Source of the DNA: Haloterrigena turkmenica DSM 5511
GTDB lineage: Archaea > Halobacteriota > Halobacteria > Halobacteriales > Natrialbaceae
NCBI RefSeq assembly: GCF_000025325.1
Contig: NC_013745.1
Location: 186,001-250,000 of the forward strand
Direction: 5' to 3'
Length of the DNA: 64,000 bases
Shown: piece by piece, positions 1-64,000 of the stretch
Position numbering within the stretch: the first letter of the stretch is position 1
How the letters are laid out: the number at the start of each line of letters is the position of its first letter
Notes under the pieces: generated by a model
The model's input: only the letters and a program-made list of their open reading frames with translations
Told to the model about the DNA's origin: nothing
Database searches by the model: none
Translations under genes and position numbers: made by a program

Positions 1-2
1 AT

Positions 3-392
3 CTAGATGGGCCGTTCCATCTGCTCTCCTATACATACCATATGGACCAGAATCAAGATCATGACTTTCTCCTTCACGGGGAACCCTACGCCGTGCGACA
101 GCCAGAGATCGTTCCGGGGCAGTGGTACGAATTCGAGTATTATGTCTGTATGAATACAGTCGACGACAATGGCGTGGCAAATTCGGATGGCGTCATCCAG
201 TACTGGCTCGATGGCGATCTCATCTATGAGCGGAGCGATCTGAGGTTCACAGAAGACCACGAAACCAATATCATCGAAACAAATGGTCCTGTTGGGTACT
301 ACGGTGGGAGGTACGTGACTCCACAAAATCTCTACTCCTATTATGCCAATCACTCAATGGCCCTCAATGGGACGTTCGGAGACGGGTGCTGA
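3..392 (+). CDS. Polysaccharide lyase-like protein, C-terminal part (5' end outside window)
   Basis: The reading frame is open from the left edge (codons from base 3 give LDGPFHLLSYTYHMDQ), so the ATG at 42 is internal and the gene starts upstream. The visible 130 or so residues have the beta-jelly-roll pattern of alginate/glucuronan-type lyases: a W-Y-x-F-E strand, an N-x-x-x-x-N-G-V stretch, a YWLDGDLIYE strand, an RF..D.. segment and a closing GYYGGRYVTP loop. Such enzymes cleave uronic-acid polysaccharides and are usually exported. It is convergent with a polysaccharide deacetylase gene, which fits a role in polysaccharide turnover. The PL family number and substrate cannot be fixed from this fragment. 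Confidence 0.6.
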   Translation, partial: LDGPFHLLSYTYHMDQNQDHDFLLHGEPYAVRQPEIVPGQWYEFEYYVCMNTVDDNGVANSDGVIQYWLDGDLIYERSDLRFTEDHETNIIETNGPVGYYGGRYVTPQNLYSYYANHSMALNGTFGDGC

Positions 393-442
393 ATCTCACT
401 TCATCGATTCTTAATTTCTAGACCATTAGAAACCACACTGCT

Positions 443-690
443 TTAGGAACCAATGTATTCTTCGAGGGCGTCGACTTGCTGCTGTGGATCCTGCAGAAGA
501 ATCATGGATAGTTTCATTGTGCCCGCGCTCATCTTTTCAACCCCAAAATGTGGCGAAGATGCTAGCTTCGTCACCGTCTTTATCGATGCGAGTCATTTCA
601 ATGTTCACCTCGAACACATCACCGCCGTTACTGCCAGACTCAAACTTCTCTAATCGCTGCTCGATTGAGTCGTGTTCTCTTTATTCCTCA
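443..690 (-). pseudogene. Frameshifted small protein remnant
   Basis: On the minus strand two adjacent frames together read like one acidic haloarchaeal protein: an upstream piece (EHDSIEQRLEKFESG ... IEMTRIDKDGDEASIFAT) and a downstream piece (GVEKMSAGTMKLSMILLQDP ... ALEEYIGS, stop at 443-445). They are joined across a one-base shift at about 535-540. No start codon follows the in-frame TAA near 690, so the 5' end is also unclear. The family was not recognised. It lies just downstream of the deacetylase gene on the same strand. Confidence 0.4.
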
Positions 691-717
691 AGGCGAGCTT
701 GCCGTATCTGGTGTATA

Positions 718-1788
718 CTACTCACCTGCGTTTCGACTGATCGCCTCTTCAAACGTGATTGCTTCAATCCCAAGCTCATTGCACCACTCAAGTGTTTCCG
801 CGATGCGATCCTGTGTCACTTCCTCGCGGTGGGTGTGGGCACCAAGAACGCCATATACATTCTCTTCAGCGATCTGTGTGAGGTCAGCATAGACCTGATC
901 TCGATCGACGTGTTCGGCAAAGTACGCTCGGTTCGTGTCGAATGGATCAAACGGGATATCGTTCACTGGTGTACCGGAGTTCACATTCAACACGCCCTCG
1001 TAGTACTCACGGACGATATCGAGGTGCCGATCATCAATGACATTGTGCGGGGCTAAAAACGTCGTTGGGCCGAATTCTGCTAACGCCTTCTGCGAATCGG
1101 CGAGCTGCTTGTGGACGAACGGTTCCGTATACCGCTCGACTGTCTCTTCAGCTGTGAACGCGGTATTGATCGGCTCGTCAAGTTCTAAGTAGCGCCCAAT
1201 ATCGTCGTCATCCGACTCAACAACCGTCCGCTGTACAAGCTTCTCTCCATCAGTGACTTCAATTGGATCCCCCAGCAAGAACCCGTGCTGCCCTCGTCCT
1301 TCGGGATAGATACGGTTATCGCCCGGTGACACGTCCTCAACGAGGTCGAACGAGGTGAGCGCTACATGGGTGGCTGTGTGTGACGCAATTTCCCAGCCAG
1401 CATCAACGAGTCTCGTCACCTCGTCAACATTCATCCACCTCTCGTCGTTCCGTTCCATCCACTCGGAGACGATGCCGACTGTAGCTGGCGCGTCGTACGT
1501 CTCATGCGCTGGAAATGCTTGTTCTAGATCGTCGTTCGGTCCATCATCGTAGATAAATGTAACCGCTCCATTCTCGAACCACTCATCTTCAGCTGCATCT
1601 TTCGACGCGTCATCACTAGCATTGCTGACCTGATCAGAATCAGCCTTGTCGGGAGAAGATACGGAATCACTTCCAGTGTTGCCATTCTCAGTAGCGTCAG
1701 AACGAAAACATCCGGCTATACTGGCAATTCCGAGGGTCGCAGTCCGCCGCAGAACCGTTCTCCGTCCCACCGGTTTAGAGTCAACCAT
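718..1788 (-). CDS. Polysaccharide deacetylase (NodB/CE4 type), Tat lipoprotein
   Basis: The 356-residue product starts with a twin-arginine signal (GRRTVLRRTATLG) and a lipobox (SIAGC), so it is probably exported folded and lipid-anchored. A low-complexity acidic linker (about residues 30-70) leads to a NodB-like domain. It has the metal/catalytic motif TFIYDDGP, a SHTATH motif in place of the usual H(S/T)xxH zinc pair, and a C-terminal GAHTH histidine. The domain should remove N- or O-acetyl groups from cell-surface or external glycans. A long insertion between the two metal motifs is atypical for small CE4 enzymes. The ATG at 1788 gives the complete Tat signal. Confidence 0.8.
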   Translation of the reverse strand: MVDSKPVGRRTVLRRTATLGIASIAGCFRSDATENGNTGSDSVSSPDKADSDQVSNASDDASKDAAEDEWFENGAVTFIYDDGPNDDLEQAFPAHETYDAPATVGIVSEWMERNDERWMNVDEVTRLVDAGWEIASHTATHVALTSFDLVEDVSPGDNRIYPEGRGQHGFLLGDPIEVTDGEKLVQRTVVESDDDDIGRYLELDEPINTAFTAEETVERYTEPFVHKQLADSQKALAEFGPTTFLAPHNVIDDRHLDIVREYYEGVLNVNSGTPVNDIPFDPFDTNRAYFAEHVDRDQVYADLTQIAEENVYGVLGAHTHREEVTQDRIAETLEWCNELGIEAITFEEAISRNAGE

Positions 1789-1836
1789 ATGTCGATACCA
1801 GTTTACATATTCCTCTATGAACCTTATGTCTGATCA

Positions 1837-2307
1837 TCAAATACTAAATTCAGGGATAGCTATTAGTAGAAAAGGGTGATGAGAGCTTCTGGTGGTTCCG
1901 ATCTCATTACCACCCTTACTTGAGTGTCCATTCTCTGGCTGACACTCGTAGAGATAGCCAATCAGCTCACCAGAGTATCTATACAAAGACGGAGGTTCAG
2001 TCGTCCTCAAGCCAGGTCGGACGCCTTCGGCAACAGTCTCTTCGGGGTCACTAATTGTTTCCTGCTGCTCACTGACGGGCTCCTCAAGGTCACTGATCTG
2101 CTCCTGCTGTTGCTTAACGATGACCATCAGTTGAGGGGCGGGCATCCCGACCGCATCGAAGAATGAAACCGAATTCTCGTGGGTGACGAACTTGCTCAGC
2201 GCTGATTTCGCGACGAGTGCGACAAGAACGAGACGAAGACCGATGTGAACCCACTCCGAGATTGACTGCTGCAGTGACTGAATACGATCGACAGAGGCGT
2301 CTTCCAT
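1837..2307 (-). CDS. DoxX-like N-terminal fragment with unrelated tail
   Basis: The 156-residue frame opens with about 60 residues resembling the first helices of DoxX-type membrane proteins: a hydrophobic IGLRLVLVALVAKSALSKF segment, then FFDAVGMPAP. The rest of the usual four-helix family is missing. A Gln/Glu-rich stretch (QQQEQISDLEEPVSEQQE) and a tail without membrane segments follow. The protein is probably a truncated or rearranged gene rather than a working DoxX. It sits about 50 bp upstream of the deacetylase on the same strand. Confidence 0.35.
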   Translation of the reverse strand: MEDASVDRIQSLQQSISEWVHIGLRLVLVALVAKSALSKFVTHENSVSFFDAVGMPAPQLMVIVKQQQEQISDLEEPVSEQQETISDPEETVAEGVRPGLRTTEPPSLYRYSGELIGYLYECQPENGHSSKGGNEIGTTRSSHHPFLLIAIPEFSI

Positions 2308-2562
2308 ACTGAGAGGTGTCCAAGAACTCGGATAAGTGTAAGCGAAGCTGGTACTGATGTAGTACTGTTTTCTAAGGGATTCTTTGGAACCACAAAGGTG
2401 CTTTCGATGGCCCTCAATTTCGTCGTGTTATGGGCTGCAATGCCTGATCTGCTACAGCCCACCGGCTGATCGTGACCGCACTCACCACGCGGCGATTAGA
2501 GATATTTCAGAATGTTGATGTCCTACAGGCGGATATGAAAGAGATGTAATGATGGCCTGAGC

Positions 2563-2665
2563 GGCACTGTCTAGTGTTGCTTCAACGGTGAACAGATGAG
2601 CCGATATGGTTCCGGTACCGTGTTCTCTGTGCCATTTGAGGCTTGAAGCGACACTAGACAGTGCC
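2563..2665. mobile_element. 103-bp MITE-like element with IS6-type ends
   Basis: Two 23-bp terminal inverted repeats (2563-2585 and 2643-2665) differ at one position. Each begins GGCACTGTCTAGTGTTGC read inwards. The outer GGCACTGTCTAGT matches the ends of the two IS6-type remnants at about 10868 and 53117. The 57 bp between the repeats hold no gene. No clear 8-bp target duplication is present (GCCTGAGC on the left, ATGAATGC on the right). It interrupts a tnpB remnant and is probably an internal-deletion derivative moved by an IS6 transposase. Confidence 0.6.
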
Positions 2666-2879
2666 ATGAATGCAGATATGAACGGTGCGGTGAACATTCG
2701 AAGAAAGATAACTCAGAGTCACCTAACCGGGGATATGAATAATGGTCGGTTGGCACGGCCAGTAGCCTACCTGTTCAACCAACCCTCGGGGCGTTTTGCA
2801 CCGAGCGAACAGGCAGGTTGCAAACCATAATATCCCACTGCTTGGGATTCCCACGTCTTCAAGCGCGGGAGGAGGTCAA
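2666..2879 (+). pseudogene. tnpB: 3' end of an IS605/IS1341-type tnpB and element right end
   Basis: Bases 2666-2830 encode the C-terminus typical of haloarchaeal TnpB proteins: NADMNGAVNIRRK, then GRLARPVAYLFNQPSGRF and a Cys-Lys-Pro end. The following bases, to about 2879, hold the conserved right end of such elements (CCCACGTCTTCAAGCGCGGG). The catalytic RuvC-like domain and almost all of the 5' part are missing. It is a dead fragment, interrupted by the 103-bp MITE-like element just upstream. Confidence 0.65.
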
Positions 2880-3221
2880 TCAGGTAGAGAGAATTTGATC
2901 AAGCTGCTTGACAGGGTCTTAAAGATCCCATGCATAGGTCTGGCCAATGGCTATGCTATATGCTAGCGCACTTTTGATCGACCTGCTCTCGGACCGGTCC
3001 CATGGCCCCCGAAGGTAGGTCTACGATCCGTAATGGGCACCCGGAAGGGTAGGAGCAGACCCACAATACCCTTTCAAGAATCCACTATCGAGGGGATGGG
3101 GGTACCGATCGACTGACCAAGTTCACCAACGGAGTCTCTCGAAGCAGAAGGCCCAGGCCGAGATCATCACACGCGCAAAGTGGTTCTTGACTGGGATGCC
3201 AGCCGAGGAGGCGGAGTAACT
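2880..3221. other. Intergenic stretch without a supported gene
   Basis: I see no intact gene. A short plus-strand piece just before the DUF7563 gene (about 3120-3215, containing QKAQAEIITRAKWFLTG) reads like the end of a small plasmid-type protein, but it has no start codon and is too short to name. Confidence 0.3.
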
Positions 3222-3365
3222 ATGCCCGAATGTGAAGAGTGTGGAGGGTTCGTCACTCAAGACTTTATTCGAGTGTTCGGCATTGGCGGCGAGGTACACG
3301 GCTGTCCCCACTGCATGACCAATCGAGAATTGGGTGACGGTGAGGCAACCTCGAGGACCGAGTAA
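3222..3365 (+). CDS. Small zinc-finger protein, DUF7563-like
   Basis: The 47-residue product starts at the in-frame ATG at 3222 (MPECEECGGFVTQDF) rather than at the longer upstream start. Two CxxC pairs (CEEC near residue 4, CPHC near residue 29) form a treble-clef or zinc-ribbon site, and the YVRVF-like core (FIRVFGIGG) is that of the haloarchaeal DUF7563 family. Function is unknown; small proteins of this kind may bind nucleic acid or regulate transcription. It stands alone among mobile-element debris. Confidence 0.6.
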   Translation: MPECEECGGFVTQDFIRVFGIGGEVHGCPHCMTNRELGDGEATSRTE

Positions 3366-3569
3366 CCGCCGACTGAACTTGAGTCTTCGATTCCCATGGG
3401 TTCAGCCGGGTCGGAGGTCGACGGAAACGCACCGACGTGAACGGCCGCCTCGAGTGTTGTATCCGGTGGATTGGGCACGGTTCGAGACGAACCCTTGTTA
3501 TCTCACGAGTACGATGGGAATGAAGTCGACGGCGCCGCCGAAGCCGAATTGAAGAATCGCGCCTCTATC
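3366..3569. other. Intergenic stretch, nothing recognised
   Basis: About 200 bp of GC-rich sequence between the zinc-finger gene and the 3' end of the regulator on the other strand. Frames are short, and no hairpin or recognisable motif stands out. Confidence 0.3.
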
Positions 3570-4856
3570 CTACGAAATTGTCTGAGACAGCGCTTGCTGT
3601 TCAAGTGATGGGCCCATCTGTACCGCCCGGTTGTTCCCGGGAGGTCCTGTCACTGTGAGCGCAGCTGCTAATCGCAGCCACGATCCGACTCGGTGGTGAT
3701 CGAGTAATCGCTGGGGGTCTGGCGGCCAGAACAGCACGCTGCCGAGTGGGTCATCGGGATCACCATATCGCTCTGGCGGGAGGAGTGTCTCGAGAAATGC
3801 GGCGGCGGTGTCGAGGAGCGTCTGGGTCTCCTCGAGGCCTGTTGGAACAACGGGATCGCGGCGTTCGGAAGTAGTCTGGAACGAGAGTGCGAGGCGGTAT
3901 CCAGTCTCGTCAACCTGGATGAGATCGAATGCCTCGAGCCGGTTGTGATAGTTCCGGATGGTCCGTGCTGAGACGCCCGCTCGGTCGGCAAGGTCACACT
4001 GTGACAGGCGGTTTTCGGCTGTGAGACGCGTCTGAACGATTCGACCAACTGTCGGTGGAAGATCGGCGAGCAACTGCTCAGGGTCGAGCGTTCCCAATGC
4101 GTAGCGGAGTTCGTCTGGTCGGAGCTCTCGGCTCTCGTCTTCGGTGGCGAGTTGCTGGAGTGCTTGGACAGCAGCGTACGGCGAACTGACTAGTGCCTGT
4201 AGGAGCGAGATGCTGTCTCGAGTCGGTCGAAGGTTCTTGGTCTGCAGGATCCGCGTCGCAGCCATCACGTAGCCCGTTCGATCGACCGTCGAGAGGGAGA
4301 TGTAGACAGCGAATTCGGGAGCGTCATCAGCGACCGCTGCTGGCGTCTCGAGCGATTGCTCAAGCTTGGGGCGGAGTCGGTGGATATCTTCTCCGCGAAC
4401 GACCAAAGAGCCAATAGCGTTCCCAGTGGATCGTCGGCATCGACGGTCGGTGAGAGTGCCGTTTGTCGCTTCTCCTCTCGAGACTCGAAGAGCTGCCGAT
4501 AGCAGGCGAACACACCGTACTTCGACTGAATTGCCGTCGAAATACTGATCGATGTCGCGAGTTCGTTCAGCGCGTCGGTCTGCACGGATCCTTGCTTGGA
4601 CTGTTCTGAGATGTGTAGATAGAGTGGAGGGAGTGATATCGAGTTCTTCGGCAATCTCTTTAGTGGTGGTGCCCTCTTGATCAAAATAGCCCATTTCTGT
4701 TGCTATTTGAGCGACTTCGTACTGACGGTCGGTGAGCGGGATACTTACATCTATTTCTGAAGTCTCGTTCTGGATACTGCTACTGTATAATTTGTGGATC
4801 TGGCATTTTACATTTTCTCTGCGACAATACGTCTGGAATTCCGAAGGCCGCTCCAT
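3570..4856 (-). CDS. Chimeric transcription regulator: HTH-10 (Bat-type) domain plus second winged-helix region
   Basis: The preferred start is the ATG at 4856 (MERPSEFQTYC). The longer frame to 4982 adds sequence unlike the family. The N-terminus resembles the end of a Bat-type regulator, with the HTH-10 motif LTDRQYEVAQIATEMGYFD ... ITPSTLSTHLR. The C-terminal half carries another helix-turn-helix (CDLADRAGVSARTIRNYHNRLEAF). HTH-10 is normally C-terminal, so this looks like a fusion. Between about 4680 and 4400 an alternative frame (YGVFACYRQLFESREEKRQ) reads more naturally than the main one, suggesting a pair of compensating shifts or a recombination joint. Ligand and targets are unknown. 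Confidence 0.5.
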   Translation of the reverse strand: MERPSEFQTYCRRENVKCQIHKLYSSSIQNETSEIDVSIPLTDRQYEVAQIATEMGYFDQEGTTTKEIAEELDITPSTLSTHLRTVQARIRADRRAERTRDIDQYFDGNSVEVRCVRLLSAALRVSRGEATNGTLTDRRCRRSTGNAIGSLVVRGEDIHRLRPKLEQSLETPAAVADDAPEFAVYISLSTVDRTGYVMAATRILQTKNLRPTRDSISLLQALVSSPYAAVQALQQLATEDESRELRPDELRYALGTLDPEQLLADLPPTVGRIVQTRLTAENRLSQCDLADRAGVSARTIRNYHNRLEAFDLIQVDETGYRLALSFQTTSERRDPVVPTGLEETQTLLDTAAAFLETLLPPERYGDPDDPLGSVLFWPPDPQRLLDHHRVGSWLRLAAALTVTGPPGNNRAVQMGPSLEQQALSQTIS

Positions 4857-5052
4857 AGGACGAAAGTGTACATTCCGCACGAGGCGAATGTTCATAGATT
4901 GATAGGTTCGGGAGGTGTTCCCGTCCGTCAAGAGGAGTTCGAGAAACAGGTCAAGGGAGAAGACGGCGAAATCCTGTTTCAAGACCGCTCACTGGAGGAC
5001 TGGCGAGACATGGACTCGTTCGAGTTCGGTAACGACTGACCGCTAAGAGATT

Positions 5053-5328
5053 TCAGACGTTGACGTACTGGGACTCCCACTCACGCCGTTCCTCGATTTC
5101 TTCCAGCCCCTTATCAGCGATTGCGTAGTAGTTTGTCCGCCGATCGAGCTGCCCTTTCTCCACTAAATCATTATTAACTAACGTGTCGAGATTCGGATAA
5201 AGACGTCCATGATTGATCTCGCCGCTGTAGTACTGTTCTACCCCTTCTTTGACTTCTTGGCCTGATGGTTGGTCGGCCCCCGCGATCACGTACAGCAGAT
5301 CACGTTGGAACCCGGTCAGATCGTCCAT
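5053..5328 (-). CDS. PadR-family transcription regulator
   Basis: The 91-residue protein has the compact winged-helix fold of PadR regulators: MDDLTGFQRDLLYVIAG, a recognition-helix region ending in INHGRLYPNLDTLVNNDLV, and a wing RRTNYYAIADKG. The NHGRLYP sequence is the haloarchaeal form of the PadR hallmark GxxYxxL. It probably binds its own promoter and nearby genes as a dimer. The upstream region (5329-5400) is AT-rich, with TATA-like TATATCCTATATA. It is divergent from the hypothetical gene at 5518. Confidence 0.85.
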   Translation of the reverse strand: MDDLTGFQRDLLYVIAGADQPSGQEVKEGVEQYYSGEINHGRLYPNLDTLVNNDLVEKGQLDRRTNYYAIADKGLEEIEERREWESQYVNV

Positions 5329-5517
5329 ATACCCCAGATCTCAACGGGGTGATTATTCGTTATATCCTATATACACCTGTTTTATGGAGTATTTAGTCGG
5401 ATTTCGAGATTTTCAAAACTGTAGTTCACTACTGTCTCCAGTATTTTTTGACTTAGTAGAATTTCCTGGAAGCGTGCTTTTTGCGACAAGAAAGCTTATA
5501 TCAAACTATTCGAGGGT

Positions 5518-5838
5518 ATGGCACGCGGCAATCCGGTACACAACGAATCTGAAGACGAACAACTCCCACATCGAATTACTGTTGTCGGCCGCGGCATACC
5601 CTCGAGTTTCGAACTCACCGTTGCTGGCGATATCGAAATGATTGCTGGAAACCCTGTCGAAGAGGCAACGATCGTATCAGAGAGCACTGCTGAAGGAGCT
5701 ATTGAGGTTGGTGTTCAACAATTCCGGTTCTCCGAACGGCTGGCAAACATCCACACCGTCGATTGGAACGGTGAGGAAGGAGCGGAGACCGAAAGTACGC
5801 CGACGGTACACGTCAATTACGGCATATCTAAACGGTAA
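5518..5838 (+). CDS. Haloarchaeal hypothetical protein
   Basis: The 106-residue acidic protein has a beta-rich pattern: RITVVGRGIPSSFELTVAGD, an EGAIEVGVQQFRFS segment and a VHVNYG end. No signal peptide, membrane segment or metal motif is visible, and I do not recognise a function. The leader is short: a TATA-like CTTATATC lies about 25 bases before the ATG, consistent with a leaderless or nearly leaderless transcript. It lies among regulators and may belong to their regulon. Confidence 0.6.
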   Translation: MARGNPVHNESEDEQLPHRITVVGRGIPSSFELTVAGDIEMIAGNPVEEATIVSESTAEGAIEVGVQQFRFSERLANIHTVDWNGEEGAETESTPTVHVNYGISKR

Positions 5839-5943
5839 ATTAGTTTCCCGCTCTGTTCTGGCTTTTTTCTTACACTTCTTTTCCTGCACCCGGTTGTACG
5901 AATCGGTGGTGTTATAACAGGTTGAGTATTAAACGGGTGTTAT

Positions 5944-6288
5944 ATGGTGGAGAATGTCACCCGCGCCAGTGAAGAACAAGAGCTTTCCAATAATATCCTA
6001 TTTGATATTCTATCAAACGAACGGCGTCGATTCACTCTATACTGCCTCGAGAAATATCAGACCCCGCTAGCGCTCGCTGATCTAGCTGACGAAGTAGCGC
6101 TGCTAGAGTCTAACGCCGAGACACTTCTCGATATTCCAGCAGACGATGTCAAAGAAACGTACTTAGATCTCTACCACTGCCAGGTTCCGAAGCTGGAAGA
6201 GGTAGATTTTCTCACTTATTCTCAAGAAAGGGATACGGTGTCTCTCAAGTCCGATCTCTCCGATCTAAACCTTGAGAATTTCTTGTAG
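5944..6288 (+). CDS. DUF7344-type winged-helix protein
   Basis: The 114-residue protein opens with the DUF7344 signature: NILFDILSNERRRFTLYCL, then PLALADLADEVA and a C-terminal YHCQVPKLEEVDFLTYS wing. This haloarchaeal family has an ArsR-like winged-helix fold and is presumed to control transcription. Its targets are unknown. It ends 3 bp from the convergent TRAM-domain gene. A second, more diverged family member lies at 7888-8244. Confidence 0.75.
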   Translation: MVENVTRASEEQELSNNILFDILSNERRRFTLYCLEKYQTPLALADLADEVALLESNAETLLDIPADDVKETYLDLYHCQVPKLEEVDFLTYSQERDTVSLKSDLSDLNLENFL

Positions 6289-6290
6289 AA

Positions 6291-6695
6291 CTACTCGTAG
6301 TAGTCATGGCGTTCCATAACTTCGCCGAAGGCCACGTTCTCACGGACGTTACCGATTTCAACCTCCACACGCTCACCGGGCTCGGCATCCGGAACGATGA
6401 CGACATAGCCCCGTTCAACACGGGCGATTCCATCCCCTTGCTCTCCCACATCCTCGATATCAACAATACGCTGCTCACCCTCCTCAACAGGTGGCCCCAG
6501 TTCATCCCGGTCCCGGCTCTCGGATTGCCCTTCTGACTCCACAGCCTCAGTCTGGATCACCGCTGCACGATACATTTCACCGGGTTGAATCTGCCCCTTC
6601 GCTACCTCACGACGCGGTACTTCGATGATGTAGTTCTCGTCTTTTTCTTCCAGTTCGGCGTTGAATAGGCAAAGCAGGTTATCTGGCACTTCCAT
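6291..6695 (-). CDS. TRAM-domain RNA-binding protein
   Basis: The start was set at the ATG at 6695 (MEVPDNLLCLFNAELEE), which gives 134 residues and matches the usual N-terminus of the family; the ATG at 6728 adds 11 unlikely residues. The C-terminal half is a TRAM/OB-fold domain: VDIEDVGEQGDGIARVERGYVVIVPDA, GERVEV, then ENVAFGEVMER. Stand-alone TRAM proteins in archaea bind RNA and have been proposed to act like cold-shock chaperones. An acidic linker (about residues 65-80) separates the N-terminal part from the domain. Confidence 0.85.
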   Translation of the reverse strand: MEVPDNLLCLFNAELEEKDENYIIEVPRREVAKGQIQPGEMYRAAVIQTEAVESEGQSESRDRDELGPPVEEGEQRIVDIEDVGEQGDGIARVERGYVVIVPDAEPGERVEVEIGNVRENVAFGEVMERHDYYE

Positions 6696-6822
6696 GAGAA
6701 AATCCTCTTTCCTATAGCTGCTATTCATGAGGACCTTGGTTCTATCGGTGGTGACTCGGACTCACAGACCGCTGGTCGGCGCGGTCGGGACGCTGACGAT
6801 CTCGAGGCTGCGGGCTGACTGG

Positions 6823-7641
6823 CTACCTCACCGGGTTCGCCATGGGGAGCAGACCCGAGGAGATTATCCGGCGAAGGAGGATGACGATACCGTTCTCCAG
6901 ACCGTCGGCAAAGACCGCCTGCTCGTGCGATTCGTCGGGGTCGGCGTCCGGGTAGAAGGAACTGACCAGCAACGTCGTACGGTCAACCAACAGCAGGCGA
7001 CTGATGGCAACCTCGTCGTCGCTTGCAGGCCCCAGAAGCCAGTCCAGTTCGGTTTCGAACACCTTCACGGATGGCATCTCGGAATCGAGCTTGGCGATGA
7101 TCGCGTCCGTTTCGCCACCGATGATCACGTCGACGCCGCGGTCAACCGCGTCGTGGAGTCGCTCGTACAACGCCTCCGTCAGAAGTTCCTCCTCGACGAC
7201 CAGCAGGACGATCTCCGATTCGGCGTCCGCCAGCAGATTGTGTGTCCGGGCCTCGATGCCATCGTGACCGGATAGCGTCCATACCTCCTGCATTCGGTCG
7301 CTGTCGTCGACCTCCGGTTGGTGATCGAGCGCTTCGAGGTGTGACTGAAGGGTGTCGATCCGCGCGTCGTACTGCTGACGCAAGATCGCGGTTGCCTCCT
7401 CGATGCTGACCGCGCGAAACTGCTGGGGGTTCGTGTGCTGTACTTCGACCAGCCCCTTTGACTCCAGCACTCGGACGGCGTCGTACACCCGGGTCCGAGG
7501 AACCTCCGAGATCTCGCTGACTTCCTTGGCGGTCCCCGTCGAGAGTTGGGTCAATGCCAGGAAACTCCGCGCCTCGTACTCCTTCAGCCCGAGGTCCTGC
7601 AACAGACTCACCGTCTCCACTTTACGTTCCTCAGCTGTCAT
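6823..7641 (-). CDS. TrmB-family transcription regulator
   Basis: The 272-residue protein has an N-terminal TrmB winged helix (about residues 10-75: LLQDLGLKEYEARSFLALTQ, then VPRTRVYDAVRVLESKGLVE). A C-terminal phospholipase-D-like sensor domain follows (DAESEIVLLVVEEELLTEAL ... LLVDRTTLLVSSF). TrmB proteins regulate sugar or central metabolism genes in archaea. The start ATG overlaps the stop of the upstream zinc-ribbon gene (TAATG), so the two are translationally coupled. It is the last gene of a three-gene minus-strand operon beginning at 8244. Confidence 0.88.
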   Translation of the reverse strand: MTAEERKVETVSLLQDLGLKEYEARSFLALTQLSTGTAKEVSEISEVPRTRVYDAVRVLESKGLVEVQHTNPQQFRAVSIEEATAILRQQYDARIDTLQSHLEALDHQPEVDDSDRMQEVWTLSGHDGIEARTHNLLADAESEIVLLVVEEELLTEALYERLHDAVDRGVDVIIGGETDAIIAKLDSEMPSVKVFETELDWLLGPASDDEVAISRLLLVDRTTLLVSSFYPDADPDESHEQAVFADGLENGIVILLRRIISSGLLPMANPVR

Positions 7642-7883
7642 TAGGTGGTCCTGTCATGTCCGACTGGTTGAGAGGGTAATTCACGCTCGGTCGGAATTTG
7701 GGTGACTGACTCTCTACACTTCGAGCAGGCGTCCATCTCCTCGCTAATGTATATTATCTTACAGGCAGGGCACGAATACAAGACCGTGGTGGCTTCATTC
7801 TCGGAGTCGTGACGAGAGGCCGATGGCTCGGCCTGTGTGCGCCCACCGAGCCGAGAGAGCCACGTGCGGAGACGCTGGCTCAT
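7641..7883 (-). CDS. Small zinc-ribbon protein in regulator operon
   Basis: The 80-residue protein has a basic N-terminus (RLRTWLSRLGGRT), a C-terminal zinc ribbon (YSCPACKIIYISEE ... CSKCRESV; two CxxC pairs) and a polar tail. It starts 4 bp after the upstream DUF7344 gene and its stop overlaps the TrmB start. Function is unknown. The tight coupling suggests that it partners or modulates one of the adjacent regulators. Confidence 0.65.
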   Translation of the reverse strand: MSQRLRTWLSRLGGRTQAEPSASRHDSENEATTVLYSCPACKIIYISEEMDACSKCRESVTQIPTERELPSQPVGHDRTT

Positions 7884-7887
7884 TGGG

Positions 7888-8244
7888 TTATGGCCACCCC
7901 GCGGGCAGTTCGTCTTCGTGGTCGGCCATCAACCGAAGTAACGGAACGATCTCGTCGAAGTTCGGCCCTCGCCGAATCGTATGGGTGTCCTTGTCCCACT
8001 CGATATAGCTCGCCTCGGCAAGTTTGGGTAGGTGCATATGATACAGGGCCGTGCGCATCTCGGTGAGGGTGGCGTCGTCGACGGCGTCCGGGTCGCTGTC
8101 GGTGTGCCAGACGGCAACCCGAGTGGCGAGACGGTCGAAGGAGACTGGAGTTTCCTGCTCGTCGAGGTAGTGCAGGACGTACCGACGAACGGGATCTGCC
8201 AATGTGCTGAAAGTATTGGTTACCGCCTCGGTTGATTTAGCCAT
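7888..8244 (-). CDS. DUF7344-type winged-helix protein
   Basis: The start was placed at the ATG at 8244 (MAKSTEAVTNTFSTLADPVR), giving 118 residues; the frame upstream is unlike the family. The N-terminal helix FSTLADPVRRYVLHYLDEQ, the PVSFDRLATRVA segment and the LYHMHLPKLAEASYIEWD wing are typical of DUF7344. It heads the operon with the zinc-ribbon and TrmB genes. The 160-bp gap to the Lrp gene holds the probable promoter. Confidence 0.75.
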   Translation of the reverse strand: MAKSTEAVTNTFSTLADPVRRYVLHYLDEQETPVSFDRLATRVAVWHTDSDPDAVDDATLTEMRTALYHMHLPKLAEASYIEWDKDTHTIRRGPNFDEIVPLLRLMADHEDELPAGWP

Positions 8245-8407
8245 ACCGTGACAACAACCTCCTAAACGAATAAGCCCTTTCACCCAGATAATTGTTACAC
8301 TTGGAAAATTCAACCTAAAGCGGTTATATGTGGATATATTGAAATCGGGATGTGGACTGAGAGTCTATAGGCGCAGATAGATTTGAAATTTTCAAGCGAT
8401 TCATCGG

Positions 8408-8929
8408 CTACCTTTGATCGGTGACCGACCCGTCGTCGGTGTCGTCGTCCTGATTCGCGTCGGGGCTCGTCCGTGGATAGAAGTGGTCCCATGACTGGAC
8501 CTGCGTCTCGGAGATAATCTCGGAGCTGTTGATTGTCATGCCCAAGTCCGCCAGTTCGTTGCGGATGTCTTCGATCTCTCTGACTGAACCGGCGACGATC
8601 TCGACGTGGATATTCCGTTCGCCTCCAAGCAAATCGCGGGTGGTCACCACACCGCGAATGTCGAGGATCTGTTCGGCCATCGATTTCAGGTTATTCGGAT
8701 TGACCGTGCAGACGAACATGACGTGGAGGGGGTAGCCTGCTTCCTCGTAGTCGATCTCAGGGTAATAGCCGCGGATCACGCCCTTATCTTCGAGTTTGTC
8801 GAGGCGATTCCGGACTGTCGTGGAAGTCACATCCACCTTCTCGGCGATCTCCGTATCGGTCTGGCGGGCGTTGAGCTGGAGCTGGTGCAAGATGCTCCGG
8901 TCCACGTCGTCGAGTGGGGTGTCGTCCAT
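8408..8929 (-). CDS. Lrp/AsnC-family transcription regulator
   Basis: The 173-residue protein from the ATG at 8929 (MDDTPLDDVDRSILHQLQLN) has an N-terminal AsnC helix-turn-helix (ARQTDTEIAEKVDVTSTTVRNRLDKL). A RAM-type ligand/oligomerisation domain follows (GYPLHVMFVCTV ... LGGERNIHVEIVA). The C-terminal tail is Asp-rich. Haloarchaeal members respond to amino acids or act as global regulators; the effector is unknown here. The longer frame to 9019 is less likely because family similarity begins at MDDTPL. Confidence 0.9.
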   Translation of the reverse strand: MDDTPLDDVDRSILHQLQLNARQTDTEIAEKVDVTSTTVRNRLDKLEDKGVIRGYYPEIDYEEAGYPLHVMFVCTVNPNNLKSMAEQILDIRGVVTTRDLLGGERNIHVEIVAGSVREIEDIRNELADLGMTINSSEIISETQVQSWDHFYPRTSPDANQDDDTDDGSVTDQR

Positions 8930-9103
8930 ACGGTGTCCTTGGACGAGGCGACTGAAAAGTCCGCATGGGCCCTTTACTAGCATAGATTGAAGCAGTCCGT
9001 CCGATAACTCCGCATGCATAGTTACCGCTCAGTACAGAACAAGTAGTGTGCGACCTTTTCAATGAAATAGCTATTTGGAAAACATGATTCTAAGAGACGA
9101 TTT

Positions 9104-9542
9104 TCAACCTATGGAGAGTGACATTTGGTCGCCATTATTATCATGCCGTGCGCCAACGCTGAGGGCTAGCGCAGCGGTTAACAAGCCCACTGCCGAGGCC
9201 ATGAAAAACCATCCCAACCAGAGGCCAAAGACGGAGATACCTACGTTAACAAGTGCAGCTCCCCATGTTATGCATCGGTGGTTGGTCCATGTAGCAATTC
9301 CGGATAGCGACGAGGCCTAAGAGGAGAGTTGCCCAGAAGAACAGCGTGGACGCGTTGCCACCAGCATTCCCGACAAGGTAGTCGATACCAGCTATACATC
9401 CTTTGGCACCTCCACTTGTCTGATGACACGAGACTGAGCCGAATGCACCCATTAGATAGAGAAATCCATATGCACCAGCCAGACCGGCCAACCCAGCAGC
9501 GATTCGGGCAACACGTATGAGACCGACCGTTGTATTAGCCAT
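9104..9542 (-). pseudogene. Frameshifted four-helix membrane protein
   Basis: From the ATG at 9542 (MANTTVGLIRVARIAAGLAG) the frame runs through helices FLYLMGAFG and TLFFWATLLLGLVAI, then meets a stop soon after. In the neighbouring frame, from about 9293, a natural continuation appears: GIATWTNHRCITWGAALVNV, FGLWLGWFFMASAVGLLTAA and a polar end with a stop at 9104-9106. A single-base shift near 9293 therefore splits one protein of roughly 145 residues. The family was not recognised. The rest of the sequence is well kept, so the damage is recent or a sequencing error. Confidence 0.6.
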
Positions 9543-9630
9543 ATAGAACAAGACTTAGTGTCGGATATTTAATATTATCCTGATAAGTGCGTGCTCCTCT
9601 ATCAAAAGAACCACGGGCGTGCTATGTCCA

Positions 9631-9930
9631 TCAGCGGCTCACCGCTATCGATACTTTGGCGTTCTGATAGCGGTGGAAGTCACCTTCCACGCCCTTCGGA
9701 AGATAGGCGTTTCGAGGCTTCCCACCGGTACCTATAGTGTCTTTGCCTTCAGGAATGCGAAGACGATAGTGCTCCCCGCCGTCGGTGCGTTTGACGTACT
9801 TCGGCTTTACTTGGGGAATTTCAACCGCTCGAAGCCCAACGTAGTCACCCAACTGGATGGTGTCAATGACTGAAATGGGAACGTCGAAGTGGCATTCAGG
9901 ATATCCGTTTCCAGACTCATCGACATGTGG
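9631..9930 (-). pseudogene. Tyrosine-recombinase (integrase) fragment
   Basis: The stretch from about 9640 to 9850 encodes VGLRAVEIPQVKPKYVKRTD, then YRLRIPEGKDT and GGKPRNAYLP ... DFHRYQNAK. This is the middle of the catalytic domain of haloarchaeal XerC/D-like integrases, including the Arg of the GLR box and the Lys of the beta-hairpin. The HxxR and Tyr region is absent. The sequence upstream (YPECHFDVPISVIDTIQ) does not look like integrase. It is a relic of an older integrated element. Confidence 0.5.
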
Positions 9931-9956
9931 AACGACACCGTAATCGACGCGTCGAA

Positions 9957-10841
9957 CTATCGCCGAAAAAGGGACCGAATAGCACCCCGTAGCCGATACA
10001 GTTCAGAGATACGTTGCGGGGTACCAGTCTCCGACCCCGACTCGGGATCGTCCCTCATGTTGTCTGACCGCCACGCCGGAAGGTCAACGGGGAGGTTCGA
10101 CGCGGCGACACCGGAAATCACCCCCATCGAGGACGCTAGCACGGCGATTTGCAGTTCGAATCGACTAAAATCTAGCGAGTCGGACTGTAGGAGCGTCCAC
10201 ACCATTCCGGAAACGAACAGCACCACTCCGGCGACGGTCAACCACTTGTCTGCGACGGACAAACCGTCTTCCCGTTGCGTGAGTCGAACCACGACGACAC
10301 CCGTGACGAAGTGGACGATCCACACCACGAGGAGGGATCCCGCGATTGACAGTGCCACAAACGGGTTCCACGACGGGAGCGTCGACATGAAACTGGCGAG
10401 CAGGTTGGTCGGAACAAGACCGGCGACGAACTGTACGAACGCCCGAAGCACTGTGGCGATTAGGGAGTCGATCACCGCGAGGATCTGGACCGTGAGTCGA
10501 ACCTCGCCGTCGAGGAACGCCCACGCGAGGTCACGAACTAGTTCACTGCCGAGAAGTTCGGCGAGGAGAAAGAGGCCGAATGGCGGAATCACTCCCACCA
10601 CGAAAATCCAGCGTACGACCCACGAAAGGACGCCGCTCCGGGGGACGGTTCGCGCGACGAACCAGACGATAATGGCGAGCGGAACGATTGCAAGCAACGA
10701 TTCCTGGAGGACGCTGAGCGTCGTTTCGAATATGGGCACGGAGCAGTGGACACACTGAAACTGGAACAAGCGTATTGAGAACTTTTCGGCTCCGGAAGTA
10801 AAAGAAAGGGAGCTCCCGTTTCCGGTTTTGATCTTTTGCAT
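9957..10841 (-). CDS. Multi-pass membrane protein of unknown function
   Basis: The 294-residue product has about six hydrophobic segments, for example SLLAIVPLAIIVWFVAR, WIFVVGVIPPFGLFLLAELL, VQILAVIDSLIATVLRAFV, ALSIAGSLLVVWIVHFVTGV and WLTVAGVVLFVSGMVW. The C-terminal tail is polar. No transport or enzyme motif stands out. The start lies only about 30 bp from an IS6-type end, so the native 5' end may have been replaced; the first 35 residues are unlike the rest. Confidence 0.5.
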   Translation of the reverse strand: MQKIKTGNGSSLSFTSGAEKFSIRLFQFQCVHCSVPIFETTLSVLQESLLAIVPLAIIVWFVARTVPRSGVLSWVVRWIFVVGVIPPFGLFLLAELLGSELVRDLAWAFLDGEVRLTVQILAVIDSLIATVLRAFVQFVAGLVPTNLLASFMSTLPSWNPFVALSIAGSLLVVWIVHFVTGVVVVRLTQREDGLSVADKWLTVAGVVLFVSGMVWTLLQSDSLDFSRFELQIAVLASSMGVISGVAASNLPVDLPAWRSDNMRDDPESGSETGTPQRISELYRLRGAIRSLFRR

Positions 10842-10867
10842 TTACACTCCGGTTCCGAGGGGGATGG

Positions 10868-11260
10868 CACTGTCTAGTTTAGCACCTCGGCTGGTGTTTG
10901 TCCGTTGAGTGACTGGTGCGGTCGTTGTGTGTTATAATAGTGTACAAACTGTTCAAGCCATTCTCTGACGCTCGCCTGACTGCCCACCCACGAATTATGG
11001 AAGCGGTCAACTCGCATCTTGAAGGTGTGAAACCACTTTTCGATTAGGTTTCGATCAACGTAGTCGAGCTGACCGCTCAAACCTAATCGAGAGAGCAGTC
11101 AGATAGCCGTAGCCATCGACGAGAAACACGGTGTCTGAGAGATTGTGTTTCTCGGTCAACCGATGCAGGAACGCAGCGGCTGGATCGGTGCCTCGTCGTC
11201 CGAACACTGCGACATCGAGAACGAGCCCATCTTGCGTGTTCCAAGCCGACTGTCTACCGG
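10868..11260 (-). pseudogene. IS6-type transposase remnant with right end
   Basis: The minus strand encodes the C-terminal half of a haloarchaeal IS6-type DDE transposase in two frames: LVLDVAVFGRRGTDPAAAFL ... FLVDGYGYLTAL, then (shifted near 11080) SGQLDYVDRNLIEKWFHTFK ... YYNTQRPHQSLNGQTPAEVL. A one-base insertion separates them. The N-terminal third is missing upstream of about 11260. The terminal repeat GGCACTGTCTAGTTTAGCAC lies just beyond the stop (about 10867-10888). The copy at 52528-53117 is a sister remnant. Confidence 0.8.
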
Positions 11261-11544
11261 TCGCCAGCAACGGCGGCCACGGTGCGGGCGTTCGCCACGA
11301 TCCTGTCCGCTCGGCGAGCCCAATCCCGAAGACGCCGACACCACCTCCCAACCCACTACCCGTTGATAAATCGGCGGTAGCTTGATCGAATGAATAGGCG
11401 ATGTTTGGTTAGAGACACATAAGACGATCTCCTTCTGTCGTTTGTCCGAAACCCTCGGCGTCGCGGCCGCCGGCCTGGTGCACGCTCGAGTTCAAGTTAG
11501 TCCGCTCAGAGGGCGTCGGTCGTCGCAGAAAGGATCAGTGTAGC

Positions 11545-11713
11545 TTACTCATCGTCGCGCGCCTCTTTGTCCCACTGCTCGAGTTCGGTCATGTGCTGTT
11601 CGATTTCGTCCTTCGATGGGAGTTCGGTCGGGTTAACCGAGGAGTTGATATTTCGCTCCTCGCCTCTGGTCCAACTTATCGATTACTGGGATGGTAGCGG
11701 CTGCTGTACCCAT
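11545..11713 (-). pseudogene. Frameshifted small acidic protein
   Basis: An ATG at 11713 starts MGTAAATIPVIDKLDQRRG. In the next frame a coherent acidic end follows: EERNINSSVNPTELPSKDE, then HMTELEQWDKEARDDE, with the stop at 11545-11547. The two join across a shift at about 11660. The expected product is about 57 residues; the family was not recognised. A related start (minus-strand ATG at about 21620, reading MGTATSTVL, with similar upstream bases) suggests a second, more decayed copy. Confidence 0.4.
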
Positions 11714-12495
11714 GACCGTTGTTTTTGCTCGAGTCGACCCCACCCACCCCGCCGCGCTCGCTGTGAGATCAGACTGACGGCCGATCTAGATCGCCCAACC
11801 GCTGTGACGTCGGACCGGGAAGAGGTAGCAATTCTTGCGACGCCGTTTTCTTATTTGCGATTCGTTTACAGGTGAAACGTGCAGCAGCGTCGTCGAAGTT
11901 GCCGAGAACAAGCACCCTTGTGAAGAACTACCCTATCGGAACAAATCCGTCTATAGTACTAGTATACCAGATCGTTCCGATATGGTAGTCTTTGACACGG
12001 TGGAACTAGTTTACGAGATCGACGCCTCTCCGCTGCCGCGATCCACCATATAGGAGGGGCTCGCTGATCAGCAGTCGAGACTCGTACGAAGGATTCAGCA
12101 CTAACGGGCTAATCTCGGCATGAGAAGAGGGCGCAGATCGGTCGCAGTAATCGCCGAGATGTTATCATCACGAGGAGGACAAAATAGCAGAGCGACCGAC
12201 TGTCGGCTTCTATGAAAAACACGACATAGGAAGACCAAGAAGCTGATCGCTCAAGCCGAAGTGTACCTCGACGCCGACGGCGACAGCGGATACAAAACCG
12301 CCGACGGGAAATAGAACACAGCCTAGCCGTGACTGAAGCAACTCTCACTACTATCAACTCAGCGATCAAGTGGTTGTACCGCCGAGAGAACTACAAGAAG
12401 TTTACCTAGGGAATCAGACATCTACTTTTTGACAGCAGTCAAGCAAACAGGGTCAGAGTAGTAATCTGTACTTCCTGCTTCCTGCCATTCTCAGC
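11714..12495. other. Decayed region without supported genes
   Basis: Only short coding-like scraps are visible on the plus strand, such as KLIAQAEVYLDADGDSGYKT (about 12240-12300) and INSAIKWLYRRENYKKF ending in a stop at about 12410. They are in different frames and broken by stops. This looks like eroded plasmid or virus genes; none can be named. Confidence 0.4.
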
Positions 12496-12660
12496 TCATT
12501 TGTCCCTTCCGGTCGGGATGTCAATCTTCCATACCTGTTCAATACGCTGCGCGACCTTGAGCAGCGTAGATCCATCGCTGAGTTAATCAGCGCGGATGCG
12601 CAGCTGGGTGGCGATCTCTCGGTCTTCACCCTTCTCGCGAATAATGTTTTCATCGCTCAT
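12496..12660 (-). pseudogene. Small protein with in-frame stop
   Basis: From the ATG at 12660 the frame reads MSDENIIREKGEDREIATQL and RIRAD, meets TAA (12583-12585), and continues in the same frame with LSDGSTLLKVAQRIEQVWKI ... GRDK to the stop at 12496-12498. The charged, helical 54-residue product is antitoxin-sized, but I do not recognise its family. It overlaps the end of the preceding small gene by 11 bp, as in an operon. Confidence 0.4.
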
Positions 12661-12832
12661 GTCTCAGTTCCCTTCCGTTTGTGACCCCGAGCGTTCCGTG
12701 CCGGTCATGTAGATAATATCGAGACGAATCTACTTGGATCCACTGTGCATTACCACCATCATCTGCAGTCTGCAAGTTGTCACCGAAGTCGAAGTATTCC
12801 AGCTCGGTATGATCGTGGACCCTCGACCGCAC
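12650..12832 (-). CDS. Short hypothetical protein
   Basis: The 60-residue frame contains LEYFDFGDNLQTADDGGNAQ followed by WIQVD, loosely similar to the short haloarchaeal DUF7331-type proteins that end in an AWIQSD-like motif. The start and family are uncertain. It overlaps the next small gene downstream and may be a working partner or another relic. Confidence 0.3.
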   Translation of the reverse strand: MRSRVHDHTELEYFDFGDNLQTADDGGNAQWIQVDSSRYYLHDRHGTLGVTNGRELRHER

Positions 12833-12908
12833 AGCTGATCACCACGCCTCGTCCGGCCTGTGGATTACCAGCCGGCTCCGGATCGGGATGTAGACATGAC
12901 CGATGTTT

Positions 12909-13043
12909 TTACTCGATCACCACAGGCTCGCCGCAAACAGGGCAGACGGACCCATTCTTTTTACTTTTGATTTCAGACTGTTTACCCGTCCATCCACAGA
13001 TTGGACACTGTACTGGATCGGATCGAGACACAGGACACAGGGG
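12909..13043 (-). pseudogene. Zinc-ribbon fragment
   Basis: The minus strand reads DPVQCPICGWTGKQSEIKSK, then NGSVCPVCGEPVVIE and a stop at 12909-12911. This is a clear CxxC/CxxC zinc ribbon of about 40 residues. There is no ATG; only a GTG about six codons before the first CxxC could start it, and an in-frame stop lies at 13044-13046. It is either a minimal zinc-ribbon protein or the end of a lost gene. Confidence 0.4.
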
Positions 13044-13149
13044 TCATTCGTCGCCGGGCCAAAAAGCGTAGTGTCTGGATCGAACACCTGTTGATACTCG
13101 ACGAGTTCTGCTCACTACGTGCGGCTACTGAACGCGAGCTGGGTAACCG

Positions 13150-13656
13150 ATGAGCCGTTCGAGTCAGTCTCGGCTCGCTGTCTCAAGACAGGCTGGCGAT
13201 CGGTCCGAGACAGTCGTTCTCGAAGCAGTTCCAGGATTTCGCTATGTTCCGGATTCGGAAGCGAGCCACTACGACGCGATCGCCGAGGAGCTCATCGAAC
13301 CGAGCGAGCAGCTGCCGTTCGTCGGCATCGTCGTCCTTGAGGAAGGGACGGCGGTCGAGATCAAGTCCGTCTCCGTCGTCTACGGCCAGCAGCAGCGACG
13401 GGGCCGGTTCCAGCCACGGCGGGGTCAGCACGAGGCACTACTCGAGTCCGGGGGTGTCTACCTGTTCGCGATCTGTGCGCCCCACGATCGCGACCTGATC
13501 GCCATGAAGGTCGTCCCCGCGAGACAGGTCGATCATCTCATCGACGGCGTTACGAACGGCTGGCGATCGGCGGGCGAAGACCGCAGCGAGGAGTACGTTC
13601 AGTTCAGTTGGGCTCGCGTCTTCAACCCCGACGAGATTCTGGAGGGATCGCGATGA
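13150..13656 (+). CDS. Provirus-type protein, possible PD-(D/E)XK nuclease fold
   Basis: The 168-residue protein has a strand-turn-strand VGIVVLEEGTAVEIKSVSVV whose E-x-K fits the second half of a PD-(D/E)XK nuclease site. It continues with GRFQPRRGQHEALLESGGVY and LFAICAPHD, a pattern seen in restriction-like and Holliday-junction-like folds. The family is common in haloarchaeal integrated elements but uncharacterised. It overlaps the next gene by 4 bp (ATGA). The enzymatic role is inference only. Confidence 0.5.
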   Translation: MSRSSQSRLAVSRQAGDRSETVVLEAVPGFRYVPDSEASHYDAIAEELIEPSEQLPFVGIVVLEEGTAVEIKSVSVVYGQQQRRGRFQPRRGQHEALLESGGVYLFAICAPHDRDLIAMKVVPARQVDHLIDGVTNGWRSAGEDRSEEYVQFSWARVFNPDEILEGSR

Positions 13657-13940
13657 GCGTCGATCGTGACGATCGCGACCTCGAGGCCGAGCTGGTGAGC
13701 GCAGCTGCTGGTCAGGTCGGGATTCCAGTCGACGCGATTTGCGTGGTGTGGGCGAACGCGGATCAAGCGCGCCGATCCAATAGTGATGGGGCAGCACCCG
13801 CAGATCGATACGGCCAGCCTCAAGGCGACGGGCTGCACGTCGTTCAAGCACGTCTGTCACCGTGCGGTGGCGCGACGTGGTGGAACCCGGTAGCGGTTCT
13901 GACCAGTCTACTCGAGCGAGAGCGTGAGCGGGGTGAGTAG
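13653..13940 (+). CDS. Small provirus-type hypothetical protein
   Basis: The 95-residue product starts at the ATG at 13653 that overlaps the stop of the preceding gene (ATGA), indicating translational coupling. The acidic N-terminus (MSVDRDDRDLEAELVSAAAG) and a WANADQARR segment are followed by a variable end (ATWWNPVAVLTSLLERERER). No motif is recognised. The third gene of the set begins one base after its stop. Confidence 0.5.
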   Translation: MSVDRDDRDLEAELVSAAAGQVGIPVDAICVVWANADQARRSNSDGAAPADRYGQPQGDGLHVVQARLSPCGGATWWNPVAVLTSLLERERERGE

Positions 13941-13941
13941 G

Positions 13942-15306
13942 GTGTCACAAGTCGAGACGACACCGCACGAGATCGAGGGCCGGTAGAAGTGGCCCGACTG
14001 GGGCCGCGGTCCGTACGACGCGCCCTCGTCAGTGATGCTCGGTCCACTCTTCGAAGGCTACCTCGAGTTGGACGTCGAGATCGACGGCGAGCCGTGGCAC
14101 CTGAAGGTCAGTTACAGCAAGTCCGGCTTCGCGCCGCGGCTGTCAGACGGGATCAACGCGGAGCGACTGTACGAATGGGATATCGTGGGCCGTGGGCGCG
14201 GCGAGCGGAAGGCGTCGTACAACATCTCCCCGCGGTTCCCGAATATGCGTCACTGGGAGAGCGGTGACCCGATACAGCTCCCGTGGGAGAATCAAGTCGG
14301 CGCCGTCGACGTCGAGTTCCACACCAGTAACATCGAACCCGAGCGCGGTCTCGAGTTGCTGCCGGAGTTCTACGCAGCCGTGTTCGAGTACGCAGAGGGG
14401 CGAGTCCATCCCGAGTACTTTCGGACGGACCCGCACTCAGCGAGCCGCATGTGGGCGTACAAGCGGTACGTACGGATCCGTCGCGAGTGGGCGGAAAAGC
14501 TCTCGTCGGCCGGGGTCCTCCAGAAGGTTGCGCACTATCTCTCCGACCTCGAGGGAGTGAAAGCGGAACTCCATATCGACAACGAAGAGGTAGTCAACAA
14601 CCAGAACCGGCTGTTTCTGAATCCCGCGTCAGCGAGTAAGCTGTTGCCGGGCCACACCTACGGGCGAAAGTTCGAGATCTACCAGCTGGCGGATCCGAAC
14701 GCGGTCTCGAAAGATCACCCGTCGTACCACCCGAAGATATAGGTACTGGTGAACAAGTCGATGAACGACAACGAGGCATGGGCGTGGGCCGATCGCCACG
14801 AGGTGACCGAGCAGATCGAGGAAACGCTACTGAACGCGCTCCACTGGGAAGACATTCCGCTCGGTCTCGACGGTAACGGCGTGTACGTCCCAGACGATCA
14901 CTTCGACGCTGTGGCCCGTGACGACCCAGTCGAACTCTACGAGGATCCCACACCGCGCCTCGAGGCGAAGTCGGACCATCTGTTGATGACGACGCTGCGG
15001 GACATGGGCGAGACGGCCCGCGACGTCACAGAGACGGTCGCAACCGACGGCGGCACAACAGTCGACAGTCTCGCCGACCAGCTTGGGAAACACCCCGCGA
15101 CGATCTACCGCGCGATCGAAGATCTCGGCGATGTCCTCGAGCTCGACCAGGGCGACGTGTCGTTTCGCGCTCGGAAGTACCGCGAGGAGTTGCGGGCGCT
15201 CGTCGAGTCGGCCGAGTACGCGATCGAGAGCTACGCCGATCGGATGCAGCACCTCATGGGGCTGGCCGAAAACCACACCTTATGGCGAAAAACAACTACC
15301 CCATAA
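13942..15306 (+). pseudogene. DUF7845-like HTH protein interrupted by two in-frame TAG codons
   Basis: A GTG at 13942 opens VSQVETTPHEIEGR, a TAG follows at 13984-13986, and the frame goes on with KWPDWGRGPYDAPSSVMLGP and a long conserved domain (LELDVEIDGEPWHLKVSYSK). A second TAG at 14740-14742 sits after HPSYHPKI, and the same frame continues VLVNKSMNDNEAWAWADRHE to a helix-turn-helix (TTVDSLADQLGKHPATIYRA). All other codons are sense, and no frameshift is needed up to about 15270. The C-terminus then looks cut short (ENHTLWRKTTTP). Either the gene is decaying by point nonsense mutation or the TAGs are read through. It follows 13653-13940 in one operon. Confidence 0.6.
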
Positions 15307-15472
15307 CATACGGGTTAGACGTTCTCCGTGTTGAATAATAGCATAGATATCCACTGCCGTAATCTACCTAATTCGCTGATAACTACCAATCTGTGTTGGC
15401 CCTATATATTACACATTCTCTTCCTATATATTTTCAATCTATTTCTTCATATTTTTTGTTAGTATAGAAAAA

Positions 15473-15480
15473 TTTAATAA
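15473..15480 (+). promoter_or_regulatory. Probable TATA box of the halocin-like gene
   Basis: TTTAATAA lies 28-35 bases before the ATG at 15508 in a very AT-rich 150-bp upstream region. That spacing would place the transcript start within a few bases of the start codon, giving a nearly leaderless mRNA as is common in haloarchaea. Confidence 0.45.
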
Positions 15481-15507
15481 TGATGAAGAGAAAAGTGTAG
15501 CTGCGTA

Positions 15508-16452
15508 ATGTCGGAAGATAATACAGACGATAACAGTAACTTGAATCGCCGTAAAGTACTCCAATCTTTCGGTGCAGCAAGTATCGCTACGTTCGGAATA
15601 GGGACTGCTTCTGCCTCTAGAGGGCTACGTCGAACGGCAGATAGCAATAACCCCGAGTTACTTGCGGAGTCGGAGTTGAAGAGTGAGTACGAATATGCTA
15701 TGAATGCCGCTGAGGCACAGGAACTTCGTAATACACTTCATGAAAAAGGATTCTCAGCGGACCTTGAAAATAGCGTTGCAATCAAGGTTAACGTGGATGA
15801 ACTCCAACGAACAATAGAGGAATTCGACACCATCAGTGAAGCGGAACAGTTCAACGACCTTAATCCCGTTAGCTTGTTTGTTCCCTTCAGAACTGAAAGC
15901 AATACGGAAATTGCTCTTCTCAATGTGCTTGTCACTGACGATCCGGAAGGAAACCAGGATCGGATAGGTGCTAGTGGCTGGGCGTTCGAAATTAACCCAA
16001 CGATTAATGAAGACGAGGGGACGGTCACATCTCAAGTTGATGTATTGGCGACCAGTCCCGAAACCGACGGAACATTCGCTGCCCAGAGCCAAAGCACATC
16101 ATCAGCCGGAACTGTGACTATTGATCAGTTCACTGATGAAACAGACCTAGGCGAATTAACGGCGAATGAGCCTGCTTCGGACAGAGTTACGTCACAAGAT
16201 GTCAACATCGACGTTGACATCCCTGACGTTATCGGGGCGACGTTCTGTATGGCCGTGCTCAGTAAAATTTGCGACAAGTATGGAGATAGAGTCGCTCACA
16301 GTCAGTGTCTCAACATCTGTTTCAAGACAGGTGCGCCGCACGTCATTGTAGGCTGTTCAGCATTTTGTGTAGCAGCCGTTGAAGTTATCCAAGCGTACGG
16401 TTGCAAACCTTCGGCTAAGTGGCTCTGCGGTGCACTCGGACTGAGCGCTTAA
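15508..16452 (+). CDS. Halocin C8-like microhalocin precursor (Tat-exported, Cys-rich C-terminus)
   Basis: The 314-residue protein begins with a Tat signal (NRRKVLQSFGAASIATFGIG ... ASA, residues about 13-37). A soluble acidic domain follows (about 40-235). The C-terminal block of about 75 residues has eight cysteines (247, 255, 267, 271, 283, 287, 299, 307) and alternates hydrophobic stretches (ATFCMAVLSKIC, GCSAFCVAAVEVIQ). This order matches halocin C8, where the N-terminal part of the precursor acts as immunity protein and the Cys-rich end is released as the peptide antibiotic; that peptide has ten Cys, this one eight. The likely cut is near 231-243. Two membrane PH-domain genes follow. 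The gene is much richer in AT than its flanks, suggesting recent transfer. Confidence 0.7.
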   Translation: MSEDNTDDNSNLNRRKVLQSFGAASIATFGIGTASASRGLRRTADSNNPELLAESELKSEYEYAMNAAEAQELRNTLHEKGFSADLENSVAIKVNVDELQRTIEEFDTISEAEQFNDLNPVSLFVPFRTESNTEIALLNVLVTDDPEGNQDRIGASGWAFEINPTINEDEGTVTSQVDVLATSPETDGTFAAQSQSTSSAGTVTIDQFTDETDLGELTANEPASDRVTSQDVNIDVDIPDVIGATFCMAVLSKICDKYGDRVAHSQCLNICFKTGAPHVIVGCSAFCVAAVEVIQAYGCKPSAKWLCGALGLSA

Positions 16453-16616
16453 CGTCGGCAATAAAAAGCAAATTTTTGTAGCGCGACAACGCAAAACGTC
16501 GGATTCAGCACTCGTAAGTTGTAAACGCGATGGTTATACTATCATCGGTAACGTAATCCCCAATCGTAAAATGGTATCAAGCCAGATGTATTAGATGAAA
16601 TTCAAACGATATCACT

Positions 16617-17075
16617 ATGAAATTGTATTTACAAAATCGAGTACGATACCTTTGGTTTCTCCAGTTAATGCTAGTTGATGTATTCGTCAGTGGTATTTTG
16701 TGGATTGGAAGTGAGCAGTATGAGAGTCTCCCTTCCTGGATACCATTTGGTATGTTCGTCTTGATCGTCTGTATCGGTGCTCCAAACATACTGTTGCGAT
16801 ACCGCTCATGGCGGTTCGACATTGACGATAGAGGGGTCACTATCGAGTACGGGGTCATTCGGAAGCGTCATACATTCGTTCCGATGGACCGCATTCAGCA
16901 CGTCGATACAAATCAAACCCTGTTGGATCGATTGTTCGGTCTCTCGCGGGTCGTAATCCACACGGCAAGTGCATTTGAGTCTGATTTGACAATTCCGGGT
17001 CTGTGTCCCGAACAGACAATCAAAATTCGAAATAAAATTTTTGCGAAACAATCGTCAGACGGTGATGTTGTGTGA
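16617..17075 (+). CDS. YdbS-like membrane protein with bacterial PH domain (bPH_2)
   Basis: The 152-residue protein has two N-terminal membrane helices (YLWFLQLMLVDVFVSGILWI and WIPFGMFVLIVCIGAPNILL). One bPH_2 domain follows (about 65-145: WRFDIDDRGVTIEYGVIRKR, then FVPMDRIQHVDTNQTLLDRL and a FGLSRVVIHTAS strand). In bacteria YdbS/YdbT pairs contribute to resistance to peptide antibiotics, and bPH_2 proteins take part in immunity to or export of leaderless bacteriocins. It is 164 bp downstream of the halocin-like gene, and its stop overlaps the GTG start of the YdbT-like gene (GTGA). I infer a role in immunity or secretion. Confidence 0.75.
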   Translation: MKLYLQNRVRYLWFLQLMLVDVFVSGILWIGSEQYESLPSWIPFGMFVLIVCIGAPNILLRYRSWRFDIDDRGVTIEYGVIRKRHTFVPMDRIQHVDTNQTLLDRLFGLSRVVIHTASAFESDLTIPGLCPEQTIKIRNKIFAKQSSDGDVV

Positions 17076-18511
17076 ATCTACATCCATATTCCATAGTACG
17101 GCGAGCGATGGAGGAGGCCTCCTCATCCGTAAGTGCATTCGCCGGTCTATTAGTATTCTTGTACATAACTAACAATATAAATCGTCTTTTTGAGTTGATT
17201 TTGATATTTATAATTCTTACTATAGTTGATATTATTATGGAATTTATCCGCTGGCACCGGTTTTCTTACACAATTGAGAATGGACACTTGCAGATACAGT
17301 CCGGACTTTTCAACAGACAACACCGAACGATTCCGCTAGATCGGATACAGCAGGTCGATATCATACAAGACGGGCTCAGTAGTGTATTCGGGTTAGCAAT
17401 CGTGAGATGTGAGACCGCAGGAACCAAGGTCGAGAGCGAAATCGAACTACGATACGTGGGAAAAGATCAAGCCAACTCGATTCGAAAGCGTCTCGGGGAG
17501 ACGACCTCGACAGCAACGGCCAATTCTGACCCCACCGTGCTATACCAAGCATCGCCTCGGTCGCTCGCCCTGCGGAGCTTGACTACTTTACATTCGAAAT
17601 ATGTGTTGCTCGGGCTTGTCACCATTGTAATCGGTCTCTCAGAACTCCTGTCATCCTCCTTGGACCGTATCTCGGTTCCGTCCGTGATGGTCGGCGGTCC
17701 CGTCATAATCGCTGATGGGATCCTCGTTGTCGGAATTATCCTCGTCATAGCATGGTCCGTCGGCGCCGTCGTGACCATGTTCAAATACTACGATTTGACT
17801 GTCACGTGGGCGGATAAAACTCTCAGAAGCAGTGGGGGACTACTGTACGATTTCACTACCGAGATTCCCCTCGAAAAGGTTCAGATGATGCGGATATCGG
17901 CAAATCTGTTACACCGAGTGTTTGGCTACGCGGAACTAACAGTAGCATCCGCGGGGATAGCAGAACATAAACCCTGGCCATTCAGAAAACCGCTGATCCC
18001 GCTTGATACTCGGAGTACCATTGAGACTGTCGCACGACAAATCCTTGAGTACCGGGACGGTTCGTTACAGCGGCCACCAAAGCGGATGCGCCGACGGTAT
18101 ATTATACGGTATGCGATGGCTATCTGTATTATCACTGCCGTCTCCTGTATCGGCGGACTACTGTGGTCTGGGTACATTAGCCTCTTCTGTGCGTGGCCGC
18201 TGGTATTTCTTCCAGTAGGTCCAGTCCTCGCACATCTTACCTATAGGAGCCGCGGTATCGAACTACAGAACGATACTCTGGTTCTCAGACGAGGTGTAGT
18301 TCGGCAGCACACGTACGTGGTTCCCATTGAACGAGTCCAGACCGTCACACTGTCTCAATCTGTGTTTCAGCGCCGTCTAAGTCTAGCAACAGTCTCTATC
18401 GACACAGCGGCACCCTTTCTTTCAGTCAGGCTGCGCGCGGTGGATTTCGACGCCCAGACTATCGAATCTATTTATCAGGATATAAAACAAATGACTGTTG
18501 ACACTACTTAA
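17072..18511 (+). CDS. YdbT-like membrane protein with three PH (bPH_2) domains
   Basis: The 479-residue protein starts at a GTG overlapping the YdbS-like stop. Three pairs of membrane helices alternate with three bPH_2 domains at about 65-145 (RTIPLDRIQQVDIIQDGLSS), 250-325 (TEIPLEKVQMMRISANLLHR) and 395-470 (VVPIERVQTVTLSQSVFQRR). Each has the family core P-(L/I)-x-(R/K)-(I/V)-Q. The order and length match bacterial YdbT. With the 16617 gene it probably forms a membrane complex that shields the producer from, or helps export, the halocin-like peptide. No other candidate immunity gene is seen next to the precursor, apart from the precursor's own N-terminal domain. Confidence 0.78.
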   Translation: MNLHPYSIVRRAMEEASSSVSAFAGLLVFLYITNNINRLFELILIFIILTIVDIIMEFIRWHRFSYTIENGHLQIQSGLFNRQHRTIPLDRIQQVDIIQDGLSSVFGLAIVRCETAGTKVESEIELRYVGKDQANSIRKRLGETTSTATANSDPTVLYQASPRSLALRSLTTLHSKYVLLGLVTIVIGLSELLSSSLDRISVPSVMVGGPVIIADGILVVGIILVIAWSVGAVVTMFKYYDLTVTWADKTLRSSGGLLYDFTTEIPLEKVQMMRISANLLHRVFGYAELTVASAGIAEHKPWPFRKPLIPLDTRSTIETVARQILEYRDGSLQRPPKRMRRRYIIRYAMAICIITAVSCIGGLLWSGYISLFCAWPLVFLPVGPVLAHLTYRSRGIELQNDTLVLRRGVVRQHTYVVPIERVQTVTLSQSVFQRRLSLATVSIDTAAPFLSVRLRAVDFDAQTIESIYQDIKQMTVDTT

Positions 18512-18538
18512 TTGAACAAACCACTTCATGAAGTTTCG

Positions 18539-18790
18539 TTATCTTGTCCCATCAACATCTTCCAGCAGCGTTACTACTACTTCAAAACCGTGGCTGGTAT
18601 AGACGATGGTTTGATGACCTTTCTCAGCGGGTTGCCCCTTCTCAAGGGGGTTGTACTGATTCAATAGGGATAAAACGTCTTGGTTGACCAGCTATAGCAC
18701 TCCATGTTCAAAAGGAACGCTTCAGTACAGTACCAGCAGAGCGTTTTCCCGATCAGGTCGGGACTGTCGCATTCCTCAGGGAGTACCGTG
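18539..18790 (-). pseudogene. Frameshifted zinc-finger protein remnant
   Basis: Two minus-strand pieces read as one damaged gene: ECDSPDLIGKTLCWYCTEAF (zinc-finger-like CxxC after an earlier Cys) in one frame, and NQDVLSLLNQYNPLEKGQPA ... TIVYTSHGFEVVVTLLEDVD with a stop at 18539-18541 in another. The junction is near 18690. The family was not recognised. It marks the right edge of the AT-rich halocin island. Confidence 0.35.
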
Positions 18791-19044
18791 GCTTCAGGGA
18801 GTTCGCCATAGTCCCGCACTCAAGTTCGACCGGAACGTCTCAGTCACAGTCCTCGAGGAAGAGATAGAGGAACACGAACGCCGGTACCAACCCACTAGTT
18901 TCGGTCACTCTTCAATTGTATGAATGTGCTTACCTAGACTGACCAACGCTACTAATATGATGGATATAATAGATATAGTCTGGACACCTTCGCCCCTCCG
19001 AGCGGGTTCGAACATTCGGTTGTGGGAGGTGTCCGTATCGAACC

Positions 19045-19173
19045 ATGTCCAACGACACTACCACGAGCTCCCTGTCCAAGGACACTCGAGACGCCCTCTT
19101 CAACCTCAAGCGTTCTTCCTCAGAGCCGTATGAGGATGTCATCCTCCGAGAAGTCTCGAGTAACGATAATTAG
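19045..19173 (+). CDS. Short ribbon-helix-helix-type antitoxin-like protein
   Basis: The 42-residue product MSNDTTTSSLSKDTRDALFN LKRSSSEPYEDVILREVSSNDN resembles the N-terminal ribbon-helix-helix of VapB-like haloarchaeal antitoxins, where beta-strand T-T-x-x-L is followed by helices containing DALFxLK and YEDVILR. The usual C-terminal toxin-binding tail is very short, and no toxin gene is adjacent. It may be an orphan antitoxin or the stump of one. Confidence 0.5.
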   Translation: MSNDTTTSSLSKDTRDALFNLKRSSSEPYEDVILREVSSNDN

Positions 19174-19375
19174 CCAATCGAATACCATTCTCCGAGGGCA
19201 CGATCGGGGACGAAGACCATGTGGTTCCTTGTCCCATTCCTCAACCTGTCCAATTCGTCCCTCTCGCACGGTTGTTATTGGACTCAGTCATTCGTGTCGT
19301 GGCTGCAGTGGAATGTTCTACTGTGGCCCCTGCCCCCGTGAGACCTTCGGAGAACGTAGTTACACTACTCTATCA

Positions 19376-19693
19376 TGAGCGCCAAACGAAGATACTCCGG
19401 TCGATGTCGGCACCGACGCTGAACAAAGCCCTGAAGAAATCGCTAACCAGGCCACTGCAGACCTTGAAAACAGCACGATTACCAGAGCGACCATTCACCA
19501 TGCCCACGACGGGCTTTACTTTGAACTTGAGAACAGCCTTGGGGTCAAGTCACTCCGTGAACTAACCACACTAATTACGGGATTCGCAGCAGCTCTCTTT
19601 GATGAACCCTCGTTCCGTGACGGCCATCACATGAACCGGAACGGATCGGCTATGGCAATGGTCGAACTCGACCCGTATGATTTTGAACCCTAG
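19376..19693 (+). pseudogene. Hypothetical protein with disrupted start
   Basis: A coherent acidic frame of about 105 residues (EDTPVDVGTDAEQSPEEIAN ... LYFELENSLGVKSLRELTTL ... MVELDPYDFEP) ends at 19691-19693. The frame has no start codon after the TGA at 19376-19378. An ATG one base earlier (19375) is out of frame, so a small deletion has probably separated the start from the body. The family was not recognised; the setting is plasmid or provirus. Confidence 0.45.
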
Positions 19694-19747
19694 AGGAATT
19701 GGAAGTGGTGTTCCGAAAGCGTGTTATCGGAAACCTCGAGCGGGTGA

Positions 19748-19951
19748 TCTAGTCAGGCGGATTTCTCTCCGGTGGACGTCGGGAACGACCCGACCTTAGC
19801 CACTTCTTCGCACATTGTGATCGCCAAGCGGTACGAGCGTTGTATTGAGGACAGTTTGCCGGACGAAGCTGAACGGATTGAGAACGCGCCGACTCTCATG
19901 CGGCAGAAACAGATTGCCAAGGAGATCGCGAAGGAGCACTTCAATTCATGA
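19748..19951 (+). pseudogene. Hypothetical protein fragment
   Basis: An open frame without a start codon encodes ADFSPVDVGNDPTLATSSHI, then VIAKRYERCIEDSLPDEAER and a helical end (QKQIAKEIAKEHFNS). Its stop overlaps the ATG of the next gene (ATGA), so the original operon arrangement is still visible. The 5' end appears lost. Confidence 0.4.
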
Positions 19952-20198
19952 CGAATCAGGACAAGCTTGAGGGCCGTATTGAAGCTCTCCAGCAGAAGAA
20001 AGAGGCGTTGAGAATACGGCCCTTGGCGCGAAGTACGAACAGCAACTCGAGGACCTTCATGAAGAACGGCCTTCAAGTAATGCATTGTCGGCCACGCAAC
20101 GGCAAGAGCAACTTGAGGCACTTCGCCAGAAGGCCTTCGAGCACACGGCGCTCGCCTCGAGATACATGGAACAGATTGCGGAACTTGAGGACAACTAG
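19948..20198 (+). pseudogene. Frameshifted coiled-coil protein
   Basis: From the ATG at 19948 the frame reads MTNQDKLEGRIEALQQKKEA. After a one-base shift near 20012 the next frame continues as ALGAKYEQQLEDLHEERPSS ... QRQEQLEALRQKAFEHTALA ... EQIAELEDN to the TAG at 20196-20198. The product would be an 83-residue coiled coil of the kind found in virus or plasmid operons. It is coupled to the upstream fragment. Confidence 0.45.
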
Positions 20199-20365
20199 TT
20201 CATAAGTCCGGATTCTCCGGGAGCGCGTTCGGAGGATGGAACTCGAGCAGTCGGTTCACCACCAACCGACAGGGACAGGGGGGCGTTTGGCTGACGTCGT
20301 CCTCCTTTGAACGGCCACTCTCCCGCAACACTCCCGGAGAGTCCGACCAGCTACCCTCTAAGACA

Positions 20366-20608
20366 ATGCCAAGCTACGACGATAGCGACTTTCCCGACCT
20401 ACTCGAGACGGTGAATTGGGCACCGGCTTACCGCGTTGTCAACTGTCTCGGGTGTACGTTTCGAATAGCCAATCGCCAGCTGATCTAACTCGCCAAAGAC
20501 GGGGTTGTGGAAGTCCTAGACCCAGAGAACGACGCAAGAGGTATTCCTGATAACGAAACCACTAGTCGGCCCGATATCTGCTGCCGCCTAGCTGACGAGA
20601 CAGATTAA
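20366..20608 (+). pseudogene. Small protein with in-frame TAA
   Basis: MPSYDDSDFPDLLETVNWAP continues to NCLGCTFRIANRQLI, then TAA, then in the same frame LAKDGVVEVLDPENDARGIP ... DICCRLADETD and TAA at 20606-20608. One nonsense mutation explains the break in this 80-codon gene. A CxxC pair is visible before the stop. The family was not recognised. Confidence 0.4.
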
Positions 20609-20648
20609 GGATCTGGGATAATACAGATTCGGTCTATTCTGTCTCTAC

Positions 20649-20889
20649 ATGGCCAAAGCTGCCACTCGAGGAACAAACACTAAGTCTATAGGGGAAACGA
20701 GAAGAGCCTTGTTCCCTGCCGGGGGGTTGGGGGACTCTTGGTTCACAGAAAGGGCGCTGCCGGTTCCACGGCGGGGCTTCCACGGGACCGGGTGAGACGT
20801 CCCACTTGGAAGACAACGACTACGCAGAGGACAAACCAGGCGGTGGACCACCGATCAGTTCGAGGCGAGCAACGAGAGCGGCCCTGTAG
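20649..20889 (+). pseudogene. HGG-motif protein remnant (phage terminase small-subunit type)
   Basis: An ATG at 20649 opens MAKAATRGTNTKS. After a shift near 20690 the frame reads GKREEPCSLPGGWGT, then RCRFHGGASTGPG and a truncated end (GGGPPISSRRATRAAL, stop 20887-20889). The Cys-x-x-x-GWGT and CRFHGGASTGP motifs are those of the HGG-motif proteins that occupy the terminase small-subunit position in haloarchaeal proviruses. This supports a viral origin for part of the 13-22 kb debris. Confidence 0.5.
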
Positions 20890-21051
20890 TCCTTCGTTTG
20901 AGGACTTATAGCAAGTTTCACCGCTATAGACGTAGCTGGCTCTCTCGAGCGGTAGGATACGAGACAGAACGTCCCCCTGCTATGTCCCTATTTTGTGCCG
21001 AGAATCACTTAAAGAGAAACCCATGCAACCCAGCTTTGCATAGGTTCGGTT

Positions 21052-21480
21052 GGCTCTGTTGAAACCCTATTTTTCCGATTGATTCTAGTCTGAAACAGCT
21101 GGCCACTGAAGAGTGCGAGTATATCACACCCATCTGATCGTCACGCCGGGTGTTTGTCCGAGGGGCTCCGTACGCAAAACTATTGTAGGTAGGGAGAGAA
21201 ATCGAAGATATGAACACCACTACTACAACGAAGCGCCTTCCATCACGGGTAGCATGGGTGTTGGGAAGTGTTTCCCTCGTACTTGCGGTCACCGCTTCTG
21301 AGTATCTTGGAGCGGGTCCTATCGGGGCGGTTGTCGGAACAGCTGTTCTGATGTTAGTTTTGGCACGCGTCTATAAATTTGCATCCTCCTAAGGCACCGT
21401 CTATTTCTGCTAGACACACGCTCTGTACTGTCCAATTGAGGGTGTGAAAATTATCGACTTCTGAGGGTTCCAACAGAGCC
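21052..21480. mobile_element. 429-bp non-autonomous transposable element with passenger gene
   Basis: Inverted ends of 17 bp (21052-21068 and 21464-21480; GGCTCTGTTGAAACCCT against GGCTCTGTTGGAACCCT on the other strand) are flanked by a perfect 8-bp direct repeat GTTCGGTT (21044-21051 and 21481-21488). That is the classic mark of transposition. There is no transposase inside; the interior carries the 60-residue membrane peptide gene. Similar ends occur at 29069 and 32422. Confidence 0.75.
21210..21392 (+). CDS. 60-residue membrane peptide inside the 429-bp element
   Basis: The product has a short Thr-rich N-terminus, then two hydrophobic helices (VAWVLGSVSLVLAVTASEYL and GAVVGTAVLMLVLARVY) and a short end. 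Function is unknown. It is the only intact frame within the transposable element, and its codon use looks genic, so it is either a passenger gene or remains of a host gene captured between two IS ends. Confidence 0.5.
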   Translation: MNTTTTTKRLPSRVAWVLGSVSLVLAVTASEYLGAGPIGAVVGTAVLMLVLARVYKFASS

Positions 21481-21488
21481 GTTCGGTT

Positions 21489-21956
21489 CGATATATGCAG
21501 CGGCCTATGCAACTCTACTGTAGCCGAGTTGCGGCTGTGGAGTATGCGCCTCAGAGAACTCGTTATAGCTCCATCTTGTGACCCCGTGGATTATCAGGAC
21601 GGTGCTGGTCGCCGTACCCATGACTGTTATTTCGCGCTAATTTAGCCGACTCGAGCGGGCAGCTGCGCTCAGTTTCCGGAGACAACTGAGTCGTTGGGTG
21701 ACGATGTCCTCGGCAGATATCCCGTACCCGAGAGGGGCATCAATCTAAGAGGTGAAAGAGAATACACACAGCGAGCGGTTGTAAGCAACGTACCGTTATT
21801 AGTTCGTATACCGCTCGATCGGTTCGTCGTTGGTTCACTCTATAGACTCCTCGAGAGGCCACAGGAAAGACACCAGTTGTCCACGGAGAAGTCATACAGG
21901 AGCAGCGCGGAAATCACAAGATAAGATAGTTCAGAACATCCATGAGAGGCATTCAA
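21489..21956. other. Decayed stretch without supported genes
   Basis: No intact gene is visible between the 429-bp element and the virus-type gene at 21957. A minus-strand start at about 21620 (MGTATSTVL) with bases like those at 11711 hints at a relic of the same small gene, but the frame is soon lost. Confidence 0.3.
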
Positions 21957-22633
21957 ATGCAAAGATGCCTCGAGATCGTTGACTATACGATACGGAAGGT
22001 CACGCCGAACATCAAACGAGCGAACGTCAAAGGCGGCGCACAGCCCGTTCGTGAGAAGGAGTTTACGCCGATATCGGGACCGCTATCGAACTCGGTGCGC
22101 TAATTGATGCCGAGGACGCCGTTCTCGTTCCCGGGGGTGATCGGGTCGTCGACGTCAACGGCAACGTCTACAATCGGGGTGTCGACTACGAACTGAGTCG
22201 GAACGAGTTGACGATCACGGCGCTCGCAGATGGCACGATCTTGAATGGTACAGAGTGCCTGATCGACTACGAATACAAAGCTGTCGGGAGCTTCGAGACT
22301 GGTCACTATTTTGGTGATCCACGTGAGGAGGAGGTCGAAACGATCCCGCAACTGACCAGTGAGCGTGGCTGTTTGCAGGCTGCGAAGGCGATCGTCGATA
22401 CGGGTTCGGAGGCTCGGAGCGAGGCCGACGTCTCACTCCCGCCATCGGTCCCGGTCGATCTCTCCCTCGTCGAGCAGTTGGGCCTCGAGGACGTCTCAGG
22501 CGATGCAATGGCAATCTATGAGTTACAGGACTCGCTCGAGGGGTTACAGTTGCGTCTCGGTGATCGAACTCGGGTTCGTGACGCGGTTCAGCAGATGCAG
22601 CGTCAGCTGGCCGCGAACAGCGAGCGAGTGTGA
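21957..22633 (+). pseudogene. Frameshifted virus structural-type protein
   Basis: From the ATG at 21957 the frame reads MQRCLEIVDYTIRKVTPNIK and GGAQPVREKEFTPI. After a shift near 22075 it goes on as IGTAIELGALIDAEDAVLVP, GDRVVDVNGNVYNRGVDYEL and a long acidic C-terminus (SLVEQLGLEDVSGDAMAIYE ... QQMQRQLAANSERV). The strand-rich middle resembles phage tail or baseplate proteins. A second fragment of this gene is found at 27018, on the other side of the protease gene. Confidence 0.5.
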
Positions 22634-22674
22634 CCTAGTTTCCGGGCCAATTAGCACAGAATTACGGTAGGATC

Positions 22675-25600
22675 TTATGTTGCTCTCCCTATCTTTATAT
22701 CAACACCTGAAAGTTTCTCTGTTTGACCGTTATCTTGACCTCCCATATCTTCTGTCATACATCCGTTTTCGCCGTTCACATTTACGGTTGCGGATGGTTC
22801 GACACTATTTTCGTTACAATGTAGGCTGCCCCAAATACGAGCGCTTGATCCGTTCTCCAGTATAAATTCGTCTACCTCTATCTTGCCGTGAATGACAAGT
22901 GAGCTGTTCTCTTCAACAATCAACTCCTTGGTTTCCATTCCACCACGCACAGTTAGGGCTGTATCTGGAAGGACCGTGATAGATTCGGATGCTTCAATCC
23001 CTCCTCTAGCAGTTACCGAACCTTGAGTTGCCGTGACGGTTCCAGTGGCTTCTACACCACCATTGAATTGAGTGTCACGAGCAATCACATTGTGGCCTTC
23101 AGCGTGACCGTTAACACGGCCCTCCTGAATAACTATTGTACTACCATTACCACCTTCGAAACCTCCGTTCATATCACCACGAGCGACGAACATTGATTCC
23201 TTTCCAATTTCCTGTTTTCCGTTCAATCGCCTAGATTCAACCTGTATCTGTCCTATTTGAACTGCACTCTGAATGTCAGCTTTTGTGCGACTATCTATTT
23301 CATCTAGGTGCTGTGGAAGAGAAGAAGCGACGGAAATCGAAAGTGGTTGTGTAGTGTTCGTGAACCCCTGTGAATCAGCAACCGTGAGCGCAGGCTTTAC
23401 TTTTCCAGTCTGTGTGTACTGGTGTGTTGCCGTTGGATCAGCGGTAGTTTCGTCTACTGTGCCATCGCCGTCAAAGTCCCACCGATAGGCTGATACGCTC
23501 GAATCGTCATATGATCCACTTGCGTCAAAGTGAACAGGAGTACCTGCTTTCACCAGCGAGGCATTCGCTGTCATCTTTGGAGTTGGCGATCGATTTCCAA
23601 CTACAACAGCATTAGTCGCCGTTGTCTCTACGGAATTGCCAGCGTCGTCAACGGCTCTTACAGCTACGCTAAGGGTCCCCCGATACGGGCCCAACTCCAG
23701 AGTCGTCGTATAGTTTCCGCTATTTGCTTTTGTAAGTGGGACGTGCTCCCAGTTGGATTCATTGGCAAACGGTGTTGTTGACGGAACTCCGTTACTATCT
23801 CGTTTGGCGGTATAGAGTGTGACGTTCTGGACAGAGCTCCTTGTGTCCGACGTTGAGACGGTGACATTAAGCGATCCAGTAGGGACTACGTTCGTTCTTC
23901 CGTGCGACTCAAAGGAGATACTAGGAACAGTTGGTGGTCGTGTGTCCGAGGTGTCAGTCGTGGCCTTGAACGTGGTGACGGTATTATTCGACAGCGGTGA
24001 CATGCCATGTTGGTCCTGGACACGGAGTCGGACCGAACTGATATTTCTTCTGGCTAATGAAATCGGAACATCTGCTGAATTCTCGGTGAAAGAGTGAGTC
24101 TTATCGCCATTTATCCAGAGATCATACTGTTCTGATGGGCTGTCACTGATTACGTAACCATTCGGCGGCTGACCGACTGTTGGAAATACTGTGCTATTAA
24201 AGTGATGCTCTGAGAGCGACCAGCGCATCAACTTTGACCGGAAGGGATGCTTCTTTACCGCTGTTGTTAGTGACGAGTCATTGTCGAATTCTTGGATGAC
24301 CTGCTGTGGCGTTGCGCTCCATTCGGTGTATCCGAATGATCCTTCTGCGAAGGCATCATGGTAGTGTGCGATAGTTGGCGAGACATAGATAGTCTGATTG
24401 AATATTGTTCCCAGACCAGCAGGCATATATGACTGATATATCGGCACATTATCGAAGTCATCAGCTGCGAGTGTAGCAGAGTACGTTTCGTCAGGCGTCC
24501 CTTTGTAGTATCGAACGGTGTGTGTGTTCAAATCGTCTACATCAATACTGACTGTGTGGAGACCAGATACATGCTGCTTGGTATGCTTTAGGTGATAAAC
24601 CGTCGATGTATTGTATGCTTTCTCACCTTGAGGAGCCGTAATCACGCGACGGACCGCGTAGTTCATGTCCGAAGTCGGACTGATCCGAACTGCAGCTGTT
24701 GGCGCATTTTCAGCGACTACACGTTCATCAATAGGCCCACTATCCAATGTGGCGTTCACGATCACTGTTCGGTTCTGTAATTCATCACCGCTCTGTGGGA
24801 GTGTGCCAGTATCGACCGTCTGGGTGACAGTCTGAGATTCGTCTAAGATAATTGTCTCGAGCCCATCAATATACTCTGATTTCGCTGTGATCACCGGCTG
24901 TCCATTGTGACGGCCTGACGAAACCGCGACATACTCACCCGGTTGTTCAATGGCAAAATGAGCTGTAGAGCCGTCAAACTCTTTTGGACCATATACTCTA
25001 TTCGTCTTAGTGTGCATGAGTGTAATACGATCACCATCTATCGATCCGAGTCCGTGTTTTTTGACCGTTACCTGCCGTTTCGGAACGTATCCAAAGATCG
25101 CAGTCGTATCGCCCACATGAAGTCTCCCAGAGTGAGGTTTTGACAGGTCATTAGTGGTGTTGACTGTCAATGCCAAACTAGCTGTAGAACCTGGTTTGAG
25201 AGTCATTGACGATCGATTCACCGATACAGTCCCGGGATCGGACGACTGAATGGCCACTGCCTTCGCAGAAACATTCACTTGTCGACGCTCTGAGCCCAAA
25301 TTCCGGACAGTAACCGTTTTCGTCACTGTTTCCCCGGCAGGAAATTGTCCGAAGTCGATAGTCGTCGGATCAATTACAATGTCGGGACTGAGTGCTGCCG
25401 TCACGTTGAGTTCGCCACTTCCCTGCGTGTAGATGTCCTGTGAACCGAGGGAATCAGTTGTCGACGTAATCGCATTCTTCACCCGCTGCTCGCTCCATCC
25501 GGGGTGTTTCTCATGGAGAAGCGCGGCGGTTCCAGCTACTATCGGAGTTGAGAATGATGTCCCCTCAGTCGAACGGTATCCAGTAGTACGAGCATCTGGT

Positions 25601-26892
25601 GCCGTAACACCATCCCCAGGAGCGACGAGATCTGGTTTCACATACCGACCGATCGGAGTCGGTCCTTGCCTAGAAAACGATGGTACCTCCGATTCGTTCA
25701 CACTTGACCCAACAGTGATTACGTCACGCAATGTTCCTGGCGAGGTGATTGATCCATAGCCAGCGTTGTTACCGGCTGCAGCAACGACAGTTGTATCCCT
25801 TTTCACTGCATCTTTGATGGTGCTGCGAAATGGATCATTCGTCCGAATTGTCGATGGTTGGATACCGAAACTCATCGAGATTACATCCGCATCTTGTTGG
25901 GTAGCATACTCAACCCCGTCAATGACCGTGGATATCTTCCCAGACTCGGTCCGGTCTAATACTCGAACATCAATGACATCAGCGTCTGGGGCAACTCCTA
26001 CATACGTATCGTTAGAGGTACCATCTCCAGTAATAAGTCCAGCTGCTGGTGTCCCATGGTTAGGGAGATCTCCGGTTTTTCCGTCGTCCACTAGGTCGAT
26101 TTCTCTAACCTCTGAATCGCCAATATCTGGATGTGATTCGTTGATTCCGGTATCGAGAACTGCAACTGTGACATCTTCACCGGTCACATTGTATTGATCA
26201 TGAGCCGACTCCAAATCTATATTTGAACGAGGAGTGGTCCCGGCACCCTTAACCGTCGCATCATAATACACTGATTTAACATTTCGTGCGCTTGCTAACC
26301 GCTGGTACGTTTCGTCTGTGGCAGACTTCGAGACAGACACCGCTGTCCCATTAACCGTTTCTAATTGCCGATGATTTCTGATATCGCCTCGCTGCTTGGT
26401 AGGCACACCGTCGTTCATCGCATCACGCTCAGTATATTCAACAATGATTGGAATCGAATCTGATTCGGCGTCCGTTATATCTTGTTCTCGGAGTAAGTCG
26501 ATGTTGAATAAGCTTTTATCAAATTTCGTGAGGTCAACTCCTTCTGGTACGATGTGAACACCAGTTCGAGTCTCGAATTTCGTTGCTGACTTGTTTCCAA
26601 GAAGTCGATACGTCGGTTCTAGACCACGCTTGTCTATAGCAACTATGTCTCCAGTAATGAGCGTAAGTTTCTCTATTTGACTTTGGCTTATATTATCGCT
26701 ACTGAGAAATGCAGTAGTTACGTTTGACGTGATATTATCTCCTGTTGTTGGAATATTACCCGTTTCGGACTGAACAACAGAAGCAGTTCCAATACCAGAC
26801 ATCTGAAAAGACAACACGGATATGAGAAAAACTAGAGTTAAAATTCGAATTATGCTTCTAATTTTATATACTTTGGGATCGTTAACTATCAT
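22675..26892 (-). CDS. Large secreted subtilisin-type (S8) serine protease with PKD and bactofilin-like C-terminal regions
   Basis: The 1405-residue protein has an N-terminal signal (IIRILTLVFLISVLSFQ). A propeptide-like segment leads to an S8 domain with catalytic Asp247 (VAVLDTGIN), His279 (NHGTPAAG), oxyanion Asn375 (AAAGNNAG) and Ser446 (GTSFSTP). Beta-sandwich modules follow, then a PKD domain (about 1130-1215: WDFDGDGTVDE). The Gly-rich repeat region (FNGGVEATGTVTATQGSVTA, then VRGGMETKELIVEE) resembles polymer-forming bactofilin-like beta-helices. The Cys pair near the end may form a disulfide. It probably acts outside the cell on proteins and could assemble or attach at the surface. 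It is AT-richer than the flanks and sits between copies of one virus gene. Confidence 0.8.
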   Translation of the reverse strand: MIVNDPKVYKIRSIIRILTLVFLISVLSFQMSGIGTASVVQSETGNIPTTGDNITSNVTTAFLSSDNISQSQIEKLTLITGDIVAIDKRGLEPTYRLLGNKSATKFETRTGVHIVPEGVDLTKFDKSLFNIDLLREQDITDAESDSIPIIVEYTERDAMNDGVPTKQRGDIRNHRQLETVNGTAVSVSKSATDETYQRLASARNVKSVYYDATVKGAGTTPRSNIDLESAHDQYNVTGEDVTVAVLDTGINESHPDIGDSEVREIDLVDDGKTGDLPNHGTPAAGLITGDGTSNDTYVGVAPDADVIDVRVLDRTESGKISTVIDGVEYATQQDADVISMSFGIQPSTIRTNDPFRSTIKDAVKRDTTVVAAAGNNAGYGSITSPGTLRDVITVGSSVNESEVPSFSRQGPTPIGRYVKPDLVAPGDGVTAPDARTTGYRSTEGTSFSTPIVAGTAALLHEKHPGWSEQRVKNAITSTTDSLGSQDIYTQGSGELNVTAALSPDIVIDPTTIDFGQFPAGETVTKTVTVRNLGSERRQVNVSAKAVAIQSSDPGTVSVNRSSMTLKPGSTASLALTVNTTNDLSKPHSGRLHVGDTTAIFGYVPKRQVTVKKHGLGSIDGDRITLMHTKTNRVYGPKEFDGSTAHFAIEQPGEYVAVSSGRHNGQPVITAKSEYIDGLETIILDESQTVTQTVDTGTLPQSGDELQNRTVIVNATLDSGPIDERVVAENAPTAAVRISPTSDMNYAVRRVITAPQGEKAYNTSTVYHLKHTKQHVSGLHTVSIDVDDLNTHTVRYYKGTPDETYSATLAADDFDNVPIYQSYMPAGLGTIFNQTIYVSPTIAHYHDAFAEGSFGYTEWSATPQQVIQEFDNDSSLTTAVKKHPFRSKLMRWSLSEHHFNSTVFPTVGQPPNGYVISDSPSEQYDLWINGDKTHSFTENSADVPISLARRNISSVRLRVQDQHGMSPLSNNTVTTFKATTDTSDTRPPTVPSISFESHGRTNVVPTGSLNVTVSTSDTRSSVQNVTLYTAKRDSNGVPSTTPFANESNWEHVPLTKANSGNYTTTLELGPYRGTLSVAVRAVDDAGNSVETTATNAVVVGNRSPTPKMTANASLVKAGTPVHFDASGSYDDSSVSAYRWDFDGDGTVDETTADPTATHQYTQTGKVKPALTVADSQGFTNTTQPLSISVASSLPQHLDEIDSRTKADIQSAVQIGQIQVESRRLNGKQEIGKESMFVARGDMNGGFEGGNGSTIVIQEGRVNGHAEGHNVIARDTQFNGGVEATGTVTATQGSVTARGGIEASESITVLPDTALTVRGGMETKELIVEENSSLVIHGKIEVDEFILENGSSARIWGSLHCNENSVEPSATVNVNGENGCMTEDMGGQDNGQTEKLSGVDIKIGRAT

Positions 26893-27017
26893 TTCTCCAC
26901 ATGATTAGTAGAATATAGAATATAAAGATGTTATGGAATATAATCTATTATCAGCCGTGCAGATAAAGACTGAGTCGCTATCCTCGGTGGCCCGATGTCA
27001 TGATTGACGAGACGGTC

Positions 27018-27078
27018 CGGCCTGATCAACTGCGAATACAAAGCCGTCAAGAGCTTCGAAACTGGGCAATATTCCGGC
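27018..27078 (+). repeat. Second partial copy of the 21957-22633 virus-type gene
   Basis: These 60 or so bases (encoding GLINCEYKAVKSFETGQYSG) match the segment at about 22256-22316 (CLIDYEYKAVGSFETGHYFG) at roughly four of five positions, in the same orientation. They are a decayed duplicate left on the right side of the protease gene. Confidence 0.5.
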
Positions 27079-27250
27079 CTCCGTCAGAACGTACACAGGT
27101 TTGCTCATGCCGATCCCGTTCGTTAATCCATTCCACACATATTGCGAGTTACCCACTGGTTCCTCCGTAACGGTCCCCCCTTGCATACGAACTGCGCATC
27201 CCGACGCTGTCTGTGTATTCACGGGATATGCAAATCAGGGTGAGCCGCTG

Positions 27251-27421
27251 ATGGCCTGGATTGATTCCCTCGAAACGCTGGTTTACACCGCCCTCGCCAT
27301 GGCGTTTCTCGGCGCCTACGCCGTCGCCGCTGTCTGCGACCGTCTCGTGTTCGACCCCATCGAGGAGGCTATCCCCTTTCTACCAATGGACGAAGACGAG
27401 AGTGGACTGAGAAACTCGTAG
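27251..27421 (+). CDS. Small membrane protein
   Basis: The 56-residue product from the ATG at 27251 (MAWIDSLETLVYTALAMAFL) has one membrane helix extended by GAYAVAAVCDRLVFDPI and an acidic cytoplasmic-type tail ending MDEDESGLRNS. It ends 7 bp before the convergent integrase gene. Such peptides often accompany virus or plasmid genes; function is unknown. Confidence 0.5.
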   Translation: MAWIDSLETLVYTALAMAFLGAYAVAAVCDRLVFDPIEEAIPFLPMDEDESGLRNS

Positions 27422-27427
27422 GCCAGA

Positions 27428-28570
27428 TCAGTCGCGGACTTCGTCGATACTGTCGGAGACGTCCTTCATCTTGGTATCCGAATATGCTTCGTGTGTTGTC
27501 TCAATCGATTGGTGGCGGAGAGCTTCTTGTGCCTTTTCGGACAAGCCACTCGCGTACAGGTCACGACCGAGCGCCCGTCGTGCGCCGTGGAGTGTGAGAT
27601 AGTCGTAATCGCCGTCCGGCTCGATACCGGCCTCTTTCGTGAGTCGTTTCATCAACCGCCGAACTCCCTCTTTGGAGATCGACGGCGGTGGGACCTCATG
27701 CTCACGGTGTAGTCGGTCAAGAACCTCGGTTTTCCCCGCGTCACCCCGGTCCTCGAGTGCTGCAGAAACCGCCTCCTTTCCGATCGATTCGACGAGTTCC
27801 TGCCGTTTCGACTGGTAGTGTCCGGTCGGGAAAACAGGCCACTCGTCGGTCGGTGGATCAAGGAGGCCGCGCCATCGCTCGAGGACATCGTGAACGCTCT
27901 CGGGGAATGGTGCGGTTTCATAGTCTCGTGATTTCCCATAGACCTCGATCGACCGCTCTTCGAAGTCGACGTCAGACCAGCGGAGGCCATCACGTTTCTC
28001 GTCCTTTGGATCCGAGAATAGTTCTGCCCCACGCGCCCCCGTGCCATCGAGCATGACTACGATCGCCCTGTCGCGGAACGCGGTCTCTCGATCGACCCGG
28101 ATCGTTCCCTCGAGCGCCATGTCGACGCGCTTCGTGACGTAGTTGATGAGCTGCTCGCGCTCATCTTCCGACCAGTACTGCGTTTTCCGCTTTCCGTCGT
28201 CTTCAGGGAGCGGATCCATCGCCTCGGTCGTGTCCGCTGGGTTCGTCTCGAGGAGTTGGTCTCGAACACACCAAGACAGGAACGCACGAACGTACGCGAA
28301 ATACGTCTGTGCCGTCGACGCCGAGATCTCCTCGTCGATCTTGGTTCGGTCGTATAGGTCCTCACTGTACCGACGGACGTCTGCCGGCTCGAGATCTCCA
28401 ATGTCCTCGATGCCGAGTTCGTCCCGACAGAACTCGGCGAACCCCATCAGCGGCGAGCGCATCGTCGTCCGGGAGCCTTCAGCTTGGATCTTGTACGTGA
28501 GGTAGCGTTCGACCGCATCTTGAACGGTCTTCCCCTGGGAGTGAGCCCGTCTCTCGCTGGGAGTAGACAT
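27428..28570 (-). CDS. Tyrosine recombinase (XerC/D-like integrase)
   Basis: The 380-residue protein has an N-terminal SAM-like core-binding domain (about 15-115: YLTYKIQAEGSRTT, YFAYVRAFLSWCVRDQLLET). The catalytic domain keeps all key residues: Arg180 (DGTGARGAEL), His328 and Arg331 (LHGARRALG), His353 (LRHQSIETT) and Tyr363 (EAYSDTK). It should integrate and excise a circular element. Its position at the right end of the 9-28.6 kb provirus debris fits that role. No tRNA gene or obvious att repeat was found next to it, so the boundaries remain undefined. The frame is intact, unlike most of the element. Confidence 0.88.
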   Translation of the reverse strand: MSTPSERRAHSQGKTVQDAVERYLTYKIQAEGSRTTMRSPLMGFAEFCRDELGIEDIGDLEPADVRRYSEDLYDRTKIDEEISASTAQTYFAYVRAFLSWCVRDQLLETNPADTTEAMDPLPEDDGKRKTQYWSEDEREQLINYVTKRVDMALEGTIRVDRETAFRDRAIVVMLDGTGARGAELFSDPKDEKRDGLRWSDVDFEERSIEVYGKSRDYETAPFPESVHDVLERWRGLLDPPTDEWPVFPTGHYQSKRQELVESIGKEAVSAALEDRGDAGKTEVLDRLHREHEVPPPSISKEGVRRLMKRLTKEAGIEPDGDYDYLTLHGARRALGRDLYASGLSEKAQEALRHQSIETTHEAYSDTKMKDVSDSIDEVRD

Positions 28571-28809
28571 TCGTATGTGGGGTACAGTATCGACCCTAGT
28601 AAAGTCCCTTGGTTAAACTGGTATTTAGACAAGTGGATTGAATATGGCCTAATTCGGTCAATATCGGAGCGCTCGGGTGTCCTACAGTACGAAACCGCAC
28701 TTGATAAATCAAAGTTCGATATACAGAATGGTCGTGCGTTCCGCCACGACTTCGGGATGTAGACTTCTACAAACTACCAACTGTCTTATGTTTTTCAGAC
28801 ACAGTAATC

Positions 28810-28960
28810 GGCAGTTGTCGTGGATGTGCCGATCGTCGGGACAACCAGTGTAGAGCACCTCGAGCAGGCTGTCGTGGCGCTCGAGATCGTCCTCTCGGAT
28901 TCGGATATCGAATATCTTGAGGAACCCTACGAGTCGCTTCCGGTCTCCACGCACGAGTAA
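28810..28960 (+). pseudogene. Aldo/keto reductase C-terminal fragment
   Basis: The plus strand encodes VPIVGTTSVEHLEQAVVALE, then LSDSDIEYLEEPYESLPVS and a stop at 28958-28960. This is the usual C-terminus of haloarchaeal aldo/keto reductases, including the NADP-contacting GTTS segment. The rest of the gene is missing, so this is a truncated end left at a rearrangement junction beside the integrase gene. Confidence 0.65.
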
Positions 28961-29330
28961 CGACTGTTCTGGTGTACGAGTACCGATGACTTACCATCCT
29001 TTCGCGATAGCATCGGAATGATAGTGACAATTTCCAATAACTGAATAGCTGAGATTTTTTGGTATCGCGGCTCTGTTGAAATCCTCGGAAGTTGATACAA
29101 ACGGCGTGCGAGATACAGACGATTTGTTTAGCATCAATGGGGTTACTTCAGTACCGATAACAGCGTACTCTGGATAGAGGCTGTATTCAGCACTCGTTTT
29201 CCTTCGACAGAATTCGGCGGATGTACCGCAAACAGCGTAGCGAGCACCATAACAGGACAGGCCGGCTAGGATCGTGGCAGTGCCTGCGGTATCCAGATGC
29301 TTAATTATCCACGGTGTATGATCCCATACG
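28961..29330. other. Intergenic stretch with one IS-type end
   Basis: There is no gene in these 370 bp. GGCTCTGTTGAAATCCTC at 29069-29086 matches the end type of the 429-bp element at 21052. The bases before the regulator ATG at 29331 include an AT-rich CTTAATTATCC, which may be its promoter. Confidence 0.4.
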
Positions 29331-30008
29331 ATGACCGTCACGACGGAGTTCCGACTTCGTTCATCCGCTCTCCCGCTCGTCAGTATTCCGGCGTCGCTCC
29401 CGCCCGACGAGATCGAGTGCTCCCACGCCCTTTGTCTCGAGCCTGACGCGCGGGTGTTCCACGTTGAGATCGACGCCGAGTACGATGTCTCCGAAGCGCA
29501 ACTTGCAGCGCTCGACGAAGTTGTCACGGTGACGCCGCTCGGAGAACGAGCCGACACGACCATCTTTAAGCTCACGGTCGAATTAGACGACTCGATCGCC
29601 CCGGCCTTCGACCCTGAGCGCTTCGATGGTGCAAAGATGAAATCCACGACCATCACGTCGGACGGGTGGTACGAAACGAAGGAATTCAAAGACTACGAGA
29701 CGTTCCACGACTTCCACACCACGTTCGAGGATCACAGCATCTCACTGGAACTCATCTCCATCACATCCAACCAATCCTCGTTCAACGACTCCACAGGAGA
29801 TGGTCTCACTGACCGGCAACGGGAGGCCCTGGAACTCGCAGTCTCTCGTGGCTACTATGAGAGCCCGCGCAAAGTTACGGCTGCGGAACTCGCCGAGGAA
29901 TTAGGTATCTCTCAACCGTCCCTGTCGAGTCTCCTCCGGCGTGGCGAGCGCCAGATCCTCACCTCCTCGCTCGACGTACAGGGGTACTTAAACACCGCTT
30001 CTAAATAG
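29331..30008 (+). CDS. HTH-10 (Bat-type) transcription regulator
   Basis: The 225-residue protein has an N-terminal sensor-like half (LPPDEIECSHALCLEPDARV ... TVTPLGERADTTIFKLTVEL). A C-terminal HTH-10 domain follows (LTDRQREALELAVSRGYYES, AELAEELGISQPSLSSLLRR). Members regulate metabolic and redox genes in haloarchaea. Its last codons overlap the first copy of a 36-bp motif that recurs before the dehydrogenase gene. This suggests that it controls the cupin and dehydrogenase genes immediately downstream. Confidence 0.85.
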   Translation: MTVTTEFRLRSSALPLVSIPASLPPDEIECSHALCLEPDARVFHVEIDAEYDVSEAQLAALDEVVTVTPLGERADTTIFKLTVELDDSIAPAFDPERFDGAKMKSTTITSDGWYETKEFKDYETFHDFHTTFEDHSISLELISITSNQSSFNDSTGDGLTDRQREALELAVSRGYYESPRKVTAAELAEELGISQPSLSSLLRRGERQILTSSLDVQGYLNTASK

Positions 30009-30020
30009 CATCGAATCCAA
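29985..30020 (+). promoter_or_regulatory. 36-bp motif upstream of the cupin gene (copy 1)
   Basis: The sequence begins TACTTAAACAC and ends ATAGCATCGAATCCAA. It matches copy 2 (30521-30556) at 29 of 36 positions with no gap. It covers the last codons of the regulator gene and lies about 35 bp before the cupin ATG. It probably combines a TATA-like CTTAAA with an operator. Confidence 0.5.
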
Positions 30021-30054
30021 GTCACATAACACGAATGATGCATAGGTACAATCC

Positions 30055-30462
30055 ATGGATATCACTAGAAACTGTTCGCAACCCTCCACTGAAGGTCCCG
30101 GCGAGTATTTTACAGGGAGCGCCCGAATCGATCGTCTGTTCGACTCGCAAGACGAGGCTCGCGCAGCGGCGGCGAGTGTCACGTTCGAACCAGGTGCTCG
30201 CACTGCGTGGCACACCCATCCGCTCGGCCAGCGGTTGATCGTGACATGTGGCTGCGGCCTCGTGCAACGCGAAGGCGGAGAGATTGAGCAAATTCTCGCC
30301 GGCGACGTGGTCTGGTTCTCTCCGGGAGAGAAACACTGGCATGGTACGACGCCAGACAAGGCGATGACCCACATCGCCATCCAAGAGGAGCAAGACGGGG
30401 AGGTCGTCACCTGGCTGGAACACGTCACCGACGAGGAGTACGACCCGGAAGTGGAGAGTTGA
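30055..30462 (+). CDS. Cupin-fold protein
   Basis: The 135-residue protein is a single small cupin domain. It has the two metal-binding motifs [15 protein letters not shown] (motif 1, two His and a Gln in place of Glu) and [20 protein letters not shown] (motif 2 with His). The fold matches small cupins that act as isomerases or dioxygenases or accompany carboxymuconolactone-type enzymes. It lies in line with the HTH-10 gene and a short-chain dehydrogenase, which suggests a shared redox or detoxification function. The substrate is unknown. Confidence 0.85.
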
Positions 30463-30520
30463 TCCGACGCCACGCGACACCAGCGCCTGATCGTCGCGCC
30501 TCGCGCTTGATTCACAGGCC

Positions 30521-30556
30521 TACTTAAACACGTTTTACAGATAGCAGCGAATCCAA
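30521..30556 (+). promoter_or_regulatory. 36-bp motif upstream of the dehydrogenase gene (copy 2)
   Basis: The second copy begins TACTTAAACAC and ends ATAGCAGCGAATCCAA, 26 bp before the dehydrogenase ATG at 30583. The conserved outer blocks and variable centre are what a dimeric regulator or a promoter-plus-operator would show. The HTH-10 protein encoded upstream is the obvious candidate. Confidence 0.5.
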
Positions 30557-30582
30557 CCCGCTCCGTACCCTTCCTCCAGTTG

Positions 30583-31347
30583 ATGACAGCAGAGTTCGGT
30601 TCCGAACTGGATGGACAGGTTGCGATCGTTACGGGCGCGTCGTCCGGGATTGGTAAAGCAACGGCCAAGTCCCTGGCGTCGCGCGGTGCGAGTGTCGTCC
30701 TTGCTGCTCGACGGGAGGACGAACTGGACGATCTCGCGGCGCAGATTGAGGACGGAGACGGCGATGCACTCGCAGTGCCGACCGACATTACCGGTGATGA
30801 CGACATCGACACCTTAGTCGAAAGGACGACCGACGAATACGGTCGCATCGACATCCTCGTAAACAATGCGGGGCTCATGCCGCTCACCCATATCGTGGAC
30901 GCGGACAGGGAGACGCTCCAGACGACCATCGATGTCAACCTCACTGGCCTCGTCACGCTCACCCACGCCGTCGTCCCCACGATGCTGGAGCAAGAAAGCG
31001 GACATGTCGTTAACCTCTCTTCCGTCGTCGGACGGTACCTGCAGGCGAATAGCACGCACTACAACGCGGCGAAAGCCGGCGTGAAGACGTTCGGCGATTC
31101 ACTCCGGCTGGACGTTGCCTCGGAGGGCATCCGTGTTGCGACGATTGAGCCGGGTGCAGTCAGTACGGAACTCCTCGAACATATCCCTGACGAAGAGATC
31201 AAGGCAGGGATAGAGGACCACGTCGGGTCGATGCAGGCTCTTGAGCCCGACGATATCGCCCGAACGATCACGTTTGTCGTGACCCAGCCGCAGCACGTGG
31301 ATATCAACGAGGTCCTGATCCGACCGACGGACCAAGTGCAACCGTAG
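30583..31347 (+). CDS. Short-chain dehydrogenase/reductase
   Basis: The 254-residue classical SDR has the cofactor loop TGASSGIGKA, an NNAG motif (LVNNAGLMPL) and the catalytic Ser, Tyr and Lys (NLSSVVGRY ... STHYNAAKAG). An Arg pair after the second beta-strand (LAARRED) points to NADP. The best start is the ATG at 30583; a TTG one codon earlier is in frame. The gene stands right after the cupin gene with its own copy of the 36-bp motif. Its substrate is unknown. Confidence 0.9.
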   Translation: MTAEFGSELDGQVAIVTGASSGIGKATAKSLASRGASVVLAARREDELDDLAAQIEDGDGDALAVPTDITGDDDIDTLVERTTDEYGRIDILVNNAGLMPLTHIVDADRETLQTTIDVNLTGLVTLTHAVVPTMLEQESGHVVNLSSVVGRYLQANSTHYNAAKAGVKTFGDSLRLDVASEGIRVATIEPGAVSTELLEHIPDEEIKAGIEDHVGSMQALEPDDIARTITFVVTQPQHVDINEVLIRPTDQVQP

Positions 31348-31427
31348 TCTCGAGGGATGGAACGAGAGAACGATCCTCCGTATACACCACTGAATCCGAG
31401 CGAGTTCCGTGACCAATACGCGCTGTC

Positions 31428-32362
31428 GGCCTTGTTTAGACGCGTGAGATCAGCGGTATCAGAGCTTCACGGCTTGCTCGATGTTTCTGACGGCAGCCTT
31501 TAGGACGAGCTCTCTGAACTGGCCAAACCACGTTCTGGCCCGCAACGTCTCGCCGAATCGATGCTTCAGCGCGAAGAAGATCGCTTCGACGATCGAGCGG
31601 CGGTGATAGACGTTCTCGTCGTGGCGAGCGTTGTGCGCTTTGTCAAGTGCATAGAACTCTCGATGTTTGATCACCGGGCGGATGCCAATATCCCTGAGCT
31701 CGTGCCGCAGCACGTCCCAGTCGTAACTTTTGTCAGCAGTGATCGTGGTTAGCTGTGCTAGATTTCTCATCAGTACCTGTCGTCCAACGTGTGTATCGTG
31801 CGGCTGTTTCATCGAGCAATGGATATCGAGGATGACGCTAGTATCGCAATCGACGAGCGCTGTCGTCTTGATATCATCAAAGTTGTAGCCGACGCGGAGG
31901 ACGTAGTGGCGGCTAGCTTGATGGCGTTTGAAGCCGGTCGCGTCGATCGCCTGAACATCGCCGAGCTCGTGTAGCGAGACAGACAGCCGCAGTAACACCC
32001 GCCAGATCCGCATTTTGAGATCTTGTTTCCGCGTACAGACGGTGGTGAAATCCGGTAGCTGATCCACAGAAAGTCCGAGTTTCGCCGCGATTCCCGGCAT
32101 CTCGTACAGGATATCGAGCAACCGACGGTATGGTTGGTTCAGGTACTCTCGGAGGCAGTGGATCGAGATAATCACCCAGTCAGCGTAGCCGCCGTCACCC
32201 TTCTTGATCGCCGACGCTGGCTTGCCGATGACAGCATTCTGGGACAAATCGACGCATCGGTCGGTGAAGCGGGCGAGTTGAGATGGCATACTCGCCGCTT
32301 CCTCGCTCAATTCCACATAATCCCGGTCGAGACGTCAACTGAGCGGCGTCTAAACACGGCCC
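31428..32362. mobile_element. IS5-type insertion sequence, apparently intact
   Basis: The element of about 935 bp has inverted ends (GGCCTTGTTTAGACGC at 31428-31443; GGGCCGTGTTTAGACGC read from 32362 inwards). It is flanked by the perfect 8-bp direct repeat GCGCTGTC (31420-31427 and 32363-32370). An 8-bp duplication is usual for the ISH1 group of IS5. It carries one full transposase gene on the minus strand. Confidence 0.8.
31459..32289 (-). CDS. IS5-family transposase
   Basis: The transposase, about 276 residues from the ATG at 32289 (MPSQLARFTDRCVDLS), has the DDE catalytic fold: first Asp in VQAIDATGFKRH, second in ITADKSYDWDVLRH, and Glu in the C-terminal RRSIVEAIFFALKHRFGETL. The frame is uninterrupted and the terminal repeats are present, so the element may still be mobile. 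An ATG at 32316 would add nine residues. Confidence 0.85.
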   Translation of the reverse strand: MPSQLARFTDRCVDLSQNAVIGKPASAIKKGDGGYADWVIISIHCLREYLNQPYRRLLDILYEMPGIAAKLGLSVDQLPDFTTVCTRKQDLKMRIWRVLLRLSVSLHELGDVQAIDATGFKRHQASRHYVLRVGYNFDDIKTTALVDCDTSVILDIHCSMKQPHDTHVGRQVLMRNLAQLTTITADKSYDWDVLRHELRDIGIRPVIKHREFYALDKAHNARHDENVYHRRSIVEAIFFALKHRFGETLRARTWFGQFRELVLKAAVRNIEQAVKL

Positions 32363-32395
32363 GCGCTGTCTATTCAGCACGAGTTCTGAAACCTA

Positions 32396-32584
32396 TCACC
32401 GGTTGAAGGGTTCTACAGAGCCGATCTCGCCAGTAGCTGTTCCCACCATTCCACCGAGGGACCCGACAATTACTTTACAGAGAAAATCTGGAGTCCCCCT
32501 AATTGACCCGTAAAATACGGCGTGAAGTTCCACGCCGACCGCGAGTGTGGCCGCGGGAAGGTCGCCTATTTCGAGAACATTTAA
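32396..32584. other. Intergenic stretch, IS-end-like sequence
   Basis: No gene is supported. The bases 32405-32422, read on the minus strand, give GGCTCTGTAGAACCCTTC, similar to the ends at 21052 and 29069. The rest resembles non-coding plasmid sequence. Confidence 0.3.
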
Positions 32585-33328
32585 CACGGTCGCACAGTTC
32601 CGACCGCTACGAGTACCAGCTATACTGTTGGGAATGCGGGCACAAGATCGACGAGTCAGAGGTGCTGTTTCTCGGCGGCGACTGGTACAGCGAGCACGGG
32701 TGGCGCTACTACGGCCGCCCGCTCGAGGACCTGTTCATCCCGCCCGACCGTGTCCTCGAGCTAGGCCCCGACCCCGATCGTGACGAGCTGATCGCCGCCC
32801 TCGAATTAGGATGGGTCGAACGCGACGCGTCGATCCCACCTGTTTTCGTTCGGTGCGGGCGGCGAAGGCGAGTGGGACGCCTGCGAGGACTATGGCCACG
32901 CGGTGCCAGTCCGATTCGACGAGCGGTGTCGCATGTGCTACGGCGGCGAATGGACCGAGCGCCTGGACGCCACGATCGAGGCGCTGGCCTGGAGCGTTCG
33001 GGAGCGGAATCGGTCATTCGCCCACCGGCAGCCGACGCAACTCTCGCCGACCGAGCCCGGCGCAGCGCCGCTCGAGGGAGAGATTCTCTGGCGGCACCAC
33101 GACGCCGAAGGGACGACGAAACTCGTCGAAATGACTCAACGACTCGAGGACCAGGACTCGGACCACATGGAGTACGTGCTCTGGGACCCGACGCACACCG
33201 AACGCTGGCAGTACCACGAGGAGGATCTCGAGTATTGCTTTTGGGATACGGGACTGGTCAATGACGAGGCAAAGCCCGTAATGGACGACCGGATTCGGGC
33301 GGTATGGGAACGCGTCTGTGGCCGGTAA
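32585..33328 (+). pseudogene. Frameshifted haloarchaeal hypothetical protein
   Basis: A first frame reads YEYQLYCWECGHKIDESEVL, FLGGDWYSEHGWRYYGRPLE and PPDRVLELGPDP. After a shift near 32835 a second frame continues as HLFSFGAGGEGEWDACEDYG, VRFDERCRMCYGGEWTERLD and AIEALAW, with an acidic C-terminal domain to the stop at 33328. Two CxxC zinc sites (CWEC and CRMC) flank the damaged region. No start codon matches the family N-terminus, so the 5' end is probably gone. Confidence 0.5.
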
Positions 33329-33734
33329 CTGTTGGTACTATCCGTTAGTGCTTTTGTGGTGTAGTGTTCAACAGAAAATGGCGTGTCCCGGGGCCACGGG
33401 CACGCCGCCCGTCTCTCCGAATCCTTCGTAACTCGAGACAGTCGCTACAACCTCGAAAAACGGTTTTATATCTGATTTCTAAAACTGGCAGGAAATATAA
33501 TACCCTGTCGTGTGTTGACAGAGGCGTCGTCCATAGGACGGCACAACCGAGGGGTGTCACAGAACAGTTCGCATGCTTCCACGTAGCTACCTGACAAACG
33601 GTTAAGTACAGGTGAGAGCGTTACCAGCAGAGCCATCGATCTATCTGCTGGCCGCCAAGAGCCGCACGCTGAAGTTACTTGTCAACGATACTTACACCAG
33701 AGTGTTTATACTGTGCTAAACGCACATAGCACAC

Positions 33735-34226
33735 ATGACCGGGAGTGGAACTGTCGAACGGATTTTTATCGCACCTGAAGCCGAAGCGAAGATGGAAGAA
33801 CAGACCGACGTTGAAGCAGTTGCCGGACAGGGACTCCGAGGTGATCGCTACTTTAGCGAGATTGAGACGGGAACCTTCGTCGAGTGGGAGCCAGATGAGG
33901 AACGCCACGATGGGTACGACCTCACGTTGATCGAGCAAGAGGCTGTCACAGCAATCGAACGTGAAGCGGGCATCGAACTCGTACCGGGAGAACACCGACG
34001 AAACATCGAAACCCGTGATGTCGCACTCAATCATCTCGTTGGACAACGATTCCGAGTCGGTGACGTCATCTGTCGAGGGGATCGACTGTGTGAACCGTGT
34101 AATCATCTTCAACGCATTACGCAGGACGGCGTATTGCAGGCACTCACTCACCGAGGTGGGCTTCGAGCGGACATTCTCGAAGACGGGATGATTCGCCCCG
34201 GAGACGTCATCGAACCGCTCGAATAA
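33735..34226 (+). CDS. MOSC-domain protein
   Basis: The 163-residue protein is a stand-alone MOSC domain: VERIFIAPEAEAKMEE, GQGLRGDRYF, DLTLIEQEAV, RRNIETRDVALNHLVGQRFR and the sulfur-carrying Cys in RLCEPCNHL. MOSC proteins handle molybdenum-cofactor sulfur or reduce hydroxylated bases and N-hydroxy compounds. The GDRY and CEPC motifs are complete, so it is probably active. It is monocistronic and convergent with the cystathionine gamma-synthase-type gene. Confidence 0.88.
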   Translation: MTGSGTVERIFIAPEAEAKMEEQTDVEAVAGQGLRGDRYFSEIETGTFVEWEPDEERHDGYDLTLIEQEAVTAIEREAGIELVPGEHRRNIETRDVALNHLVGQRFRVGDVICRGDRLCEPCNHLQRITQDGVLQALTHRGGLRADILEDGMIRPGDVIEPLE

Positions 34227-34339
34227 TCCGCACTCTCTCGTTTAGAACCAGTTCGTACTCCCGCTTGCGGCTGCTAGATTTGGTGGACAATCGACCCGCT
34301 TGCGGATCGGACGGTCGGAGGAAAGGGGGGAACGTGCGC

Positions 34340-35524
34340 CTACGGTAGCGCCGTCCGGAGATCCTCGCAGAGGTCATCGGCGTCTTCGAGACCAACGGAT
34401 ACCCGGACCAACGTCTCGGGAATCTCCGCTGACTCCTCACTGCGACTGAACTCGTCGGGGATCATTAGTGACGGTACCTCAACAAGGCTCTCGACCCCAC
34501 CGAGACTAGCTCCCGGCGTGAATACCTCAAGCCCCTCGATGAACGCCTCAAGTTCGAGGAGTGCGCCATCAAACTCGAAGGACAGCATCCCGCTGTACCC
34601 CGACATCTGTTCACTCGCAAGATCGTGTTGCGGGTGGCTCTCGAGACCTGGATAGTGGACACGAGCGACCCGATCGTGGCTTTCGAGGAACCGGGCAACT
34701 GCCATCGCGTTCTGCTCGTGATGTTCCATCCGCGCGGGCAGCGTCTTGATGCCTCGCGTAACGAGGTAGCAGTCGAACGGCGAAAGCATATTCCCAAGCC
34801 CGACCCGCTGCGCGAACGCTAATTGCTCGAAAACGTCACTGTCGTCGGTGATAACGGCACCGCCGATCGAGTCGGAGTGCCCGTTGAGATACTTGGTGGT
34901 GCTGTGAATGACAATGTCAGCACCCAGTTCGAGTGGGGCTTGGCAGTACGGACTCGCAAAGGTACTGTCCACGCTGAACAGAGCAGCATGGTCATCAGCG
35001 ATGTCGGCTATCGTTTGGATATCGCACAACCTCATCAAGGGGTTCGACGGTGTTTCTGCCCAGATCAAGTCAGTGTCCGCGTTGACTGCATCGGCGACGT
35101 TGTCGGGGTCACGGGCGTCAACAAAGTCGATGTCAACACCGAGATGTCCGGCCATGCGTTCCGTGAGCAGTTTTTCGGTCCCGCTATAGATGGAGTCCGA
35201 GGAGACGACGTGGCCTCCCGGGGGGACCAGCGACAGCATCGTCGTCGATGTAGCGGCCATTCCGGAGGCGAACGCCAACCCATGCTCGCCGCCTTCGAGG
35301 CGGGCTAACTGCTCTTCGAGGGCTGCCCGCGTCGGATTGCTCTCGCGCGAATAATCGTGGTCATTGGCGTCCTCCCCGCTGGCCCACTCGAACGTAGTCG
35401 AAAGGTGGATCGGCGGGACGACATCGTTCGTTCCATCCCTGTGAGGATGCGTTTCGGTTTCAGCTGCGCCGACTGCGATGGTTGCGAATCGATTCCTGTC
35501 GAACTGGCTATTGTGTCGTGTCAT
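34340..35524 (-). CDS. Cystathionine gamma-synthase/gamma-lyase family PLP enzyme
   Basis: The 394-residue enzyme belongs to the Cys/Met-metabolism PLP family. It has PPIHLSTTFEW at the N-terminus, the SGMAATS phosphate loop, WAETPSNPLMRL, the PLP-binding Lys in HSTTKYLNGHSD and a C-terminal LVRVSVGLED. The reaction is gamma-replacement or gamma-elimination on homoserine esters or cystathionine, linking cysteine and methionine metabolism; synthase and lyase cannot be separated by eye. The gene is complete and stands alone. Confidence 0.9.
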   Translation of the reverse strand: MTRHNSQFDRNRFATIAVGAAETETHPHRDGTNDVVPPIHLSTTFEWASGEDANDHDYSRESNPTRAALEEQLARLEGGEHGLAFASGMAATSTTMLSLVPPGGHVVSSDSIYSGTEKLLTERMAGHLGVDIDFVDARDPDNVADAVNADTDLIWAETPSNPLMRLCDIQTIADIADDHAALFSVDSTFASPYCQAPLELGADIVIHSTTKYLNGHSDSIGGAVITDDSDVFEQLAFAQRVGLGNMLSPFDCYLVTRGIKTLPARMEHHEQNAMAVARFLESHDRVARVHYPGLESHPQHDLASEQMSGYSGMLSFEFDGALLELEAFIEGLEVFTPGASLGGVESLVEVPSLMIPDEFSRSEESAEIPETLVRVSVGLEDADDLCEDLRTALP

Positions 35525-35734
35525 CAGATACTCACCACGAGATCTACTCGGACCCGGTTTAGAGGGGCGTTCATAGGAAGGTTCGCAATTACGAAGGATA
35601 GGCGTGAGGTTCCCGGCGAGGGTGGCCAGAACCCCAAACCCGACTTGGGCGTGGGGTCAGCGAGTCGTTGGTTGCTAACCGTTATATGCTCCGAGGGGAA
35701 GCGTTTTGTTCGCGTGGACAAGTGAATAGTCCTG

Positions 35735-36055
35735 ATGTATTTGGTGACGTTCCGTCTCGCTCCGGGTGAGTACGATACGGAGTTCCATCAGCTGAATGAC
35801 GCGATACAAGCGACTGCTGAGGACACGGAGGGGTATCTGGGTAAGCAGACGTGGCATGCACCAGATAGTGAGGAGGTTCTTGTCGTCTACTACTGGGAGT
35901 CGTTGGACGCACTCGAGTCGTTTGGAGCGGATGCGGACCACAAACGCGCGAAACAGCGGTGGACGGAGTGGTACGATGCGTATGAGGTTACCGTTACAGA
36001 AGTCGTTGAGACATATGAGAGTGGGTTCGGTGATGATGCGAGCCCACTCGTGTAG
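35735..36055 (+). CDS. Antibiotic-biosynthesis-monooxygenase (ABM) domain protein
   Basis: The 106-residue protein is a single ferredoxin-like ABM domain: MYLVTFRLAPGEYDTEFHQL, TEGYLGKQTWHAPDSEEVLV, VYYWESLDALESFGADADHK, then a W-x-E-W-Y-D segment. Such dimers act as small cofactor-free oxygenases or heme-handling proteins. The substrate is not predictable. It has its own promoter region after the divergent PLP-enzyme gene. Confidence 0.75.
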   Translation: MYLVTFRLAPGEYDTEFHQLNDAIQATAEDTEGYLGKQTWHAPDSEEVLVVYYWESLDALESFGADADHKRAKQRWTEWYDAYEVTVTEVVETYESGFGDDASPLV

Positions 36056-36224
36056 GGGATCACCGACCGATTTGATTAGTGAAGTCCGCAAGCGGATAAC
36101 GAGTTCCTCCCTGTATCGGCCAATTCAATAGCCCCGATCGAAATCTCCTGTTTCTGCAAGAGACGCGCGATGTATTCAGCACGATCGAGCGAACATCATC
36201 CGTATCTGATAGAAATGCCGACAT
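36056..36224. other. Intergenic stretch, nothing recognised
   Basis: About 170 bp with no gene. The sequence TATTCAGCACGA (about 36173) also appears next to the IS5-type element at 32371, but it is too short to interpret. Confidence 0.25.
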
Positions 36225-36545
36225 TCAGTTCGCAAGTGTAGTGAACGGATAGTTCGTTCCAGAATAGGTGAAAAGAACGTCAGACAGGTTATTCTCTGAT
36301 ACTTTTGAATACGCAAAATAGACAGTCACTTGTTCTTGCTCATGTTCAGTGATACGCTGGTCGCCAGGACTGACAGTCCCCTGTCGCGTATTGGCCGACA
36401 CGGCGTTGTGTCGCTCGTGGAGGATCCCCACTGAACTGAAACTTGCAAGTGACAGTCCTCTACTGCTGTCGAGTTCACTCTTGAACTCGAGTCCCAGTGA
36501 TCTGCTGGTACTGGAACCGCAGTGTTTCGCACAAGAGGCACCCAA
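36225..36545 (-). pseudogene. Hypothetical protein C-terminus cut by IS630
   Basis: The minus-strand frame (LEFKSELDSSRGLSLASFSS ... EQEQVTVYFAYSKVSENNLS ... TYSGTNYPFTTLAN) looks coding and strand-rich near its end. Its 5' side stops 6 bp from the IS630-type element, which probably inserted into or beside the gene. No motif is recognised, and a second frame over the same bases is nearly as plausible. Confidence 0.3.
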
Positions 36546-36550
36546 CTATA

Positions 36551-37596
36551 GTACTCATCAGAAGTAGTTACTCAGATCTGGTATCGAGAGTTGATCAAGG
36601 GCGGTATCAATCGCTGTGTTAAGCTCAGCAAGTGACTCGAACAACCGGTTGCCAAGAGCGTTCTGAAGCTGCCTCCAGCACCCTTCAACCGGATTGAGGT
36701 CGGGAGAATAGGCTGGCAATCGCACCAAGGTAAGGTCGTCACGGGCCGTCGGGTCCGTGACGGCCGACGCTTGGAAATACGGAGCACCATCGAGAACGAT
36801 GATCCAGTCTTCTCGGAACTCTTCTCATAATCGAATAGTGAAATGTTTGGTACGTTTATCGGTTACGTACTCTTCGAATCGGCAGAAAAAGCGATCACCG
36901 TTTTCGGTGATCGCGCCCAACAAACACGTCCAGTCGCGTTGCCCTGAGAGTTCGACGGCTGGCCGCGTGCCGCGCGGAAACCACGCGGCGCGTGGCTCAA
37001 CTTGCACGGATTTCTTGGTTTGATCAATACAGACTACTGTGGCGTCCATCTCCCGCCGCTTTTTTTGAGTTCATCGTGGAACGCTTCCCGCTCATCTTCG
37101 TCGGCTTCGGCGGCTGTTCGACGAGGCTTTTGATAGCTCAATCCCGCTTCTTTCATCAACCGCCGACAGCTCGAGATCGAGTACTCGACGTCGTACGATT
37201 CTTGGAGATGTGTGCGAACGAGCACCGGCGTCCATGCCGGCGCGTCGTAGCCGATATCGGTAGGAGATTCATGGAGCGTTTGTTCGAACTGTTTTTGCTG
37301 TTCTTCGGAGAGCTTTCGCTTTCTTCCAGATCGATGAGCATCGGTGGCAACTTGCTCAAGCGACTCGACATCGAGTCGCTTGAGCCAATTATAGATCGTT
37401 TTGCGCTCAACGCCGTACCACTCGGCAAGTTCAGTCTGCGGAACGGCGTTTTTGTAGGCAATCGCGGCTAACAGCCGTGTGTCGGCTTTTTCCTTCCACG
37501 TTGGCGAGCGCGTTTTGAAGGTCCTCAACGGGGATCTCGTCAAGATGTTCCATTGCACGGGCCTACAGTCCTTGCGTAAAAAGTTCTAACGAGTAC
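36551..37596 (-). pseudogene. IS630-type element: frameshifted transposase with nonsense codon
   Basis: Ends GTACTC (36551) and GAGTAC (37596) are bounded by the target TA on each side. The minus strand encodes an N-terminal helix-turn-helix frame from 37558 (LAEWYGVERKTIYNWLKRLD ... AFHDELKKSGG). After an A7 run near 37050 the -1 frame gives KKKRREMDATVVCIDQTKKS, where the first catalytic Asp is. A TGA at 36825-36827 follows KHFTIRL, and the same frame continues EEFREDWIIVLDGAPYFQAS ... PAYSPDLNPVEGCWRQLQNA to the stop at 36558. The A7 slip may be programmed; the TGA makes this copy defective. Confidence 0.8.
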
Positions 37597-37599
37597 TAT

Positions 37600-38531
37600 A
37601 GTACGGTCACGATGGCACCCAGATGGTGTGTCGATACTGGTACCTCACTGGTGCTCTCGTGCGGTTTACATTGGTCACCTCCATCTCATCACACTGGCAC
37701 CCTAGTCATGCGTGGTACGGTTGGCATTCCGACAGTGCATCACGACGAGGTGAATTAACTTGTGTTGCTTACGTCAGCACCCAAGATGCTGTAGCACTGA
37801 CTGACATCCCCACGCTGACGCTTTGCGTCTTTGTCGGCCTATTTCGGACTATCCTCACTTTCGTCGGTGGTGACTGTCCTGTGCAGTCCCACAGCCATGC
37901 TTTGCTGGTTCTCACTCACTCCCTGGGGTTCCCTCATTGCTGTCCGCTACGTCCTGCTGTTGTAGCCTCCCGCTGCGCGATCTCTTGCTGTGCGGTACAC
38001 TGGTCTGGTCTGTTGGTGGCTTGCCGTCCTCCCGGTGTTGGCTGTCCCGCTGGCGGTACACTCTGCTTTGGGGCCGCTGCTCGCACTGCTGGACTGTCCC
38101 CGTTCCTCTTTCGTCTCTTTCCGCTCTAGGTCCGGCACGTCCTGACTGTCCCACTGCTGGTTGTTCCCTACTCTGGGTACCTGATGCTCACTCGAGTTTC
38201 CGTCGGCTCTATGCGCCCGTTGAGGTGCCCTTAGTCGCGTCATCTCGTCCATCCCCTCTCTTGTGATATATTCGGATGCCATCCTCTGCTGTTACACTCG
38301 TCAGTCTGACCCTGGTGCCTGCCTAGATTTTCCCGTGGTCTCTGTGCTGAACTCTCCTCGATATATGTCGCACATATGCATCAAGGTTTTGATGCTACTC
38401 TGGATTTTCCCTCTCTGCGTTATTTTTTGGGTTTTCGTCTGTCTCATGCACAGCAATCGGTTCTCGACTCCATTGAATCTAACCAAAATATTATTGTTAG
38501 TGTAGTTTGTTAGCCTTGAGTATACTCTACT
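37600..38531. other. Strand-asymmetric region (plus strand poor in A)
   Basis: Between the IS630-type element and the winged-helix gene the plus strand is strikingly rich in C, T and G and poor in A, especially 37900-38250. Motifs such as GACTGTCC recur. Frames on either strand are low-complexity. No known gene is recognised. Confidence 0.4.
37947..38282 (-). CDS. Hydrophilic Gln/Ser/Arg-rich frame, doubtful gene
   Basis: The 111-residue frame from the ATG at 38282 (MASEYITREGMDEMTRLRAP) is rich in Gln, Ser, Arg and Thr, with no predicted domain (NNQQWDSQDVPDLERKETKE, then SSSASSGPKAECTASG). It may exist simply because the minus strand here is purine-rich. It is listed because it is the longest frame in a 900-bp region without other content. 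Confidence 0.2.
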   Translation of the reverse strand: MASEYITREGMDEMTRLRAPQRAHRADGNSSEHQVPRVGNNQQWDSQDVPDLERKETKEERGQSSSASSGPKAECTASGTANTGRTASHQQTRPVYRTARDRAAGGYNSRT

Positions 38532-39037
38532 ATGATATCTGATACATCCGCCACCCTCTCCCCAAAGAAGCCGACAAATCCAGGAAAACTTGTCAGAGAA
38601 ATAAGCACCGGCGCAACATCCTGAGTGCACTGGTAAACGCTGAGAGCGACGCTCTGAACACATTAGAAGTCCGGGAGCGAGCCAACGTCCATAGCGGGAG
38701 TATGAATCACTACCTCGTTACCCTCACCGAGTAGGGCATCCTTGAAGACACGGGGGAGCGAGAGTACAGCCAAGGCGGCGGACGGAAAGCCTGCGTCTGG
38801 CGGCTCAGCGAGAAAGAAGAGACATTCGTCGAAGAGTACTCGAATGCACTTACTCCGCCAAAAGGGGCTGCAACAGTGGAGTGCATGATAGCACTGGAAA
38901 ATTGGATTGAAGATTTCGAAGATAAAACACGCAAACGCCGGAAAACGATCGTTGGGATACTGAAAGTGATCGCCGAATCCCAAGATGAACAGACCCGACA
39001 GCAGGTCACAGAGATTGTGACCGAGACCGACCTATAA
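38532..39037 (+). pseudogene. Winged-helix protein with frameshift and in-frame TAG
   Basis: From the ATG at 38532 the frame reads MISDTSATLSPKKPTNPGKL. After a shift near 38600 it reads HRRNILSALVNAESDALNTL, VRERANVHSGSMNHYLVTLT and E, followed by TAG at 38732-38734. The same frame resumes with GILEDTGEREYSQGGGRKAC and VWRLSEKEE, then a helical C-terminus to the TAA at 39035-39037. The layout is an MarR/ArsR-type winged helix plus dimerisation helices. Its 3' end overlaps the convergent gene by 6 bp. Confidence 0.5.
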
Positions 39038-39334
39038 CAGTCGGTCAAGCGACTCCGTGTTGTTGTTCGTATTCTCGCTGGCTACCTCGCTGTTATCGTC
39101 TTCTGGATCAGGCTCCGGATCGGCGTTGCTCTCGTTCTGGAACTCATCGTCGCTGTCGTCACGACCGATACTTGAGAGCGGGATGGTCATCCCGTTGACA
39201 AAGAGGTTAAGTGAGGACTGGTCGTTCACGGCACGCTTCTCTAACGCCCTTAGAATTCTGTGCACCCGGTGTACGATGTTGTAACGCCGTGGCCGGCAGT
39301 GGTGTGAAAGCTTCTGTGCCACCCCCGGAGGCAA
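39032..39334 (-). CDS. Hypothetical protein with acidic tail
   Basis: The 100-residue product has a basic first half (RPRRYNIVHRVHRILRALEK, SSLNLFVNGMTIPLSSIGRD) and a long acidic Asn/Asp/Glu-rich tail (NESNADPEPDPEDDNSEVAS). Its 3' end overlaps that of the winged-helix pseudogene. The composition is typical of haloarchaeal DNA-associated proteins, but I recognise no domain. Confidence 0.35.
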   Translation of the reverse strand: MPPGVAQKLSHHCRPRRYNIVHRVHRILRALEKRAVNDQSSLNLFVNGMTIPLSSIGRDDSDDEFQNESNADPEPDPEDDNSEVASENTNNNTESLDRLL

Positions 39335-39406
39335 ACTTTAGACGACGTTGCGACGCGATCACAAAATTAACGCACTGACCGAACACGTGGTTCGGTCATA
39401 TTCAAT

Positions 39407-39664
39407 GTGATGGCATATCGAGACGTTCTTCGAGGACTCAAAGCAGGATCTCGGCTTTGGAGACTGCGAAATCCAACTGGAAAAAGTGCCAGTCGGTACT
39501 GGCATCTTCTGATACTTTCCTACAGTTTTGTTCGTCTTGATCCTGACTCAAGCGCCTTGGGAACGGTTCACTCGAAAATATCATCGCTTCGTATTGATAA
39601 CCTTATGCAAGAAATCGACCGCCCATTCGTTCACTCAGCAGCTGAGGCTAACGTGCAAAGCTGA
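39407..39664 (+). pseudogene. Transposase C-terminal fragment
   Basis: The frame contains SRYWHLLILSYSFVRLDPDS, ALGTVHSKISSLRIDNLMQE and a FVHSAAEANVQ end. This resembles the last part of DDE transposases of the IS701/IS4 type, which end with a conserved hydrophobic helix and a FxHS motif. The catalytic domain is absent; the exact IS family is uncertain. Confidence 0.4.
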
Positions 39665-39679
39665 GTAAGAATGAAAGTA

Positions 39680-41026
39680 TCAAAACCCGGTGTAACCGCC
39701 CTCGTAGGGCTTGATCCGGGGTGATTCGTCTTCAATCTCCTGAATGTATGCAAGGATCCGATCGCGAAGATCATCAGCGATAGATCGAAAGTCTGGATGA
39801 CCAACTAGGTTAACCTGCTCGTGTGGATCGCGTTCAAGATCGTAGAGATAACGTTCGACGTACACGTCACTCGATTTTTCGGCGCTGCCGCCGCGCCATC
39901 CGGTTAGCGACGAAGCGGCGACGGCGTACTTCCAGCGGTCGGTTCGGAGCGCCCGGCCAACCTGTGATTCGCTAATCTGGATGAATGCCTCACCGTTGAC
40001 ATCAGGTACATCTCTGCGGATGATCGGGAGGAGGCTCTCACCGTGCATTTCGTTAGGGACATCGATGCCGGCGGCATCAAGCAAGGTCGGTGGGAGATTG
40101 ATCATGCTCGTTGGCTGAGTGACGTCGACTCCCTTGTCGAATCCCGGCCCGACGAGTATTGCGGGCACCCGAATGGCGGACTCATGGGGGTCTCGCTTGT
40201 ACTCGCCCGGCCGCGTCCGGAAGTGGCACCCGTGATCGGACGTGTAAGCGATAATTGTCCGGTCTCGGATACCCCGATCAGACAACACTTCGAGAAGATT
40301 ATCGACGCATTCGTCGATTCGCTCGACCATTCCATAGTAGTCTGGTAACGCTTCGTACCAGTCGCCTGGCCGGTCCTGCAAATCCTCTGGTACGTACGGG
40401 CGTTTCTGGTACGGCTCTGCGTACCCGTCCGGCGCGACGTACGACCACATATCGTTCTGGTTATGCGGTTCGACGTACGCGACGACAAGGAAAAACGGCT
40501 CAGACAGCGACTCGATAGCTTCGCAGGCGAACGCAGTAAACGCATCCACACGATACCGTTCGAACTTGACGGGATTTCCGTCGGCATCGAACAAGTGACC
40601 CTCCGTCGGTTGTGTAGTGAATTCCGGAACGTCCGCAGCGATCCAGAAGTCCTCGTATCCGCCGCGGGACTGTTCAGGAACGGGATTATCGAAGGTTCCG
40701 GCAATATGCCAGTTCCCGACGTATCCGACGTCGTACCCGGCATCTTTGAACTGTCTGGAGAGATGCAGCTCATCGCTTGGCATTCTCACCGCGTCCCGCC
40801 ATACGTCGACCTCGCTAGCGTACTTTCCGCTTTGAAACGCCGCCCGGAAGGGGCCACAGAGCGGCTGCGGTGTAATTGCCTGTGTGAGGACGCTTCCCTG
40901 CGCTGCGAGCGTATCGAGCGTCGGAGTGAGGTCCAGCGGACACCCGTAGACGCCAACCGTGTCCCAGCGCTGCTGATCGGTCACCACCGCGATGACGTTC
41001 GGCCGGTCATGGTCGTCGTCGGTCAT
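39680..41026 (-). CDS. Sulfatase
   Basis: The 448-residue protein from the ATG at 41026 (MTDDDHDRPNVIAVVTDQQR) is a type I sulfatase. It has the N-terminal metal-binding Asp in VTDQQRWDTVGVYG and the formylglycine site CGPFRAAFQSGKY (Cys57, Pro, Arg kept; the usual Ser after Pro is Phe). AYVEPHNQND and TSDHGCHFRTRPGEYKRDPH complete the metal site. It has no signal peptide, so it should act in the cytoplasm on imported sulfated sugars. It lies downstream of the IclR gene on the same strand and is probably part of that regulon. Confidence 0.85.
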   Translation of the reverse strand: MTDDDHDRPNVIAVVTDQQRWDTVGVYGCPLDLTPTLDTLAAQGSVLTQAITPQPLCGPFRAAFQSGKYASEVDVWRDAVRMPSDELHLSRQFKDAGYDVGYVGNWHIAGTFDNPVPEQSRGGYEDFWIAADVPEFTTQPTEGHLFDADGNPVKFERYRVDAFTAFACEAIESLSEPFFLVVAYVEPHNQNDMWSYVAPDGYAEPYQKRPYVPEDLQDRPGDWYEALPDYYGMVERIDECVDNLLEVLSDRGIRDRTIIAYTSDHGCHFRTRPGEYKRDPHESAIRVPAILVGPGFDKGVDVTQPTSMINLPPTLLDAAGIDVPNEMHGESLLPIIRRDVPDVNGEAFIQISESQVGRALRTDRWKYAVAASSLTGWRGGSAEKSSDVYVERYLYDLERDPHEQVNLVGHPDFRSIADDLRDRILAYIQEIEDESPRIKPYEGGYTGF

Positions 41027-41160
41027 TATCTCCCATCGCCCGCCCGGCACCTTATAATCCATCATTTCTATCAAGTAACTGTGACCATGTTCCTATACTA
41101 CATATATCATGAACATAACTGAATTTGCTCGAGCCAATATTACAAGAGTACACATGTAAA

Positions 41161-41949
41161 TCAACGATCGAGGGCGAATGCGTTCTGCACCGAGTTGGCG
41201 GTGCTACCGATAATGCTCGCAAAATAGGTGCTCGCATCCTTCTCTTTCATTCGGGCAGCTGGCCCTGAGACAGTAATTGCCCCGATCGCCCGGCCGTCCG
41301 AGTTCGTAACGGGATGGGCGATACAGTGCCATCCTTCGCGGTACTCGCTGCGGTCGTAGGCCATCCGACGATCTCGAGTCAATTGCAGTTCGTCTTCAAG
41401 GGCATCTCGATCCGTAATGGTATTATCGGTCAGCTTTGGCAGTCCGCGATAGTCGAGGATCCGCTCGCGTTCCTCAGGCGGCGTATACGAAAGGATCGCT
41501 TTTCCGCCCGCAGTTGCGTGCATTGGAAGGCGATCTCCCTCTCTCGCCGCCATCTCCATCTGTTTCTGCGCACTCTCACGAAGAATGTAGATCCCGTGCC
41601 CGTGCTCTGGTATCATCAGACCCACGGTCTCTTCGGTCGTTGATGCGAGATCTTCCAGCGGCTCTACGACCGTCTCGGCGATGGGAAGGCAAGCACGAGC
41701 GCTCGTTCCAAGACCGAGAAAACTCACACTTAATCGATAGGCGTGGCCATCCTTGATAACGTAATCGAGCCGCCGAAGCGTATTGAGGTGCTTGTGAATC
41801 GTTCCCTTCGCGAGGTCGAGTTCGTCGGCTAGTTCGCTCACTCCTGCTGTCCCACGCTCTTTGAGCGCTTCGATTACGCGGAAGCTCGTAACGGTTGTTC
41901 TCGCAGTCGGTCCCTTCTCCTCCGCTGCCGGAATGTCTGTCGTTCCCAT
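41161..41949 (-). CDS. IclR-family transcription regulator
   Basis: The 262-residue protein has an N-terminal winged helix (TSFRVIEALKERGTAGVSEL, ADELDLAKGTIHKHLNTLRR). The GAF-like IclR effector domain follows (ETVGLMIPEHGHGIYILRES, MHATAGGKAILSYTPPEERE, WHCIAHPVTNSDGRAIGAIT). IclR regulators usually bind a sugar or an aromatic acid. It is divergent from the sugar transport/catabolism cluster, and three palindromic sites lie in the shared upstream region. It very likely controls that cluster and perhaps the sulfatase. Confidence 0.92.
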   Translation of the reverse strand: MGTTDIPAAEEKGPTARTTVTSFRVIEALKERGTAGVSELADELDLAKGTIHKHLNTLRRLDYVIKDGHAYRLSVSFLGLGTSARACLPIAETVVEPLEDLASTTEETVGLMIPEHGHGIYILRESAQKQMEMAAREGDRLPMHATAGGKAILSYTPPEERERILDYRGLPKLTDNTITDRDALEDELQLTRDRRMAYDRSEYREGWHCIAHPVTNSDGRAIGAITVSGPAARMKEKDASTYFASIIGSTANSVQNAFALDR

Positions 41950-41983
41950 GTGAAAATGGGCCGTGGTCCATCTACAAATAGTT

Positions 41984-42205
41984 GTTCATAGTTCGTGAAC
42001 GGACTGTGCGTGTTCCGGCAAGCGACCGTTGTTTTGACTTCCGTCTCTCACAGTGCTACGGTCCGAATGCTTTGATCGTTATTTTGTTCATGGTATATGA
42101 ACCCACTGTGCATATCCCGATAATTGGCCGCCATTTCGACTTTTATCTCTCACAGAACTATGGTCCGAATGTACTTTGAGTATGATTAGTTCATAATACG
42201 TGAAC
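41984..42205. repeat. Tandem ~103-bp repeats with three 17-bp palindromes (probable IclR operators)
   Basis: Three near-palindromes GTTCAT-N5-GTGAAC/ATGAAC lie at 41984-42000 (GTTCATAGTTCGTGAAC), 42086-42102 (GTTCATGGTATATGAAC) and 42189-42205 (GTTCATAATACGTGAAC), spaced 102 and 103 bp. The sequence between them is also repeated: CTCTCACAG-N6-GGTCCGAATG occurs once in each unit. The array fills the divergent promoter region between the IclR gene and the ABC ATPase gene. Confidence 0.75.
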
Positions 42206-42319
42206 AGATTCGTTGTTCGCCGGTGTTGTCGGTTTGATTTGCCGACAAGGAGTGCGCTATTTCGGACCGGCAACCAATCATCCAAAACCTTAATAATTAG
42301 CAACTCGAGAGTTGATCAC

Positions 42320-43453
42320 ATGGGTCGTATAGAGGTTAGCAATCTTAGAAAGGTATTCGACGCTGGTGGAAACGATCTCGTCGCTGTCGACGATCTCGAT
42401 TTCACAATCGAAGACGGTGAGTTTCTTGTGCTCGTCGGTCCCTCCGGTTGTGGCAAGTCGACGACGCTGCGCTGTATCTCCGGGTTGGAAACACCGACGA
42501 GCGGAGAAATTGTTCTCGACGGCGAGAACGTTACTCGCGCGAAACCGAAGGATCGAAACATGGCAATGGTGTTCCAGAATTACGCGCTCTACCCCCACAT
42601 GACCGCCCGAGAGAACATGAGCTTCGGGCTGAAGATGACGACTGATCTCTCCAACGAGGAGATCGACGAACGAGTCGAGAACGTCGCCGAGATGACGGGG
42701 ATCGAGCGTAATCTGGACCAGAAGCCAGGCGAACTCTCCGGCGGCCAACAGCAACGCGTTGCGCTGGGACGGGCGATCGTCCGCGATCCCGAAGTGTTTC
42801 TCATGGACGAGCCGCTCTCGAACCTTGATGCGAAACTCCGCAGCGAGATGCGAACGGAACTGCAGAACCTGCAGAACGACTTCGGCGTGACAACGATCTA
42901 CGTCACACACGACCAGACCGAAGCAATGACGATGGGCGATCGGATCGCGATCCTTGATGACGGCGAACTCCAACAGATCGGGACGCCGTTGGAGTGTTAC
43001 CACACGCCGGTAAACAAGTTCGTCGCTGGGTTCATCGGCTCGCCGAGCATGAACTTCCTGGACGTGACGCTCAACGACGAGACGCTCGTTCATGAGGAGT
43101 TCACCTACGGACTGTCCGTAGAGACAGCAAAGTCACTGGAGACGGACGAAACGGAATATGTACTCGGCATCCGTCCGGAGGACATCGAAGTGGTCTCGGC
43201 GGACACGCCGAACGCGATCGAAGCGACCGTCAACGTCGTGGAACCGCTTGGCGATGTCGCTCACGTCAATATCAATCTCGGGAACCAGTCGTACACGGCG
43301 TCGATCAACGGAACGCCGCGCTGGGAGTCCGGACGAAAGATTCAAGTCAAGTTCCCCGAAGAGAGTCTCCACCTCTTCGTGGCTGACAGCGGTGAAGCTG
43401 TCAAGAACGCGACGATCGAGACCGGCGAACACACAGTGGACGCGCCTGTGTAA
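42320..43453 (+). CDS. Sugar ABC transporter ATP-binding protein (MalK/UgpC type)
   Basis: The 377-residue ATPase from the ATG at 42320 (MGRIEVSNLRKVFDAGG) has Walker A GPSGCGKST, Q-loop VFQNYALYPH, signature LSGGQQQRVALGRA, Walker B EVFLMDEPLSNLD and H-loop VTHDQTEAMTMGDR. A C-terminal TOBE/regulatory domain follows (LGIRPEDIEVVS). It should energise the two permeases at 46375 and 47295. The longer frame from 42200 is not used because it crosses the promoter. It is the first gene of the sugar cluster, right after the operator array. Confidence 0.93.
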   Translation: MGRIEVSNLRKVFDAGGNDLVAVDDLDFTIEDGEFLVLVGPSGCGKSTTLRCISGLETPTSGEIVLDGENVTRAKPKDRNMAMVFQNYALYPHMTARENMSFGLKMTTDLSNEEIDERVENVAEMTGIERNLDQKPGELSGGQQQRVALGRAIVRDPEVFLMDEPLSNLDAKLRSEMRTELQNLQNDFGVTTIYVTHDQTEAMTMGDRIAILDDGELQQIGTPLECYHTPVNKFVAGFIGSPSMNFLDVTLNDETLVHEEFTYGLSVETAKSLETDETEYVLGIRPEDIEVVSADTPNAIEATVNVVEPLGDVAHVNINLGNQSYTASINGTPRWESGRKIQVKFPEESLHLFVADSGEAVKNATIETGEHTVDAPV

Positions 43454-43573
43454 TTGATTAGAGCACGCGACGCGCTGATGAGTCAACGCGGTTTCGCTCA
43501 TTTGGCCACCGTGAGACACATCACCCAATATTTTCCATAATTATATTCGGTAATTTTATAACCTCAAACGATT

Positions 43574-44893
43574 ATGAATACTCGTATGCCAAAGGTCGCG
43601 TTCATTGGAGCGGGAAGTATGGTCTTCGCCAAGAACCTAGTCGGAGACATCCTCTCGTTCGAAGCGCTCAAGGACAGCACGATCGCGCTCATGGATATCG
43701 ACGAGCACCGCCTCGCTCAGACAACCGAGGTTGCCGAACAGATAGTCGAGAACAGTCAGATCGACGCAACGATCGAGTCGACGACTGATCGCCGCGAGGC
43801 ACTCGACGGTGCTGACTATGTGCTCAACATGATCAATGTCGGTGGGACGGAACCATTCGAAAATGAGATCCGCATTCCCGAGGAGTACGGCGTCAAGCAA
43901 TCGATCGGGGATACACTGGGACCAGGGGGAATCTTCAGGGGACTCCGGACGATTCCCACGATGCTCGACATCGCTCGAGACATGGAGGAGCTCTGTCCTA
44001 ACGCATTGCTTATGAACTACACCAATCCCATGGCGATCGTCTGCTGGGCTGTAGACGAGGCCACAGATATAGATATCGTCGGACTCTGCCATAGCGTCCC
44101 CCACACCGCGGAGGCGATTGCTGAGTACGCCGACATCCCGCTGGAGGAACTCAATTACTGGGTCGCCGGAATCAACCATATGGCGTGGTTCCTTGAGTGT
44201 GACTGGGACGGACAAGACATCTATCCGCTGCTCGAGGATGCGACAGACGACGAGGAGACATATCGGAAGGACACCGTCCGGTTCGAGTTGCTGAAACACT
44301 TCGGTGCTTTCGTCACTGAATCGAGCCACCACAACTCGGAATACCTTCCCTACTTCCGCACGGACGAAGATCTCATCGACGAGTTGACGGGGACGAACTA
44401 CGCCGAGCGCATGTCAACGGCGACGTACCTTGAGGGTTGGAAGAAACGCTCTGAGGAACGGGACGACGCGCTGACCGGCGTCAATCCCGACGATGTCTCA
44501 ATCGAGCGCTCCGAGGAGTACGCCTCGCGGCTGATCCACTCGATCGAGACAGACACGCCGCGACGGCTCAACTTGAACGTGCGAAACGAAGCAGGTCACA
44601 TCCAGAACTTGGAGAACGACGCCTGCATTGAAGTGCCCTGTCTGGTGGACGGCACGGGAATTCGTCCGTGTTCAGTCGGCGAGCTGCCACCGCAGCTCGC
44701 CGCGCTCAACCGAACGAACGTGAACGTTCAGCGCCTCGCGGTCGAGGGTGCGCTTAAGGGCGACCGCGACGTCGTTCACCAGGCCGTCAAACTTGATCCG
44801 TTAACGGCGGCCGAGCTCGACCTCGATGAGATTCACGAGATGACCGAGGAACTGATCGCAGCGAACAAAGCATATCTGCCGGCCCTCGACTAA
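43574..44893 (+). CDS. GH4 family glycosidase, alpha-galactosidase (MelA) type
   Basis: The 439-residue protein has the NAD-binding start KVAFIGAGSMVFAKNL and the GH4 motifs NYTNPMAIVCWAV, GLCHSVPHTAEAI (metal-binding Cys) and WVAGINHMAWFLEC (metal-binding His). A C-terminal VEVPCLVDGTGI-like region follows (reads IEVPCLVDGTGIRPCSVGEL). GH4 enzymes use NAD and manganese in an oxidation-elimination mechanism. CHSVP is typical of alpha-galactosidase members rather than phospho-glycosidases. It lacks a signal peptide, so it acts on imported sugars such as melibiose or raffinose. The ATG at 43586 is an alternative start. Confidence 0.85.
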   Translation: MNTRMPKVAFIGAGSMVFAKNLVGDILSFEALKDSTIALMDIDEHRLAQTTEVAEQIVENSQIDATIESTTDRREALDGADYVLNMINVGGTEPFENEIRIPEEYGVKQSIGDTLGPGGIFRGLRTIPTMLDIARDMEELCPNALLMNYTNPMAIVCWAVDEATDIDIVGLCHSVPHTAEAIAEYADIPLEELNYWVAGINHMAWFLECDWDGQDIYPLLEDATDDEETYRKDTVRFELLKHFGAFVTESSHHNSEYLPYFRTDEDLIDELTGTNYAERMSTATYLEGWKKRSEERDDALTGVNPDDVSIERSEEYASRLIHSIETDTPRRLNLNVRNEAGHIQNLENDACIEVPCLVDGTGIRPCSVGELPPQLAALNRTNVNVQRLAVEGALKGDRDVVHQAVKLDPLTAAELDLDEIHEMTEELIAANKAYLPALD

Positions 44894-45021
44894 TTCCCCG
44901 TCTGACAACGACAGTCCGGCGATTGAATAGTTGCTGCGCTCTCACCCGAGTGCTCATTGCGGTTCTGCCCGTCGCTACCAAAATCTTTATATTTGTTGTT
45001 CCGGATTGTAGTGATGGACCG

Positions 45022-46320
45022 ATGGGAAAGATTAGCAAGCGTGACTTCCTTAAAGCGAGTGGCATAGCAGCAGCCTCGATTGCCGGCTGTCTCGGCGGCA
45101 ATGATCAACTGACGTTTTGGTGGATCGACGGTGATAGTACTGAATATCAGGACCTCAACGACTGGATCGAGGAGACTGTCGAGGCGGACACCGAGCGACA
45201 GCTGGAGATAACTGGCTATGCCTATAGCGATCTCCATCAGAACGTCCTGACGGGTGGGCGTCAGGGTACGCCGGATGTCATCGAAGGTGTGATCGAACAC
45301 CCTGGCGACTATGTCGCGGCCGACATTATCGAACCGCTGACGGACCGAACCGATGAAATACCACACTTCAACGGTTTCCTCGAGAGCGCGCTCGACGCAT
45401 TCCGGTTCCAGGACGAACTCTGGGCGCTCCCCTACACTGGAAACGGTCGCGCGATCGTGTACAACAAGGAGGTGCTCGCCGAATACGGCTATGAAGATGG
45501 TCCGCCGTCCGAGATTGACGAGTTCATGGAACTCGCCGGAACGATCAACGCGGATTACGATGACATGAATGGGTTCCACCTGACAACGGAGCGCGGTGAG
45601 GTCCGCGCTACACAGGAGTTTCTCTCGCACGTCTACCAGCACACCGACGGATCGTTGTACGAGTGGGACGGTGACGGATGGGCACTGCAGGCCGACTCGG
45701 ACGTGTTCGAGGCCATTCTCGGTGACATCTACTACCGGCTATTCCACGGCGACCAGCCGACGGCCAGCTCCGCGTATCAGAGTGCGGGATACGAGACAAA
45801 CGACATCGGTTTTACAGAGGGTGAGCACGCGATGATCCATTGCGGGCCGTGGATCAACGGTTTCCGTGATACGGACGCCCAAGCCGAGATGCTCGACGAG
45901 AAGGTGGCAGTTTCGCTGCTGCCGAAACACGCGGACGCATCTGATGCGACCTACATGGAGGTCAAACCCGCAATGATCAACACTCACTCGAACGATCTCG
46001 AGAGTGCACTGTCGGTCGCGTCGACGTTTACGAGTCCGGAAACGATCGAACGAATGGGCGAGATCAACTCCGGCACGGTCGCGACGCCCGTGCACGAAGA
46101 CGTCGAATCCACGCTCGAGAACGAGGATTACATGGCGTTCATCGATGCATTCGAGAACGGCGTCGCTCCAGCACCGATTGCATGGGGACCAGTTCGCGAG
46201 GGGATCTACGACGCGATCGAGTACGTAATCTTCGACGAGCAGACACCCGCGGAAGCTGCCAACGAACTCGAGCAGACGCTCGAAGAGGCTAATGTCGAAC
46301 TCAACCCGAATGAAGAGTGA
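45022..46320 (+). CDS. Sugar ABC transporter substrate-binding lipoprotein
   Basis: The 432-residue protein from the ATG at 45022 has a Tat-like signal with Lys-Arg in place of Arg-Arg (SKRDFLKASGIAAA) and a lipobox SIAGC. It should therefore be exported and lipid-anchored. The mature part is a family 1 solute-binding protein: LTFWWIDGDSTEYQDL, PDVIEGVIEHPGDYVA, LWALPYTGNGRAIVYNKEVL and a Trp-rich ligand cleft. It delivers the sugar to the permeases that follow. The frame upstream to 44923 belongs to the intergenic region. Confidence 0.9.
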   Translation: MGKISKRDFLKASGIAAASIAGCLGGNDQLTFWWIDGDSTEYQDLNDWIEETVEADTERQLEITGYAYSDLHQNVLTGGRQGTPDVIEGVIEHPGDYVAADIIEPLTDRTDEIPHFNGFLESALDAFRFQDELWALPYTGNGRAIVYNKEVLAEYGYEDGPPSEIDEFMELAGTINADYDDMNGFHLTTERGEVRATQEFLSHVYQHTDGSLYEWDGDGWALQADSDVFEAILGDIYYRLFHGDQPTASSAYQSAGYETNDIGFTEGEHAMIHCGPWINGFRDTDAQAEMLDEKVAVSLLPKHADASDATYMEVKPAMINTHSNDLESALSVASTFTSPETIERMGEINSGTVATPVHEDVESTLENEDYMAFIDAFENGVAPAPIAWGPVREGIYDAIEYVIFDEQTPAEAANELEQTLEEANVELNPNEE

Positions 46321-46374
46321 TCCGATGAGGCATAGCCCAGTTCCGAACCCACACTCACAGGCAATTATAACTGT

Positions 46375-47295
46375 GTGATAGATATGACTGTAAAAAAAGA
46401 TCGACTCTCGTCGTACCGAAATCAGTTCGTCTCCCTCTCGACGGAGACGTGGCTTGGCTGGGGGCTGCTGTTACCGGCAGGGCTATTGATGGGCGTAATC
46501 ATCTTCTACCCTATTGTCGACGGCATCCTGACAAGCTTCCAGATGCGCTCGTTCCTGCAGCCGGAAGCTCGGGAGTTCGTTTTCCTGGCGCACTACCGGG
46601 CACTGATCCAGGACGGCGTGTTCTGGACCGCGCTGTGGAATTCGGCAGTCTTGACCGGCGTGTCGGTCGCTCTGCAGTTTCTGCTAGGCCTTGGGCTGGC
46701 GTTACTGCTCAAACAGAGGGTTCCGGGGATCACGATCTTCCGGAGCATCACGATGGTTACCTGGGTCCTGCCGGTTATCGTGATCGTGATCGTCTTCAAC
46801 TGGCTCGTCCAACCCGGATACGGACTCGTCAATCTCATCCTCGCGGAGTTCGGGCTCCCGACCGACTACTGGTTCTCAAACACCACGTGGGCTATGCCGC
46901 TGATCATCCTGATGCACGTCTGGAAGAACGCTCCGTTCTTTGCGATTGCACTGTTCGCGGCGATGCAATCAATCCCCGACGAACTCTACGAGGCTGCGGA
47001 AATGGACGGTGCATCGGCGATACAGCAATTCCGGTACATCACCCTGCCGAACATCTCGTATGTCGCGATGATCATGATCGTATTGCATGTCCTGTATACG
47101 TTCAATAACTTCGACTTCGTCTGGCTCTCGACCGGCGGTGGACCGCTCCGGACCACCGAAGTCCTGCCGACGTACGTGTACAAGCAGGCGTTCGATCAGT
47201 ACCTGCTCGGCTACGCGGCCAGTATCGGTGTCGTGATGTTGATCATCATGATGATGTTTACCGTCATCTACGTCAAACTGGAGGACCTCGACTAA
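46375..47295 (+). CDS. Sugar ABC transporter permease (MalF type)
   Basis: The 306-residue protein has six membrane helices (for example WGLLLPAGLLMGVIIFYPIV and VTWVLPVIVIVIVFNWLV). The EAA loop for ATPase contact reads ELYEAAEMDGASAIQQFRYI. The start is the GTG at 46375 or the ATG at 46384. Its stop overlaps the start of the second permease gene (TAATG), so the two are coupled. Confidence 0.92.
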   Translation: MIDMTVKKDRLSSYRNQFVSLSTETWLGWGLLLPAGLLMGVIIFYPIVDGILTSFQMRSFLQPEAREFVFLAHYRALIQDGVFWTALWNSAVLTGVSVALQFLLGLGLALLLKQRVPGITIFRSITMVTWVLPVIVIVIVFNWLVQPGYGLVNLILAEFGLPTDYWFSNTTWAMPLIILMHVWKNAPFFAIALFAAMQSIPDELYEAAEMDGASAIQQFRYITLPNISYVAMIMIVLHVLYTFNNFDFVWLSTGGGPLRTTEVLPTYVYKQAFDQYLLGYAASIGVVMLIIMMMFTVIYVKLEDLD

Positions 47296-48173
47296 TGTTG
47301 AACACGCTCGTTACCCGATTCAAGACTCGCCTTGACGATGGGATGACCGTCCGACGCGCGACGTTCGTCTACTCGATGCTACTGCTGTACTACGGGTTCC
47401 TGCTGATCCCGCTGTTCTGGCTCATCAGGTCCTCGGTCGTCACCGACGAGATGCTTCGCGCGCGAGAAATCAATCTTGTACCGCTCGCACATATGACGGC
47501 CGAAAACTACGCGGCGGTTCTCTCCAACGAGACGTTCCGGCTATACTTTATTAACTCGACACTGATCGCGGTCGCGACGACGGTGTTGACGCTAGGTGTC
47601 GGTATCCCGGCGGCGTACTCGGTGAGTCGGTTCGACTACCCAGGTCGCGACTACGTGGTATTGGGTCTCATCTCGAGTCAGATGCTTCCGCTGGTACTGG
47701 TGTTGATTCCGTTCTTTACGGTTATGTTCCGCATCGGGTTGGTCGATACCAGAGTCGGAATCGTCTTTGCCCACGCCGTCGGCGTCCTGCCATTCGTCGT
47801 CTGGCTGTTGAAGGGCTATTTCGACGCGATCCCGCAGTCGCTGGACGAAGCCGCGAAGATGGACGGGTGTGGGTACCTGGAAATCATGTACCGGATCATC
47901 GTTCCGCTGTCGCTTCCGGGGATCGCCGTCGCGGCCTTCTACGCCTTTGTCGGGTCGTGGAACGACTACCTGTTCGTGTCGCTTCTCTCGCAGTCGACGG
48001 GAACGCGTACGCTACCGCTCGGATTACAACTCTTCCAGACGGCACAGCAGGTCGACTGGGGTGCGGTTACCGCGGCCGCTGTCGTGACGGCAATCCCAGT
48101 CGTTGTGCTGTTCGCATTAGTCCATAAGTGGCTCGTCGACGGTCTTTCGAACACCGGCGGAAAGGGAGTCTAA
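47295..48173 (+). CDS. Sugar ABC transporter permease (MalG type)
   Basis: The 292-residue protein has six membrane helices beginning with FVYSMLLLYYGFLLIPLFWL. The EAA loop is SLDEAAKMDGCGYLEIMYRI, followed by PLSLPGIAVAAFYAF. It pairs with the MalF-type gene, whose stop it overlaps by one base. Together with the lipoprotein and the ATPase it completes a CUT1-type importer for oligosaccharides. Confidence 0.92.
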   Translation: MLNTLVTRFKTRLDDGMTVRRATFVYSMLLLYYGFLLIPLFWLIRSSVVTDEMLRAREINLVPLAHMTAENYAAVLSNETFRLYFINSTLIAVATTVLTLGVGIPAAYSVSRFDYPGRDYVVLGLISSQMLPLVLVLIPFFTVMFRIGLVDTRVGIVFAHAVGVLPFVVWLLKGYFDAIPQSLDEAAKMDGCGYLEIMYRIIVPLSLPGIAVAAFYAFVGSWNDYLFVSLLSQSTGTRTLPLGLQLFQTAQQVDWGAVTAAAVVTAIPVVVLFALVHKWLVDGLSNTGGKGV

Positions 48174-48259
48174 CCGGCGTATGCATCTCATCTCGCGACC
48201 GATCACCAACTATTAGTTACGATGGAATATTCATCACATCAACATACGACACGACACAG

Positions 48260-49462
48260 ATGACCGAACAACCAAACGAATCATCGGAAGGATTTGACAG
48301 CACCGACGCGCCCGTCATTGCCGACTACGAACTGTTCGAGGTTCCGCCGCGGTGGCTGTTCCTCAAGGTGAAGACGAGTGACGGCACCGTCGGTTGGGGC
48401 GAACCGGTCGTCGAGGGGCGCGCCAAAAGTGTCCGAACCGCCGTTGAGGAACTGATGGACAGCTACCTGCTCGGCGAGAATCCCGCTCGGATCGAACACC
48501 ACTGGCAGACGATGTACCGCGGCGGGTTCTACCGCGGCGGCCCCATCCTGATGTCCGCGATTGCAGGGATCGACCAAGCGCTCTGGGACATCAAGGGCAA
48601 ACACTACGGCGCGCCGGTCCACAATCTACTGGGCGGCGCCGTGCGCGATCGGATCCGCATCTACCAGTGGATCGGCGGCGACGACCCCGCCGACGTCGCC
48701 GAGCAGGCCCGTGAAAAGGTCGACGCCGGCTTCACCGCGCTCAAGATGAACGGCACCGGCGAACTCGAACGGATCGACTCGCCGGCGGCCGTCTCGGCGG
48801 CTGCCGACCGGATGCGGGAAGTCCGCGAGGAAGTCGGCGACGCGGTCGACGTCGGCGTCGACTTCCACGGCAGGGTCTCGAAGCCGATGGCCAAGCGCCT
48901 CGTCGAGGTGCTCGAGCCCCACGACCCGTTCTTCGTCGAGGAACCCGTCCTACCCGAACATCTCGACGACCTCGGGGAGATCGCCAAGCATACGACGATC
49001 TCGATCGCGACAGGCGAGCGGCTGTTCTCTCGATTCGACTTCAAGCAGCTGTTCGAGGACGGTCACGTCGACCTGATTCAGCCCGACCTCTCCCACGCCG
49101 GCGGGATCACCGAGGTCAAGAAGATCGCCAGCATGGCCGAAGCCTACGATGTGGCGATGGCCCCCCACTGCCCGCTCGGGCCGGTCGCGCTGGCGTCGTG
49201 CGTGCAGGTCGACGCCTGCTCGCCCAACGCGTTGATCCAAGAGCAGAGCCTCGACATCCACTACAATGAGACCAGCGACGTGCTGGACTACTTGTCCGAT
49301 CCTTCGGTGTTCGACTACGAGGACGGGTTCGTCGAGATTCCCGACGGACCGGGCCTCGGCGTCGAGGTCGACGAAGCGTACGTCCGCGAGCAGGCCGAGA
49401 AAGACGTCGACTGGCACAACCCCGTTTGGCGTCACGACGACGGCAGCGTCGCTGAGTGGTAA
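48260..49462 (+). CDS. dgoD: D-galactonate dehydratase-type enolase superfamily enzyme
   Basis: The 400-residue protein from the ATG at 48260 has the mandelate-racemase fold with DgoD hallmarks: AGIDQALWDIKGKHYGAPVH, the Lys region FTALKMNGTG, the metal ligands VDFHGRVSKPMAKRLVE, FFVEEPVLPEHL and ATGERLFSR, and the catalytic His in MAPHCPLGPVALASC. It should convert galactonate into 2-keto-3-deoxygalactonate. Following an alpha-galactosidase and preceding a sugar dehydrogenase, it fits a De Ley-Doudoroff galactose route. Related sugar acids are possible substrates. Confidence 0.8.
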   Translation: MTEQPNESSEGFDSTDAPVIADYELFEVPPRWLFLKVKTSDGTVGWGEPVVEGRAKSVRTAVEELMDSYLLGENPARIEHHWQTMYRGGFYRGGPILMSAIAGIDQALWDIKGKHYGAPVHNLLGGAVRDRIRIYQWIGGDDPADVAEQAREKVDAGFTALKMNGTGELERIDSPAAVSAAADRMREVREEVGDAVDVGVDFHGRVSKPMAKRLVEVLEPHDPFFVEEPVLPEHLDDLGEIAKHTTISIATGERLFSRFDFKQLFEDGHVDLIQPDLSHAGGITEVKKIASMAEAYDVAMAPHCPLGPVALASCVQVDACSPNALIQEQSLDIHYNETSDVLDYLSDPSVFDYEDGFVEIPDGPGLGVEVDEAYVREQAEKDVDWHNPVWRHDDGSVAEW

Positions 49463-49465
49463 TCC

Positions 49466-50284
49466 ATGCCGGCACATGAACCCCACGCGCCGACCGAGAC
49501 GCCGTGCCCCGGCCGGTTCGACGGTGACGCCGTCGTCGTGACTGGTTCGACGAGAGGTATCGGCGAGGGCGTCGCCCGGCGATTCGCCGCCGAGGGCGCC
49601 GCCGTCGTGATCACCGGCCGGAGCGAGGACACCGGCGAGGCCGTCGCCGAGTCGATTCGAGAGGACGGGGGCGACGCCACGTTCGTCCGCGCGGACATGC
49701 GCGAGCCCGACGACATCGCGGCGCTAATGGAGGCGACCGCCGAGGAGTACGGCGGGGTCGACGTGCTGGTGAACAACGCCGGCGTCGAGACCTACACCGG
49801 CGCCGACGAAGCCACCATCGAGGACTGGGAGTTCGTCCTCGAGACCGACTTCCGGTCGTACTGGCTCTGCGCGAAGCACGCCGTCGAGTACATGCCGGCG
49901 GGCGGGTCGATCCTCAACATGTCCTCGAACCACGCGTTCGCGACGACACCGTCGATCTTCCCGTACAACGCCGTCAAGGCCGGAATCAACGGGATGACCC
50001 GCGCGATGGCGCTGGATCTCGGCCCGGAGATACGGGTCAACACGATCAACCCCGGCTGGGTCGAGATCGACCGCACGCACGAGTCGCTCGACGACGAGGA
50101 GTACGAGCACATCGAATCGATCCACCCGGTCGGCCGTATCGGCGAGCCCGGCGATGTCGCCGGCGTCGCGACGTTCCTCGCCAGCGACGACGCGGCGTTC
50201 GTCACCGGCACCCACCTCGTCGTCGACGGCGGCCGCTCGGCGGTTCTGCAGGACAACTACCTACCCGACTACGCCGCAGAGTGA
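49466..50284 (+). CDS. Short-chain sugar dehydrogenase (probable galactose dehydrogenase)
   Basis: The 272-residue classical SDR has TGSTRGIGEG, NNAG (VLVNNAGVETY), the catalytic Ser, Tyr and Lys (NMSSNHAF ... FPYNAVKAG) and a C-terminal VTGTHLVVDGGRSA. It starts 3 bp after the dehydratase gene, so the two are co-transcribed. The pairing suggests that it oxidises galactose (or a similar aldose) to the lactone that feeds the dehydratase. Cofactor choice is unclear; Gly-Arg-Ser after beta-2 may favour NADP. Confidence 0.8.
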   Translation: MPAHEPHAPTETPCPGRFDGDAVVVTGSTRGIGEGVARRFAAEGAAVVITGRSEDTGEAVAESIREDGGDATFVRADMREPDDIAALMEATAEEYGGVDVLVNNAGVETYTGADEATIEDWEFVLETDFRSYWLCAKHAVEYMPAGGSILNMSSNHAFATTPSIFPYNAVKAGINGMTRAMALDLGPEIRVNTINPGWVEIDRTHESLDDEEYEHIESIHPVGRIGEPGDVAGVATFLASDDAAFVTGTHLVVDGGRSAVLQDNYLPDYAAE

Positions 50285-50486
50285 CATCATATCCCCTACG
50301 AACGAGACGAATCGGATAGCGCCTAGCTAATCTGATCTACTCCTATTCTGAAACGAATCTAGCAATTATCTGATTAATGCACGCCGATCGTCGGTAGTCT
50401 TGACAACTATTGGATGCCAGGAACTGATGCCTATCGATATTAGTTTAACGACTCAATCACAAGGTTGCTCTGTTCAGACCCCACGA

Positions 50487-51908
50487 ATGACACAGAAACT
50501 ACCTTTGAACCCGAATCAGTGGCGTCCCGAATATCATTTCTCGCCATCCGAAGGATGGCTGAACGATCCCAACGGACTGGTGTATTGCGACGGCGTGTAC
50601 CACATGTTCTACCAAGCTGGCGAGCACCGACGGCGGTGGGACCACGCCACGAGCGAAGACCTTCTCTCGTGGTCCGAACAAGGAACAAAGATCCAGGATA
50701 CCCAGTCCGTTCAGTCGTTCTCCGGCGGAGCAGTCGTCGACCGTGGCGATACTGCAGACTTCGGCGAAAATACTCTCGTGTTTACGTACACAGGCCACCA
50801 CGATGACGGGACTGAGGATCAGAGACTGGCGTACAGCACGGACATCGGGGATACTGTCCGTACGTACAACGCGAATCCGATAATCGAGAGCGCGACCGGG
50901 GACTTCCGAGATCCCAACGCGTTTTGGTACGAACCGGACGCGAGCTGGCGTATGGTCGTCAGTCGCGTTGAGGGAACTAGAGACCGACCCGCGGGAATCG
51001 AGGTCTACAGTTCTGATAACCTCCGTGACTGGGCGTACGAGAGCACCTACCGGGACACCGACGGAGAAGAGTGGGAGTGTCCGAGCCTGTTCGAGTTACC
51101 GGTGGAGAGAACGGCAGAGTCGAGGTGGGTGATGATCGTCTCGTCAATCGAGAACTGTTCCGTCGAGTACCACATCGGACATTTCAACGGGACGGAGTTC
51201 GTCGCTGAGGACGTGATTCTTGCGGACTATGGGTATGACTTCTACGCCGCCCAGAACTGGGAAAATCCCCCAAGACATGGGGAGCTGGTCGTTTCCTGGA
51301 TGAATAACTGGGCCTACGCTGATAACGGACCTAATCCTGGCTGGAGAGGCGTCATGACAATTCCAAGAACAATAGCGCTCCACAACGTGAACGGTGATGT
51401 CAAGGTACACCAGTACCCCGCAGCTGAGGTAGCCCGGATGCGGAAGAATGTGATTACCGATCTCTCGCAGGAGACGGTCGTGCCGGACGAAAACCCTCTG
51501 GAGCAGGTAGACATCGGGAATCGAACGCTCGATATCGTTGCGACCGTCGACCCACGGAACGCCGACACAGTGGAGTTTCGTGTCTGTGAAGGGAGGACTC
51601 AGGCAAGCAGCATCGTCTACGATACAGTAAACGAGGAGCTGCACTTCGACCGGACGAACGCGGGAGCGTTCTTCGACAATGACGCCTATGGAACGACGTC
51701 AATGCCCCTAAAACTGCGTGAGGACGGAACGGTCAAACTCCGTATCCTGATCGATCGGTGTTCAGTGGAACTGTTCGCCAACGATGGTCGCCGCACGATG
51801 ACGAATTTGGTGTATCCCGACCGTGAGAGTACCGGAGTCTCATTCTCTTCGGAGGGGGGTGCCGCCGAGGTCGAACGCCTGATGGTTTACGGGTTAGAAA
51901 CGTCGTAA
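50487..51908 (+). CDS. GH32 beta-fructosidase (sucrose/levan hydrolase)
   Basis: The 473-residue protein from the ATG at 50487 has the GH32 active-site set: WLNDPNG with the nucleophile Asp, FRDPNAF with the stabilising Asp, and EWECPSLFEL with the acid/base Glu. The first half is the five-bladed propeller and the last 140 residues are the beta-sandwich module (CSVELFANDGRRTMTNLVYP). It has no signal peptide and so acts on sugars already imported, for instance releasing fructose from raffinose or sucrose. It lies about 200 bp after the dehydrogenase gene and is the last intact gene of the cluster. Confidence 0.92.
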   Translation: MTQKLPLNPNQWRPEYHFSPSEGWLNDPNGLVYCDGVYHMFYQAGEHRRRWDHATSEDLLSWSEQGTKIQDTQSVQSFSGGAVVDRGDTADFGENTLVFTYTGHHDDGTEDQRLAYSTDIGDTVRTYNANPIIESATGDFRDPNAFWYEPDASWRMVVSRVEGTRDRPAGIEVYSSDNLRDWAYESTYRDTDGEEWECPSLFELPVERTAESRWVMIVSSIENCSVEYHIGHFNGTEFVAEDVILADYGYDFYAAQNWENPPRHGELVVSWMNNWAYADNGPNPGWRGVMTIPRTIALHNVNGDVKVHQYPAAEVARMRKNVITDLSQETVVPDENPLEQVDIGNRTLDIVATVDPRNADTVEFRVCEGRTQASSIVYDTVNEELHFDRTNAGAFFDNDAYGTTSMPLKLREDGTVKLRILIDRCSVELFANDGRRTMTNLVYPDRESTGVSFSSEGGAAEVERLMVYGLETS

Positions 51909-52079
51909 TGCTAATATCCCTATCTGCGACCACCTCCGTGATCGTCTCAAACATGATGCCTGAAAGACTGCGGGTAAGGTAGGGACTAGAAGTAACAGCG
52001 TGATCCGGAAGATAGTGCTGGCAATGAGCAGCCCGACAACGGTAGCTAAGTGGTACCCAACGACGGCCTTCCACTCGGC
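51909..52079. other. Intergenic stretch, nothing recognised
   Basis: About 170 bp with no gene and no clear terminator hairpin. Confidence 0.25.
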
Positions 52080-52361
52080 CTATACCTGCACGACAACAGC
52101 TGACTCAGTATTGCGTTGATTGAAGAACACCAGTCCCTCGGTTCCGACAGTCCTTTTCATGTCGAGGAAGTCACTCTCATGTTGGCAAATGATGAGTTCG
52201 CAGGCGTCGGCAGTTCGATAGTCGGGATCTGAATGACGAGTACGTCTAGCAGCGCCCAGCGATACGGTCTGTGGGCCAGAGCTGCTCTCGATGGATTCAA
52301 GGAGCGCACCTCTACTACGACGAACGAACGGATTGTCGTCCACCGCAAGTACAGTACGCAA
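52080..52361 (-). pseudogene. Possible DUF5615 (PIN-like toxin) remnant
   Basis: The 93-residue minus-strand frame contains ELIICQHESDFLDMKRTVGT followed by EGLVFFNQRNTE. This is like the C-terminal part of DUF5615 PIN-like proteins, where (I/V)TxDxDF precedes a GIIFF strand. The usual N-terminal DEN motif is missing, and the first 40 residues look out of frame. It would be a decayed toxin gene. Confidence 0.3.
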
Positions 52362-52527
52362 GACATCGAAGTACGGACAGTATCCGAGTGGTGCTCATTG
52401 GTTCATTGCGACGATATTGACCTCGGCAGTGAGGACCTCGACATCGATGCTTGAAGTCTCCGTCAACGGCTAAAAGCGTCCACACTCCACTATACCTAGA
52501 AGACGACTGATCGCCCGGAATCGAAGC

Positions 52528-53117
52528 GTGGACCGACCACGCGACCGGGGATTCGCTTCGGAGACACAAGCGATTCTTCGCTTGATTGGCGTGAAACGCT
52601 CTCACCAAGCAATCTGGCACTGGGTACATCGGCTGGCTGACAGCGTTCCAGACCCGCCGACAGCGAAGCCGTCACGGGTCGCTATCGATAAAACAGCTGT
52701 CAAGATCAACGGCGGCTAGTCTTGGGAGTAACCCACAATAGACCTTGACTCACGGCTAATTCTCGATATCGCAGTGTTCGGACGACGAGGCACTGATCCA
52801 GCCGCTGCGTTCCTGCATAAATTGACCGAGAAACACGATCTCTCCACGGCTGTGTTTCTTGCCGATGGTTACGGCCATCTGTCTGCCCTCTCTCGGTTCT
52901 GGTTGAGCGGTCAGCTCGACTATGTCGATTAAAACCACATCGAAAAGTGGTTTCATACCTTCAAAATGGGTATCGACCACTTCCATAATTCGTGGGTAGG
53001 CAGTCGGACAAACGTCAGACAATAACTTGAACAGCTCTCACACTATTACAACGCACAATGACCAAACCAGTCACTTAATGGATAGATACTAACAGAGGTG
53101 CTGAACTAGACAGTGCC
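52528..53117 (+). pseudogene. IS6-type transposase remnant with right end
   Basis: The plus strand starts with an IS6-type N-terminus (AILRLIGVKRSHQAIWHWVH, AKPSRVAIDKTAVKINGG). A stop follows, and the frame then resumes as SRLILDIAVFGRRGTDPAAA ... FLADGYGHLSALSRFWLSGQ, LDYVD, another stop and HIEKWFHTFKMGIDHFHNSW ... LNG, with several further stops. The right terminal repeat (TGAACTAGACAGTGCC) ends at 53117. It is the same IS as at 10868, in another state of decay. It separates the sugar cluster from the broken kinase and aldolase genes. Confidence 0.85.
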
Positions 53118-53149
53118 CCTACTGAACAGATCTCCTGCATTCGATAGTC

Positions 53150-53300
53150 CGTTTTTACAGAATTGCAGACACTCGTATAACTTATGTGAAATAGCGAGGC
53201 TTCGTTTCAGAGTGTGAACGGCGTACTTGATGACGAGCTCGCGGAACTGCTTCCACCAAAGATGGCCTCACGCTAAACGCTATCAACCGAGGAACCGCTT
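53150..53300 (-). pseudogene. IS5-type transposase C-terminal scrap
   Basis: The minus strand reads HLWWKQFRELVIKYAVHTLK followed by RSLAISHKLY. The QFRELVIKxAV pattern matches the C-terminus of the intact IS5-type transposase at 31459 (GQFRELVLKAAVRNIEQAV). Only this end remains. Confidence 0.4.
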
Positions 53301-53460
53301 CTATAACTGCGAAACTGCAGAAACGGCCTCTCTCACGTGACAATTTTTAGATCATATTCGAACAAAGATTAGATTACATATTCAATCCGGTTGGCGTCCA
53401 ATGTGTCATACTCAGTATGACAACCTACGATTGAGACGATATCTTGAGCTGCAGAGTTAG

Positions 53461-53680
53461 TCATGAATATTTTAATATCATTTTCGAGGGTTTGTTTGTC
53501 TCGATATACCTCCGCTCTAATCCACCAGTCAGCGCCCTCTCGTACATGTTGTGTCTGTCCGAGCGAATAACCTGATTCGGACAGTACTCATACACAGACT
53601 GAACGATGTCCTCAACACCATCAGAGCGACCGTAAGGATAAAGGAACCCTGAGACAGTATCAACCCACTCTTCGAGTTGT
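53461..53680 (-). pseudogene. Hypothetical protein C-terminal fragment
   Basis: The minus-strand frame QLEEWVDTVSGFLYPYGRSD, VEDIVQSVYEYCPNQVIRSD and HNMYERALTGGLERRYIET ends with a TGA at 53461-53463. It is clearly coding-like but not recognised. Its upstream part breaks off exactly where the truncated kinase begins, so about 53680 looks like a recombination joint. Confidence 0.4.
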
Positions 53681-54183
53681 CTTTTGAAGCCCTAAAGGAA
53701 GACGTCGACACGGCGACCGCCTTCGATCTCAACTACCGGAGTAAGCTCTGGTCGCGATCGACGGCGAAGTCAACGTACGAGGTGCTACTTCCGAAGGTCG
53801 ATCTGCTGTTTGCCCCCGAACGCGACGCGCAGTCGATCCTCGACGGGACGGGCGAGGCGATCGCAGACGAACTTCGCACGCGGTTCGACTGCGAGACGGT
53901 CGTCGTAACGCGGGGTGCGGACGGCGCGATCGCGAGCATCGCCGAGGGAAGCGCGAGCCAATCAGCGTTCGACACCGAGACGCTCGATCCGATCGGAACC
54001 GGCGACGCGTTCGTCGGCACGTTCCTCTCGCGGTACGTCCGCGACGCGTCTGTTTCGGAGGCGTTGACGAGGGCGGCGGCAACAGCGGCGTTGAAACGAA
54101 CGATCAAAGGCGGTCTGACGGTGATCACCGAAGACGAAGTCGAGGCAGTCATCGCCGAAGGGGGGTCCGAAATCGACAGGTAA
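53650..54183 (+). pseudogene. kdgK: 2-keto-3-deoxy-sugar kinase, 5'-truncated (PfkB family)
   Basis: Only the C-terminal half of a PfkB kinase remains: TATAFDLNYRSKLWSRSTAK, LLFAPERDAQSILDG, VVVTRGADGAIASIAEG and the signature LDPIGTGDAFVGTFLSRYVR with the catalytic Asp. The N-terminal sugar-binding part is missing, with the break at about 53660-53680. FDLNYRxKLW is typical of KDG kinases of the semi-phosphorylative Entner-Doudoroff pathway. A product without its first half would not be active. It belongs functionally to the galactonate dehydratase cluster upstream. Confidence 0.75.
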
Positions 54184-54217
54184 GTATCTTAGTAGGTACC
54201 GTCCGTCGGTACTCCGT

Positions 54218-54600
54218 ATGAGTCTGCAAGAGATAGAGCAGATCGTGGACAGTGGTGTGATCGGAATTCTTCGAGGCGTCGAACCGGACGCTGCAATCGA
54301 CGTCGCTTCCGCAGTCGCCGACGGCAGTGTCACGGCGCTCGAGGTCACGCGGACACGGAGAACGTCGTGGAAACGATCGACACGCTCTCGAGTCGGTTCG
54401 GCGACGTCTTCGTCGGTGCCGGAACCGTCCTGGACGCGGGAACGGCGCGGGCCGTGCAATTGGCCGGTGCGGAGTTTCTGGTGACGCCGACCGTCGACAC
54501 CGACGTCATCGAGGTCAGCAACCGCTACGGGACGCCCATCGCGACGAAGAGCCGGCTGACTGATCTACCGTTGAAGAAACGGCAGAGAAGGCTGCGCTCG
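54218..54600 (+). pseudogene. eda: KDPG/KDPGal aldolase, frameshifted and truncated
   Basis: The ATG at 54218 starts MSLQEIEQIVDSGVIGILRG, the usual beginning of Eda-type aldolases, and runs to VTALEVT. A shift near 54348 moves the rest to the next frame: ENVVETIDTLSSRFGDVFVG, AGTVLDAGTARAVQLAGAEF and VTPTVDTDVIEVSNRYGTPI. After about 54545 the sequence no longer resembles the family; the Schiff-base Lys strand (KVFPA-like) is absent. The gene is therefore dead, as is the adjoining kinase. Confidence 0.75.
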
Positions 54601-55013
54601 GCGAAGACGGGTCGGGAGACGAGGCGGACGGGGGCCGCACGGACTCGGAAGATGACACACAGTGAACAGCACAAGCGGACGATACGTTCCTGTTTGCCGA
54701 GTCGAACTATAGACCGGACCGAAACGACGAAACAGAAGATCGAGACCGAGACCTTAATAGCAGGCGTACGATTCCAGATTTCCCGTCGCTTGTATCCGAT
54801 ACGAGATCGAATCACGACACGCTGGCCGCATTCGTCCTCGGAGACTGAATCGGACAGCGGTTGCACCTGCCAGTTCGTCAGCGACGACCGTCGAGACGAG
54901 CGCCACGTCAACGGCCGGTGAAAGGCCCTAAGCTGAATCGACGCGCCCTTGCGACGACAACTCACGGGACGGCTGGACGTTCCCAACGCACACGCTCGAG
55001 CGCTCGAATTCGT
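54601..55013. other. Intergenic stretch without supported genes
   Basis: About 400 bp beyond the aldolase break hold only scrambled short frames on both strands. Probably junk left by the deletion that removed the 3' part of the aldolase gene. Confidence 0.3.
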
Positions 55014-56273
55014 CTACAGCCGTTCGAGGGCTGCGATACACTCGAGTAGCGCTCGACCGTTGTGGTATGCCGCCTTGTAGACCGCGCCCTTGCGACCGAC
55101 GGGTTCGAGATCGTCGTTGATGCCGGAGTGCCACTCGCCGTGTTCGCGGTCGATCTGATGGTCGTCGAGGAACTCCCACGTGTCGGCGAAGACGTCGAGA
55201 TACCGGTCGTCGCCGGTACACTCGTAGGTTCGCAAAGCGCTGGTCATACACTCGGCCTGCACCCACCAGGCTTTGACGCGGAAGCTTGCGGGTTCGTCGA
55301 AGCCGCCATAGAAGTAGAACCCGCCGCGCTCCTCGTCGTACCCGTATTCCAGCGAGTAATCCCACAGCGTCTTGAAGAACTCCCGGTACAGGTCCTGTGA
55401 GTGGCCGAGCGTGTCAGCGGCTTCCATTGCGAGCCAGACGGTCTCCAGATCGTGCCCGTACGAGACGACCCGAAACTCCTCGTCGAGCTTCTGCGACCAG
55501 TCGGGATCATACTTGTCCGTACAGAAGCCGCGATTCTTCCGGTAAACCGTGTTAGTGAGAATGGTTAGTAGTTCGTGGAGGCGCTCCCGTCCGCGACTAG
55601 TGTCGAACGCCTCGTAGTAGGTCGTGAACGCCTCCATGAGATGGAGATGCGTATTCATCAGCTTCAGCGTCGGATCGAGGACGCTGTCGCCTGATTCCTT
55701 AGGCGACCAGTCCGGTTCGATGTTTTCGAGGTATGTCTGTCCCTCCGTGATCGGTTCCCAGTCAGGCGTGAAGTACTCGATGTACCCCCCGTGCTCGCCG
55801 TCTTTGGCGTGTTCGTCCATCAAGTCGACTAGCTCGTGGGCGTAGTCGGCTGCCTTGTCGTCCCCGGTCGCGCGGTAGTACTCGGAGAGCGCGTAGAGAC
55901 CGAATGACTGTCCGTACAGGTGTTTGTTTGGTTTGACCGTGGTTCCGTCGCGCCGGACTTCCCACACGAAGCCGCCGTTAGGTTCGTCCCACAGCTCGTC
56001 GACCAGAAATGCGAACCCATGATCGGCGATGTCACGGTACTCGTCGCCATACCCTTCGCGGACGAGCCGCGCTGCCAACCAGACCATGCGCGCCTGTGTG
56101 ACGACCTGTTTGTTGTCGTTGCCGGCGAACTCGCCGTGCTCGTCGTAACTGGTGATGAACCCTCCGTGTTCAACGTCGATGCTGCGGGGGAACCAGAAAT
56201 CGAGGACGTTGTCCGTCAGCGTTTGCTTGAGCGACGAGAGATACTCTTCCTTGAGCGTAGCTATGTCTGCCAT
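55014..56273 (-). CDS. AGE/cellobiose 2-epimerase family sugar epimerase
   Basis: The 419-residue protein has the (alpha/alpha)6-barrel pattern and catalytic histidines of the N-acylglucosamine 2-epimerase superfamily: MNTHLHLMEAFTTYYEAFDT, VSYGHDLETVWLAMEAAD and a C-terminal AAYHNGRALLECIAALERL. The set SYGHD/E and YHNGR resembles cellobiose or mannobiose 2-epimerases and mannose isomerases more than GlcNAc epimerase. It lacks a signal and acts in the cytoplasm. It is divergent from the Gfo/Idh/MocA gene at 56434, sharing a 160-bp promoter region. Confidence 0.85.
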   Translation of the reverse strand: MADIATLKEEYLSSLKQTLTDNVLDFWFPRSIDVEHGGFITSYDEHGEFAGNDNKQVVTQARMVWLAARLVREGYGDEYRDIADHGFAFLVDELWDEPNGGFVWEVRRDGTTVKPNKHLYGQSFGLYALSEYYRATGDDKAADYAHELVDLMDEHAKDGEHGGYIEYFTPDWEPITEGQTYLENIEPDWSPKESGDSVLDPTLKLMNTHLHLMEAFTTYYEAFDTSRGRERLHELLTILTNTVYRKNRGFCTDKYDPDWSQKLDEEFRVVSYGHDLETVWLAMEAADTLGHSQDLYREFFKTLWDYSLEYGYDEERGGFYFYGGFDEPASFRVKAWWVQAECMTSALRTYECTGDDRYLDVFADTWEFLDDHQIDREHGEWHSGINDDLEPVGRKGAVYKAAYHNGRALLECIAALERL

Positions 56274-56433
56274 TGCAGATAGATGATCGCCTACGTAATG
56301 GATAATAATATCGGAACTAGACGGGGCCTCGCTGAAAGCTGGTAGCCGGTCGGGATCGGCTCATCAGGACGAGTGACGTGAACCTGGAGAGAAATGCATT
56401 TACCGCAGGTGATACAACAGAAGAGCGAAGTCT

Positions 56434-57558
56434 ATGAGTGCTTACACAGTCGCAGTTATCGGAACGGGACCCGATCCGGATAACCCGACCGTAGACGGGT
56501 TCGCGATGGGGTATCGACACGCCGAAGCGTTCGAATCCGATGACCGTTGCAAACTCATCGGTTGCGCGGATGTCGTCGAAGAGAACCGTCTCGCGTTCGC
56601 CGACGCGTTCGAACTACCGGCGGAGAACACTTTCGAAGAGTATGAGGAACTGCTCTCAACGCTCGAGCCGGACATCGTGAGCGTTGCGGTTCCACCGGCG
56701 ATACACAGAGAGATCGTCGTAGGATGTGCCAAAAGCGGCGTCGTCGATGCGGTCCATTGCGAGAAGCCAATGGCGAACACGTGGGAAGATGCCCGACAGA
56801 TGGCACAAGAGTGTTGGCGTCACGACGTACAGTTGACGCTGAACCGCCAGCGTCGGTTTGGACGGCCGTTCACCGAGGCCAAACGCCTGCTCGATGACGG
56901 GAAGATCGGCTCGCTCCGACGAATCGAGATTGGATGGGGAGACTTCTTCGACACCGGCGCGCACACGGTTGACCTCGCCGGGATGTTCAACGGCGACCGC
57001 GCCGCCGAGTGGGTCCTCGCAGGACTCGATTACCGCGAGAAGGACGTCCGGTTCGGGGCCCATCAGGAGAATCAGATGTGGGCGCAGTGGCGGTACGAGA
57101 ACGGCGTCTACGGCGTCATCTCGACCGGCGAAGGCAGCGATTTCACCGACGCCGCCATCGTGCTCCGGGGCACGGACGGGACCATCCGTATTGATAAGAC
57201 GGACGGCCCGATGCTCGAGATCGCACGCGGCAGTGACCGCCGATCGATCGACGTAGACGGTGAGACGATGCACGTGACGAACGACGAAGGCGACGGCCGC
57301 TACGGATCGCACTTCCACGATCGGGCGGTCACCGCGGTCGTCGACGGGTTGGAGACCGGAGCGGAACCCGTAATCAGCGCGCGAGTGGGACTGACCACGG
57401 CCGAGATACTGTTCGCTGGCTACGAGTCCGTTCGCCGCCGCGGACGTGTCGACCTCTCGCTCGACGTGGTGGACAATCCGCTGCAGTCGATGGTCGACGT
57501 CGGTGCGCTCTCCCCGTCACCGGCGGCGGCCGACGAGGAGGGGACGCCCGGTCGGTAG
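56434..57558 (+). CDS. Gfo/Idh/MocA family oxidoreductase
   Basis: The 374-residue protein has a Rossmann start (YTVAVIGTGPDPDNPTVDGF), the family's cofactor and substrate motif HCEKPMANTWEDA, and an alpha/beta C-terminal domain (RRIEIGWGDFFDTGAHTVDL with the DxxxH of the active site). These NAD(P)-dependent enzymes oxidise or reduce sugar hydroxyls; the exact sugar is unknown. Its position next to an AGE epimerase and a TIM-barrel isomerase-type gene indicates a shared oligosaccharide pathway. Confidence 0.88.
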   Translation: MSAYTVAVIGTGPDPDNPTVDGFAMGYRHAEAFESDDRCKLIGCADVVEENRLAFADAFELPAENTFEEYEELLSTLEPDIVSVAVPPAIHREIVVGCAKSGVVDAVHCEKPMANTWEDARQMAQECWRHDVQLTLNRQRRFGRPFTEAKRLLDDGKIGSLRRIEIGWGDFFDTGAHTVDLAGMFNGDRAAEWVLAGLDYREKDVRFGAHQENQMWAQWRYENGVYGVISTGEGSDFTDAAIVLRGTDGTIRIDKTDGPMLEIARGSDRRSIDVDGETMHVTNDEGDGRYGSHFHDRAVTAVVDGLETGAEPVISARVGLTTAEILFAGYESVRRRGRVDLSLDVVDNPLQSMVDVGALSPSPAAADEEGTPGR

Positions 57559-57581
57559 TTAGCTCAGTGAATGTACGGTTC

Positions 57582-58196
57582 TCAGTCACTCAGCGCCGTC
57601 GCTACCTTCTCCGCGATCCCGTCCGCAATCGACCGCATTCCAGCGTCACCGGGATGAAGCAGATCCGTGGTTAATCCGGTCGCGTCTGCGACGGTTGGTC
57701 CGTCGATCAGTGACACGTTGTCTGGCGCCCGCTCAGCGGTTCGGTCTCGTTCGGCAGCCGACACCGACCGGAGACGCCGTGGAACGCGACTGGTTCCCAC
57801 GCGTCGAATCGGAGACGACACGCGCGGGGATCAAAGGCGCCCATCGCGACGACATCCGGCTCGAGACGGGCGATGCCGTCGGGCCTCGAGAGTTCCAGCG
57901 TCCGCGGAGTCGAACCGAGTTCGTACGTCTTGTCCCCCCTGAAACTCGCCCCAGAATGGGCGGACAATGGTCTCGGACGCTGCCGAGAGCATCACCGATA
58001 CAGTCGTCTTGTCCGCGGGGACAAACCTGAGTTTGCAACCCGACGGGTGACGGAACCGATCGCGAGCCGCCACGCTGACCTCGGCGGCGACCGACTCGGG
58101 AACGCGGCGAAGCAGACGCCCCTCGTCCGTCCAGCCCGCGATCTCCGTGGCCGCAACGTTGTGAAAGCTAATGGATGGAACCTCGTCGTCGATCAT
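57582..58196 (-). pseudogene. SGNH/GDSL hydrolase, frameshifted with internal deletion
   Basis: From the minus-strand ATG at 58196 the frame reads MIDDEVPSISFHNVAATEIA, ESVAAEVSVAARDRFRHPSG and SVMLSAASETIVRPFWGEFQ. A second frame continues DKTYELGSTPRTLELSRP ... AFDPRACRLRFDAWEPVAFH. A third ends it with SLIDGPTVADATGLTTDLLH and PGDAGMRSIADGI. The catalytic GDSL block between the second and third pieces is deleted, while the DxxH (DLLHP) near the end remains. The gene is non-functional. Confidence 0.65.
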
Positions 58197-58379
58197 ACGA
58201 ATGCGCGTCTCGTTGGCCCGTCGACGAGATAATTCTGGCGGGAGACCCCTGAGTCCGGTGCGGTCCGCATCGTGACTTCGGAGGACGAGGGTTCGCGATA
58301 GCGACACCGGCGAGCACGGAAGGGGCAACTGTTGACTGTTGGTTCACACTTACGGTGCCGGCATCGGTAGGCAACGTGC

Positions 58380-59111
58380 ATGACGTCGTTTGGATTCCAA
58401 CTGTACAGCCTGCACGCAGTCGACGATCAGCTCCCGGCCGTAATCGAACGCGTCGGCGAAACGGGGTTCGAGGGCGTCGAGTTCGCCGGCCTCAGCGACG
58501 CCGACGTCGAGTCGGTGGACGCGGCGCTGGATCGGAGCGGACTGGGTGTCGCGGGCGCCCACATTGGTCTTGACAAGATCGAGGCCAACGCCGATGGCAT
58601 CGCCGAGACGTACCGTGCACTCGGCTGTGAGACCGTCGCCGTCCCGTGGCTCGATCCGGAGCGCTTCGCCTCCGAAACGGCCGTCGAGGAAACGGCCGAG
58701 CGAGTCTCGAACGCCGCCGCAGCGCTGGCGGAGCACGGACTCGAGTTGCACTACCACAACCACGATCAGGAGTTCACCGAACTGGACGGCCGTCCCGCGC
58801 TGGAGTACCTGCTCGAGGCGACCGACGACGTCGGCCTCCAGCTGGATCTCGGGTGGGTCGGCGCGGCGGGGTACGAGCCGTTCTCGTTCCTCGAGGCGCA
58901 CGCGGAACGGATCGACCTCGTGCACCTGAAAGATTACGACGCCGCAGCGGGCGAGACGGTAGAGGTCGGCGAGGGCGATCTGGATGTCGACGCGACTGTG
59001 GAATTGGTCAAGGAGCTGGAAGTCGATTGGCTCGTCTACGAGGCCGAAGACCGACCGGGCTCCTACGGGACGCTCGATCACGCCGCGGACATCGTCGAAG
59101 CGCACTGGTAA
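58380..59111 (+). CDS. Sugar phosphate isomerase/epimerase-type TIM-barrel protein
   Basis: The 243-residue protein fits the xylose-isomerase-like (AP endonuclease 2) family. It has TSFGFQLYSLHAVDDQLPAV at the start, GFEGVEFAGL, LELHYHNHDQEF with the metal-binding His and Glu region, LQLDLGWVGAAG with metal Asp, and VHLKDYD. A C-terminal Glu strand reads WLVYEAED. Such enzymes isomerise or epimerise sugars or inosose-like compounds and often partner Gfo/Idh/MocA oxidoreductases, as here. Confidence 0.85.
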   Translation: MTSFGFQLYSLHAVDDQLPAVIERVGETGFEGVEFAGLSDADVESVDAALDRSGLGVAGAHIGLDKIEANADGIAETYRALGCETVAVPWLDPERFASETAVEETAERVSNAAAALAEHGLELHYHNHDQEFTELDGRPALEYLLEATDDVGLQLDLGWVGAAGYEPFSFLEAHAERIDLVHLKDYDAAAGETVEVGEGDLDVDATVELVKELEVDWLVYEAEDRPGSYGTLDHAADIVEAHW

Positions 59112-59151
59112 CGCCGGACCAGCGACCGACCAAGCGTCAAGTACCTCCCGG

Positions 59152-59394
59152 TCAGCGAGGGATATCTCGGCGGACGCTCATCCAGAACACGGCGCTAACG
59201 ATCGATCCAAAGCCGAGCACGATTACGAGGTTGAGTATCGCGAGCGTGTATGACTCGGTTCCGCGCTCGCCGAACAGGAGGGTGATGGCCGTGAGTACCA
59301 GCATGAACACGAGGAACAGCCAGAGCATCCCCAACTGCGTCTGGTAGTCACGGACGAGCGACCAGAACGATTCCTTCCAGGACATAGTACTCAT
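59152..59394 (-). CDS. Two-helix membrane protein after the transporter operon
   Basis: The 80-residue product has helices GMLWLFLVFMLVLTAITLLF and ILNLVIVLGFGSIVSAVFWM and an N-terminal amphipathic region (WKESFWSLVRDY). No family was recognised. It is about 110 bp downstream of the OppF-type gene on the same strand, so it may be its last co-transcribed gene. Confidence 0.55.
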   Translation of the reverse strand: MSTMSWKESFWSLVRDYQTQLGMLWLFLVFMLVLTAITLLFGERGTESYTLAILNLVIVLGFGSIVSAVFWMSVRRDIPR

Positions 59395-59505
59395 CTGCGT
59401 CCGTCATCCGAATAAGCTTTTTCACCGTGTCGCGGACGTTCGACGGGCGGACGACGGACGCCCGCGAGGTCCGGAGACCGCGACGAAGGAACGGATGGCT
59501 CGAGG

Positions 59506-60552
59506 TTAGTCTGTGAGTTCGGGGCTATCCCAGTACTCGTGGTTCTCGTCTTCGCGGAAGCAGGCGACTGTCTGTTCCCCGTGTCGGTACCCGGGCGGCG
59601 TCTCCTGACGGCAGGCCTCAGTTGCCTTCGGACAACGCGTGTGGAATCGGCAGCCGCTCGGCGGGTCCACCGGATCGGGGACATCGATCTTTCGCATGGG
59701 CAGCTCGCCGGTCTCGCGCAGCGCCAGATCGGGAGTCGCCCAGCGCAGCACGTTTGTGTAGGGGTGCTGGGGATCGTCGATCATGTCCTCGGCGGGTCCG
59801 ATCTCAACGAGTTCGCCGAGATACATTACGCCGATCTTCCCGCCGCCGTGGGCGGAGAAGTACCGCGCGTTCGAGAGGTCGTGGGAGATGAAGATATAGG
59901 ACGTGTCGAACTCGTTCTGCAGATCGAGCATGAGGTCCATCATCTCGACGCGCAAGGACACGTCCAGCGCGCTGATCGCCTCGTCGGCGAGAATAACGTC
60001 GGGATTCATCAGTAGCGCGCGACACAGCGCGACGCGTTGCTGTTCGCCGCCCGACAACTGGTGCGGGTAGCGCTCCGCGAAGTCCGCAGGCGGGTTCATG
60101 CCGACCCGCTCCAACAGCGAGTAGATTCGGCTTCGCTTTTCCGAACGGCTGAGTTCCGGATTGACCTGTCGAAGCGGTTCGGACAGGATCGAGATGATCC
60201 GCCGATTGGGGTTGAGCGAGGCGCCGGGATCCTGGTGGATGATCTGAAGCGATGTCCGAACGTCCTCCCACTCCGTGTCGGTGTCGGCGTCGCCGTCGCG
60301 GATGGCCCAGATGTCTTCGCCACGGTACTTCACCGACCCGCCTGTGGGCCGCTGGAGGCCGATCGCCGTCTTCCCGAGCGTCGTCTTGCCACAGCCGCTC
60401 TCTCCGATGAGCGAGATGACGTCGTTCTCCTCGATGTCAAGCGACACGCCGTCGACCGCGCGGACCGTCTCAGAGTCACCGAAGTTCAGCAGTCTTTCGT
60501 TGGTGAAGTGAACCTTGACGTCTTCGAGCGAGACGAGTGGTTCGGCACTCAT
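59506..60552 (-). CDS. Oligopeptide/oligosaccharide ABC transporter ATP-binding protein (OppF type)
   Basis: The 348-residue ATPase has Walker A GESGCGKTTLGKT, signature LSGGEQQRVALCRA and Walker B DVILADEAISALD. The C-terminal oligopeptide-type extension has the iron-sulfur-like Cys pattern (SGCRFHTRCPKATEACRQE). Its start overlaps the OppD-type stop (ATGA). The operon order binding protein, two permeases, OppD, OppF is that of Dpp/Opp-type importers, which in haloarchaea often carry sugars. Confidence 0.92.
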   Translation of the reverse strand: MSAEPLVSLEDVKVHFTNERLLNFGDSETVRAVDGVSLDIEENDVISLIGESGCGKTTLGKTAIGLQRPTGGSVKYRGEDIWAIRDGDADTDTEWEDVRTSLQIIHQDPGASLNPNRRIISILSEPLRQVNPELSRSEKRSRIYSLLERVGMNPPADFAERYPHQLSGGEQQRVALCRALLMNPDVILADEAISALDVSLRVEMMDLMLDLQNEFDTSYIFISHDLSNARYFSAHGGGKIGVMYLGELVEIGPAEDMIDDPQHPYTNVLRWATPDLALRETGELPMRKIDVPDPVDPPSGCRFHTRCPKATEACRQETPPGYRHGEQTVACFREDENHEYWDSPELTD

Positions 60553-61622
60553 CGGCTCTCACCTCCCGCAGTGCCACCCAGCGAGTCTTCGTAGACGAGT
60601 GGCACCTCATCGTACGACTCCCGCCAGTGATAGCAGGCCGATCCGTGGTCGGGGGCGACATCGTGGTAATCGGGCACGTCCGTCCGACACTCTTCACTCG
60701 CGAGCGGACAGCGCGGATGATACGCGCACCCGGACGGCATGTTGATCGGAGCGGGGCTCTGGCCCTCGATCGGTCGCATTTCCGACAGCGGCGCGTTGAG
60801 GTTTGGAGTTGAATTGAGTAACGCGCGCGTGTAGGGATGGGCCGCGTTCTCGACAATATCGCGCGTTTCGCCGATCTCGATGAGCCTGAAGGCGTACATG
60901 ATGGCCATCCGATCGGCCAGCGCGGCGACGAGCGGCAGATCGTGCGTGATGAACACCATCGTGAGGTTGTACTTCTCTTGTAGATCCGACAGCAGCATCA
61001 GAATGGACCGCTGCATCAGGAGATCGAGCGCCGCCGTCGGCTCGTCCATTACCAGCACGTCGGGTTCGAGGACGAGGCTGAGCGCGATCAGAGCGCGCTG
61101 TTGCATTCCCCCTGAGAGTTCGTGCGGATAGGAGTCGAGAATGCGCTCCGGTTCCAAGTGCAGGTCCTCGAGCAGTTCCTCGGCCCGGTCGATCCCCTCT
61201 GGGACGTCCGCGTCGTGGGCCTTCAGCGTCTCCTCGAAGTGCGTTCGGATGGGCATCGTCGGGTTGAACGAGTTCATCGCCCCTTGGAACACCATCGAGA
61301 TCTCCTCCCAACGGAGCGACCGCAGCTCGTCTTTCTCTAGGTCGAGTACGTCAACCGGTTCGTCGCCGTCCGGACGGTAGGTGATCTTGCCCATCAGGCG
61401 ACCGGGAGACGGGACCGCGTCGAGTAACGACGAGGCGAGCATCGACTTGCCCGAACCGCTCTCCCCGACAACGCCGAGTATCTCACCACGGTCGAGGTCG
61501 ATCGAGACGTGATCGAGGACGTACGATTCGCCGTCATCGTAGGTCACGGCCGCGTCGCGGATCTCGACGATCGGATCGTCGGTACTGTACACCTGGTCTG
61601 CAGTGGTCTGATCGGTTTCCAT
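60549..61622 (-). CDS. Oligopeptide/oligosaccharide ABC transporter ATP-binding protein (OppD type)
   Basis: The 357-residue ATPase has Walker A GESGSGKSMLASS, signature LSGGMQQRALIALS and Walker B DVLVMDEPTAALD. The Opp-type C-terminus carries four Cys (SGCAYHPRCPLASEECRTD). It overlaps both neighbours (TGATG with the permease stop, ATGA with OppF), indicating translational coupling. With OppF it forms the heterodimeric motor of the transporter. Confidence 0.92.
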   Translation of the reverse strand: METDQTTADQVYSTDDPIVEIRDAAVTYDDGESYVLDHVSIDLDRGEILGVVGESGSGKSMLASSLLDAVPSPGRLMGKITYRPDGDEPVDVLDLEKDELRSLRWEEISMVFQGAMNSFNPTMPIRTHFEETLKAHDADVPEGIDRAEELLEDLHLEPERILDSYPHELSGGMQQRALIALSLVLEPDVLVMDEPTAALDLLMQRSILMLLSDLQEKYNLTMVFITHDLPLVAALADRMAIMYAFRLIEIGETRDIVENAAHPYTRALLNSTPNLNAPLSEMRPIEGQSPAPINMPSGCAYHPRCPLASEECRTDVPDYHDVAPDHGSACYHWRESYDEVPLVYEDSLGGTAGGESR

Positions 61623-62674
61623 CAGGTCATCACCTCCGTGGGCGCGGCGACTTCCTCATCGTCTTCGGTCTCCGATTCGGACTCGCTGGCAAGTCGGGTC
61701 CGAACACGGGGGTTGAACACTCGGTCCATCCCCTGCGCGAGCAGGATGAGGCCGAGGGCGAGAAACATGATCGCGATCATAGGAACCGCAAGCTGATACA
61801 TCGTCCCGCCGCCGCTGAGCGCACCGGCCTGGCTGTACGCATTGTCGAGCTGGATCCCCCAGTTAGCGACCGACGTGGGGAGGATGCCCAGATAGTAGAG
61901 TCCGACCGACGCGAAGACGACGTACCGAGCGGCGTTGGCGAAGTTGACAAGCACGTACGGCATGATATTCGGGATGACGTCCTTGATCAGGATCCGAGGC
62001 GTACTAACGCCCATCGTTCTGGACGCCTCTACGTAGGAGTTTTCGCGGATCGTCAGCACCTGCGATCGAATGGACCGAGCAAGCCCAGCCCAGTAGTTGA
62101 TCGTGATGAGAATGCCGATCACGACGGCGCGCTCCGGCGAGACGACGACCGCCAGCACCATGATGAGCGGGAGGCCGGGAATCGACATCGCGACGTCCGA
62201 GAACGTCGTCAGAACGCGGTCGGTCGTCCCCCCCTTGTATCCCGCGACTGTTCCGATCAGAACTGCGAGCCCCGTCGCAAAGACGCCGCCCGACAAGATC
62301 ATGACGAGCATCTCGGGTGTCGCGTGGATCGCCATGGCCAGGATGTCCTCACCGGAATTCGTCGTTCCGAGCGGTGCCTCCATCGTCTGGAACGGTTGCA
62401 GACTCCGCTCCGACTGGTTCGTGCTCGGCGACCGGTAGAGCCACGTGCCGACGGTGCCGATGAAGACGTATACGGCCAGGATGGATGCACCGAGACGCGT
62501 CCGGTTGTCCTCCCACGCGACGAGCCCCGGTTTGTAGACGAACTCCCGGTAGAAGTCTCGCAATCGGTCCGCCGTCGTGACTTCGACGTCGGACTGCGCG
62601 GCACCGAACGAGAACTCCTCTTCCGACTCGGTCGTGGATTCAGTATGCTTCACTGGAATCACCCGATTTGACAC
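61622..62674 (-). CDS. ABC transporter permease (DppC type)
   Basis: The 350-residue protein has an N-terminal cytoplasmic stretch, a first helix (GASILAVYVFIGTVGTWLY) and a large external loop. Five more helices carry the ATPase-contact loop SYVEASRTMGVSTPRILIKD. It overlaps the DppB-type permease gene by 35 bp. Its C-terminal tail is highly acidic (ESESETEDDEEVAAP), a haloarchaeal adaptation. Confidence 0.92.
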   Translation of the reverse strand: MSNRVIPVKHTESTTESEEEFSFGAAQSDVEVTTADRLRDFYREFVYKPGLVAWEDNRTRLGASILAVYVFIGTVGTWLYRSPSTNQSERSLQPFQTMEAPLGTTNSGEDILAMAIHATPEMLVMILSGGVFATGLAVLIGTVAGYKGGTTDRVLTTFSDVAMSIPGLPLIMVLAVVVSPERAVVIGILITINYWAGLARSIRSQVLTIRENSYVEASRTMGVSTPRILIKDVIPNIMPYVLVNFANAARYVVFASVGLYYLGILPTSVANWGIQLDNAYSQAGALSGGGTMYQLAVPMIAIMFLALGLILLAQGMDRVFNPRVRTRLASESESETEDDEEVAAPTEVMT

Positions 62675-63638
62675 GAGGATCGACGAGTCCGTACGTCAAG
62701 TCAGCGATGTAGACCGACAACACGAGCGCGGTCGTAATGACGAGGAAGATTCCCATCATGAGCGGGTAATCCCTGTTGATGAGGGCCTCGAACATGTAGT
62801 ATCCGATCCCCGTGTACGTAAAGACCTCCTCGAGGATCACCGATCCGCCAAGGTTGAACCCGATGAGCGTCAGGAACCCGGTATACATTGGCAGAATCGC
62901 GTTCCGGCCGACGTATCTAACGGCGATTCGGCGGTCAGAGAGTCCCCGCAGTCGCGCGACCCGGACAAAGTCCTCGCCGAGCACCTGAATACTGTTACCT
63001 CGCATCGCGAGCGTCTGCAGGCCGACCTGCGTGATCACGATCGATGCGATCGGGAGCGCCGCGTGGTACAACACGTTCCCCACGAACTGGAGCGACAGGC
63101 TGGGGGAGACGCCTGGGCTCGTTCGGTACCGCGCGGGGAAGATACCGAACTTGTACGAGAACACGACCACGAACAGGATGCCGAGCACATAGAAGGGAAC
63201 AGACGAGAGCAGAATCGACAAACCGCTCGAGACCGTGTCGAACCTAGACCCTTCCTTGTACGCGATGAGCGCGCCCCAGACGACGGCGATCGCAAACAGG
63301 ACGATAGTCGCCGTCACCATAACGAATACCGTCCACGGGAGCGCATCGGTGATGATACTGGAGACGGGCTCTCTAAAGTAAAACGACTCCCCCAGATTCC
63401 CGGACAGGAGCGACGACATGTACTCGTAGTACTCGACGTAGATCGGTTGGCTCTCCTCCTGTCGGGACTGGATGATGGAGTCGATGCGCGCAGGATCGAC
63501 GCCCTGTCGGACCAATCGCGCCCTGAGCATCTCTAACGGGCCGCCGGGAATCGCCCGTATCAGCCCGAAGGTGAGCGTGACAGTGAACCACAACGTAAGC
63601 ACTGCACGCCCAGTCCGCTTGACATAGTAATTATTCAT
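62640..63638 (-). CDS. ABC transporter permease (DppB type)
   Basis: The 332-residue protein has an N-terminal helix (RAVLTLWFTVTLTFGLIRAI) followed by PGGP, the DppB hallmark. A periplasmic-type region (QSRQEESQPIYVEYYEYMSS) and five further helices follow, with the contact loop DFVRVARLRGLSDRRIAVRY. It is the first permease after the binding-protein gene. The 69-bp gap upstream has no promoter that I can see. Confidence 0.92.
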   Translation of the reverse strand: MNNYYVKRTGRAVLTLWFTVTLTFGLIRAIPGGPLEMLRARLVRQGVDPARIDSIIQSRQEESQPIYVEYYEYMSSLLSGNLGESFYFREPVSSIITDALPWTVFVMVTATIVLFAIAVVWGALIAYKEGSRFDTVSSGLSILLSSVPFYVLGILFVVVFSYKFGIFPARYRTSPGVSPSLSLQFVGNVLYHAALPIASIVITQVGLQTLAMRGNSIQVLGEDFVRVARLRGLSDRRIAVRYVGRNAILPMYTGFLTLIGFNLGGSVILEEVFTYTGIGYYMFEALINRDYPLMMGIFLVITTALVLSVYIADLTYGLVDPRVKSGDSSEAY

Positions 63639-63707
63639 GGGTAGGACTGCGTAATACTACTAAATAAGGTTTTTGGTTGAATGGTATGCGGTTGCATCGC
63701 AATTCCT

Positions 63708-64000
63708 CTATCCGTCGTATTGCAGTTCTCCCTGACGAATGAGCCAGAGGTTCGGCCACCGAACCTGCGAAACCTCGGCACCCTGTTCGGGAACGGACCA
63801 CTCGTCGGTGGCAAGGAACGCCTGTTCTTGCTTTTCCATGACGGGGATCATGGGAAGGTCCACATTGGTCACCCACGCCTGTTCGATCGAGATCTCGCGG
63901 GTTGTCGCTTCGTCGGAGGTTTCGGACAGTTCCTTGAGGCGATCGCTAGGGTTCACCGTCATCGTTTCTGACCCGGTCCGAGAGGGGACGGTGACGTCGC
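63708..64000 (-). CDS. ABC transporter substrate-binding protein, family 5 (C-terminal part; start outside window)
   Basis: The minus-strand frame is open to the right edge. The visible end (VNPSDRLKELSETSDEATTR, VTNVDLPMIPVMEKQEQAFL, WPNLWLIRQGELQYDG) has the pattern of the C-terminus of Dpp/Opp-type solute-binding proteins, where a (L/I)P(L/M)IPxxEK segment is typical. It heads the transporter operon that runs to 59506. Confidence 0.75.
   Translation of the reverse strand, partial: DVTVPSRTGSETMTVNPSDRLKELSETSDEATTREISIEQAWVTNVDLPMIPVMEKQEQAFLATDEWSVPEQGAEVSQVRWPNLWLIRQGELQYDG

Follow-up and report, generated by a model that had tools for sequence, protein, structure and literature searches.

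A reading frame of Haloterrigena turkmenica DSM 5511 that is interrupted twice by the same stop codon raises the question whether the gene is decaying or whether TAG is decoded there as an amino acid. The frame lies in a window of 64,000 nucleotides (the whole stretch of DNA that was analysed), which comprises positions 186001-250000 of contig C3 (413,648 bp) in a genome of 5,440,782 bp on seven contigs, among them C1 with 3,889,038 bp. Contig C3 is presumably plasmid pHTUR02. The type-strain genome report names pHTUR02 among the plasmids of H. turkmenica and gives six plasmids and 174 pseudogenes in total (PMC3035258). As is laid out below, the frame is almost certainly a plasmid-borne version of a DUF7845 gene of haloarchaea that was inactivated only recently, by ordinary decay.

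On the plus strand a single frame opens with GTG 13942 and closes with TAA 15304-15306; it has exactly two internal stops, TAG 13984 and TAG 14740, as a preliminary description of this DNA had stated. The description also reported family-like protein on both sides of each TAG, and these flanks were identified as Pfam DUF7845 (PF25227), which was matched by the piece between the TAGs (E 2.2e-73) and by the start of the piece following 14740 (E 1.2e-14). In the own genome, frame-aware searching gave a single match that spans model positions 1-314 of 315 and has two TAG codons within; elsewhere in the genome only one weak piece below the cut-off (model positions 2-44) was detected. Based on Pfam and on its relatives, 13942-15269 (plus strand) is a pseudogene of a DUF7845 protein with a C-terminal HTH-like stretch, and the HTH-type profile matches in this part all remained under their own cut-offs. 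The gene is homologous to an intact family, and its product is broken by two TAG codons and by loss of the C-terminus, while frameshifts are absent between 13942 and 15269, which bears out the earlier claim of an unshifted frame up to about 15270. Two ORFs lie upstream on the same strand. The one at 13150-13656 has a counterpart alongside the DUF7845 gene of Haloterrigena salina, with 88% identity across its full length of 168 aa, and the small one at 13608-13940 shares 56% identity with the corresponding place in H. salina (109 of 110 aa aligned). The DUF7845 frame of H. salina (L035) harbors a 30-codon tandem duplication just ahead of the HTH-like part, which could be an assembly artefact, as the same frame contains unresolved bases.

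To identify the residues that the TAGs replace, 61 relatives outside the own genome were collected by tblastn in fetched loci; eight of these with frames below 500 aa were set aside, leaving 53 aligned rows, and three own-genome loci were likewise kept out of the alignment. Some of the 53 rows probably represent the same genome via two routes (e.g. L005 and L035), so that not every row is independent. At the first TAG (13984-13986) the relatives carry Trp in 41 of 53 rows, Leu in nine, Tyr in two and Phe in one, and all 41 Trp rows use TGG. The column of the second TAG (14740-14742) holds Glu in 43 of 53 rows, Gly in seven, Cys in one and a gap in two, and the Glu rows printed have GAG or GAA. 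Both TGG to TAG and GAG to TAG are single base changes. As the comparison shows, two point mutations turned a Trp and a Glu codon into TAG, and translation from 13942 would, as follows from the sequence, end after 14 residues. The two positions are unrelated, as expected for plain decay. Neither column contains a stop in any of the 53 aligned relatives; two broken copies outside the alignment have one at a Trp position near the start, possibly in another column than that of 13984.

The preliminary description regarded the frame as otherwise intact, which does not hold. Homology ends at 15269, about 92 codons are lost, 15270-15306 is an unrelated tail, and three codons are deleted in frame relative to the relatives at about 14299-14307, the exact place depending on the codon alignment. 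The breakpoint at 15269/15270 was defined by DNA and protein comparison: DNA homology ends exactly at 15269 in seven of seven relatives compared, and the closest intact relative, a protein of 539 aa, matches the window up to its residue 447. Truncation of the 3' end, which had been named beforehand as a sign of decay, is therefore present. Comparison with the relatives thus shows that the last ~92 codons were lost through a rearrangement or deletion at 15269. Relocation of the lost C-terminus within the genome was rejected, since a genome search with the last 92 aa of the closest relative gave a best E of only 0.55. A scan of 11000-24000 for repeats at the break yielded short imperfect ones only and no clear insertion ends, and the 25 bases directly after it occur once in the window. 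The GC content is about 0.6 before 15269 and falls to 0.42-0.54 beyond.

Several further observations concern the borders of this segment. The stretch 15270-19500 with its GC content of 0.42-0.54 adjoins the DUF7845 segment of ~0.6 and is possibly a later insertion. It includes an open ORF at 15508-16452 (314 aa), which by eye starts with a signal of the twin-arginine type and carries a halocin C8-like domain at its C-terminus (TIGR04449, 25.0 bits, cut-off 24). Counting the own genome, four of 37 genomes gave a match to this ORF, the nearest other being 33% identical, and no relative was found in a viral contig collection. On the left side, the match to a plasmid of Haloterrigena sp. KLK7 (L137) covers 12910-13178 at 95% and goes no further, that of L005 begins at 13138, and L004 has an isolated match at 13112-13153. 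The short stretch 13112-13178, common to different contexts, is possibly where the DUF7845 segment has its left boundary.

Damage beyond the stops and the truncation was assessed at columns that show at least 95% conservation across 40 Trp-type relatives, with L005 omitted as a duplicate of L035. Without counting the two stops, the window gene carries nine missense changes at such columns, compared with none in the close relatives L003, L036 and L007 and one each in L035, L004 and L034; the more divergent rows L014, L015, L060, L063 and L016 have 9 to 23. Together with the three-codon loss, these changes would fit a loss of constraint. Other results point away from decay: the dN/dS of the window gene versus L003, its nearest relative, is 0.088, equal to that of L003 versus L004, and its private changes (14 replacement, the two stops included, to 24 silent) do not differ significantly from those of L003 (8 to 24; P 0.31). 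Given the low dN/dS and the non-significant excess of private replacements, the decay has to be of recent date, with young lesions in a gene that had been constrained until not long ago.

The constraint that is still visible overall, along with in-frame starts after each stop, would also suit shorter proteins made by restart at GTG 14032 (236 aa) and GTG 14749 (185 aa). Restart at GTG 14032 is conceivable, yet we would expect it to give fragments only. At the second stop the DUF7845 domain breaks off, around profile position 260 of 315, conserved residues are altered in both pieces, and the aligned relatives are free of stops at both places, all of which makes the use of such short proteins highly unlikely. 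Equally unlikely are sequencing or assembly errors as the origin of the TAGs. The stops are single substitutions in one public genome, but the genome report gives a coverage of 6.9x Sanger and 19.9x pyrosequence (PMC3035258), and the truncation and the changes at conserved sites point in the same direction as the stops.

In favor of recoding or suppression by a pyrrolysine-like system or an amber suppressor tRNA, with a protein made through both stops, are the identity of the two interruptions and the well-conserved flanking protein with its low dN/dS. The search for pylS and an amber suppressor tRNA that had been proposed was carried out, and neither was found. Rfam detected 46 tRNAs in the genome, and no CTA anticodon occurs among the 45 whose anticodon is read by ARAGORN; the remaining one (L098) is by eye an Asn GTT tRNA with an intron. 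This set is incomplete, as Trp CCA, Gln CTG, Pro CGG and Arg CCG were not seen and intron-bearing tRNAs may be missed, which leaves a small doubt on decay. When the genome was scanned for the pattern of a CTA anticodon with a T-arm after it, four places came up, one on contig C2 and three that, judging by how far they lie from tRNA-Ala or other RNA genes, are near rRNA operons. These were rejected as tRNAs: ARAGORN recognizes none of the four, nor does Rfam at the place on C2, the one to which it was applied. The best PylS match in the genome reached 32.3 bits against a cut-off of 178.15, which was exceeded in one of 14 control genomes. Demonstrated stop readthrough in archaea consists of selenocysteine and pyrrolysine, as set out in a review on archaeal recoding (PMC8211752).

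The use of TAG as a normal stop, for which a count had also been suggested, was determined in 29 gene-like ORFs of the window picked by length and GC3. TAG terminates nine of these, one being a piece of the pseudogene itself, and seven of the other eight hold a Pfam domain above cut-off; at 34340-35524 a PLP-enzyme domain reaches residue 393 of 394 and is followed by TAG. Full-length genes of the window thus end in TAG. In a 20-kb ribosomal-protein stretch (L135) TAG ends two of 25 gene-like ORFs, which both lie on the minus strand and may be spurious, and none of the 18 on the plus strand, a point that speaks against plain decay. Against recoding stand the normal use of TAG as a stop in full-length genes, the lack of PylS and of an amber tRNA among those found, the replacement of Trp and Glu, the absence of a stop at either column in the relatives, and a C-terminus that is lost anyway. 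We therefore consider decoding of both TAGs extremely improbable, and the same applies to its variant in which a missed intron-bearing suppressor tRNA reads TAG and the cell continues to produce a shortened DUF7845 protein.

That both stops are identical had been taken as a hint of recoding, which our counts do not support. Among 157 one-base routes to a stop in the aligned region of L003, 104 lead to TAG, 36 to TAA and 17 to TGA, and the probability that two independent stops are both TAG is ~0.44 on equal routes and 0.29 on transitions alone. As TAG is the commonest one-step stop in this gene, two TAGs are unremarkable. Broken or truncated copies also occur at eight of the 61 related loci and at another plasmid locus, L136. 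Five of these nine copies (L058, L062, L064, L067 and L136) carry in-frame stops, six TAG and six TGA; frame changes occur in L049, L062, L064, L067 and L136, and L065, L066 and L068 are fragments only. The broken copies L064, L065, L068 and L136 are located on plasmids. DUF7845-family copies, several of them plasmid-borne, thus break often and by either stop, TAG or TGA. Viral copies of the gene were also considered and dismissed, as the scan of the viral contig collection gave no relative.

A second pseudogene lies at 38532-39037 on the plus strand, for which an in-frame TAG had been described. TAG 38732 exists and stands at a Trp codon (TGG) of the intact relative L124; it is out of frame with ATG 38532, as four bases near the 5' end are missing compared with L124. 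The intact L124 has 169 codons and itself ends in TAG, and the protein was matched in three of 61 genomes searched, the own one included. The 38532 gene likewise underwent ordinary decay. The proposal of decaying genes hit by point mutations is thus supported by TAGs at Trp and Glu codons, by the lack of a detected suppressor tRNA or PylS, and by the truncated 3' end. Since most one-base routes to a stop in the DUF7845 gene give TAG, it is to be expected that TAG recurs in broken genes, and such recurrence does not hint at a changed code. This closes a recoding lead in a haloarchaeon.

Compared with the DUF7845 (PF25227) proteins of Natrialbaceae, the 13942 gene is alike in covering the whole Pfam model (338.8 bits) with an identity of up to 94%, whereas it differs by its two TAGs, the three-codon deletion and the ~92 missing C-terminal codons. 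With the pyrrolysine genes of methanogens it shares an in-frame TAG; in contrast to these, no PylS above the cut-off accompanies it, the residues replaced are unrelated and the gene is truncated. It resembles ordinary pseudogenes of haloarchaeal replicons in its nonsense mutations and truncation, and nothing of note sets it apart from them.

Follow-up and report, generated by a model that had tools for sequence, protein, structure and literature searches.

The question raised by this locus is whether a Tat-exported, cysteine-rich precursor and two adjoining bPH_2 membrane proteins of Haloterrigena turkmenica DSM 5511 belong together, and what the membrane proteins do for the peptide. All coordinates given here are positions in the window, i.e., the whole 64,000-nt stretch that was analysed (contig NC_013745.1, 186,001–250,000, forward strand). 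The three open reading frames were found where the initial annotation had placed them (Table 1). Its assignment of one and three bPH_2 domains was recovered with PF03703, and the GTGA overlap was located at 17072–17075, which the GTG start of ydbT and the TGA stop of ydbS share. In the model of YdbT, a helical hairpin precedes each bPH_2 domain. The genes form a pair of the YdbS/YdbT type, defined as adjoining genes with one and three bPH_2 domains (PF03703) and TM segments.

Table 1. Features of the precursor–bPH_2 locus in window coordinates.
Feature	Position	Strand	Basis
Tat-exported halocin C8-like precursor, 314 aa	15508..16452	+	ORF; TIGR04449, 25.0 bits; AlphaFold2 layout
Precursor parts: signal 1–37, N-domain about 54–213, linker 217–241, 8-Cys domain 244–309 (residues)			AlphaFold2 layout
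Predicted mature peptide, residues 231–314, 84 aa, 8 Cys, 8763 Da reduced	16198..16449	+	If cleaved after TSQ230
YdbS-like membrane protein, 152 aa, two TM segments and one bPH_2; proposed immunity subunit	16617..17075	+	PF03703, E = 1.5e-17; adjacency kept in relatives
YdbT-like membrane protein, 479 aa, three TM-hairpin and bPH_2 units; proposed immunity subunit	17072..18511	+	PF03703 x3, E = 4.7e-43; model layout; clade of precursor-linked YdbT

The GC contents of the three genes are 48, 45, and 49%, as compared with 55.6% for the whole window and an ORF median of 57%. They had been described as AT-richer than their flanks. This holds for the upstream flank, which is sharply GC-richer, but not for the downstream flank, which is itself at 47–53% GC and leaves the island without a sharp right-hand boundary. 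A tyrosine recombinase at 27431–28570 (minus strand; Phage_integrase, E = 9.1e-15) is consistent with a mobile region. The precursor yielded zero protein matches among the PLSDB plasmids, and in the comparison of window positions 10000–25000 with plasmid DNA, similar DNA covered at most 11% in any single record. DUF7845 extends over two consecutive ORFs (14032–15306, plus strand), the first covering profile positions 34–259 and the second positions 264–314 of 315, followed by an HTH-like part. The gene may be naturally divided in this way, or it may be broken.

The initial annotation had read the precursor as a Tat-exported protein ending in an eight-Cys block, and as a divergent microhalocin. 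The twin-arginine motif NRRKVLQSF was indeed read near the N-terminus, and the eight Cys residues fall between residues 247 and 307. The NCBIfam halocin C8-like domain (TIGR04449) matched residues 245–311 of the whole protein, confirming the anticipated profile similarity with a score just above the curated cut-off of 24 bits; the score obtained in the genome search was 29.5 bits. The matched domain sits at the C-terminus, behind the Tat signal and a separate N-domain, an order taken from the AlphaFold2 model. This model was built from 19 sequences (mean pLDDT 66) and contains a signal helix, an alpha/beta N-domain whose best part exceeds a pLDDT of 85, a disordered linker, and helices in the C-domain. 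Foldseek searches with the precursor model and with the YdbT model returned no match at E < 0.001.

The precursor might instead yield a signal peptide or a surface protein, with the pair sensing or anchoring the product. Sequence similarity, at a score this close to the cut-off, is the sole link to halocin C8; however, the closest characterised family is an antibiotic, and we hold this alternative to be very unlikely. The microhalocin reading, with eight rather than ten Cys, is supported by the TIGR04449 match and by the linkage described below.

TIGR04449 matches were present in 47 of the 391 genomes sampled from the class, and 65 halocin C8-like loci were retrieved from this sample for the neighbourhood work. 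An alignment of 53 domains showed ten near-constant Cys residues, opening with CxxC and in most cases closing with Cx5C. The window peptide has lost precisely the outer two of these ten, with Ala at the first position and Ser at the last, and its 8-Cys pattern is common to several relatives. Having eight and not ten Cys residues, the precursor was classed with the halocin C8-like proteins rather than with halocin C8 itself. The genome of the window carries a second halocin C8-like precursor with ten Cys residues on its largest contig (L001/L059), and no bPH_2 genes were found near it.

The motif [ST]xQ was 4.7-fold enriched just before the Cys domain (23/928 versus 50/9242 sites, p = 6e-8, uncorrected for relatedness). 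Therefore, we took the bond between TSQ230 and D231 as the likely cut site. Cleavage at TSQ/DVN would give a peptide of about 84 residues instead of the 70–80 residues expected initially. A large secreted subtilase of 1404 aa (22678–26892, minus strand) lies 4.2 kb from the bPH_2 pair on the opposite strand, and contains Peptidase_S8 (E = 1.8e-52), PKD, and HYDIN-like Ig domains. Since haloarchaeal serine proteases are able to activate antimicrobial precursors (PMC12893001), this enzyme could, by analogy, mature the 8-Cys peptide. Among the genes noted incidentally beside the other linked loci, none was of this kind.

The linkage was assessed from both sides. Five of the 65 retrieved halocin C8-like loci had bPH_2 genes within 7 kb. 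Starting from the bPH_2 side in 15 genomes, we reached L097, where the pair immediately follows a Tat precursor with eight Cys residues whose score had fallen short of the TIGR04449 cut-off. When 125 genomes of the family were searched with a profile of these precursors, the close relatives of the window precursor amounted to ten members; a search of 392 genomes of the order added none as close from outside the family. The pair is adjacent in six of the ten (the window, L097, L071, L172, L173, and L086). The order precursor–ydbS–ydbT on one strand is found in four of these loci (the window, L097, L071, and L172); in the latter two, precursor and pair are separated by a small membrane gene on the other strand. 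The precursor and the pair diverge in L086 and L173. There is no pair near the precursor at L069, L088, L085, and L094, the last of which is cut by a contig end; with four of ten close precursors in this state, the pair is not obligatory.

Given about three bPH_2 loci per genome, the expected chance adjacency is about 0.5% per locus. The probability of the linkage is about 1e-5 even if just three lineages are independent. Chance neighbours were rejected on the basis of this difference (six of ten observed) and of the finding that the linked YdbT proteins constitute one clade. The precursor–pair locus is a real, conserved accessory locus. The concern attached to the initial annotation, that bPH_2 pairs might be equally common away from such precursors, was not borne out, and precursor-free members of the clade exist. 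At two loci of another halocin C8-like subtype (L045 and L053), a YdbT of one of the common clades is found 0.15 kb away, facing the precursor. This different YdbT lineage beside another subtype suggests that the link originated a second time, making at least two origins in all.

The YdbT-like proteins of the six linked loci fell into one 13-member clade (support 100/99), which stands apart from the two clades of common YdbT genes. The precursor tree showed the same three sub-groups as the YdbT tree (window/L097, L071/L172, and L086/L173), with moderate support. Divergence was faster in the precursor than in YdbT, and the precursor distribution was patchy. These trees bear on the possibility that the pair serves as a general module related to envelope stress or lipids, co-carried on an accessory island without any joint work. 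Such a role would suit the other YdbT-like genes, which occur away from precursors in every family genome, the seven of the 13 clade members without an adjoining precursor, and the AT-rich composition, which resembles transferred DNA. Against it stand six adjacent loci in two gene orders, at a chance of about 0.5% per locus, the matching precursor and YdbT subtypes, and the second independent association. We consider this possibility distinctly unlikely.

A precursor-free copy of the locus was found in Natrinema gelatinilyticum BND6 (L174), at the same site as L172. Here, 304 bp with no recognisable precursor trace replace the 1070 bp of L172 that hold the precursor, and the small membrane gene and the pair are kept intact. 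The dN/dS values between L174 and L172 were 0.08 for ydbS and 0.16 for ydbT; such low values from two genomes indicate constraint, irrespective of which function is constrained. Orphan bacteriocin immunity genes, where immunity is kept without the toxin, do occur. As the pair is kept without the precursor under purifying selection, immunity is favored over export.

The pair could still be an export or release complex, carrying the peptide through or off the membrane, with protection as a by-product. The one-plus-three bPH_2 architecture and the protein sizes resemble those of DdE (141 aa) and DdF (458 aa), which are required for enterocin DD14 export and whose deletion traps the bacteriocin inside the cell (PMC8657885). 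Enterocin DD14 is leaderless, whereas the window precursor bears a Tat signal that already explains export and makes a dedicated second exporter unnecessary. Together with the persistence of the pair where the precursor is missing, this renders an export complex unlikely. The wording "immunity or secretion" of the initial annotation can thus be narrowed: with a Tat signal in the precursor and a conserved copy of the pair where no precursor remains, immunity is the likelier part, and secretion less so.

We think it fairly likely that the locus makes a microhalocin and that the YdbS/YdbT-like pair gives immunity to it. The precursor would leave the cell folded via Tat, and cleavage in the linker, perhaps at the TSQ site, would free a compact, helical peptide carrying as many as four disulfides. 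The freed peptide would attack the membranes of rival haloarchaea. YdbS, with one TM-hairpin and bPH_2 unit, and YdbT, with three in a row, would reside in the producer membrane and together stop the peptide from inserting or assembling there. A conflict system would fit the patchy distribution, the faster divergence of the precursor, and the existence of a resistant-type locus that lacks the precursor. Several points were counted against immunity, among them the four of ten close precursors that have no pair nearby. The halocin C8 precursor's own N-domain is reported by Sun et al. (2005) to confer immunity, so a second immunity factor may be superfluous. By analogy with enterocin DD14, the pair might act in export, and a general role in the envelope is conceivable for the clade members that lack a precursor.

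The wider halocin C8-like family was inspected for membrane neighbours. A neighbour with at least two TM segments was present within 500 bp of 33 of the 61 wider-family precursors and of 51 of the 242 control genes. These neighbours differ from subtype to subtype, and the bPH_2 pair therefore seems to be one among several interchangeable membrane partners, as expected if immunity partners are varied. A recurrent cassette, all on one strand, is located behind the halocin C8-like precursors at L033, L034, L040, and L056. It encodes a 120–125 aa protein with four TM segments and a 529–539 aa protein with 9–11 TM segments, and is a candidate alternative immunity or export module. In one genome only (G295), an insert at L099 (2918–4199, plus strand), some 1.6 kb ahead of a bPH_2 pair without precursor, encodes a 262-aa six-Cys Tat protein and a 108-aa membrane protein. 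Neither protein had a Pfam match, and the insert is possibly another toxin and immunity pair.

The fold of the modelled peptide offers a lead. The best structural match to the C-domain model was NK-lysin, at Z = 7.2 and 2.6 Å for 71 residues, with saposin D at Z = 6.3; Z values of 6–7 are below the caution level of the tool for helical bundles, and the model of this domain is moderate. Neither a PDB profile search nor Pfam gave saposin homology by sequence. The hhalign score to saposin A (14.1) was not significant against Cys-fixed shuffles (8.9 ± 1.9, maximum 14.5). The halocin C8-like family mostly opens with CxxC and closes with Cx5-7C, and saposin A has CxxC and Cx5C; in contrast to NK-lysin and the saposins, halocin C8-like peptides have more cysteines and no sequence-profile match. 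The models hint at a saposin-like peptide, which we treat as a lead and not as a finding. A saposin-like fold is found in many leaderless bacteriocins (PMC7559574, PMC10376788), and some bacterial saposin-fold bacteriocins are accompanied by YdbS/YdbT pairs. It is conceivable, though doubtful, that halocin C8-like peptides represent archaeal membrane peptides of the saposin-like type and that YdbS/YdbT pairs are a machine common to Bacteria and Archaea for the immunity, removal, or export of this fold. The 8-Cys subfamily would then have lost the outermost disulfide of the nest, from the first to the last Cys.

Judged from its sequence, the secreted Cys-rich peptide of this salt-loving archaeon is probably an antibiotic, and the pair probably protects the producer. 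To our knowledge, the combination of an antibiotic with a bPH_2 pair has been known so far solely from bacterial peptide antibiotics. No paper on halocin together with pleckstrin homology was found in a literature search that left aside the 2019 survey of archaeal toxins in mBio, and an earlier report is possible. The protease-activated haloarchaeal precursor HFX_0892 (PMC12893001, 2026) is a different one, and PH domains are not mentioned for it. Little is known about the antibiotics of Archaea, and next to nothing about the corresponding immunity proteins. For a halocin C8-like peptide, the locus supplies a candidate immunity pair that can be tested, as producers, the natural precursor-free strain BND6, and three matched subtypes are at hand. 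If the pair does act on saposin-shaped peptides in both domains of life, this would provide a common explanation for the poorly understood bacterial YdbS/YdbT.

The locus can be compared with three further known systems. It shares with halocin C8 and the halocin C8-like (TIGR04449) precursors a layout of Tat-type precursor, N-domain, linker, and C-terminal Cys-rich hydrophobic domain. It differs from them in the missing outer two Cys residues and in the adjoining bPH_2 pair. Between its N-domain and those of the halocin C8 type, hhalign recognised no relation (probability of 0.1, with just five sequences on the halocin C8 side). YdbS/YdbT of Bacillus subtilis, for which resistance to B. amyloliquefaciens compounds is reported (as cited in PMC10311245), is alike in domain architecture and order; the Bacillus pair is not reported beside a peptide gene. 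One-plus-three bPH_2 pairs also occur in the leaderless bacteriocin clusters of Firmicutes, namely DdE/DdF (enterocin DD14), LnqC/LnqD (lacticin Q), and Geo6B/C (geobacillin 6). Unlike these clusters, the window locus is archaeal, its peptide contains cysteines and is made from a precursor with a Tat signal and a roughly 190-residue N-domain, and no ABC transporter genes were recognised among the nearby ORFs, judged mostly by eye. The pairs themselves are alike, with one and three bPH_2 domains in proteins of about 140–150 and 460–480 aa, encoded by adjacent same-strand genes beside the gene of a membrane-active peptide, a property that we predict for the window peptide.
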